Shown here piece after piece: positions 1-38,858 of a stretch of DNA of 38,858 nucleotides. The position numbers were made by a program, and so were the translations under genes. Origin of the DNA: Syntrophomonadaceae bacterium (GTDB lineage: Bacteria > Bacillota > Dethiobacteria > DTU022 > UBA8154); contig SLJK01000105.1 in assembly GCA_007135125.1 (NCBI GenBank), positions 1-38,858 of the forward strand, read 5' to 3'. The notes beneath the pieces are model-generated. The model saw nothing but the letters and a program-made list of their open reading frames with translations. It was not told the origin of the DNA and ran no database searches. Position 1 is the stretch's first letter. Every line of letters begins with the position of its first letter.

Positions 1-2
1 AT

Positions 3-305
3 TTGCAGGGTTATTTTGGGGTAGAGATTTCCAGGGAAAAGGCCAGAGTTGGTGGAGGTTCTATGCCACTGGTTTCCCTGCCCAGTTGCCAGGTCAGCCT
101 AAAACCTGTCAGTCTGAGCGGAGAAGCTGTGGCGGAAAGGCTGCGCACGGCCAAGTCACCTGTGCTTTGTCGTATACGTAAGGGACAAGTTTTGCTTGAT
201 CTGCGCTCTATACAGGAAGATGAAGATGAACTGCTTGCGGAAACAGTGGTAGAAGTTTTGGAAACTGTTGTACCACCAGAAAAGGAGAAAGAGAAAGAAC
301 AATGA
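3..305 (+). CDS. selA: L-seryl-tRNA(Sec) selenium transferase, C-terminal fragment (gene begins upstream of window)
   Basis: C-terminal SelA-like sequence (GGGSMPLVSLPS...LRTAKSPVLCRIRKGQVLLDLRSIQEDE); stop codon overlaps the selB ATG. Confidence 0.85.
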   Translation: MQGYFGVEISREKARVGGGSMPLVSLPSCQVSLKPVSLSGEAVAERLRTAKSPVLCRIRKGQVLLDLRSIQEDEDELLAETVVEVLETVVPPEKEKEKEQ

Positions 306-2197
306 TTATCGGTACCGCTGGACATGTAGATCATGGCAAGACAGAGCTGATACGAGCATTGACGGGCATAGACACGGACCGCCTTCGGGAAGAAAAAGAA
401 AGGGGCATTTCTATTGATCTCGGCTTTGCTCCTTTCAACTTAACAGACGGTCGCGTAGTGGGAGTTGTGGATGTCCCTGGCCATGAAAAATTTATCCATA
501 ATATGCTGGCCGGTGTGGGCGGTCTGGACCTAGTCCTTCTGGTGATAGATGCTGCAGAAGGAGTAATGCCTCAGACCAGGGAGCACCTTGATATCCTGGA
601 GTTGTTGCAGGTTAAAAGGGGACTGGTCGTTATCACAAAAATGGACCTGGTAGAAAAAGAATGGCTGGAGATGGTGGAAGAAGAGGTCCGGGAAGTTATG
701 GAAGGAAGTTTTCTGGCAGATGCACCGATTTACTTTGTTTCTTCCGTTACTAAGGAGGGTATTGAAGAGCTCAGGCAAGCCATTGAGGAAATTGCCGCTG
801 CAGTCCCAGGAAAAGATAGCGAAGCTCCCCTGCGTATCCCTTTGGACAGGGTTTTTTCAGTTTCCGGGTTTGGTACAGTTATTACTGGGACCTTATTAAG
901 TGGAAAAGTTAGGACCGGCCAGACAGTGGAGCTGCTCCCTCCGGGGAAAGAGTTTAGAGTAAGGGGAGTACAGGTGCACGGAGAAATGGTAGAGAAAGCA
1001 GAGGCCGGACAGAGGGTGGCCTTAAATCTGGTAGGCCTGGAGAAGGCAGAGGTAATAAGAGGCAGTGTAATAGCTGACCCCGGCTTTTTCTGTTTGACTC
1101 GTTTCTGCGACACAAAACTGAAAATGCTTTCCACTGCTGCAAGACCACTGACCAACATGTCACCGGTCCACTTTTACCTCGGCACTGCCAGGGTGGTAGC
1201 ACGTACGCTTCTCCTGGGCAGTGAGGAATTAAAGCCTGGTCAAGAGGGGTTTGTTCAGTGTCGTCTGGATAGGCCTCTGGTAGCTCATAGGGGAGATCGT
1301 TTTATTATACGTTCTTATTCTCCAATGATAACTATTGGCGGAGGCATTATTCTTGATGAAAACCCTCGGCGCCATAAGAGGTTTCGGGGTGATGTTTTAG
1401 GTAACCTGGAGCAGCTGGAAAAAGAAGATCTTTCCTTTGTTTTGCAGAGGTTAAAGGAAAAAGGTGTTGCTACCCTGGAAGCTCTTTCCCAAAGAACGAA
1501 AATTGGTCCGGGACAACTGCAGAAAATGCTAAATGAAGCTGTCCAAAGAGGCGATGTTGTCTTAATAGGGGGCTTTTTTAGCACTCCTGAAATCGTCCGG
1601 GAGTGGGAATCTGCGGTTATAGAAGAGCTGGAACGTTTCCACAGGGAAAGACCTCTGCAACCTGGTCTGCAAAAAGCAAGTTTAGCTGGAGCTCTTCCAT
1701 ATAAATTGACAGGAAAAGCTTATGACGAATTACTGAAACATATTGAAGAAAAGGGACTGTTGGTACTTAAAGGAGATCTCGTCCTTAAGAGCGACTTTAC
1801 ACCGCGCCCTTCAGCGGCGCAGGAAAAAAAGATAGTAGAAATCCTAGAAATTTTTGCGCAGGGAGATTTGAACCCACCGTCACTGAAAGAAATCTGGGAA
1901 AAATTTGGTTTTAAAAAAGAGGAGGTTGAAAACCTGGTATACTACATGGTTGAAGAAGGGCACCTGATGAAAATTACAGAAGAATTCTATCTGCATAAAG
2001 ACACTTACAGCAGATGTTTGCAGGCATTAATAGACTTCTTTCAAAACCACGAAAGCATAACACTGGGCCAGTACCGCGATCTGCTGCAGACTTCTCGCAG
2101 GCGAGCTCAGGCACTGTTGGAACATTTTGATGGTTGTAAATACACTCGGCGGCAGGGTGATGAGAGGGTGCCTTTGAGGTTGCCCCGCGGGGAATAG
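302..2197 (+). CDS. selB: Selenocysteine-specific elongation factor SelB
   Basis: GTPase motifs GHVDHGKT, DVPGHEKF, TKMDL; EF-Tu-like domains followed by C-terminal winged-helix repeats; adjacent to selA. Confidence 0.95.
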   Translation: MIIGTAGHVDHGKTELIRALTGIDTDRLREEKERGISIDLGFAPFNLTDGRVVGVVDVPGHEKFIHNMLAGVGGLDLVLLVIDAAEGVMPQTREHLDILELLQVKRGLVVITKMDLVEKEWLEMVEEEVREVMEGSFLADAPIYFVSSVTKEGIEELRQAIEEIAAAVPGKDSEAPLRIPLDRVFSVSGFGTVITGTLLSGKVRTGQTVELLPPGKEFRVRGVQVHGEMVEKAEAGQRVALNLVGLEKAEVIRGSVIADPGFFCLTRFCDTKLKMLSTAARPLTNMSPVHFYLGTARVVARTLLLGSEELKPGQEGFVQCRLDRPLVAHRGDRFIIRSYSPMITIGGGIILDENPRRHKRFRGDVLGNLEQLEKEDLSFVLQRLKEKGVATLEALSQRTKIGPGQLQKMLNEAVQRGDVVLIGGFFSTPEIVREWESAVIEELERFHRERPLQPGLQKASLAGALPYKLTGKAYDELLKHIEEKGLLVLKGDLVLKSDFTPRPSAAQEKKIVEILEIFAQGDLNPPSLKEIWEKFGFKKEEVENLVYYMVEEGHLMKITEEFYLHKDTYSRCLQALIDFFQNHESITLGQYRDLLQTSRRRAQALLEHFDGCKYTRRQGDERVPLRLPRGE

Positions 2198-2343
2198 AAG
2201 TTTTGTGAGGAAAGAGTTTCTTATTGAAGAAGGCTTGCAATAAATTTATTTTTAAAAGAAGGATTTTTTTTGGGAAGTGTCGAAGACAAAATTATGGGTT
2301 TAACCCCGTAGTGTTCTTCTTGTTGCTCTATATGTGGCGTTTG

Positions 2344-2358
2344 CAGTGTTTTACACTG
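2344..2358. promoter_or_regulatory. Perfect inverted repeat CAGTGT-TTT-ACACTG, candidate operator upstream of the Hdr/Etf/Flx operon
   Basis: 6-bp perfect arms with 3-nt spacer in an AT-rich intergenic region. Confidence 0.35.
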
Positions 2359-2413
2359 TATTAATTTTAAAAAATGACAGGAATATTTACTACCAACAGA
2401 AAGGGAGGTGTAT

Positions 2414-2491
2414 ATGTCCTTTAAACGTTTGTTTGTTAGAAACGGGGTAAAAGTAAACCTCGAGTTTTTGCTGTACGACAGGATATTTTAA
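2414..2491 (+). CDS. Possible 25-aa small protein or leader peptide MSFKRLFVRNGVKVNLEFLLYDRIF
   Basis: ATG preceded by strong Shine-Dalgarno (AAGGGAGGTG), in-frame TAA; no recognised homologue. Confidence 0.35.
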   Translation: MSFKRLFVRNGVKVNLEFLLYDRIF

Positions 2492-2523
2492 TCCCGGGAT
2501 GATGCCAATTCCTTAAGTGAGGT

Positions 2524-3666
2524 ATGAAGATGAACACAGAACTGCAGAACTTTATCGAAAAGTATGATTTGTACGGTTGCATTCAATGCGGAAGATGTAC
2601 GGGGGGCTGTCCCGTAACCGTTCGCACAAATTTGAATGTGCGTCGTTTCGTTTATGATTCTATTGATGAGGATGCCTTGGAAGAACTTGCCAAATTACCT
2701 GAAATATGGGATTGTACTGCCTGCAGCACCTGTGCTGTAAGGTGCCCCAAGGGATTGAAGCCTTTAGAGGTATTGATTGGCCTGCGTGGCATATTGGTCT
2801 TGGAAGGACAGGTTGAGCCCACCGTCAGGGATGCCCTGGAGAGTATCTTTCGCGAAGGGAATCCGTGGAGCAAGGCGAGAGCTACGCGCTCCGACTGGAT
2901 GGAAGGGCTCGATGTAAAAGTAGCTGACCCCGAGACAGAGGTAGAAAACCTCATTTTTGTTTGCTGTACTGTGGTTTATGATCCCAGGGTACAGGTTACT
3001 GTAAAGAATCTTGTTAAAATACTGAACAAGGCAGACGTTGATTATGCCTTTGTGGGGGATGATGAGTCCTGCTGTGCCAGTGAGGCTTTTAACCTTGGCG
3101 AAGAAGAGCTTTTTGAGATGATGGTGGAAGATAATACGGAGCTTCTTAACAGCTTCAAAGCAAAAAGAATAGTTACTATTTCTCCTCACTGCTTTAATGC
3201 TTTTAAAAAGCAGTATCCCGATCTTAAGGCAGAAGTACTACATTATACTCAACTTATAGGTGAACTTTTGGAGGATAAAAAGCTGGAGTTTACCAAGGAA
3301 TTACCGCAGAAGATCGTCTTTCACGATCCCTGTTTCCTGGGCAAACAAAATGATGTTTACGACGAACCGCGCTTTGTTTTAAGCCAGATTCCAGGTGCCG
3401 AACTTGTAGAGTTCGAGCGCAACAAGGAGCGCAGTCTCTGCTGTGAAGGCGGAGGAGGAAAAATGTGGGTGGAATCAGATTCAAAGCTGGAGCGTCTTGC
3501 AGAAACACGTGTCAAAGATGCCCATGCACTTGGTGCCGATGTGCTTGCCGCAGCTTGTCCTTTCTGTATACTCACCTTGGATGATGCTCTTAAAGCGAAG
3601 GGGTTCGAGGAAGAAATGAAAGTGTCAGAGATACTGGAAATTATCGGAGATCTGTTGGAAGAGTAG
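2524..3666 (+). CDS. Soluble HdrD-like (fused HdrC-HdrB) Fe-S protein: N-terminal 4Fe-4S pair plus two CCG domains
   Basis: CIQCGRCTGGCP and CTACSTCAVRCP ferredoxin motifs; CCG-type motifs FVCC..ESCC..SPHC and HDPC..LCCEGGGG..ACPFC; no obvious transmembrane segment. Confidence 0.88.
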   Translation: MKMNTELQNFIEKYDLYGCIQCGRCTGGCPVTVRTNLNVRRFVYDSIDEDALEELAKLPEIWDCTACSTCAVRCPKGLKPLEVLIGLRGILVLEGQVEPTVRDALESIFREGNPWSKARATRSDWMEGLDVKVADPETEVENLIFVCCTVVYDPRVQVTVKNLVKILNKADVDYAFVGDDESCCASEAFNLGEEELFEMMVEDNTELLNSFKAKRIVTISPHCFNAFKKQYPDLKAEVLHYTQLIGELLEDKKLEFTKELPQKIVFHDPCFLGKQNDVYDEPRFVLSQIPGAELVEFERNKERSLCCEGGGGKMWVESDSKLERLAETRVKDAHALGADVLAAACPFCILTLDDALKAKGFEEEMKVSEILEIIGDLLEE

Positions 3667-3688
3667 CGGTTTTAGAAACTGCTGTAGC

Positions 3689-3713
3689 GGAACAGAAAGT
3701 TCCAGGTTTTTTT
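3689..3713 (+). terminator. Short hairpin plus T-tract, possible weak or partial terminator between hdrCB-like gene and etfB
   Basis: GGAAC-AGAAA-GTTCC stem followed closely by TTTTTTT. Confidence 0.35.
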
Positions 3714-3754
3714 AGAAAAAGTAATGCCAAATCGTTGTAGGAGGTGGAAAGTTT

Positions 3755-4543
3755 ATGAATACTTTTGTTTGTGTTAAAAGAGTTCCAGATACCTCTGAAG
3801 CAGAGGTAAAGGTTGATGCCACGGAGAAAGATGTTGATAGCAGTAAGTTTTCTTTTGATATTAATGATGCTGATAACTACGCCGTGGAAGAAGCAGTCCA
3901 GATCAAAGAGGCCCAGGGGGGCACTGTGCAGGTTCTGTGCTGTGGGCCACAGGATGCCGATATGATGATTCGCATGGCCCTGGCTAAGGGTGGCGATAGT
4001 GCTATGCGCATTGATGACCCGCGGATCAATTTTTCTGATCCTCTTCAGGTCGCAAAGGTTCTAGCTGCAGCCATTAAAGAACAAGAGTATGATCTGGTGT
4101 TGACCGGCTGTTGGGCTGATGATGATGGTTTTATGGCTGTTGGCGTGGCGCTTGCTGAGGAACTTGGCATACCGCATGCTGCTATGGTCAAGAAGGTTGA
4201 AGTAGAGGACGGAAAAGTTAAGGCGCACCGGGAACTTGAGGGTGGCATTTCAGAGGTGGTAGAGATTACACTGCCTGCCGTGCTTACAATCCAAACCGGT
4301 ATAAATGAACCTCGTTATGCACCAATAAGAGGGATCAGGCAGGCCCAAAAGAAAGAACTCAAAGTCTTGAAGTTGGATGATCTGGGAATTTCTGAAGAAG
4401 AAGTAAGTGAGGATAGTTCTTTGATAGAACTGAAACGATTTTACATTCCTGAAGTAGAGTCCAAAGCGGAAATTATCGAAGGTGAACCGGAAGAAAAAGC
4501 TGAAAAATTGGCTGAGAAGATGGTGAAAGGGGGTCTCATCTAA
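3755..4543 (+). CDS. etfB: Electron transfer flavoprotein beta subunit (divergent)
   Basis: VKRVPDT N-terminus, YAVEEAVQIKE, INEPRYAPIRGIRQAQKK signature; overlaps etfA start. Confidence 0.92.
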   Translation: MNTFVCVKRVPDTSEAEVKVDATEKDVDSSKFSFDINDADNYAVEEAVQIKEAQGGTVQVLCCGPQDADMMIRMALAKGGDSAMRIDDPRINFSDPLQVAKVLAAAIKEQEYDLVLTGCWADDDGFMAVGVALAEELGIPHAAMVKKVEVEDGKVKAHRELEGGISEVVEITLPAVLTIQTGINEPRYAPIRGIRQAQKKELKVLKLDDLGISEEEVSEDSSLIELKRFYIPEVESKAEIIEGEPEEKAEKLAEKMVKGGLI

Positions 4544-5517
4544 TGAGCAATATCTTTGTTTTGGTTGAACATCGTCAAGGAGAATTACGTGATATTACCC
4601 TGGAAATGCTCACGAAAGCTTCCCAGCTTGCCGAAAAGACAGGTGGAGAAACGGTAGCGCTTCTTCTGGGTAACGGTGTGGATTCTCATGCGGAAAAACT
4701 GACAGGATATAGTGATAAGGTTCTCTATATGGATGACCCTCTTTTTGAGGATTATAATTCCGAAAAGTACCAAAAAGCTTTGGTGGCGTTCTTTAAAGAG
4801 CAGAAGCCTTACCTGGTTATGATGGGGCATACAGCCCAGGGTGTTGACCTGGCCCCTGCCCTTGCGGTTGAACTGAAAATGCCTTTTGTAACGGATGTTA
4901 TTGATTTGGAATATGTTGACGATAAGCTGCAACCTTTGCGCCAATACTACGGGGGCAAGGTAAATGCTGAGTTTAGCTTCAAAGGTGAGCCTCCGTATCT
5001 GGTTACTTTTCGCGAAGCCACCCTGGAAGTTCCTGAGCCTTTCAAATCAGGAAAAGTGGAAAAAATCGACTCGCCCCTTAAAGAGGATATTGATTACCGT
5101 AAATTCCTGGAATACATTGAGGCAGAAGTTGGCGATGTTGATATAACCCAGTCAGAAATTCTGGTAGCTGTTGGACGTGGTGTTAAGGAAGAAAAAAATA
5201 TGGCCATGATCGAAGAATTGGCCAGCGCCATTAAAGCTGATATCTGCGCTTCACGCGCCGCCACTGATGCGGGCTGGCTTCCCCATGACCGCCAGGTGGG
5301 TACTTCCGGCAAGACGGTAAAGCCCAAGCTATATATTGCGATCGGTATTTCAGGGGCTTTCCAGCACCTCGCTGGCATGAAAGGTGCCAAGACTATTATT
5401 GCTATTAATAAAGACCCGGAAGCCCCCATTTTTGCCGAAGCTGATTACGCAATTATTGACGACCTGTTTAAAGTGGTTCCCAAATTGACGGAAAAACTGC
5501 AAGAGCTGCGGGGTTAA
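4543..5517 (+). CDS. etfA: Electron transfer flavoprotein alpha subunit
   Basis: FAD-binding signature SRAATDAGW..RQVGTSGKTVKPKLYIAIGISGAFQHLAGM..AINKDPEAPIFAEADY. Confidence 0.95.
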   Translation: MSNIFVLVEHRQGELRDITLEMLTKASQLAEKTGGETVALLLGNGVDSHAEKLTGYSDKVLYMDDPLFEDYNSEKYQKALVAFFKEQKPYLVMMGHTAQGVDLAPALAVELKMPFVTDVIDLEYVDDKLQPLRQYYGGKVNAEFSFKGEPPYLVTFREATLEVPEPFKSGKVEKIDSPLKEDIDYRKFLEYIEAEVGDVDITQSEILVAVGRGVKEEKNMAMIEELASAIKADICASRAATDAGWLPHDRQVGTSGKTVKPKLYIAIGISGAFQHLAGMKGAKTIIAINKDPEAPIFAEADYAIIDDLFKVVPKLTEKLQELRG

Positions 5518-5620
5518 GAATTAGCAGTCGCCTTATATTTTGATTGTTATAGGGGAAAAACTGACAGAGTATATACAACTGATTTTGCAGTTAAACCATG
5601 TTGGAGGATGAAAGAAGCCT

Positions 5621-7624
5621 ATGAACAATAATAAACCTAAGATTGGTGTGTATGTTTGTCACTGTGGCGTTAATATCGCCAAGACAGTTGATATTGAGGC
5701 TGTACGGAGTTATGCCGAAAGTTTACCGTATGTCAAGGTAGCTCGCAACTATTCTTATATGTGTTCAGATCCGGGGCAGCTTCTTATTAAAGAAGATATT
5801 GCCGAGGAAGGATTGAATCGCATTGTAGTAGCTTCCTGTTCGCCCCGTATGCACGAACTCACTTTTCGTAAAACCCTGGCTGAAGGTGGTTTGAACCCGT
5901 ATTACCTGGAGATGGCCAATATAAGGGAACAATGCTCCTGGGTTCATGAGGATTCTGAAGAGGCCACTTCCAAGGCAAGAAAATTGGTTGCAGCGGCAGT
6001 AGCCAAGGCCAGATTACTGGAACCGCTGGAAGAAAAAGAGGTGGAGGTAGAGCCCGCTACACTCATAATTGGCGGGGGAATTGCCGGGATACAGGCTGCC
6101 TTGGATATCGCCGGGGCAGGCTTCAAGGTCTATGTGGTAGAAAAAACACCCTCTGTTGGCGGAAAAATGTCCCAGCTTGACAAAACATTCCCCACCCTTG
6201 ACTGCTCTGCTTGCATTCTTACTCCCAAAATGGTAGATGTGGCCAGCCATCCTAACATCGAGCTTTTAACCTATTCCCAGGTGGAGGATGTTCAGGGTTA
6301 TGTGGGTAATTTTGAAGTAAAAGTGCGCAAAAAAGCACGCTATGTAGATATTGACAAATGTACTGGTTGTGGTATTTGTGCACAGGAGTGTCGTCTGGCA
6401 GGAAGGATACCAAGCGAGTACGAAGCAGGGATAGGTAAAAGGGGTGCCATCTACCTTCCTTTTCCACAGGCTGTTCCTGCCAAGTTTACTATTGACCCCG
6501 AGAGCTGTCTCTATTTGACCAGAGGAAAATGCGGGAAAGAGCCCAAATGCGTAGAGCATTGTTCTTTGGGAGCTATAGATTTTGAGCAGCAGGATGAATT
6601 TGTAGAATTTAAAGTGGGAGCCATTATTGTAGCTACCGGTTACGACGTTTTTGATGCTTCGCGGAAGCCGGAGTATGGCTACCAGGACTATGATAATGTT
6701 CTAACTTCATTGGAGTTGGAAAGGCTTGTGTCTGCTTCCGGTCCAACGGGAGGAGAAATTGTTTTGGGGAAAGGAGAAGAGGCCTTTGTCCCCAAGGAAG
6801 TCGCTTTTATACAGTGTGTTGGCTCACGGGACGCGAGCTGCGGAAATGAATACTGTTCCCGAGTGTGCTGCATGTATACGGCCAAGCTTGCCCACCTTAT
6901 AAAAGAGAAAGTGCCTGATTCTAACGTGAGGGTTTACTATATGGATGTCAGGGCTTTTGGCAAGGGTTTTGAAGAGTTTTATGACCGGGTTCGCCGGGAA
7001 GGGGTGCGTTATATCCGTGGCAATCCTTCCGAGGTTTTTAAACGAGATGGTAAGTTGGTGGTCAAGGCAGAGGACACTTTAACCGCTAAACCCCTGGAGG
7101 ACGAAGTTGATATGGTGGTTCTTTCCGTGGGGTTGGAACCACGCAAAGATACCAGGGAGATAATCGATTTGCTTAGGCTTTCCCAGTCATCCGACCGTTT
7201 TTATCTGGAAGCCCATCCCAAGCTGGCCCCTGTAGATACTGCCACTGATGGGGTTTATCTGGCTGGTTGCGCTCAGGGACCCAAAGATATCCCTGATACT
7301 GTGGCCCAGGCAAAAGGTGCCGCATCATCGGCCTTGATTCTTCTTGCCAGCGGCAAAGTTAATATACAGGCCCAGATTTCTGTAGTGAACGAGGCTACAT
7401 GCCGTGGCTGTGGTTATTGTGTCGAAATATGTCCGTACGGAGCCATTGAAATGGGGGAAGTTAACCGTTTTGGCCATATTGTTTCGGTGGCCAAAGTTAA
7501 TGAAGCTCTCTGCAAGGGTTGCGGTGCCTGTGTGGCCGGTTGCTTCTCCGGTTCTATTCAGCAAAAGTCTTTTAAAGACAGACAGATTCTGCCGCAAATT
7601 GCTGTACTGGGGGTTGTAAAATGA
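5621..7624 (+). CDS. hdrA: Heterodisulfide reductase subunit A-like flavoprotein (HdrA)
   Basis: FAD motif IIGGGIAGIQAALDIA, CTGCGICAQEC, AFIQCVGSRD...YCSRVCCMY, two C-terminal 4Fe-4S motifs CRGCGYCVEICP and CKGCGACVAGC. Confidence 0.95.
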   Translation: MNNNKPKIGVYVCHCGVNIAKTVDIEAVRSYAESLPYVKVARNYSYMCSDPGQLLIKEDIAEEGLNRIVVASCSPRMHELTFRKTLAEGGLNPYYLEMANIREQCSWVHEDSEEATSKARKLVAAAVAKARLLEPLEEKEVEVEPATLIIGGGIAGIQAALDIAGAGFKVYVVEKTPSVGGKMSQLDKTFPTLDCSACILTPKMVDVASHPNIELLTYSQVEDVQGYVGNFEVKVRKKARYVDIDKCTGCGICAQECRLAGRIPSEYEAGIGKRGAIYLPFPQAVPAKFTIDPESCLYLTRGKCGKEPKCVEHCSLGAIDFEQQDEFVEFKVGAIIVATGYDVFDASRKPEYGYQDYDNVLTSLELERLVSASGPTGGEIVLGKGEEAFVPKEVAFIQCVGSRDASCGNEYCSRVCCMYTAKLAHLIKEKVPDSNVRVYYMDVRAFGKGFEEFYDRVRREGVRYIRGNPSEVFKRDGKLVVKAEDTLTAKPLEDEVDMVVLSVGLEPRKDTREIIDLLRLSQSSDRFYLEAHPKLAPVDTATDGVYLAGCAQGPKDIPDTVAQAKGAASSALILLASGKVNIQAQISVVNEATCRGCGYCVEICPYGAIEMGEVNRFGHIVSVAKVNEALCKGCGACVAGCFSGSIQQKSFKDRQILPQIAVLGVVK

Positions 7625-8052
7625 GCGAGCAATATGAACCCAACATAGTAGCCTTTTTGTGCAATTGGTGCTCTTATGCAGGAGCAGACCTGGCCGGTAC
7701 CAGTAGGGTGCACTATACCTCGAATCTTAATGTGATAAGGGTAATGTGTTCAGGCCGTGTAAATCCTCTTTTTGCTGTAAATGCTTTGCAGCAGGGAGCT
7801 GATGGCGTTCTGGTTTCTGGCTGCCATCCCGGAGATTGTCATTACATGGAAGGAAATTACTATGCGCGTCGCAGGTTTGCCCTGATGCGTGAGTTATTGG
7901 AATTTATTGGGGTGGAGCCCGAGCGCTTCAATATGAGCTGGGTTTCCGCTTCTGAGGGTGCCAAATGGAAAGATGTGGTAGAGGAAGTGGTCGAAAAAGC
8001 AAGGAAAGTTGGACCCTTTGACCAGTTCCGTAGAAATAAGATAAACTGGTAG
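7621..8052 (+). CDS. flxD: MvhD/FlxD-family [2Fe-2S] electron transfer protein
   Basis: FLCNWCSYAGADLAGTSR, MCSGRV, SGCHPGDCHYMEGNYYARRR motifs; start overlaps hdrA stop. Confidence 0.92.
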   Translation: MSEQYEPNIVAFLCNWCSYAGADLAGTSRVHYTSNLNVIRVMCSGRVNPLFAVNALQQGADGVLVSGCHPGDCHYMEGNYYARRRFALMRELLEFIGVEPERFNMSWVSASEGAKWKDVVEEVVEKARKVGPFDQFRRNKINW

Positions 8053-8066
8053 AGGAGGAGGATCGC

Positions 8067-9050
8067 TTGGTAGACCTGGAAAAACTTAGAAATGCAGCAA
8101 AAGAGATCGTCTCACAGGACGATGTTAAGTATCTAATCGGCTGGAGAGATGGAACTTTTGGTTTTCGTATATCTCCTCATTTTATGGAGAGCCCTGAAGA
8201 GGCCGACAAGCTTATCTTTTCCCCGTTGTGCACAAATAATCTGGCGACCTATCTTACCATGGCCGAGAAACTTCCGATTCCAAGGGGAGAAGAGCCAGAC
8301 AGACGCAAGGTAGCTGTGATGGTTAAAGGCTGTGACAGCCGTGCTGTTGTTCAGCAGCTGGTAGAACAAGGGACAAATAGGGAAGAGGTATATATTATCG
8401 GTTGTCCCTGTGAGGGCGTGGTAGATATTAAGAAAATTGAGAAAAAGTTCCCTGATGTTTTGGAGTCAGTGGAGGCTCGTTGGGAAAATGGACAAATCGT
8501 CTTGAAACTGCCGGGAGGTGAGCAATCTTTTCCACGTGAAGAGGTATTAGCCCAAAAATGTCTTACCTGTCGCTATCCCAATCCTGTGCTGGCTGATACT
8601 GTGCTCTGGGACGAAGTAGAAGTACTGGGTGTTGAGGAATACGAGGACGTTAAAGAACTAGAAGGCATGGATTCTAAGGAGAGGTGGGCTTACTGGCAGG
8701 ACAAGATCTCGAATTGTATTAGATGCTATTCTTGCCGTAATGTGTGCCCCATGTGTTATTGTGAGGACTGTGTGTTGGAGCGTTTAAATCCCACCTGGAT
8801 GTTTCGCTCGGTCAACGTTGCAGAGAATACAGCTTATCAACTGGCCAGAGCCTTTCATTTGGCGGGGCGCTGTATTGAATGTGGTGAATGTGAGCGGGTG
8901 TGCCCAGTGGATATTCCCCTTATGAAGCTTAACAGGAAGTTGTATAAAGAGGTTCAAGAGGACTTTCAATTTGAACCCGGGCTGGATCCCGAGTCCAAAC
9001 CACTGCAGGCCAGTTACCGACCTGACGATAAAGAAGACTTCATTCTCTAG
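8067..9050 (+). CDS. 4Fe-4S dicluster Fe-S protein, FlxC-like subunit
   Basis: CIRCYSCRNVCPMCYC and CIECGECERVCPVDIPL; VKGCDSRAV and CLTCRYPNP Cys-rich motifs; position in flx cluster. Exact B/C subunit naming uncertain. Confidence 0.8.
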   Translation: MVDLEKLRNAAKEIVSQDDVKYLIGWRDGTFGFRISPHFMESPEEADKLIFSPLCTNNLATYLTMAEKLPIPRGEEPDRRKVAVMVKGCDSRAVVQQLVEQGTNREEVYIIGCPCEGVVDIKKIEKKFPDVLESVEARWENGQIVLKLPGGEQSFPREEVLAQKCLTCRYPNPVLADTVLWDEVEVLGVEEYEDVKELEGMDSKERWAYWQDKISNCIRCYSCRNVCPMCYCEDCVLERLNPTWMFRSVNVAENTAYQLARAFHLAGRCIECGECERVCPVDIPLMKLNRKLYKEVQEDFQFEPGLDPESKPLQASYRPDDKEDFIL

Positions 9051-9052
9051 AG

Positions 9053-10075
9053 GTGGATACTATGGATAGTATGATATTAAGTAAAGAAAAGATGAAAGAC
9101 TTTGTCGCAGCATTGGGGCAACAAAAGCTTTATGCTCCGCAAAAAGAAGGAGAAACCCTCAGGTTTTCACTGCTGGGAGAAGAGGATGTTCCCGAGCTGG
9201 ATTTTTCTAACACTACTGTTCCTCCCAAAGATGTCGTATTTCCTCAGACGGAGACCTTGTACCAGTATGAACTTGGTGGTACAGATATGAAAGAGCCTGA
9301 AGGTGGGGAAGAAGGAGCCGTTATGGGCATCAGGCCCTGTGATGCACGTGCCATGTCAATTGTAGACAGTTTGTTTTCCTGGGATGTAGACGATCCTTAC
9401 TACCTGGAACGGCGTTCGGGTAATACATTTATTGGACTTGCCTGTTTGGAGCCTTGTGTTAACTGTTTTTGTACTTCACTGGGTGGAGCTCCCGCCTCTA
9501 CAGAAGGCCTCGATGCTTTAATGACGGACTTGGAAGATAAATACCTGGTCAAGCCTCTCACAGAAAAGGGTGAAAAGCTTTTCCAAAAGGCTGCTGATGT
9601 CCTGGAAAAAGCGACAGAAGAAGATGTAGCTTCTGCTGAAAAGCTGCACGAGGAAGCTGCCGCAAAAGTTGCCAGGAATGTCGATACGCAGGGTATTCCA
9701 GAAAAGTTGCCCGAGCTCTGGGAGGCCGATCTCTGGAAGGATGTTTCCAATTCCTGCCTGGGATGCGGAATATGCACTTACCTGTGCCCCACTTGCCACT
9801 GTTTTGACATTCAAGATGAGGTAGAAGGTTTTGAAGGACGTCGGTGTCGAATGTGGGATTCTTGCATGTTTGGTGAATATACTCTGCATGCGTCAGGCCA
9901 TAACCCCCGACCTTCTCGCCGTGAGAGAACCAGAAACAGGATTAACCACAAGTATTCTTATTACGTTGATAAGTTTGGAACTATTGCATGTGTAGGCTGC
10001 GGCAGATGTATAGATTTCTGCCCGGTTAATATTGATATTCTAAACATTTTAACCCAGGTTAAGGAGGCATTATGA
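9053..10075 (+). CDS. 4Fe-4S dicluster protein, AsrA/hydrogenase-beta-like, FlxB-like subunit
   Basis: GIRPCDARAMSIVDSLF, EPCVNCFCTSLGGAP, CLGCGICTYLCPTCHCFD, CVGCGRCIDFCPVNIDI; likely start is the ATG at 9053, 9062 or 9071. Confidence 0.8.
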   Translation: MDTMDSMILSKEKMKDFVAALGQQKLYAPQKEGETLRFSLLGEEDVPELDFSNTTVPPKDVVFPQTETLYQYELGGTDMKEPEGGEEGAVMGIRPCDARAMSIVDSLFSWDVDDPYYLERRSGNTFIGLACLEPCVNCFCTSLGGAPASTEGLDALMTDLEDKYLVKPLTEKGEKLFQKAADVLEKATEEDVASAEKLHEEAAAKVARNVDTQGIPEKLPELWEADLWKDVSNSCLGCGICTYLCPTCHCFDIQDEVEGFEGRRCRMWDSCMFGEYTLHASGHNPRPSRRERTRNRINHKYSYYVDKFGTIACVGCGRCIDFCPVNIDILNILTQVKEAL

Positions 10076-10920
10076 AAGAGAACGGTAATCCCTATAAGCC
10101 TTATATCGCAACTGTTGAAGACACCTGGTATGAAACTTACGGTGATCGCAGCATAAAAACTTTGAAGGTCGTATTTGATGACGAAAAAATTAGGGAAAGC
10201 TGGGAGCACCGTCCTGGCCAATGTGCCATGATTGGCTTGCTGGGAGTGGGTGAAAGCATGATTTCTATTTCTTGTTCACCTACCGAGGGCAAATTTTTAA
10301 GGTTTTCCGTCATGCGCATGGGCGCAGTAACCAGTGCTCTTCATGAGCTTGAACCCGGCGATAAGATGACTGTGCGGGGTCCATATGGAAACAGTTTTCC
10401 TGTGGACGAGTGGAAAGGTAAGAAAATCATTACCATTGGCGGAGGTATTGGGCAGGCCCCCTTGAGGCCGATTATCGAATATGTTCGCGCTAATGCAGAT
10501 AACTATCAGGATTTGACCGTAATTTACGGAGCCAGGACCTCTGGCGACCTCTGTTTTAAGGGTGAGTTTGAGGAAATGAGTGCTGATAAAATAGCTGAAT
10601 GTCACCTCTCGGTCGATATAGAAGAGGAGGGATGGCCTCACTTCGTTGGATTTGTCCCATCCTTGTTGATGGAAGTTAATCCTTCGCCCGAGAATACTAT
10701 TGCTATTACCTGTGGGCCTCCAGTTATGATTAACTTCGTTCTCCAAAATTTGAAGAAACTAAATTTTGAGGATGACCAGATCTATACCACCCTGGAAAAC
10801 AGAATGAAGTGCGGGTTTGGAAAGTGTGGACGCTGTAATGTGGGTAACCTTTATGTTTGTAAAGATGGTCCCGTATTTAACTATGCGACTCTGAAAGCTA
10901 TCCCTGAAGCCTTTGCCTAA
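10072..10920 (+). CDS. flxA: FAD/NAD(P)-binding oxidoreductase, AsrB/FlxA-like
   Basis: Ferredoxin reductase-like fold: RGPYGNSFP, GGGIGQAPLRPII, TCGPPVMI, C-terminal MKCGFGKCGRCNVGNLYVCKDGPVF 2Fe-2S motif. Confidence 0.88.
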   Translation: MKENGNPYKPYIATVEDTWYETYGDRSIKTLKVVFDDEKIRESWEHRPGQCAMIGLLGVGESMISISCSPTEGKFLRFSVMRMGAVTSALHELEPGDKMTVRGPYGNSFPVDEWKGKKIITIGGGIGQAPLRPIIEYVRANADNYQDLTVIYGARTSGDLCFKGEFEEMSADKIAECHLSVDIEEEGWPHFVGFVPSLLMEVNPSPENTIAITCGPPVMINFVLQNLKKLNFEDDQIYTTLENRMKCGFGKCGRCNVGNLYVCKDGPVFNYATLKAIPEAFA

Positions 10921-11013
10921 CTAAACCTTTTACTTATACTATTGCTGGAAGAAAGGTTTAAGCTCTGTGGGAGGTATACCTATCCGCTGGTATGTTAATT
11001 AGGGGCGAGTATA

Positions 11014-11056
11014 TCAGGGGGGCTGAGTTATTTGGCCCCCTGACTATATATTTTTT
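11014..11056 (+). terminator. Rho-independent terminator of the Hdr/Etf/Flx operon
   Basis: TCAGGGGG...CCCCCTGA hairpin followed by a T-rich run (CTATATATTTTTT). Confidence 0.85.
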
Positions 11057-11123
11057 GCTCTCTTATTCAAGTAAATAGAATTGTTTTGTTGAGTAGGTTG
11101 TGCGAGGAAGAAGGGTTAATGCC

Positions 11124-11594
11124 ATGGAGCATTTTGGTGAAGTTGTTGAGCAGGTAGAGGGCCATAGAGCCCGTGTTAAAATCCGGCACCAAGTTTCCTG
11201 CAGTACCTGTGGACGCTGTGGTGGGGTTTTCGGCAATCCTGAGAAAGAAAACACCTCTTTGGTGGAAGTCATAGACCCCATCGGAGCCAAGAAAGGGCAA
11301 CTGGTGAAATTGATAACCAAGGATTCGGAGGTGCTTCTGGCAGCCTTTCTGCTTTATATATTGCCGCTGCTAGGACTGTTAGGTGGGCTTTTTGCCGGTC
11401 GGGCTCTGGCTCCAAATTTGGGCCTGGAAGGCAGTCCAGATTTATGGGGTTTTGGTGTGGGCCTCATAGTAATGGTATTGGTTTTTTTAATTTTAAGATC
11501 GCAGGAAAAAAATATGAACCGTGGCAAGCGTTTTAAGGCTGAAATTGCGGAAGTTGTTAATGAAGAAGTAATTCCAGAAGAACTTCGTCCTTGA
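11124..11594 (+). CDS. RseC/MucC-family (SoxR-reducing system type) Cys-rich membrane protein
   Basis: N-terminal EVVEQVEGHRARVKIRHQVSCSTCGRCG, then two hydrophobic segments (LLAAFLLYILPLLGLLGGLFAG; LWGFGVGLIVMVLVFLIL). The ATG at 11124 has a better RBS than the tracked GTG at 11100. Confidence 0.75.
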   Translation: MEHFGEVVEQVEGHRARVKIRHQVSCSTCGRCGGVFGNPEKENTSLVEVIDPIGAKKGQLVKLITKDSEVLLAAFLLYILPLLGLLGGLFAGRALAPNLGLEGSPDLWGFGVGLIVMVLVFLILRSQEKNMNRGKRFKAEIAEVVNEEVIPEELRP

Positions 11595-11613
11595 AAAAAA
11601 TGTTATTGAGCAA

Positions 11614-11746
11614 CTGCCGGGCTGTCATCGGGAAAAGGTCTCATTTGCCAGGCGGAGTGTTACCTGATTGTGGGCAGGGAAATAGTGCCGAGGCTGCCTA
11701 AAAAACGACTGGCAGTTAAGCCTGCAAGTCGTTTTGTTATTTTTTG
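11614..11746 (+). promoter_or_regulatory. Region with alternating complementary segments ending in an intrinsic terminator: candidate attenuator or plain intergenic terminator
   Basis: CTGCC (11614-11618), GGGCAG (11672-11677), CTGCC (11694-11698), GGCAG (11712-11716) and CCTGC (11722-11726) can form alternative pairings. Confidence 0.35.
11703..11746 (+). terminator. Rho-independent terminator
   Basis: AAAACGACT-g-GCAG-ttaagc-CTGC-a-AGTCGTTTT followed by GTTATTTTTT. Confidence 0.8.
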
Positions 11747-11803
11747 TAACAGCAGGGTAACACTAAGCGTATAAAAAATTAATGGAAACGGAGGTAAATA
11801 ATT

Positions 11804-13834
11804 ATGGACTCTGTAAATTTATATCCTAATCATGTTAACCCGCTATTGTATGAATCTGAGAGGCCGCTGCCGAAGGAGGTCGCTGTTATTGGGGCAGGCA
11901 CTATTGGTCCTGATATTGCATATTACCTGAAGAGCTCCAGGCCCGAGTGTCGCCTTATACTGGTTGATATCGTGGAAAAACAGTTAAAAAAGGCCGAGGA
12001 GAGGATTAACGGATATATACAGAAAGCTCTTGATAAAAAGAAGATGAAGCCAGAAAATGCCACAGCTGTGGCTGAGAATATTGTCTATACAACTGACTAT
12101 GAAGACTTGAAAAATGCAGACCTGGTGATTGAAGCGGCAACGGAGAATCTTGATATTAAAAGAAAGATTGTTGACATGATTGAGGGTATTGTCCGGGAAG
12201 ATACAATCATAACCTCCAATACCAGTTCCATCCCGGCGGAGAGAATTTTTGCCGAGGCCAGATTGCCCTCCAGAACTACTATTACCCACTTTTTCGCTCC
12301 TGCCTGGCGTAATCCGGCGGTAGAGGTTATTACCTGGAATGGGGTTGACCAAAGTATTGTCGACTACCTGAGGTGGATGTTTTGTATAACCGGCAAGGTT
12401 CCTTTTGTCTCCCGGGATAAGCTGTGTTTTATTTTGAACCGTATCTTTGAAAACTGGTGCAATGACGCCGTACTTTTACTTGATGAAAATATTACTGCCC
12501 GCAAGGTGGACCAGGTATCCCAGGAATTTGTTGCCGCCGGGCCCTTCTTCGTCTTAAATATGACCAGTGGCAATTTGATAATCGCGGAGACTAACACCCA
12601 AAAAATGCTTGAAGAAGGCGAGCATTATAAGCCTTCATATCTTTTGCGTTCAGTTAACACCTGGTTAGCCTTGAACCCGGGCGAAAAAGAAGAGGTGGAA
12701 CCGCAAACAGCTGATGTGGTGCGTAATAATCTCCTGGGTGTCCTCTTTTCACAGTCTTTTGATATAATCAACAAAGGCATCGGGACCCTGGAAGATCTAA
12801 ACCTGGGGTGTGTAATAGGTCTTGGCTTCCGCAAAGGTCCTTTTGATATAATGAGAGATTTAGGAGAAGAAAAAACAAAAGAGGTTATTTCCGGTTTCCA
12901 GAAAAAGCGCCCCGGAATGCCCGGGATTGAGGAGGATTACATCCATTACCAGAACTTTAAAAGAAGCATACTGGTTGATGAAATAGATGGAGTTAAGATT
13001 ATAACTATCAGGCGTCCTCATATGATGAACGCTTTAAACGATGAAGTAAATGCTGAGATCCTGGAGGTTTTAAAGGAAAACGAGTCAAATCCTTCAATTA
13101 AGGGTTTTGTCATTACCGGTTATGGAGACCAAGCGTTCTGCGCAGGTGCGGAAATAGGCAAATTTACAGAAGTACTGGGAGATTTTGAAGCTTCAGTGCA
13201 GTACTCCAGGGATTGCTCGCAACTGCTTCGCTATCTTGATTCGTCTCCCAAGCCTGTAGTGGCTGCTATCAATGGAATCGCACTTGGCGGCGGATTTGAA
13301 TTGGCTGTGCGCTGTCACAAGCTGGTTGCGGCAGAAAAAGCATGGTTCCAGCTTCCGGAAGTAACCCTTGGCATTCTCCCTGGAATCGGGGGGATAGTTG
13401 TCCCTTACCGCAGATGGCCCGAGGGCTCCAAAACCTTCCACAACATGATCCGCCAGGCTGCCAGACTGCCTGCAAAAGAAGCTTTTGAACTGGGTGTCGT
13501 TTCTGCTCTTGAAGATGATTACCTCAGCCTTATCCAGAAAGCGGTACAGGAAGTACAAGAGATGGCGGGTAAGCCCATTCCCAGAATTCCAGACAAACCG
13601 GTCGACATAGCCCCTCTTGAGCCTTTGGAGACCCCCAAGGCAGGTAAGCTGCAGCTAAGCAAAGAAGTCGTCGACATAATTGACAAAACCATTCAAGAAG
13701 CTGCATCCCAACCTTCCTTTGAGGAGGCACTGGAGGTCAATTATAAGGCTTCTGGCGAAGTTGCCTGCACAGAGAGTGCCCGGGAAGGAATCTCTGCATT
13801 TGTAGAGAAAAGGACTCCTGAGTTTAATAAATAA
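11804..13834 (+). CDS. Bifunctional 3-hydroxyacyl-CoA dehydrogenase (N-term) / enoyl-CoA hydratase (C-term) fusion
   Basis: Rossmann motif VIGAGTIG, SNTSSIPA, THFFAPAWRNPAVEVI; crotonase motifs AFCAGAEI, AAINGIALGGGFELA, QLPEVTLGILPGIGG. Confidence 0.88.
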   Translation: MDSVNLYPNHVNPLLYESERPLPKEVAVIGAGTIGPDIAYYLKSSRPECRLILVDIVEKQLKKAEERINGYIQKALDKKKMKPENATAVAENIVYTTDYEDLKNADLVIEAATENLDIKRKIVDMIEGIVREDTIITSNTSSIPAERIFAEARLPSRTTITHFFAPAWRNPAVEVITWNGVDQSIVDYLRWMFCITGKVPFVSRDKLCFILNRIFENWCNDAVLLLDENITARKVDQVSQEFVAAGPFFVLNMTSGNLIIAETNTQKMLEEGEHYKPSYLLRSVNTWLALNPGEKEEVEPQTADVVRNNLLGVLFSQSFDIINKGIGTLEDLNLGCVIGLGFRKGPFDIMRDLGEEKTKEVISGFQKKRPGMPGIEEDYIHYQNFKRSILVDEIDGVKIITIRRPHMMNALNDEVNAEILEVLKENESNPSIKGFVITGYGDQAFCAGAEIGKFTEVLGDFEASVQYSRDCSQLLRYLDSSPKPVVAAINGIALGGGFELAVRCHKLVAAEKAWFQLPEVTLGILPGIGGIVVPYRRWPEGSKTFHNMIRQAARLPAKEAFELGVVSALEDDYLSLIQKAVQEVQEMAGKPIPRIPDKPVDIAPLEPLETPKAGKLQLSKEVVDIIDKTIQEAASQPSFEEALEVNYKASGEVACTESAREGISAFVEKRTPEFNK

Positions 13835-13870
13835 TAACCTGGAGATAGGCAGCAGAAAAACCGAACAGCA

Positions 13871-13893
13871 GGCTGCTCATTAAGTGAGCAGCC
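13871..13893. repeat. Perfect 9-bp inverted repeat (hairpin)
   Basis: GGCTGCTCA-TTAAG-TGAGCAGCC. Confidence 0.8.
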
Positions 13894-13906
13894 GATGACC
13901 GGTAAG

Positions 13907-13932
13907 TGGAGCCACCATAAAGGGTGGCTCCA
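13907..13932. repeat. Perfect 10-bp inverted repeat (hairpin), second of a tandem pair
   Basis: TGGAGCCACC-ATAAAG-GGTGGCTCCA; no strong T-tract follows. Confidence 0.8.
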
Positions 13933-14019
13933 AGCCTCTTTAAGATAATTGGCTGATGAACGGAGTAAAAGAACTATTTTAATTCAGTAATGACAGACTG
14001 CCTGGGTGGTGATTAGGAA

Positions 14020-15318
14020 ATGATTATGGCCGGAACGATGCGTGTTAATGAAGAGGGAAACCTGGAGATAGGTGGTTGCGACACCCTTAGGCTGGCAGAG
14101 GAGTTTGGCACTCCCCTTTACGTTCTGGATGAAACGCTACTAAGAGATAACTGTCGCCGTTATGTTCATGCTTTGCAGAAATATTATCCCAAGGGCAAAA
14201 TTCTTTTTGCCGGCAAGGCTTTTCTTGTCAAAGCCATGGCAAAATTGGTGGAGGAAGAGGGGCTTTCTCTGGATGTTGTCTCAGGGGGAGAGCTATATAC
14301 GGCTCTGCAAGCCGGCTTTCCTCCAGAACGGTTATATTTTCACGGAAACAACAAGTCCGAGGAGGAGATACAAGAAGCCTTGGAGGCTGGAACCGGTGTT
14401 TTTGTGGTGGATAGTTTTACAGAGATGGAAATTTTAGTCAAGATGGCCGGTAAAATGGGCAGGATGGCCGGAGTTTTGATACGTATAAAGCCGGGGATAG
14501 AAGCTCATACGCATGATTATATTCAAACCGGCCAGGAAGATTCCAAGTTTGGCTTTGGCCTGGAGGATGTAGAGACCATGAGGGCTATTCAACTGGCCCT
14601 TCGTTCAGAAAAATCTATTGAGCTTAAAGGTTTTCACTGTCATATCGGGTCCCAAATTTTTGATTTGGAGCCCTACAGGCTGGCTGTAAGAACAATGGTA
14701 GAGTTTATTTCCCGCGTGAAAGAAGAAACGGGGTTTATTGCTGAGCAGCTTGATCTTGGAGGAGGCCTGGGCATTCGTTACACGAAAAAGGACAATCCTC
14801 CCTCGATCGAGGCATATGTGGAGAACATTGCTTCGACACTAAAGAGCTCCTCCGAGGAAAAAGGAATTCCGTTACCGGAGCTGCTTTTAGAGCCAGGCCG
14901 TTCTATTGCTGGTGAAGCAGGTATTGTTCTTTACAGGGTCGGGATAATTAAAGATGTTCCCGGTATCAGGCGTTATGTTTCTGTGGATGGAGGTATGATG
15001 GACAATATACGCCCGGCCTTGTATAACGCACAATATGAGGCTTCTCTGGCTAATAAGGCCGCTGAAGAACCTTCTTCAAAAGTTACTATTGCTGGGAAAG
15101 CTTGTGAGTCCGGCGACATATTGATAGAAGAAGTATTGCTCCCCCCAGTAGAAAAAAATGATCTGTTGGCTGTTTTTAGTAGCGGAGCTTATGGCTATTC
15201 CATGGCCAGTAATTACAATCGCAATCCTCGCCCTGCAGTAATTTTCGTAAAACACGGAAATGCCAGAACTGTGGTACGCCGGGAAACGTATGAGGATCTT
15301 GTAGCCCTGGATCAATAG
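14020..15318 (+). CDS. lysA: Diaminopimelate decarboxylase
   Basis: FGTPLYVLDE, LFAGKAFLVKAMAKL (PLP lysine), LDVVSGGELYTAL, FHCHIGSQIFD, LLEPGRSI, CESGDIL. Confidence 0.95.
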   Translation: MIMAGTMRVNEEGNLEIGGCDTLRLAEEFGTPLYVLDETLLRDNCRRYVHALQKYYPKGKILFAGKAFLVKAMAKLVEEEGLSLDVVSGGELYTALQAGFPPERLYFHGNNKSEEEIQEALEAGTGVFVVDSFTEMEILVKMAGKMGRMAGVLIRIKPGIEAHTHDYIQTGQEDSKFGFGLEDVETMRAIQLALRSEKSIELKGFHCHIGSQIFDLEPYRLAVRTMVEFISRVKEETGFIAEQLDLGGGLGIRYTKKDNPPSIEAYVENIASTLKSSSEEKGIPLPELLLEPGRSIAGEAGIVLYRVGIIKDVPGIRRYVSVDGGMMDNIRPALYNAQYEASLANKAAEEPSSKVTIAGKACESGDILIEEVLLPPVEKNDLLAVFSSGAYGYSMASNYNRNPRPAVIFVKHGNARTVVRRETYEDLVALDQ

Positions 15319-15343
15319 ATAAAGATGGTTGGGGGGGTAACTT

Positions 15344-16201
15344 ATGGATTTTGTAAAGATGCATGGGTTGGGAAATGATTTTATTGTCGTTAATAATATG
15401 GAAGAGAACCTGCAGTTACAGAAAGAACGTATGTCATACCTTTCCAAGGAATTATGCAGAAGAGGTTTTGGTATCGGGGCCGATGGATTGGTTCTAATTA
15501 CTTCTTCATCATTGGCATTTTTGGGTATGCGCATTTTTAATCCCGATGGAAGCGAAGCTGAGATGTGCGGGAATGCTATCCGATGCATAGCCAAATATTT
15601 ATGGGATAGAGGATTAGTGGGAGCCCCTAATTTTGTTATTGAAACACTGGCAGGCCTGAAAGAGGTGGAGGTTCTGTTAGCTGGAACCTCAGTTAGGGCG
15701 GTTAGAGTTGGAATGAGCGAGCCTATACTTGACAGCGTGGAAATACCTGTAAAAGGAACAGCCCGCAAGGTTTTGGATGAAGAAATTGTTGTAGATGGGG
15801 AACAGCTTTCTTTTTCTGCTATTAGTATGGGCAATCCACACTGTGTTATTTTCGTCTCTTCTTTGGAGCATATTCCCTGGCAGAAATGGGGTGCTTTTCT
15901 GGAAAGTAGTCCCACCTTTCCTGCACGAACAAACGTGGAGTTTGTGGAAGTGCTTTCTCCCCGAGAAATCCGTGTGAATGTATGGGAACGAGGGGCAGGA
16001 GCTACGTTAGCCTGTGGTACCGGTGCATGTGCAGCTGTAGTGGCAGGGATTTTAACAGGCCGGTTGGGATCTCCAGTGGAGGTCCACCTCCCTGGTGGAA
16101 ACTTGAAGATAGAGTGGGAAGAAGGCAGCAGTGTCTATATGGAAGGACCTGCTGAGGAGGTTTTTCAAGGGACCGTTAATATTTTGAAGGGGGAAAATTA
16201 A
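15344..16201 (+). CDS. dapF: Diaminopimelate epimerase
   Basis: MDFVKMHGLGNDFIVV, AEMCGNAIRC, LACGTGACAAVVAG. Confidence 0.96.
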   Translation: MDFVKMHGLGNDFIVVNNMEENLQLQKERMSYLSKELCRRGFGIGADGLVLITSSSLAFLGMRIFNPDGSEAEMCGNAIRCIAKYLWDRGLVGAPNFVIETLAGLKEVEVLLAGTSVRAVRVGMSEPILDSVEIPVKGTARKVLDEEIVVDGEQLSFSAISMGNPHCVIFVSSLEHIPWQKWGAFLESSPTFPARTNVEFVEVLSPREIRVNVWERGAGATLACGTGACAAVVAGILTGRLGSPVEVHLPGGNLKIEWEEGSSVYMEGPAEEVFQGTVNILKGEN

Positions 16202-17377
16202 ATGGACCGTACAGCAGAGCGAATTCGTCTTTTACCCAAATACCTTTTTGCAGAGATCGACAAAAAAATCAGAGAAGCACAGGCGAAAGGGGTAGATGTT
16301 ATTAAATTGGGTATTGGTGATCCAGATATGCCCACCCCTGATTATATAGTAAAGAAGATGCAGGAAGAAGTGGCCAGACCTGAAAATCAATGCTATCCTC
16401 CAGATGAGGGAGTAAAGGAATTCAGAGAAGCTATTGCTGATTACTACCGGCAACGTTTTGGAGTAAAACTTGATCCTCAAAAAGAAGTTCTGCCGTTGTT
16501 GGGTTCTAAAGAAGGAATCGCTCATATTTCAGCCTGTTTTGTGAATCCCGGGGATGTTAACCTGGTTCCTGACCCCGGTTATCCCGTTTACAGCATTGGC
16601 ACCCTTTTTGCAGGCGGTGCTCCCCAGTTAATGCCCCTGAAAAGAGATAATGATTTCTTGCCTGAATTCCATAATATTCCTGCAGAAGCTGCACGCCGCG
16701 CCAAGCTGATGTTTTTGAACTATCCCAATAATCCCACAGGGGCTGTTGCGACAAAAGAGTTTATGGAAGAGGCCGTTTCCTATGCAGATGATAATAATCT
16801 GATCATTTGTCATGATGCCGCTTACAATGAGCTTGCGTTTGAGGACTATAAACCTATGAGTATTTTGGAGGTTAAAGGTGCTAAAGAACTGGCTATTGAG
16901 TTCGGTTCTCTTTCTAAAACTTTTAATATGACCGGTTGGCGTATCGGCTATGCCGTGGGCAATCCTTTGGCAGTAGAGGCTCTCTACCGCTTTAAAACTA
17001 ATATTGATTCAGGACTTTTTAAGGCGATACAGTTTGCCGGAGTGGAGGCTTTAACCAGCCCACACACTGAATCTTTTATCGAGGAATTGCGGACTATCTA
17101 CCAGGGCAGACGAGATGTAGTGGTTAAAGCGCTGCAGGAAGCCGGCTGGCCCTTGGAAGCACCCAAGGCTACATTTTATGTCTGGGCTCCTGTTCCAGCA
17201 GGCTTTACTTCCCAAGAATTTGTCTCTTACCTCCTGGAGGAAACAGGTGTAGTGGTGACCCCAGGCAGGGGTTTTGGCAAACACGGCGAAGGGTTTTTCC
17301 GGATTGCGTTGACTGTTAACAAGGAAAGAATGCAGGAAGCCATGGAACGTATCAAAAATACTGTTAGGTATGCCTAA
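16202..17377 (+). CDS. dapL: LL-diaminopimelate aminotransferase
   Basis: Class I aminotransferase with GIGDPDMPTPDYIV, NYPNNPTGAV, SLSKTFNMTGWRIGYAVG; adjacent to dapF and lysA. Confidence 0.9.
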   Translation: MDRTAERIRLLPKYLFAEIDKKIREAQAKGVDVIKLGIGDPDMPTPDYIVKKMQEEVARPENQCYPPDEGVKEFREAIADYYRQRFGVKLDPQKEVLPLLGSKEGIAHISACFVNPGDVNLVPDPGYPVYSIGTLFAGGAPQLMPLKRDNDFLPEFHNIPAEAARRAKLMFLNYPNNPTGAVATKEFMEEAVSYADDNNLIICHDAAYNELAFEDYKPMSILEVKGAKELAIEFGSLSKTFNMTGWRIGYAVGNPLAVEALYRFKTNIDSGLFKAIQFAGVEALTSPHTESFIEELRTIYQGRRDVVVKALQEAGWPLEAPKATFYVWAPVPAGFTSQEFVSYLLEETGVVVTPGRGFGKHGEGFFRIALTVNKERMQEAMERIKNTVRYA

Positions 17378-17451
17378 TAATTATTTTATGCAAGGCGGAT
17401 TATACGCTTTTTTTGAGATATTATTTAAAATAGGTGGGAGGAAAGGATTGT

Positions 17452-18474
17452 ATGAATGAGGGTTATAATGTCGCAATAGTGGGTGCGACCGGAATGGTTG
17501 GTCAGGCTTTCGTGCAGGTGCTCAAAGAAAGGCGGTTCCCTGTTAAAAAATGGAAGCTGCTGGCTTCGGCTCGTTCTGTTGATAAGACAATAAATATCGG
17601 TGGCGAAGCCTATACTATTGAGGAAGCCGGACCAGATGCTTTCCGGGGGATCGATTTTGCCTTTTTTAGTGCTGGTGGGGAAATAAGCAAAGACTTGGCT
17701 CCCGAAGCCGTGAAAAAAGGAGCAGTGGTAATAGATAATAGCAGTGCTTTTCGTATGGATCCAGAAGTGCCCCTAGTCGTACCCGAAGTAAATCCTGATG
17801 CTGTCCTTAGGCACAAAGGGCTTATCTCCAATCCCAATTGTTCCACTATCCAGATGGTAGTAGCACTACAACCGCTACATGCTGCTGTGGGATTAAAAAG
17901 AGTGGTGGCGGCCACCTATCAAGCTGTCTCAGGTGCGGGAAAGGAGGCGGTAGATGAGTTGAAGGATCAAAGCAGGGCGGTTCTTGATGGACAAGAACCT
18001 GAAAAAGCGGTCATTCCTTATAAAGGAGCAACAACTCATCATCAGATTGCTTTCAACATGGTTCCTCATATTGATGTCGTGGAGGACAGTGATTATACCA
18101 AGGAAGAAATGAAAATGATCAAAGAAACTCGTAAAATAATGGGCTTGGAAAATCTTCCCATTACGGTAACTACGGTTAGAGTTCCTGTATTTAACGGACA
18201 TTCAGAGGCGCTAAATGTAGAGCTTAAGGCACCCCTTTCCCCAATAGAGGCCCGCCAGTTGTTTTACGAAGCAGCGGGGGTGGTCGTGATGGACGATCCA
18301 GCGAATTTTGTATATCCTATGCCGGCCATGACAGAGGGAAAGGACGAAGTGTTTGTTGGTCGTATTAGAGCGGACGGCTCTGTTCCCTACGGTTTGAACT
18401 TGTGGGTTGTGGCTGACAATATACGCAAGGGAGCAGCCACAAATTCTGTTCAGATTGCAGAGTTGCTCATCTAA
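17452..18474 (+). CDS. asd: Aspartate-semialdehyde dehydrogenase
   Basis: VAIVGATGMVGQAFVQVL, SNPNCSTIQMVVAL active-site Cys, VRVPVFNGHSE; the ATG at 17452 follows GGGAGGAAAGG, so the tracked start (17434) is probably too long. Confidence 0.95.
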   Translation: MNEGYNVAIVGATGMVGQAFVQVLKERRFPVKKWKLLASARSVDKTINIGGEAYTIEEAGPDAFRGIDFAFFSAGGEISKDLAPEAVKKGAVVIDNSSAFRMDPEVPLVVPEVNPDAVLRHKGLISNPNCSTIQMVVALQPLHAAVGLKRVVAATYQAVSGAGKEAVDELKDQSRAVLDGQEPEKAVIPYKGATTHHQIAFNMVPHIDVVEDSDYTKEEMKMIKETRKIMGLENLPITVTTVRVPVFNGHSEALNVELKAPLSPIEARQLFYEAAGVVVMDDPANFVYPMPAMTEGKDEVFVGRIRADGSVPYGLNLWVVADNIRKGAATNSVQIAELLI

Positions 18475-18553
18475 TTATTTTCAGAACAACTAATTTGAGG
18501 AGAAAGGTTTTTCTACCTGCCAGCTTTAACAACAGATAATTAGTAGCACTGAA

Positions 18554-20035
18554 ATGCGCTGTGGAAAGGATTTTTATATGCCTTTTGAAGTAGCTTCTGG
18601 TTTATTAAAAGCCCTTTACTCCCCTCTTTTCTATCAATATGTGAAGGGTGAGGAAAGGGTTTTTCAGTTATACAATGGTGACTTTCGAAGCATAGACTCT
18701 TTCAAAAAAAGGGCTCTTTTTTTGAAGAAAAAAAGATTTCCCCGGGGAACTGACCGACTCCTGGCAGAGTCCGGTAGCATTGCCTTGCAAAATATTAACA
18801 GAGAAAAAGAGCAGAAAGATGATAAACCATGTTATGTTATTACCGGCCAGCAGCCGGGTATACTGGGAGGGGCTCTCTATGTTCCTTACAAGGTGCTAAC
18901 GGCTATAAACCTGGCCAACGAAATGCAGGAGTGCTTGGGCATGACTGTCCGCCCTCTATTTTGGGTGGCAGGCGAGGATCATAACCTTTTTGGTATTACC
19001 AGAACTTTTATTCCACCGCCGGATAGGGGTGGAGCTCTAAGACTTCGGTTGGAGATGGAGCATTTTGGCCTTCCAGCGGGAGAGATCAAGGTTCCGCCTG
19101 AAAAAATGATAAAATTAATTAATAAACTGGAAAAGCTTACAGAAGTCAAGGAAAAAAATGAAAACTATGATTTCTCTGTCCTAAACACACTTCGCAGATT
19201 ATCTGTCACAGAACATACCCTAGGTAGTTGGTTTATAGCTGTTATGTCCTACCTTTTCGAGGGACATGGACTTTATTTTGTAGATCCTCTCCTAGCCAAC
19301 CGTAAAAAGTTTTATACAGAATTATTATTGCAGGTAGTTGAAGAAGGCCCGATTCTTCACTCGCTCATCGCGATTGCTGAAAGAAAGATAGCTGCTGAAG
19401 GGTTCATACCACAGGTGCGGAGAAGTGGAAAAGAGTCTTTGCTCATGATAGTTTGGAAAGGAAGAAGGCAGGTGTTGTGGAGGGAGGGAGAAAGCTTTTT
19501 TACTTCTAACAAGGATTTCTTTATTACGAAAAGAAATTTAAAAACTTTAATCAGGGAAAGACCTGAGCTTTTCAGTCCTAACGTTTTAATGCGACCCATT
19601 TTCCAGGACAGCATATTTGCTAACCTGGCTTACGTTTGCGGTCCAGGAGAGCTAGGTTATATGGCTCAGATCAAGGAAGTTTATGAACATTTCGGGCTAA
19701 AAATGCCGCTGTTGTATCCACGTAAAGGGGTGACATTAGTCGAACCCAAGCTGAGAAGACACCTGGAATATTATAATATAAGCGCTGAAGAGGCTATTTT
19801 GCAGGCTCAAAATAAACCAAGACGAAAGAGAAGAGGCAAAGAAGACCCCCGTTTTGAAGTGTTACGAGAGAACCTGTGGCCGCGGAGCAGGCCGCAGGAA
19901 AGAGTTTTTAATCTTTTTCCTTTTCTGGTAAGGGAGGGATTTTCCTTCTGGGAAAATTTTTGCTATCAGTTTGCTGCCCTGCCGGCAGGACATTACTTTT
20001 ATTCATGGGGAGAGGGCGAGAATCGTGGAGGTTGA
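18554..20035 (+). CDS. bshC: Putative bacillithiol biosynthesis cysteine-adding enzyme BshC
   Basis: YVITGQQPGILGGALYVPYKVLTAINLANE, RPLFWVAGEDHNL, RPIFQDSIFANLAYVCGPGELGYMAQIKEVYEHFG; next to bshB1 and bshA. Confidence 0.92.
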   Translation: MRCGKDFYMPFEVASGLLKALYSPLFYQYVKGEERVFQLYNGDFRSIDSFKKRALFLKKKRFPRGTDRLLAESGSIALQNINREKEQKDDKPCYVITGQQPGILGGALYVPYKVLTAINLANEMQECLGMTVRPLFWVAGEDHNLFGITRTFIPPPDRGGALRLRLEMEHFGLPAGEIKVPPEKMIKLINKLEKLTEVKEKNENYDFSVLNTLRRLSVTEHTLGSWFIAVMSYLFEGHGLYFVDPLLANRKKFYTELLLQVVEEGPILHSLIAIAERKIAAEGFIPQVRRSGKESLLMIVWKGRRQVLWREGESFFTSNKDFFITKRNLKTLIRERPELFSPNVLMRPIFQDSIFANLAYVCGPGELGYMAQIKEVYEHFGLKMPLLYPRKGVTLVEPKLRRHLEYYNISAEEAILQAQNKPRRKRRGKEDPRFEVLRENLWPRSRPQERVFNLFPFLVREGFSFWENFCYQFAALPAGHYFYSWGEGENRGG

Positions 20036-20744
20036 TATTTTAGCTTTTGGTGCGCATCCAGATGATGTGGAATGTGGTGCGGGGGGCATTTTAGCCAGAC
20101 ATGCAGCCGAAGGTTACAGGTGCGGGATTGTGGATCTGACAGCGGGTGAAATGTCTACCAATGGGACTGTCGAAGAAAGAAAAGCAGAGGCTTCAAAAGC
20201 AGCAGAGATCTTAAACTGTCCGATAAGAAAATGTTTGAACCTTCCTGACGCACACCTTTCGGTAGAACAAGAGGGCGTTTATAGTGTTATTAAGGTTTTA
20301 AGGGAATTTAAGCCCCGCATTGTTCTTGCTCCTTTCTACAGGGACGATCGTCACCCTGACCACGGAGTTGCTGGTGAGTTGGTTAGAAGGGCTGTGTACC
20401 TTGCCGGTTTGAAAAGTTTGCCCCTGGAGGGAGACGCATTCCGTCCGCAAAAATTGTTCTTTTTTTTGCTTTATGTAAATCGCGATCCAGATCTAATTGT
20501 AGATGTTTCGGATTATTACCAAATTAAGGAAGCAGCAATCAGGGCACATCAGACACAGTTTCAGCAACACTGTTATGGAGGAGAGGGGCCCCTTAGCCTG
20601 GTTAATGATTCTTTTTTTCTACGTTTTATTAGCAGCCGGGACCGGTATTTTGGATCTTTAATTGGTGCTTCTTGCGGAGAAGGAGTGGTGCCTTATGGTA
20701 AATTAGCTGTTGCGGATCTTTGTGGTGAGGTGGGGTTCAAATGA
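20025..20744 (+). CDS. bshB1: Bacillithiol biosynthesis deacetylase (PIG-L/LmbE family)
   Basis: AFGAHPDDVECGAGGILA, DLTAGEMSTNGTVEERKAEA, RHPDH; GTG at 20025 is the likely start, overlapping bshC. Confidence 0.92.
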   Translation: MEVDILAFGAHPDDVECGAGGILARHAAEGYRCGIVDLTAGEMSTNGTVEERKAEASKAAEILNCPIRKCLNLPDAHLSVEQEGVYSVIKVLREFKPRIVLAPFYRDDRHPDHGVAGELVRRAVYLAGLKSLPLEGDAFRPQKLFFFLLYVNRDPDLIVDVSDYYQIKEAAIRAHQTQFQQHCYGGEGPLSLVNDSFFLRFISSRDRYFGSLIGASCGEGVVPYGKLAVADLCGEVGFK

Positions 20745-21853
20745 AAATTGCTATGGTTTGCTTCCCAGGCCAGGGGGGTAGCGGTGTTATTGCTACTGAG
20801 CTGGGAAGGGAGCTTTCCCGAAAAGGGCACGAGATTCATATGATTTCTTACGAAAGGCCTTTTCGTCTTGAACAGAATGAAGAGATTTTTTTTCATAAGG
20901 TACAGATGAACGATTATCCTCTTTTTCCTTATCCTCTTTATACTCTTGATCTTTCTGCTAAAATAGCAGATGTTCTACGAAGTTTTGCTCCTCAGATTAT
21001 TCATGCCCATTATGTAATCCCTAACACCATAGCAGCATACCTGGCGAAAGAGCTTTATCAAGGAGTTGCTCCCAAACTTGTTACAACTATTCATGGAACC
21101 GATATTTCTATTTGGGGACAGGACCACCAACTGCGTCCCCTGATTCGTTATGGCTTGGAGAAAAGTGATGCAATTACTGCAGTTTCTCACACCTTGAAAG
21201 ATGAGGCACATTTAAATACGGGGATTAATAATATACAGGTTATTTATAATTTTGTTAATGAAAGTCTTTTCCAATACCACGGCAACGAAATGCTTCGCTT
21301 GCAGCTTGCTCCCGGCGGTGAAAAAGTCATCCTCCATATTTCGAATTTCCGGCCTGTCAAAAGAGTGCCCGATCTTATGCGTGCATTTGCTATGTTGCTT
21401 GAAGACGTGCAGGATGTTGTCCTGGTGCTGGTAGGTGATGGCGTTGAGAGGCTAAAGACCATTGAATTGGCGCGGGTTCTTGGAATAGAAGAAAAAGTTT
21501 GTTTTGTGGGGAACGTGCCCCACCCTGGGCCTTATCTTGCCGTTTCCCATTTGCTAGCTCTTTCTTCAGAAAAAGAAAGTTTTGGACTGGTTGCCTTGGA
21601 GGCCATGTCCTGTGGTAAGCCTGTTGTAGCTACAAGGACCGGTGGTCTGAGTGAACTGGTAGAGGACGGAAGGACAGGTTTTTTGACTCCAGTGGGAGAT
21701 ATAAATAGACTGTATGTTTCCATGAAAAGGATCTTGCAGGATGAAACATTATACCGTGTTTTTGCCAGCAACTCCAGGGAAAAGGCTGCCAAGTTTCTCT
21801 CCAGTATCATAATTCCATCTTATGAAAGGTTGTATACTTCCTTGCTGGAGTGA
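20741..21853 (+). CDS. bshA: N-acetyl-alpha-D-glucosaminyl L-malate synthase (GT4 glycosyltransferase)
   Basis: [48 protein letters not shown]-x7-[28 protein letters not shown]. Confidence 0.93.
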
Positions 21854-21915
21854 AATATGTTACAATACTTCCATATTTTCCAGATATGAGCTAAACTGGA
21901 GATAAATTAGGAGCT

Positions 21916-22551
21916 GTGTTCTCATTGATAGCCATAATTGATTACGGTATGGGAAATGTTCAGAGTGTAGCTAATGCTTTTGCCAGGTTAGGGTTTAAAA
22001 CTGTACTTACTGGAGATTTGAAGACTATAAAAAATTGCACTACCCTGGTTTTACCCGGGGTCGGTGCCTTTGGTCGTGCAATTAAAGAGCTGCGGGAGAA
22101 AGGGCTTTTGGAACATTTACGTGAAAGAGAACAGGAAGGAACTTATATCTTGGGTATTTGCCTGGGTTTGCAGCTTTTTTTTGACAGCAGCCAGGAGGAT
22201 CCTGGGTGGGGAGGATTGAGTTTCTTTTCGGGACAGGTAGTGCGCTTCCCAACCAGTGTTAAAGTTCCGCACATGGGCTGGAACCGGGTTTATCATAATA
22301 ATGATAACCCCCTCTTTGAAGGAATTCCTTGCGGCTGTCATTTTTATTTTGCTCATTCATTTTACGGCTTTCCCGGCGGAGAAGAACTATTCCTGGCTCG
22401 CTGCAGGTATGGGGTTGAATTCCCTGCTGCATTAAGGAAAAAAAATGTTTATGGTTTGCAATTTCATCCGGAAAAAAGTGGTGAATGGGGTCTAAGAGTG
22501 TTGCAAAATTTTGGGAGGATGATTATAGATGCAGGTAATACCAGCTATTGA
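21916..22551 (+). CDS. hisH: Imidazole glycerol phosphate synthase glutaminase subunit
   Basis: IIDYGMGNVQSVANAF, GICLGLQLFFDSS nucleophile elbow, FYFAHSFY, GLQFHPEKS. Confidence 0.95.
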   Translation: MFSLIAIIDYGMGNVQSVANAFARLGFKTVLTGDLKTIKNCTTLVLPGVGAFGRAIKELREKGLLEHLREREQEGTYILGICLGLQLFFDSSQEDPGWGGLSFFSGQVVRFPTSVKVPHMGWNRVYHNNDNPLFEGIPCGCHFYFAHSFYGFPGGEELFLARCRYGVEFPAALRKKNVYGLQFHPEKSGEWGLRVLQNFGRMIIDAGNTSY

Positions 22552-23263
22552 CCTTCTCGGAGGAAAGTGTGTCCGGCTTTTAAGGGGAGAGAAAAAAAAG
22601 GAAACGGTTTACAGCAATGACCCTGTTGAAGTCGCCAAAAAATGGGAGAATGAGGGTGCTTTACGTTTGCACCTTGTTGATTTAGACGGCGCTTTTGAGG
22701 GTGAGCCGATCAATTCTGCTGTTATCTCTGCTATTGTTTCCGGTGTTGGCATTCCGGTGCAGCTTGGAGGGGGAATTCGCAGTGAGTTGCTCGTGAAAAA
22801 TGCTCTTGATTTAGGTGTTTCCAGAGTTATCCTGGGGACTGTGGCAGTGGAAAGCCCCGACCTTGTTCAAAAAATGGTGGAAACTTATGGTGAAAGTATT
22901 GTTGTCGGCATAGACGCCAGGGAAGGAATTGTAGCTGTTAAAGGTTGGGTTGAAGGTTCTGGAAGAAAAGCGGTGGAATTTGCACTGGAAATGCAGGATT
23001 GTGGTGTGAGTGAGATAATATATACTGATATTGCTCGAGATGGCTCTCTTGAAGGTCCTAACTATGTTGCTTTGCAGGAAATATTGTCTGCTCTTTCTAT
23101 TCCTGTGATAGCTTCTGGAGGTGTTTCTTCGCTTGAGGACCTTTGCCAACTTAAAATGCTGGAAAACAGTGGTATTAGTGGGGTTATCGTGGGCCAGGCT
23201 CTATATTCAGGGAAGTTTACGTTAAAAGATGCTATAATAGAGATCAAAGGTCAACAATCTTGA
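22529..23263 (+). CDS. hisA: ProFAR isomerase
   Basis: [50 protein letters not shown]. Confidence 0.95.
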
Positions 23264-24051
23264 TTATTGACTGGGGGAGAGCACAATTGCTGGCAAAGAG
23301 AATTATTCCATGCCTGGATGTGAAAGATGGCAGGGTGGTAAAAGGTGTAAAATTTGTTGATCTGAAAGACACCGGTGACCCTGTAGAATTGGCAAGTTTT
23401 TATGACAAAGCGGGAGCAGATGAGTTGGTGTTTTTAGATATCACTGCTTCTTATGAAGGCAGAAAAACCATGATCGATGTGGCCAGAAGAACAGCTCAAG
23501 AAATATTTATTCCGTTTATCGTGGGTGGAGGTATAGGCACCATAGACCAGATACGTGATGTTCTCAAAGCGGGTGCTGACAAAATATCACTTAATACTCC
23601 TGCTGTAGAGCATCCAGAACTTATCACAGAAGGCGCTAAAATATTTGGAAGCCAATGTATGGTTGTAGCTATTGACGCTTGCTGGAATGAGAAAATGGGG
23701 GAATGGGAGGTTTATACTCACGGAGGCAGGAAAGCAACGGGTATTTCGGCCCTGGAATGGGTTACTCGGGTAGAGAAACTGGGCGCAGGAGAAATTCTAT
23801 TGACCAGCATGGACGCCGATGGAGGGAAGATTGGGTATGATATTTCATTGACCCTGGCCGTGGGAGAGAGGACTAATCTTCCCGTAATAGCTTCGGGTGG
23901 GGCGGGAAGTCTGGAGCATTTTGCTGAAGTATTGACTGAAGGAAAAGCGGATGCAGCTTTAGCTGCTTCTGTTTTCCACTACCGGCAGTTTTCAGTACAG
24001 GAAGTTAAAAAATACCTGCAAGAGCAGGGAGTGGAGGTGCGCTTGAGTTAG
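23260..24051 (+). CDS. hisF: Imidazole glycerol phosphate synthase cyclase subunit
   Basis: [57 protein letters not shown]. Confidence 0.96.
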
Positions 24052-24052
24052 T

Positions 24053-24388
24053 ATGTTAGAAGAGCTTGCTTTTGAAAAGCATGGACTTTTACCGTCTATT
24101 ATTCAGGATTATGCCAGCGGAGAAGTGCTTATGTTGGCCTATATGAATCGGGAGTCATTGCAAAAAACGTTAGAAACCGGTTTGACCTGGTTTTGGAGCC
24201 GTAGCAGGGAACAATTCTGGCAAAAAGGAGAATCTTCCGGTAATATTCAGGAGGTACAGGAAATTTTTTTTGATTGCGATGCTGACACCTTATTGATAAA
24301 AGTAAAACAGACAGGACCTGCCTGTCATACCGGGGAGAGGAGTTGTTTTTATCGCTCTCTTTCCCTGCACCAAAAAGGCGATAAGTAG
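24053..24388 (+). CDS. hisI: Phosphoribosyl-AMP cyclohydrolase (no fused HisE domain)
   Basis: [65 protein letters not shown]. Confidence 0.96.
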
Positions 24389-24415
24389 TTTTCGAAAACA
24401 AAAGGAACCGGGTTC

Positions 24416-24928
24416 ATGAATGTACAGCAGGAAAGAAAGCAATATAATTGCTATGAGGTGGAGACCGTCCTCGGCCTGTTCCTTATTTATTATAATGATG
24501 AGGGAATATACCGGCTTGTCCTGCCTTCTAACCCAATAATCCCTGGTTATAAATCACTTTTCAGCAAGGGAGCGAGCCACGGATTCCCTTGGCCGGACCT
24601 GGAGAGCGAATTAAAGTTTTATGGCAAGGGTCGAATAATTCGGGGCACGTATCCGCTTCTTAATCTAGGCTATTCAGAGTGGACAAAGAATGTGCTGCAG
24701 GCTACCTTAAGTATCCCTTTTGGAGAAACTAGAAGTTACAAACAAATAGCTGAACAACTTGGTAGGCCTTCTGCAGCCAGGGCTGTCGGCCGGGCAGTTT
24801 CCTGCAACCGCACTCCTATTCTTATTCCCTGTCACCGCGTAGTGGGGCAAAAGGGCCATTTAGTAGGATTTAGTTCCGGCCTGTTATGGAAGCAGAGGCT
24901 TTTGGACTTGGAGCAGCACGTTCCTTGA
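24416..24928 (+). CDS. ogt: Methylated-DNA-[protein]-cysteine S-methyltransferase
   Basis: IPFGETRSYKQIAEQLGRPSAARAVGRAVSCNRTPILIPCHRVVGQKGHLVGFSSGLLWKQRLLDLE (PCHRV active site). Confidence 0.93.
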   Translation: MNVQQERKQYNCYEVETVLGLFLIYYNDEGIYRLVLPSNPIIPGYKSLFSKGASHGFPWPDLESELKFYGKGRIIRGTYPLLNLGYSEWTKNVLQATLSIPFGETRSYKQIAEQLGRPSAARAVGRAVSCNRTPILIPCHRVVGQKGHLVGFSSGLLWKQRLLDLEQHVP

Positions 24929-24984
24929 GGTCGTTATATTTTATATCGTTATCTAACACTATAACAGGAAAAGGTGTTGTATAA

Positions 24985-25674
24985 TTGCAAAACAAAGAAC
25001 CTGGTGGTTCAAAACAAGTTGTTTTGGAGGATGTTGAAAATCATCCCCTGGTGATAGCGTATATCCGCAGGGCAGATGATAATTTAGGTGCACTGGGATA
25101 TACAGAGCATGGTTTTCGCCATACGGATATGGTGGCCAATACCTCTTTCAGGATTATTTCTCAGTTGGGTTATTCAGTGCGGGAGGCTGAGCTTGCTGCC
25201 ATTGCGGGCTACTTACATGATATTGGAAATGTGATTGAACGAACGCATCATTACTCCATCGGTGCGCTTATTGCCATGAATATTTTGCGGGAACTGGGGA
25301 TGCTTGAGAGCGAGATAGCTGAAATAGCTTCCGCCATAGGTAATCATGATGAGCAGAGCGGTTACCCTGTAAGTATAATTTCTGCAGCTACTATCTTGGC
25401 GGATAAATCAGATGTACACAGGACCAGAGTAAGAAATCTTGATCATACCCGTTTTGATATTCATGACAGAGTCAACTATGCCGTGGAGAATTCCACTTTG
25501 AAACTGGATCCGGAAAAAAGAGTTATTACTTTAAAGATAAAGATTGACACGGGCTTGAGCCATGTTATGGAGTACTTCGAGATTTTCTTGACCAGGATGG
25601 TACAGTGTCGGCGTGCAGCAAATTTATTAGAAGCTCGCTTTTCCCTGGTGATTAATGAAACACAGCTGCTTTAA
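24985..25674 (+). CDS. HD-domain phosphohydrolase-like protein
   Basis: HTDMVANTSF, AAIAGYLHDIGNVIERTHHYSIGA, IGNHDEQSG metal-ligand HD pattern; TTG start. Confidence 0.85.
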   Translation: MQNKEPGGSKQVVLEDVENHPLVIAYIRRADDNLGALGYTEHGFRHTDMVANTSFRIISQLGYSVREAELAAIAGYLHDIGNVIERTHHYSIGALIAMNILRELGMLESEIAEIASAIGNHDEQSGYPVSIISAATILADKSDVHRTRVRNLDHTRFDIHDRVNYAVENSTLKLDPEKRVITLKIKIDTGLSHVMEYFEIFLTRMVQCRRAANLLEARFSLVINETQLL

Positions 25675-25789
25675 CAAATGGAGCATGTCCTGGTAGGTGA
25701 ATATTTGTTTGTTAGGGAATATATTTGAACCGTTTTTTTACACAGACATGTGTTCTATGTAAGTATTTGCGAGCCGGGAGGGTATACAG

Positions 25790-27016
25790 GTGGTTCTTAA
25801 AAAACGTACCAGGGGGTTTATATTTTTCATTACTATTTCTGTCATCCTGGTAGCTGCTTCTTCTTTTTATCTTATGAACTGGGAAAGGTTTCTAAATAAA
25901 GGTCTGGACCTGGAAGGTGGGGTCTATGTTCTCCTAGAAGCCGAAACGACAGGTGATGAGGAGAAGGACCGTGACGCTGTAGAGCGTGCCATGACTATTA
26001 TCCGCAGCAGGATAGATGAATTAGGGGTTACTGAACCAGTTTTGCAGCGTGAAGGGGAAAGACGTATCCGGATTGAGCTTCCTGGAATTGAGGACCAGGC
26101 TCAGGCTATGGAGGCCATTGGCAGAACTGCAATGTTAACTTTTCAAAGCCCGGACGGCGAAGTGCTGTTAACCGGTGCCAATTTGGAAACGGCTCATTTT
26201 ACTCGTGGTCAGTATAATGAACCCATAGTGACCCTGGAATTTGATAGCGAAGGTGCACAAATGTTTGCTGAGGCTACCCAGAGGCATTTAAACGAGCCAC
26301 TCTCTATCTATCTTGATGACGAGCTGGTTTCTGCGCCAATGGTGCAGAGTGTCATTACTGATGGCAATGCGATTATTACAGGTATTCCTTCAGCAGAAGA
26401 GGCTAACACCATTGCTATGCTTCTCCGCTCAGGCGCCCTTCCAGTTGATCTGTCAGAGCTGGAAACCCGTTCTATAGGGCCGCTTTTGGGAGAAAATGCC
26501 CTTGGGCTTAGTTTTACGGCCGGTATGATCGGGTTATTACTTGTATTGGTTTTTATGGTGGTTGTCTATCGTTTTGCCGGCCTGGTTGCTGATATATCCC
26601 TGGTGGTCTATCTGGGTCTTGTATTTTTAATGCTTTCGGGATTAAATGCCACCATTACTCTTCCTGGTCTGGCTGGTCTTATTCTCTCTATCGGCATGGC
26701 CGTGGACGCCAATGTGCTTATATTTGAGCGTATTAAAGAGGAAATTAGAGATGGAAAAACGATGCTTACAGCAATAAATTCCGGTTTTGATAGAGCTTTT
26801 GGAGCTATTCTGGATGCCAACATTACTACAATTATAGCAGCTTTGGTTCTCTTATTCATCGCCAGTGGGCCAGTGCGAGGGTTTGCAGTTGTTTTACTTG
26901 TTGGAGTTATCTGCAGCTTACTGGCGGCTCTGGTTTTGACCCGGTTTTTGCTGCGCCTGGCAGCACGCTCAAAAATGATAAAAAGCTCTAAGTACCTGGG
27001 CATTAAGGAGGCTTAA
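25790..27016 (+). CDS. secD: Protein translocase subunit SecD
   Basis: GLDLEGGVYVLLEA, MTIIRSRIDELGVTEPVLQREGERRIRIELPG, GMAVDANVLIFERIKEE. Confidence 0.95.
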   Translation: MVLKKRTRGFIFFITISVILVAASSFYLMNWERFLNKGLDLEGGVYVLLEAETTGDEEKDRDAVERAMTIIRSRIDELGVTEPVLQREGERRIRIELPGIEDQAQAMEAIGRTAMLTFQSPDGEVLLTGANLETAHFTRGQYNEPIVTLEFDSEGAQMFAEATQRHLNEPLSIYLDDELVSAPMVQSVITDGNAIITGIPSAEEANTIAMLLRSGALPVDLSELETRSIGPLLGENALGLSFTAGMIGLLLVLVFMVVVYRFAGLVADISLVVYLGLVFLMLSGLNATITLPGLAGLILSIGMAVDANVLIFERIKEEIRDGKTMLTAINSGFDRAFGAILDANITTIIAALVLLFIASGPVRGFAVVLLVGVICSLLAALVLTRFLLRLAARSKMIKSSKYLGIKEA

Positions 27017-27018
27017 GG

Positions 27019-27984
27019 ATGTACTACCGCCCTCAATTTCCTTTTCTAAAGTTTAGAAAAACTGCTTTTTTACTCTCTGGTGTTTTAATCCTGGTAGGGA
27101 TCATATCACTTCTTTTGCAAGGCCTGAATCTGGGTATTGACTTTACAGGTGGCACCGTTTTGCATCTCGATCTTCGTGAAGACTACCACATGGAAGAGGT
27201 GCGAGACGTTCTTTCACCCTTTGAGCTTGAGGGAGCCCCCTTGCAGAGAGCAGGGCACAATGACTTAGGAGAGGGCACCGAGGTTATTATCAAAGCACCA
27301 ACCCTGGAAGGCGAGGTGCGCGAAGAGATAATCAACTCTTTCCTGCAACGTTGGCCGCAGATGACTACAGAGGATATTTTGCGAGAGGAAAATGTGGGGG
27401 CAGTAATTGGCAGGGAACTTACTCGAGAGGCTTTTACAGCACTTTTAATTGCTTTTACTGGTATGGTTTTATATATTACTCTACGCTTCGAATCTAGATT
27501 TGCACTGGCGGGAATTGCAGCACTTCTACATGATGCTTTCATAATACTGACACTGTTTTCTCTTTTCAGGTTGGAAATCAACAGTCCTTTTATTGCCGCC
27601 ATATTAACCATAATTGGGTATTCTATCAATGATACAATCGTTGTCTTTGATCGTATTAGAGAAAATATTGGAAAATACTGGCATAAAAAAGGAAGAGAAG
27701 AAATTGTCAACGACAGCATTAACGAAAATTTGGTACGCTCTATCAATACTTCTCTAACCACTTTGGCAGTGCTTCTTTCTCTTTTTGCGGCTTTTAATTA
27801 TTTCGTAGGAACTATTGACCTGAAGGTTTTTGCCATTGCCTTGATTATTGGTGTAATCAGCGGCACTTATTCTTCCATCTTTATTGCCAGTCCATTGTGG
27901 CTTTTTCTGACGGCGAATAAAGAAAAGAAGGGGAAAAAGCAGAGTCCTGAAGCTTTGTTTACTGACACAGAAATGCAGGAATAA
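27019..27984 (+). CDS. secF: Protein translocase subunit SecF
   Basis: GLNLGIDFTGGTVLHLDL, LTIIGYSINDTIVVFDRIREN, SINTSLTTL. Confidence 0.95.
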   Translation: MYYRPQFPFLKFRKTAFLLSGVLILVGIISLLLQGLNLGIDFTGGTVLHLDLREDYHMEEVRDVLSPFELEGAPLQRAGHNDLGEGTEVIIKAPTLEGEVREEIINSFLQRWPQMTTEDILREENVGAVIGRELTREAFTALLIAFTGMVLYITLRFESRFALAGIAALLHDAFIILTLFSLFRLEINSPFIAAILTIIGYSINDTIVVFDRIRENIGKYWHKKGREEIVNDSINENLVRSINTSLTTLAVLLSLFAAFNYFVGTIDLKVFAIALIIGVISGTYSSIFIASPLWLFLTANKEKKGKKQSPEALFTDTEMQE

Positions 27985-28072
27985 TAATTATTTATAACGA
28001 ATTGAAAAACAGGCTAAAATTTGTGCTTAATATTTTCCATATTTTTTAGAAATTCCTTTGGGGAGGTAAGAG

Positions 28073-28597
28073 ATGAATCAGTTTGGAGTTATATTAGCCC
28101 TTCTTTTTAGTATGATTATTGCCCTGTTTGCTATCGCTAATAATGAACCGATAGTGGTCAATTATCTTTATGGAAGAACAGAGGTTTCTGCAGTAATTGT
28201 TATAATCGGTTCAGCTATCCTGGGGGCATTGGTTGTTTTTTTGCTCAGCATTTTCAGGCAGGTTAGGACGGGTCTCATGATGCGGGGTCTTCGGCAGGAA
28301 ATTAATAATTTGCAGGAAAAAATCCAGGAAATTGAAGTTGAGCGTGACAGCCTTTTAGTCCAGATTGGTCAGCTGCAAAAAACCGGTGAAGAAGCAGGCG
28401 AAGAAACATCCAAAGATGATCCTTTTGACGTAGGAGATGTGGATGATGTAAGCTCTTCACCAGAAGAATTGCCTGTAGAAGGAAAACCGTATATGGAAAC
28501 CTCCTACGAGAATGAGCCTTTAACCGAGAGTAAATCTGAAAAGATAGACGAACCCACTGCTGAAGACCACGAAAAAAAGGAAGACGATATAAGTTGA
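28073..28597 (+). CDS. LapA-domain (DUF1049) membrane protein with acidic C-terminal tail
   Basis: N-terminal two TM segments with FAIANNEPIVVNYLYGRTEVSAVIVIIGSAILGALVVFL; coiled-coil then acidic tail. Confidence 0.75.
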   Translation: MNQFGVILALLFSMIIALFAIANNEPIVVNYLYGRTEVSAVIVIIGSAILGALVVFLLSIFRQVRTGLMMRGLRQEINNLQEKIQEIEVERDSLLVQIGQLQKTGEEAGEETSKDDPFDVGDVDDVSSSPEELPVEGKPYMETSYENEPLTESKSEKIDEPTAEDHEKKEDDIS

Positions 28598-31062
28598 AGG
28601 AGCTAATCCAGAACAGAAAAGAGCTTGGGCTGGTATGGGAAATATATCAGCAAGATCCATTCCGAGGCAGTGAGATGGCCAGAAAACTTAATATTCCGAA
28701 ACCTATGGCTCAAGTTTTACTTAACAGAGGGATTGCTTCATTTGAAGAAGGAGAGAGGTTTTTGAACCCTTCTCTGGAACACCTTTTCTCCCCCTTTGAG
28801 ATGAAGGATATGGAGCGAGCTGCTAAAGTTTTAGTGAATGCCGTGCAGAATGGCGAAAGAATTGCAATTTATGGAGATTATGATGTGGATGGTATTGCGG
28901 CAACGGCTCTTATGTATTTATTGCTGCGGCAGGTAGGGGGGGACGTTCTTTTTTATGTGCCGGATCGCTTGGATGATGGTTACGGGGTTAATAGAGATGC
29001 CCTTTTGGCTTTAAAGGAAAACGGTGCTTCCATTATATTAACGGTAGACTGTGGCATCAAGGCAGTGGAAGAGTTAAGTTATGCCCAGCAGATAGGGTTG
29101 AGTGTCATTGTCACCGATCACCACCGCCCATCGGAAGGGCTGCCGCCTGCTACGGCCGTAGTTAATCCCTGGAGGCATGATTGCAGCTATCCTTTCAAAG
29201 AACTCTGTGGCACAGGTGTTGCTTTCAAACTTGGCCAGGCCTTTTTGGATTTGCTGGGAAAGGAAAGTTTTATATGGGAATTTCTTTACCTTGTTGCTCT
29301 GGCTGCTGTTGCAGATGTTGTTCCGCTGTGTGGTGAAAATAGGGTTTTTGTAGCTCATGGACTTAAACAGATGCATTTGAACTTGCCGCCGGGATTAAAA
29401 GCACTTTGTGGAACTACGGGTCTTGATTCTCAAAGCTTGAGCTCCGAGGACATAGCTTATGTTATTGCTCCTAGGCTTAATGCAGCCGGGCGGATGGGTA
29501 GCGCTTCGCGTTCCTTGTACCTCTTATTGGAGAAAAATGCTGATGCTGCCCAAGAGTTGGCTTTAGAATTACACCGGGAAAATTCTCAACGCCAGGCTGT
29601 TGAAGCAAAAATATTTGAAGAAGCATGCAGTATGGCGGACGAAGGATATAATAAGGATAAGGACGAGCCATGTTTTTTGTTGCTGTGCAAAGATGGATGG
29701 CACCAGGGAGTTTTGGGAGTGGTTGCCAGCAAAATGGCGGAGAAGTACCGTTGCCCGGTTATTATACTTTCCCTGGAGGAGGGTATTGGGAAAGGTTCCG
29801 GTCGAAGTTTTGGGGACTTTAACCTGGTCGAGGCCTTAGAAGTCTGCAGTTCATTTTTAATAAGGTTTGGGGGGCATACTGCTGCAGCGGGCCTTACTCT
29901 CATGGAAGAATATATTCCTTTACTTCGCAAAGAGTTAAACAATCTTGCGAAGGTTTATTTTAGTCACAGAGGACCTGTAGTGGGGTTGTATGTTGATGCT
30001 TATTTGAACCCTGAAGAGATTGATCCCCAACTTATATATTTTTTAGAAAAGCTGCAGCCCTTTGGCTTTGGTAATCCTCGTCCTCTTTTTTATGGAGAGG
30101 GATGGTTTCTGGAGGATAAAAAGGAAGTAGGACAGAAAGGAAGGCACCTTCAGCTGTTACTAAAAAAAGGAGAAAAAATGTTACCTGCCATTAGCTTTAA
30201 TGGCAAAGAAAATTTCCCCCAATTGGATAAATACAGGGATATTTCGCCTTGTTTTAATCTTTCCTTTAATCGTTGGAAAGGAGAAGAAAAGCTGCAGCTA
30301 GTTGTTCAAGGTTTGCAGTATGGCGATGAGTTTAAAGAAGGAAATTTTACTTTGGTAGATCGTAGGAGCTTGCAGCATAAACAAAAATATCTCCGAGAAC
30401 TCTTGAGCAAGGATGAGGGAGTGCTGGTATTTGTCAATACTTTTAAACGTATGGAGAATATTGAGAAGGTTTTTCCCCACAGGAGAAATCTTTTTTTTAG
30501 CCATCAAGGAAGCATTTCTTCCGAGAAGTCTTCAGAAAAAGTAACACATTTACTGTTATATGACCTTCCCCTTCGTTATAATAGGTTAAAAGAGCTTATT
30601 TCCTTCCTTCAACAGCGCAGCGACTCCGGCAAAATAATTGTTCATTTATTATACAGTGGAAAAGATTTTGAGAAAAATTTTACCCTTTTGCTGGCAACAG
30701 TTCCTTCTGCTGCCACTCTAGAACAGGTTTTCAATTATTTGCGGAATATGACTGTTTCCTGTACTTTGACTCGAAAAAGCGCCCAGGAAAATTTATTGCA
30801 AGTGCTTCCCTTTCCGGCTACCAGGCCTTTATTGGATAAAAGCATGGCGATTCTGAAAGATGCTGCGTACCTTGATATAATCGATGAAAAAATATATGTC
30901 GAGCTTAACAAAGAGGAGAATTTCTGTGCTATTCTTCAGCATTTGGGGAAAATACAGAGCTATCTACACGAAAAAGAACTATGGATAGAAACCCTCAGCT
31001 GGCAAAAATTTTTATTAGAGGCAAAGGGCGAAGTAATACTTAAATACCTGACAGATTTGTAA
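28594..31062 (+). CDS. recJ: Single-stranded-DNA-specific exonuclease RecJ
   Basis: IYGDYDVDGIAATALMYLLL, LTVDCGI, VTDHHRPSEGLPPATAVVNPWR, APRLNAAGRMGSA, FGGHTAAAGLTL; TTG start overlapping upstream stop. Confidence 0.94.
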   Translation: MKELIQNRKELGLVWEIYQQDPFRGSEMARKLNIPKPMAQVLLNRGIASFEEGERFLNPSLEHLFSPFEMKDMERAAKVLVNAVQNGERIAIYGDYDVDGIAATALMYLLLRQVGGDVLFYVPDRLDDGYGVNRDALLALKENGASIILTVDCGIKAVEELSYAQQIGLSVIVTDHHRPSEGLPPATAVVNPWRHDCSYPFKELCGTGVAFKLGQAFLDLLGKESFIWEFLYLVALAAVADVVPLCGENRVFVAHGLKQMHLNLPPGLKALCGTTGLDSQSLSSEDIAYVIAPRLNAAGRMGSASRSLYLLLEKNADAAQELALELHRENSQRQAVEAKIFEEACSMADEGYNKDKDEPCFLLLCKDGWHQGVLGVVASKMAEKYRCPVIILSLEEGIGKGSGRSFGDFNLVEALEVCSSFLIRFGGHTAAAGLTLMEEYIPLLRKELNNLAKVYFSHRGPVVGLYVDAYLNPEEIDPQLIYFLEKLQPFGFGNPRPLFYGEGWFLEDKKEVGQKGRHLQLLLKKGEKMLPAISFNGKENFPQLDKYRDISPCFNLSFNRWKGEEKLQLVVQGLQYGDEFKEGNFTLVDRRSLQHKQKYLRELLSKDEGVLVFVNTFKRMENIEKVFPHRRNLFFSHQGSISSEKSSEKVTHLLLYDLPLRYNRLKELISFLQQRSDSGKIIVHLLYSGKDFEKNFTLLLATVPSAATLEQVFNYLRNMTVSCTLTRKSAQENLLQVLPFPATRPLLDKSMAILKDAAYLDIIDEKIYVELNKEENFCAILQHLGKIQSYLHEKELWIETLSWQKFLLEAKGEVILKYLTDL

Positions 31063-31124
31063 GGCAAGGCGCATGACGTGAAACCTGTTCTGAGCGTATA
31101 TTTGTTTCCAGGGGGCTTGAGTGA

Positions 31125-33317
31125 ATGAGTCTTCAGCAACTGAAGAAGAGCTTACAAAATTATAATGATAATAAAGAAGATTGGGCTTTGATCCGCAAAG
31201 CTTACAGTTTTGCTCTAAATGCTCATGCCGGTCAAAAGAGGGTTTCCGGAGATTCTTATATTACACATCCATTAGGGGTTGCGAATATTTTAGCTGAACT
31301 GGAACTGGATGTGGTAACCATTATTACCGGTTTGCTTCACGATGTACTGGAAGATACTTCAGTAAGCTACGATGAAATAGAGCAGGAGTTTGGTGACGAA
31401 GTGGCATCTCTTGTAAATGGAGTTACCAAGTTAAGTAGTATGGAGTTTCGCTCCAAGGAAGAACATCAAGCAGAAACTTGGCGTAAAATGTTTGTAGCCA
31501 TGGCACGTGATATAAGAGTTATTCTGGTAAAATTGGCAGATCGCACCCATAATATGCGCACACTGCGTCATCTTAATAGTGCTAAGCGCAGAGAAACATC
31601 CAGGGAAACCCTGGATATTTATGCCCCCCTTGCTCACAGGCTTGGGATCTATAAGATTAAATGGGAACTTGAAGATCTGGCTTTTAGATATTTGAACGAA
31701 AAAGAATATTACAACCTGGTTGATAAATTGGCAAAGAAACGAAAAGAAAGAGAAGAGTTCATCAATGAAATGATCAATGATCTCCAAGGGGGGTTAGAAG
31801 AGGCAGGGATTAATGCAGAGATAAGCGGTCGCCCCAAAAATATTTATAGCATTTACAATAAGATGAAAGAGCAGCAAAAGGATTTCGAGGAGATCTATGA
31901 TTTAACCGCTATTCGTGTTCTTGTAGATAATGTTAAAGACTGTTATGGAGCTCTGGGAGTTGTTCATTCCCTTTGGCGGCCGATCCCGGGAGAGTTTAAT
32001 GATTATATTGCCATGCCAAAGCCCAATATGTATCAGTCCTTGCATACCACTGTGGTATGTGCGAAGAACGAACTATTGGAAGTTCAAATTCGAACTTGGG
32101 AAATGCATCGTACCTCGGAATACGGAATTGCCGCCCACTGGCGATACAAAGAAAAAGTAAGGGATGATAAGGAATTTGAAGAAAAATTATCTTGGCTGAG
32201 GCAGTTACTGGAATGGCAGCAGGATATGAAGGACGCTCACGAATTTATGGAACATTTGAAGATCGATCTTTTTACTGATGAAGTATTTGTCTTTACACCC
32301 AGGGGGGATGTTATAGATCTTCCTTCCGGGGCTGTGCCAATTGATTTTGCCTACAAGATCCATACGGATATTGGCAATCATTGTGTAGGTGCCAAGGTTA
32401 ATGGACGTATTGTTCCCCTGGATTATAAGTTAAAGACCGGGGATATAGTAGAGGTAATAACCAGTAAAAATGGATTTCCAAGTAGGGATTGGCTTAAGAT
32501 AGCTATTTCTTCACAGGCCAAGAGCAAGATCAGAAGCTGGTTTAAGAAGGAGCGTAGAGAAGAAAATATTGCCAAGGGCAAAGATGCTCTGGAGAGAGAC
32601 ATTCGCAGGCTGCAGTTGGAACCACGTTTACTGCTTAAGAACCAGCTGCTGGAAGAAGTGGGAAGAAAGTTCAACCTTCTTTCTCCTGAAGATGTTTATG
32701 CTGCTGTAGGCTACGGAGGTGTTTCTTCTCAGCAGATAATTTCCAAGCTCCGGGAAGAATATCATAAGCATTTTGGGGAAGAAAGGGAGCAAAGAGCCCC
32801 TGTGGAACTTAAACCATGGACCGGTGCAGCAAAGGCGGCCCAGGGTGTCAGAGTTGAAGGCATAGATAACCTACTGGTACGCTTCTCTCGTTGTTGCAAC
32901 CCGCTTCCAGGCGACGAGATAGTAGGGTTTGTTACACGGGGGAGAGGGGTTTCTATTCACCGCCAAGATTGTGTTAATATAGTTGGGATGAACAGAGACG
33001 ATGCCAGGTTTTTAAATGTGTATTGGGACACAGAAAGTGCGGCATCTTACCCGGTAGAAATAGAAATAACAGGTATGGATCGCCCCAACCTTTTGGCTGA
33101 TGTGCTCCATGCAGTTAGTGAGAGCAAGGTTAATATCTCCGCGGTTAATGCGCGGACCACCAGGGACAAGATGAGCGTTTTGCACTTAACTTTTGTGGTG
33201 AGAGATTTGGAGCATTTAGAATTCATTATGAACAAAATTAAACAGGTCAAAGATGTTTTTTCTGTAAATAGATTTACAGGAGGCAGTGCTTCTTCCACAG
33301 AGAAAAGAGCACCTTAA
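31125..33317 (+). CDS. relA: Bifunctional (p)ppGpp synthetase/hydrolase
   Basis: HD hydrolase domain ([11 protein letters not shown]), synthetase ([52 protein letters not shown]), TGS and ACT domains. Confidence 0.95.
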
Positions 33318-33355
33318 ATGCAATCTGTTTGGTCAAAAGAAAGGCTGGTCCAAAG

Positions 33356-33805
33356 ATGCGGGCTGTAGTGCAAAGAGCAACTCTCTCTTCCGTACGGGTA
33401 GAGGGTGAAACAGTAGGGAAGATTGAAAAAGGACTTGTTGTCTTCCTGGGCGTGGAAAGTGGCGATGATGAAAAAGATTGTCACTATGTGGCTGATAAGG
33501 TTGTTGGGCTTCGTATTTTTGAAGACGAAAAAGGAAAAATGAATCTTTCACTGAAAGATATCGGTGGGGAGATACTGTGTATTTCACAATTTACCCTATT
33601 AGGGGATTGTAGAAAGGGCAGACGTCCAAGTTTTATTAAGGCGGCTTCTACCGAAAATGCGGCCAGGCTTTATGAATATTTCTGTGAGATTTTAAGGGTT
33701 GAAGGAGTAGTAGTAGCGACCGGTATTTTTCAAGCATATATGCAAGTAGAGGTTTTAAATGAGGGCCCTGTTACGATATTGCTGGACAGCGAAAAAAATT
33801 TTTAA
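33356..33805 (+). CDS. dtd: D-aminoacyl-tRNA deacylase
   Basis: [52 protein letters not shown] at 33356 preferred over tracked TTG at 33329. Confidence 0.95.
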
Positions 33806-33930
33806 GAACGGAAATGTGCCGCATTTTCCAGGTTTATGTCTAAAGATGACTGTTTTAATTGGATTTCCTCCTGGGGGCCTGTTAAAGCAGCACTTTCTTT
33901 TATGTTTTGACGCTTAGGATGCTTTAGAAG

Positions 33931-33959
33931 TTGACAAGGATAGGCTCATTAGCTAAAAT
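33931..33959 (+). promoter_or_regulatory. Predicted sigma-A promoter for hisS-aspS
   Basis: TTGACA - 17 nt - TAAAAT. Confidence 0.8.
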
Positions 33960-34009
33960 CACGTTGTATATTGTCGTGTTCGCCGGAAAAATCCTCAGGG
34001 GGTGGAAAA

Positions 34010-35284
34010 ATGAAATATAAGGCCCCACGCGGCACCCGGGACCTGCTGCCAGGAGAGGCCGAAAAATGGCACTTTGTGGAAAGCAGGTTTAAAGAGCTTT
34101 GTAATATCTATGGTTTTACAGAGATACGTACACCCATTTTTGAAGAAACAGCGCTTTTTGTCCGCAGCATGGGCGAAGAGACTGATGTGGTAAAGAAAGA
34201 GATGTATATTTTCAAGGATCAAGGTGGAAGAGAGCTGGCTTTGAGGCCTGAAGGTACTGCAGGCGTTGTGCGTGCCTTTATCGAACATGGTATACACAAC
34301 GAAGCCCAGCCGGTAAAACTTTTTTATTATGGCCCCATGTTTCGTTATGACCGTCCCCAGGCGGGTAGACAGAGGCAGTTTTATCAAATGGGTATAGAAA
34401 TATTCGGAACGAAAGATCCTGCTGTTGATGTAGAAGTAATAAAGTTTTCCCAAGATTTTTTTCAAGGTTTGGGTTTTTCTAATTTAAGTCTGCAGATTAA
34501 CAGTACGGGATGTAGCGAGTGTAGAGAAGATTATTTAGAGCAGCTGTCGGTCTTTGCTGATGCAAGGGTTTCCTCTCTTTGTGGTGATTGCAAGGAAAGA
34601 TCTCGTTTAAACCCACTGCGCTTGTTAGACTGTAAAGAGATCGGGTGCCGGGAGGAAATGAAAGATGCTCCGCGAATTACCGATCATCTCTGTTCTTCCT
34701 GCCGCGATCACTTTGATAAGGTGTTATTCTTGTTGGATTCCCTGGAAATTATTTATAACGTAGATCACCAACTTGTAAGAGGGCTTGATTATTATACAAA
34801 TACCGCCTTTGAATTTCATTCCTCCACTCTTGGAGCCCAGAATTCACTTGGTGGTGGAGGGCGCTACGATAATCTGGTGGAAGTATGCGGAGGAGCTTCC
34901 ACACCTGGTGTGGGGATGGCTGTAGGGGTAGAAAGAATTGTAATGGCTATGGAAAAGGAGGCGCTTTTTTCAGAAGAGATGCCTGCAGCTGGTATTTTCA
35001 TTGCAGTTGGCGAACAGAATGATCTTCCCTTGCGTCGCGAAGCTTTGCTTCTACTGAATTATTTAAGGGGAAAAGGCATTGTATGCGATACCGACTATTT
35101 GGGTCGCAGCCTGAAAGCCCAGATGAAGTTTGCTAACAGGAAAAGATTTCGTTATGTGGTTATCCTGGGAGGAGAGGATCCATCAGAGGGGACGTTGAAA
35201 GTGAGAGATATGTTAAAGGGCGATCAAACGGAACTTTTACGTTCTGAGGCAATTGAATTACTGTTAAAAAATTGTGGCAAATGA
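34010..35284 (+). CDS. hisS: Histidyl-tRNA synthetase
   Basis: KAPRGTRDLLPGE, LRPEGTAGVVRAFIEHG, FRYDRPQAGRQRQFYQMGIEIFG, LVRGLDYYTNTAFEF, GGGGRYDNLVE; ATG at 34010 has RBS CAGGGGGTGG. Confidence 0.95.
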   Translation: MKYKAPRGTRDLLPGEAEKWHFVESRFKELCNIYGFTEIRTPIFEETALFVRSMGEETDVVKKEMYIFKDQGGRELALRPEGTAGVVRAFIEHGIHNEAQPVKLFYYGPMFRYDRPQAGRQRQFYQMGIEIFGTKDPAVDVEVIKFSQDFFQGLGFSNLSLQINSTGCSECREDYLEQLSVFADARVSSLCGDCKERSRLNPLRLLDCKEIGCREEMKDAPRITDHLCSSCRDHFDKVLFLLDSLEIIYNVDHQLVRGLDYYTNTAFEFHSSTLGAQNSLGGGGRYDNLVEVCGGASTPGVGMAVGVERIVMAMEKEALFSEEMPAAGIFIAVGEQNDLPLRREALLLLNYLRGKGIVCDTDYLGRSLKAQMKFANRKRFRYVVILGGEDPSEGTLKVRDMLKGDQTELLRSEAIELLLKNCGK

Positions 35285-35332
35285 TTTGCCGGGAAGGGGG
35301 TTCCGGGTTTTTCAATCCGGAGCAAATAATTT

Positions 35333-37153
35333 ATGCGTTTAAAGCGAACATGCTATTGTGCGGAATTATCCAAAAAAAATACGCAGGAAAAAGTTGTCCT
35401 GGCCGGATGGGTTGAAAGCATACGAGATCATGGGAGCCTCATATTTATAGATCTTAGAGATCGCTCCGGTATCGTGCAGCTGGTCTTTGATTATCAAAGA
35501 AGCTCTTCCTTTTTTAACCAGGCGGAAAAACTGCGCCCTGAGTATGTGCTTGCTGTTAGTGGAGAAGTGCTTATGCGCTCTCCGGAAACAGTTAACCCGG
35601 CAGTTAATAGCGGAGAGATAGAGGTTGTCGTTGAGGATATGGAAGTTTTCAACGCTTCAGAAGTTCCTCCTTTCTATATTCAAGATGGAATCAATACGGA
35701 TGAGAACTTGCGACTGCGCTACCGTTATCTTGACCTGAGACGCCCTGAAATGCAGCATATGCTAGAAATGCGTCATAAGAGCATGATGACTGCCAGATCA
35801 TACCTGGATAAACATGGATTTTGGGAGATTGAAACTCCTGTTTTAACCCGCAGCACGCCGGAAGGTGCCCGGGATTACCTGGTGCCGAGCCGTACAGTTT
35901 CTGGAAGTTTTTTTGCCCTTCCCCAGTCCCCCCAACTATTCAAGCAACTGCTCATGGTTTCCGGGGTGGAGAAATATTTTCAGATTACGCGCTGCTTCCG
36001 TGATGAGGATTTAAGAGCAGACCGTCAGCCAGAATTTACCCAAGTCGATTTGGAGATGTCTTTCTGTTCCAGAAAAGACGTGATGAAAACTGTGGAAGGT
36101 TTTATCTACTCTCTTTTCAATGAAGTTTTAAAAAAGGAGATTGAGTTACCTTTTCCCGTTATATCTTATACTGAAGCCATGGAAAGATTTGGCACAGACC
36201 GTCCAGATAACCGATTTGGCATGGAGATAAAGGATATTTCTAAGATTGCCCTGCAGTCAGAGTTTAAGGTGTTTCGCAATGTAGTAAAAAACGGAGGCGT
36301 CGTCAAAGGTTTAAATGCCAGCGGTGCAGGAAATTTCAGCCGTAAGGAGCTTGACGATTTAACCTCCCTGGTTCAGTCCTGGGGAACCGGCGGTTTGGCG
36401 TGGATGATCGTGACAGAGGAAGGTTTTAAATCTCCTATAGCCAAGTTTTTTACTTCCGGGCATTTGGAGGAGATTAGAAAGGAGATGGAAGGAGAGCCGG
36501 GAGACCTGCTGCTTTTTGTGGGTGATGAATGGGAGAATACTTTAATAATACTTGGAAAGCTGCGTCTACACGTGGCTCAACTGCTAGAAATAATAGAGGA
36601 GAAGGATTCCTTTCTCTGGGTAATAGATTTTCCCCTTGTTTCTTTTGATAAAGAGGAAAGCCGCTATTATTCCAACCACCATCCTTTTACTGCACCTTTA
36701 GAGAGCGATCTTTCTTTATTGGAGCAAGATCCTTTAAAAGCGCGCTCCCTTGCTTATGATCTTGTTTATAACGGAATAGAAGTTGCAGGGGGCAGTATAC
36801 GTATTCATAAGCGGGATATTCAGGAGAAAATATTTGCTTTGCTGGGGATTACGGACGAAGAAGCTCAAGAAAAGTTTGGTTTTCTATTGACGGCTTTTCA
36901 GTACGGGGCCCCGCCGCACGGAGGAATAGCAGTGGGTTTTGATCGTTTACTTATGCTTATGGCCGGAAGAGCGAGTATTAGGGATGTAATTCCTTTCCCC
37001 AAGACTGCAACGGGCACCTGCCTGCTTACAGGAGCACCAGCTTCTGTTTCCAGGGAACAGCTTGAGGAATTGCATATATCCCTGGTCCAGAAGGAAATTA
37101 ATGAAAAAGAAGGAGAGGAACAATTTCCTGTTTCTGATAATGCTGAGAGCTAG
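35333..37153 (+). CDS. aspS: Aspartyl-tRNA synthetase
   Basis: LAGWVESIRDHGSLIFIDLRDRSGIVQLVF, LRYRYLDLRRPEMQ, FEIETPVL-like motif, QSPQLFKQLLMVSGVEKYFQITRCFRDEDLRADRQPEFTQVDLEMSF, HGGIAVGFDRL. Confidence 0.95.
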   Translation: MRLKRTCYCAELSKKNTQEKVVLAGWVESIRDHGSLIFIDLRDRSGIVQLVFDYQRSSSFFNQAEKLRPEYVLAVSGEVLMRSPETVNPAVNSGEIEVVVEDMEVFNASEVPPFYIQDGINTDENLRLRYRYLDLRRPEMQHMLEMRHKSMMTARSYLDKHGFWEIETPVLTRSTPEGARDYLVPSRTVSGSFFALPQSPQLFKQLLMVSGVEKYFQITRCFRDEDLRADRQPEFTQVDLEMSFCSRKDVMKTVEGFIYSLFNEVLKKEIELPFPVISYTEAMERFGTDRPDNRFGMEIKDISKIALQSEFKVFRNVVKNGGVVKGLNASGAGNFSRKELDDLTSLVQSWGTGGLAWMIVTEEGFKSPIAKFFTSGHLEEIRKEMEGEPGDLLLFVGDEWENTLIILGKLRLHVAQLLEIIEEKDSFLWVIDFPLVSFDKEESRYYSNHHPFTAPLESDLSLLEQDPLKARSLAYDLVYNGIEVAGGSIRIHKRDIQEKIFALLGITDEEAQEKFGFLLTAFQYGAPPHGGIAVGFDRLLMLMAGRASIRDVIPFPKTATGTCLLTGAPASVSREQLEELHISLVQKEINEKEGEEQFPVSDNAES

Positions 37154-37195
37154 ACAACTGTAGCTCACTTTTATTATCAAGCGGGTATTAAGTAC

Positions 37196-37224
37196 TTGCA
37201 ATAAGAGTAGTTCTATGCTATCAT
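37196..37224 (+). promoter_or_regulatory. Predicted promoter for the 6S-like RNA
   Basis: TTGCAA - 17 nt - TATCAT, with extended -10 TG (TGCTATCAT). Confidence 0.6.
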
Positions 37225-37230
37225 AATATT

Positions 37231-37425
37231 GCAAAAAATAGTAAAAACTTACCCTGCTGTGCGCGTGATCACCCGTATAAGTTTTGAGCTAACACTAATG
37301 AAACGGGAGCCTAACTTTACCTGTGGCGTAGATGCCCCTTTAGGGGACCTACAAAGCAAGTAAGAGGGCACCCACCTGTAGAGGGAGAAGTTCAAAACAG
37401 CGGTCCACGGCATGGTGGGGTTATT
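37231..37425 (+). ncRNA. ssrS: Probable 6S RNA (approximate ends)
   Basis: Long-range closing stem ACCCUGCUGUG (37251-37261) pairs 11/11 (with G-U) to the CAUGGUGGGGU region near 37411-37421; TTTTGAGC...GTTCAAAACAGCGG flanking elements; internal CCCC-TTTA-GGGG hairpin; about 190 nt; located directly downstream of aspS, as for B. subtilis bsrA. Confidence 0.8.
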
Positions 37426-37506
37426 TTATTTGGGGAGAAATTTACCTGATATTTCAATCTTCAAAAATGATATCTTTTTCTTAGTGAAAATTTAGGAGGT
37501 GAAAGG

Positions 37507-38826
37507 TTGCCTATCCAGGAAACCCTGCAAAAAATCATTAAACAACTACAGGAAGGTGCTCATCCAAGTGATCTCGCGGAACATGTTGATGACTTAAGCG
37601 AGGAGCAGAAAAAGGAACTTTTCAACCTTCTTTCTGATGAAGAAGCTGCACTTATTATTCAGGAAATGGATGTTTTCGATCAGGTATCACTGTTGAGGAT
37701 TTTGACCAAGCACCGTGCTTCGACTATTCTCAGGGAAATGGCTACTGATGATGCCGCTGACCTGATAGGAGACCTCCCAGAAGAGGAAGCAAAAGAGCTT
37801 CTCGCCTTAATCGAGGAAGAGGCAGGAGAGATCAGGGGATTGCTTAAATACCCTGAGGATACCGCCGGCGGAATTATGACTACTGACTTTATTTCCTTGC
37901 CGGATGACATCCCTGTGGAAGAGGCTATTATGCGTTTGCGAGAAGTTGCACCCGAGGCAGAAATTATTTATTACGTATATGTTGTAGATTCTCAGACCAG
38001 GTTGAGGGGGGTTGTATCCCTTCGGGACCTTATCGCCGCGGAAGATGGAACGCTGTTGCGTGAAGTAATGTTTGAAAATGTAATCAGTGTTTTGGCGCAT
38101 ATGGACCAGGAGGAGGTAGCAAGAGTTGTTTCCAGGTATGACCTTCTAGCAGTTCCTGTTGTCGATGAACAGGAACACCTTCTGGGTATTATTACTGTAG
38201 ACGACATACTGGATGTAATGGAAGAGGAAGCTACAGAAGATATTTATAGAATGGCCGGTACCGGCGAAGTACAGAGCGTTGATATTCTTGATGCATCCTC
38301 TTTTCGCATGGCTCGCAAGAGAATGCCCTGGTTGTTTGTCAGTCTAATGGGAGGACTGATTTCTGGAAGTGTAATTGGGGTTTTCGAGGCTACATTGGAA
38401 GCCATTGTTTTCTTGGCTGTTTTTATACCCGTAATTATGGATATGGGTGGGAACGTAGGAACTCAGTCATCCACCCTTTTTGTCCGGGGGCTGGCTACAG
38501 GGGAAATCGAAGAAAGTCATGTCTGGCGATATTTCTTCCGGGAAACGAAGGTAGGCGTTACTATGGGTGTAACGAATGGCATTATTATAGCTATTGCAGC
38601 CTCTATATGGCGAGGTGTTCCTTTATTAGGCATGGTCGTAGGCATTGCCATGTTTGCAACCATTACTCTCGCTGCAGTTATTGGGATCTTGGTGCCGATG
38701 ATATTCAACCGCATTGGGGTAGATCCTGCTATTACGGCCGGCCCCTTTGTGACCAGCATAAAGGACGTAACCGGCCTATTAATCTATTTCTGGATTGCCA
38801 CTACTTTTCTGGAGTATTTGATTTAA
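37507..38826 (+). CDS. mgtE: Magnesium transporter MgtE
   Basis: N-terminal MgtE domain (LPEEEAKELLALI, YPEDTAGGIMTTDFISLP), CBS pair, C-terminal TM domain (MDMGGNVGTQSSTLFVRGLATGEI); TTG start after AGGAGGTG. Confidence 0.95.
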   Translation: MPIQETLQKIIKQLQEGAHPSDLAEHVDDLSEEQKKELFNLLSDEEAALIIQEMDVFDQVSLLRILTKHRASTILREMATDDAADLIGDLPEEEAKELLALIEEEAGEIRGLLKYPEDTAGGIMTTDFISLPDDIPVEEAIMRLREVAPEAEIIYYVYVVDSQTRLRGVVSLRDLIAAEDGTLLREVMFENVISVLAHMDQEEVARVVSRYDLLAVPVVDEQEHLLGIITVDDILDVMEEEATEDIYRMAGTGEVQSVDILDASSFRMARKRMPWLFVSLMGGLISGSVIGVFEATLEAIVFLAVFIPVIMDMGGNVGTQSSTLFVRGLATGEIEESHVWRYFFRETKVGVTMGVTNGIIIAIAASIWRGVPLLGMVVGIAMFATITLAAVIGILVPMIFNRIGVDPAITAGPFVTSIKDVTGLLIYFWIATTFLEYLI

Positions 38827-38858
38827 ACCAGAAAAGGAGACAGGCGGTTTCTAAACCG

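Follow-up and report, generated by a model that had tools for sequence, protein, structure and literature searches.

The window (the whole 38,858-nucleotide stretch of DNA analysed here) carries eight open reading frames on a single strand between positions 2524 and 10920, in the order hdrCB-etfB-etfA-hdrA-flxDCBA (Table 1). The initial annotation described these genes as co-directional and tightly packed. The common direction is confirmed, as is the packing at the EtfB/EtfA and HdrA/FlxD junctions and within FlxDCBA, where neighbours overlap or are separated by at most 14 bases; it does not extend to the HdrCB–EtfB and EtfA–HdrA gaps, which are 88 bp and 103 bp respectively, the former containing a small hairpin and a T-run. 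Given the tight junctions but these two looser gaps, we consider it likely, from gene spacing, that all eight genes share one transcript. The hairpin past the last gene, a credible terminator, is real: the segment 10995–11070 folds with −27.3 kcal/mol (z −3.6), a value equalled by 1 of 200 shuffles. This hairpin is absent from the output of a consensus terminator scan, probably because of its large loop.

The same window contains bshC-bshB1-bshA, for bacillithiol synthesis, at 18554–21853, not adjoining the cluster.

Table 1. Genes and features of the hdr–etf–flx cluster
Feature	Position	Strand	Evidence
HdrCB	2524..3666	+	Pfam CCG x2 and Fer4_8 (4Fe-4S dicluster)
EtfB, predicted canonical (AMP-type)	3755..4543	+	ETF domain
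EtfA	4543..5517	+	ETF and ETF_alpha; FAD domain; no N-terminal ferredoxin domain
HdrA	5621..7624	+	NF040770 HdrA2, E 1.5e-270; top PDB match 5odc, E 2.6e-249
FlxD (MvhD/FlpD family; 2Fe-2S link between HdrA and NADH module)	7621..8052	+	PF02662, E 6e-54
FlxC, 4Fe-4S protein, TTG start	8067..9050	+	Fer4_17 and related; position conserved
FlxB, HydB/AsrA-like 4Fe-4S protein, GTG start	9053..10075	+	Fer4_22; NF040829, E 4.5e-66
FlxA, FAD/NAD(P)-binding and 2Fe-2S (NADH site)	10072..10920	+	NAD_binding_1, DHODB_Fe-S_bind; NF006220, E 5.8e-70
Terminator-like hairpin 3' of flxA	11001..11062	+	Fold energy of 10995–11070

The cluster is conserved within the class and recurs in another phylum

The same EtfA is present in 70 of 98 genomes of the class. 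Among class genomes with both genes on one contig, HdrCB lies 0.83–0.95 kb upstream of it in 64/64, and FlxA lies 4.49–4.96 kb downstream, on the same strand, in 50/50; in all unsplit genomes, hdrCB and flxA lie on either side of etfBA. The complete eight-gene order also occurs in two Actinomycetota MAGs (L041 and L042). Conservation of this kind, in the class and also outside its phylum, goes far beyond what chance would produce, and the neighbourhood comparison rules out the idea that etfBA stands beside flx-hdr in this genome only. The initial annotation also suggested that related clusters may already be described in syntrophic or acetogenic Firmicutes. As far as records show, the nearest carriers are uncultured Bacillota MAGs, and neither described acetogens nor classical syntrophs. 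A FadB-like gene downstream of the cluster is missing from two of the neighbourhoods compared (L035 and L036), and we have therefore left it out of the cluster.

HdrCB resembles EtfD rather than a disulfide-reducing HdrB

The first gene was initially read as an HdrC–HdrB fusion. A fusion it is, but not one that resembles a heterodisulfide-type catalytic unit, since the closest relative in both sequence and predicted fold is EtfD. The top PDB match is EtfD (9ojn, E 3.6e-52), and the predicted fold gives a TMq of 0.82 to EtfD against about 0.5 to HdrB, with the model spanning only part of 9ojn (TMt 0.44). HdrCB contains two 4Fe-4S cubane motifs (C19–C29 and C64–C74) and CCG domains with S-P-H222-C223 and C270/C306C307/C345/C348. 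His222 aligns with His583 of EtfD, and C270/C306/C307/C345/C348 align with C637/672/673/709/712. In EtfD, the His renders cluster D2 non-catalytic (PMC13083937); we found it in all 32 evaluable homologues. At the position of the EtfD CCG1 residue Cys581, the window HdrCB has Ser (SPHC), where a true HdrB has CNGC. Separate HdrB and HdrC proteins with disulfide-type catalytic CCG clusters are thus not what the locus encodes. Neither does HdrCB have the EtfD/EMO membrane domain with its heme b and quinone site: the 380 aa protein lacks any hydrophobic segment, the peak 19-residue Kyte–Doolittle mean being 1.65.

Soluble HdrCB forms a clade separate from EtfD (100/98); its 16 members were gathered via EtfA, so that the ETF linkage of this clade is biased by sampling. 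An aldehyde-oxidoreductase-linked HdrCB paralogue (L122) also bears the His signature, which therefore marks electron-transfer HdrCB proteins generally and not solely ETF partners; as proof that the partner is an ETF, it is weakened accordingly. Judged by sequence and modelled fold, HdrCB is a predicted EtfD-type ETF dehydrogenase without the membrane half, and not a catalytic unit of the heterodisulfide reductase type.

These observations bear on a more conventional explanation, in which the locus encodes a disulfide-reducing FlxABCD–HdrABC whose HdrCB acts on a thiol–disulfide such as bacillithiol disulfide, while etfBA is merely co-transcribed and serves an acyl-CoA dehydrogenase (ACAD) separately. 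DsrC or a disulfide is the presumed acceptor of Flx–Hdr complexes (Ramos et al., 2015, cited in PMC6687939 and PMC7082340), and genes for bacillithiol synthesis are present in the same window. However, those genes do not adjoin the cluster, etfBA separates hdrCB from flxA in all unsplit genomes, both sequence and fold place HdrCB much nearer EtfD than HdrB, and its EtfD-type His site, with Ser replacing the CCG1 cysteine, disfavours a role as heterodisulfide or bacillithiol-disulfide reductase. We regard this explanation as quite unlikely.

The ETF is predicted to be a plain carrier and HdrA the site of bifurcation

Bifurcating EtfB proteins are recognized by the motifs DGDTAQVGP, RxFxG and SPT (PMC9232219), and Gly123 is invariant in bifurcating ETFs (PMC12630350). 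The motifs for b-FAD (DGDTAQVGP) and NAD (RxFxG), as well as SPT, are missing from EtfB in every cluster member, the window EtfB having DDGFMAVGV, PRINF and SLI at these positions; Gly123 is likewise missing from the cluster EtfB. The top PDB match of EtfB is the canonical Methylophilus ETF 1o94 (171 bits vs 121 for CarD). In a structure search with EtfB, E-values for canonical and bifurcating proteins were interleaved, giving no separation. EtfA has its FAD domain (PF00766, E 4e-35), and the pair has the sequence features of a canonical ETF, with AMP binding predicted. Because all the published marks of bifurcating ETFs are missing from EtfB, the ETF of the cluster should be a plain carrier. 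Its EtfA is the only one found in the source genome (a MAG, 94% complete), and EtfBA could be a diffusible carrier instead of a bound subunit.

It is highly improbable, then, that the ETF itself bifurcates in the manner of Bcd–EtfAB, with Hdr–Flx as a separate machine. Bifurcating EtfAB proteins are common among anaerobic Bacillota, and some genomes of the class without the cluster (G075, G076 and G089) have a different EtfA, in a frame of ∼400 aa. We nevertheless reject this explanation on the absence from EtfB of every published motif, and note that EtfA is without a ferredoxin domain and that EtfB is nearest to a canonical ETF.

The HdrA protein is 59.7% identical to the HdrA of 5odc, with 27 of 31 cysteines in common. 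It has the FAD fold and all Fe-S cysteine groups, including those of the C-terminal double 4Fe-4S ferredoxin-like domain, and its gene adjoins a full flxDCBA set, as expected for FlxABCD–HdrABC. Since the ETF does not belong to the bifurcating kind, bifurcation most likely takes place at the FAD of HdrA. The bifurcating complex suggested in the initial annotation is partly supported, with HdrA and not the ETF as its predicted bifurcating component.

A putative ETF:ferredoxin:NAD oxidoreductase

With an EtfD-like HdrCB, a canonical ETF and an intact HdrA, it appears that the ETF probably replaces the disulfide. We propose that the cluster probably encodes a soluble ETF:ferredoxin:NAD oxidoreductase (ACAD/ETF + ferredoxin <-> NADH). 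The physical complex, its electron path, bifurcation at HdrA and the direction in vivo are all predictions from sequence. ACAD, and perhaps also an LctD-like 2-hydroxyacid dehydrogenase, would reduce the ETF, which would pass its electrons to HdrCB and thence to the HdrA FAD. Reduced ferredoxin would feed low-potential electrons to the same FAD by way of the C-terminal clusters of HdrA, and both streams would exit as NADH through FlxD–FlxCBA (confurcation). In reverse (bifurcation), NADH would reduce ferredoxin and, via the ETF, an enoyl-CoA. The earlier suggestion that the HdrB-like module exchanges electrons with the ETF, tied to NADH at FlxA and to ferredoxin at HdrA, is thus supported by the EtfD-like HdrCB, the conserved neighbourhood and the ACAD linkage described below.

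Taking E' as −125 mV for acyl-CoA (PMC7082340) and as −280 mV for NADH and −500 mV for ferredoxin (PMC9304861), our own arithmetic gives about −12 kJ/mol for confurcation. Under standard conditions, published values for confurcation from butyryl-CoA are about +25 to +40 kJ/mol (PMC11543930; PMC5861303), so that the reductive direction could dominate.

ACAD and quinone context

ACAD is present in 70/70 genomes with the cluster, and the 18 class genomes without ACAD have no ETF match; within one family (f6), ACAD and ETF presence switch together. Elsewhere, ACAD is linked in the operon itself, as ACAD-HdrA-HdrCB-EtfBA (L049) and, in Ca. Syntrophoarchaeum, as HdrCB-EtfBA-ACAD (L045). The source genome has one ACAD, on a contig other than that of the cluster (L115). 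Its best NCBIfam model is acryloyl-CoA reductase, below cut-off, and it adjoins a TRAP transporter and a sigma-54 regulator. Many members of the order have 4–14 ACAD genes.

This context is relevant to two variants of the main explanation, whose probabilities overlap with that of the oxidoreductase itself. The same complex may work mainly reductively, NADH reducing ferredoxin while ETF and ACAD reduce enoyl-CoA as an electron sink. This direction is favoured under standard conditions by about −40 kJ/mol for crotonyl-CoA (PMC5861303) and agrees with the NCBIfam match of the sole ACAD; the multiple ACAD genes in the order rather suit catabolic oxidation, and the transporter and regulator suit substrate uptake. 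We hold it to be possible but doubtful. Alternatively, the main ETF donor in the source genome might be an LctD-like 2-hydroxyacid dehydrogenase, as the single FAD-oxidase_C protein of the genome has LctD of the A. woodii Ldh–EtfAB as its best PDB match (354 bits vs 258 for glycolate oxidase). Of the two donors, ACAD is the one profiled across the class; its presence in all cluster genomes and its linkage in other phyla make this variant unlikely.

The source genome has a single HdrCB at E<1e-20, and hence no membrane EtfD paralogue was found there. No UbiA-family quinone prenyltransferase over cut-off was found in this 94%-complete MAG either. We initially took a lack of quinones across the class as support, and have withdrawn this because 71 of 98 class genomes have a UbiA-family match over cut-off; the argument holds only for the source genome and for some nine further genomes that have the cluster and a completeness of 90% or more. 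One of them (G029) is 99% complete and has eight ACAD matches.

Acyl-CoA oxidation yields electrons of high potential, about −10 to −125 mV, for which the known routes in anaerobes are quinone, via EtfD/EMO or FixC, or a bifurcating ETF. We lean towards the view that the cluster represents an additional type of flavin-based bifurcating/confurcating enzyme, one whose HdrA has a canonical ETF, reached via a soluble EtfD-like HdrCB, as its high-potential partner instead of the disulfide, and which would allow quinone-free re-oxidation of acyl-CoA electrons in Bacillota, Actinomycetota and, without FlxCBA, Bathyarchaeota and alkane-oxidizing archaea. If so, it would explain how some quinone-less microbes keep up acyl-CoA oxidation, and would show that swapping the HdrCB adaptor alone can connect HdrA modules to different redox partners. 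For a biogas genome, MAG9, a 2026 study found complete beta-oxidation along with Etf, mvhD and HdrABC but neither quinones nor FixC, and saw 'no obvious alternative mechanism' (PMC13422317); the cluster is a concrete candidate for a mechanism of this kind. None of the papers covered names an ETF–Hdr complex, though ETF-linked HdrA clusters may have been mentioned before.

Relation to known systems

In FlxABCD–HdrABC of Desulfovibrio vulgaris (Ramos et al., 2015, cited in PMC6687939), HdrA and FlxD-C-B-A are also encoded together, but separate HdrB and HdrC act on a disulfide or DsrC and there are no ETF genes; the cluster instead has a single fused, EtfD-like HdrCB alongside etfBA. Mycobacterial EtfD (PMC13083937; 9ojn) and the EMO/DUF224 Fe-S oxidoreductases of syntrophs share with HdrCB a CCG/4Fe-4S half, which in those proteins takes electrons from a canonical ETF; EtfD has the same His-bearing CCG site and is the closest match in sequence and fold. 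EtfD is a membrane protein that uses heme b to reduce menaquinone, whereas HdrCB has no membrane domain and sits with HdrA–Flx. The overall reaction would match that of Bcd–EtfAB, CarCDE and LctBCD (acyl-CoA or lactate, ferredoxin and NAD(H)), but in those enzymes the FAD of EtfB bifurcates, whereas the cluster EtfB has neither the FAD motif nor the NAD motif and bifurcation is likely to occur at HdrA.

Methanogen HdrABC–MvhADG and HdrABC–Fdh have in common with the cluster the conserved HdrA cysteines and the HdrA–FlxD(MvhD) link. They use H2 or formate as donor, CoM-S-S-CoB as acceptor and a catalytic HdrB with bridging cysteines, unlike the system described here. The HdrCB of AOR–Hdr clusters (class II benzoyl-CoA reductase-like; L122) is of the same broad type, and in both cases HdrCB probably serves to wire a dedicated oxidoreductase to HdrA. 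In AOR–Hdr, that partner is a tungsten aldehyde oxidoreductase and not an ETF, and the HdrCB proteins are only ∼39% identical.

Gene order and conservation

The eight same-strand open reading frames of the initial annotation were recovered at the same coordinates, and their names agreed with the families identified by family, domain and structure-database searches. The tight packing ascribed to them applies to most gaps, which are small or negative, but 88 bp separate HdrCB from EtfB and 103 bp EtfA from HdrA. The terminator reported after FlxA is a hairpin followed by T-rich DNA (fold −27.3 kcal/mol, z −3.6), and family searches likewise detected no acyl-CoA dehydrogenase (ACAD), hydrogenase or DsrC among the cluster proteins.

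Features of the window, with strand where reported
Feature	Position	Strand	Remark
selB	302-2197		nearest neighbour upstream of cluster
HdrCB	2524-3666	+
Hairpin and T-run	3689-3713	+	small; in hdrCB/etfB gap; GGAACAGAAAGTTCCAGGTTTTTTT
EtfB	3755-4543	+
EtfA	4543-5517	+
HdrA	5621-7624	+
FlxD	7621-8052	+
FlxC	8067-9050	+
FlxB	9053-10075	+
FlxA	10072-10920	+
RseC/MucC-like small membrane protein	11100-11594	+	nearest neighbour downstream of cluster
3-Hydroxyacyl-CoA dehydrogenase/enoyl-CoA hydratase fusion	11804-13834	+	dehydrogenase N-terminal, hydratase C-terminal
bshC-bshB1-bshA	18554-21853	+	bacillithiol genes

The hairpin and T-run behind hdrCB could be an attenuator that reduces expression of the later cluster genes. 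A relative of the RseC/MucC-like protein also lies 3' of the cluster in three other loci (L035, L036 and L039). The dehydrogenase/hydratase fusion, whose domain order is the reverse of that in FadB, was not found beside the cluster in L035 or L036. Further downstream are lysine/DAP genes and the bacillithiol genes, in which the bshB1 frame (TTG start, 19971) overlaps the end of bshC.

The window's genome comprises 2.0 Mb in 172 contigs and is 94% complete. EtfA is present in nearly all of the 60 relatives searched, and HdrCB, EtfB, EtfA and HdrA adjoin one another in 29/29 of the first relatives' loci read. Across the class, the cluster-type EtfA occurs in 70 of 98 genomes. Wherever FlxA and EtfA share a contig (50 genomes), FlxA lies 4.49-4.96 kb 3' of EtfA in the same orientation; the two are on separate contigs in 17 others, and FlxA is absent from three. 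HdrCB lies 0.83-0.95 kb 5' of EtfA in 64/64 genomes with both on one contig. HdrCB is on a different contig in two EtfA genomes and has no full match in four; in two of these four (G077 and G078) the contig stops short of the expected site. Only class members carried the cluster in a phylum sample (9/399 genomes).

Beyond the phylum, all eight genes recur in this order in two MAGs of Actinomycetota, Ca. Geothermincola secundus and Ca. Solincola sediminis. The association of etfBA with hdr-flx is not confined to the window's genome. HdrA, HdrCB and EtfBA occur without FlxCBA in Bathyarchaeota (L043 and L047), a proteobacterial MAG (L049) and a further bacterium (L088), and Ca. Syntrophoarchaeum has HdrCB-EtfBA. 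An ACAD gene lies 5' of hdrA-hdrCB-etfBA in the proteobacterial locus and directly 3' of etfA in Ca. Syntrophoarchaeum. In the Bathyarchaeota loci, HdrA is fused to a FlpD domain (~785 aa) and adjoins EtfBA, and HdrCB is encoded on the other strand; Ca. Methanolliviera has an EtfA-HdrA-HdrCB-like order; these three are archaeal variants of the HdrA/HdrCB-EtfBA pairing.

HdrCB resembles an ETF dehydrogenase

Among solved structures, HdrCB is closest to EtfD, the ETF dehydrogenase of mycobacteria (E 3.6e-52, against 1e-13 for HdrC and 1e-6 for HdrB). The predicted HdrCB structure (pLDDT 87.9, pTM 0.89) matched EtfD with a TM-score of 0.82 over the query and HdrB chains with ~0.5, a gap that is partly one of length, as HdrB corresponds to the CCG part only. 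In EtfD, His583 completes the noncubane cluster D2, making it non-catalytic, and the D1 site has lost one Hdr cysteine (PMC13083937). The window HdrCB has the equivalent histidine (His222) and retains the five D2 cysteines, while serine occupies one of the D1 cysteine positions. The histidine is present in 32/32 evaluable homologues, whereas HdrB proteins have CNGC there. The cluster is not classed as FlxABCD-HdrABC proper, since the catalytic HdrB feature is missing; nor, for want of the membrane part, is it classed with EtfD or EMO, an Fe-S oxidoreductase of syntrophs.

In a tree, HdrCB fell within a soluble ETF-linked clade (100/98) of Bacillota, Actinomycetota, archaea and others, whose ETF linkage is partly by construction because it was gathered via EtfA. 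Membrane EtfD/EMO proteins, which form a clade of their own (99/97), and a paralogue linked to aldehyde oxidoreductase both fall outside it. That paralogue carries the histidine too, so the mark suits electron-transfer HdrCB as a whole. No second HdrCB was detected in the window's genome at E<1e-20; HdrCB matches of ~36-42% identity occur in ~25 class genomes. One such second HdrCB (L122, G018:C8:318000-330000; 39% identical, same SPHC motif) stands in the order aldehyde:ferredoxin oxidoreductase, 4Fe-4S protein, HdrCB, FdhD, 931-aa HdrA-like, FlpD-like and NuoE-like protein, similar to class II benzoyl-CoA reductase electron modules.

ETF, HdrA and Flx subunits

Bifurcating EtfB is marked by the b-FAD stretch DGDTAQVGP, the NAD stretch RxFxG and SPT (PMC9232219), with Gly123 invariant (PMC12630350). 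The window EtfB reads DDGFMAVGV, PRINF and SLI, and motif comparison found the bifurcating motif in no cluster member. The closest solved EtfB is that of the canonical Methylophilus ETF (171 bits versus 121 for CarD), and EtfA, unlike CarE/LctC, has no N-terminal ferredoxin domain. We therefore predict that the ETF is a plain carrier, and do not class the cluster with bifurcating EtfAB, since the b-FAD site is missing; a structural search with the EtfB model gave no separation of the two types.

HdrA and its Methanothermococcus counterpart are 59.7% identical and have 27/31 cysteines in common, among them all eight in the C-terminal ferredoxin-like domain. FlxD is a member of the MvhD family, and FlxA carries domains that bind NAD and 2Fe-2S. 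By sequence, both the ferredoxin branch and the NADH branch known from the Flx-Hdr complex are thus intact. Elsewhere in the genome FlpD occurs just once, in an NADPH-oxidoreductase/4Fe-4S/FlpD fusion of >620 aa (G000:C105:1937-2314 region), which adjoins a phenylacetate-CoA ligase-like gene.

Electron donors and quinone

The window's genome has a single EtfA and one ACAD, the latter encoded on a different contig. Surrounding this ACAD (locus L115 of G000:C96; 1920-11110) are genes for xanthine-dehydrogenase-type subunits, a PadR-type regulator, a sigma-54 PAS regulator and a TRAP transporter, the last two of them its neighbours. The one LctD-like 2-hydroxyacid dehydrogenase stands alone (locus L117 of G000:C30; 817-2244) and is a possible second donor to the single ETF.

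ACAD is present in 70/70 cluster genomes of the class, and seven further genomes have a different ETF together with ACAD. All 18 ACAD-less genomes lack an ETF match, and only three MAGs, 64-86% complete, have ACAD without one. Cluster and ACAD are associated in the 98 genomes (Fisher's exact test, p 6e-13, relatedness ignored), and in one family (f6) their presence changes together between close relatives.

No UbiA-family (quinone prenyltransferase) gene exceeded the cut-off in the window's genome; the sole weak match crosses three stop codons, and the DNA there reads instead as an HD-domain protein of no relation. UbiA absence is not general across the class, so the quinone argument is limited to some genomes.

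Proposed electron route

Our best reading is that electrons would pass from acyl-CoA through ACAD and ETF to HdrCB and the HdrA flavin, where those of reduced ferredoxin would join them, and that FlxDCBA would deliver them to NAD+; the reverse direction is also proposed. The complex would work like Flx-Hdr with the disulfide branch swapped for an ETF branch. What the sequences establish is the gene order, the types of ETF and HdrCB, the HdrA ligands and the co-occurrence with ACAD; from these we infer the complex, its electron path and its direction. In the open-access literature searched, no paper used a compound ETF-Hdr name. Related ideas are on record in EtfD/EMO, in the HdrF that accompanies etfBA in Desulfobacterium (PMC2702500) and in the floxABCD-hdrABC of syntrophs (PMC6687939). 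A quinone-less beta-oxidising MAG has Etf, mvhD and HdrABC, and its electron route was not found (PMC13422317); a cluster of this kind is what one would look for there.

With standard values (−10, −320 and −420 mV), butyryl-CoA oxidation by this route would, by our own arithmetic, cost ~40 kJ/mol, which agrees with PMC5861303. With −125 mV (PMC7082340) and the −280/−500 mV of PMC9304861, it would instead yield ~12 kJ/mol, and its direction would therefore depend on cell conditions.
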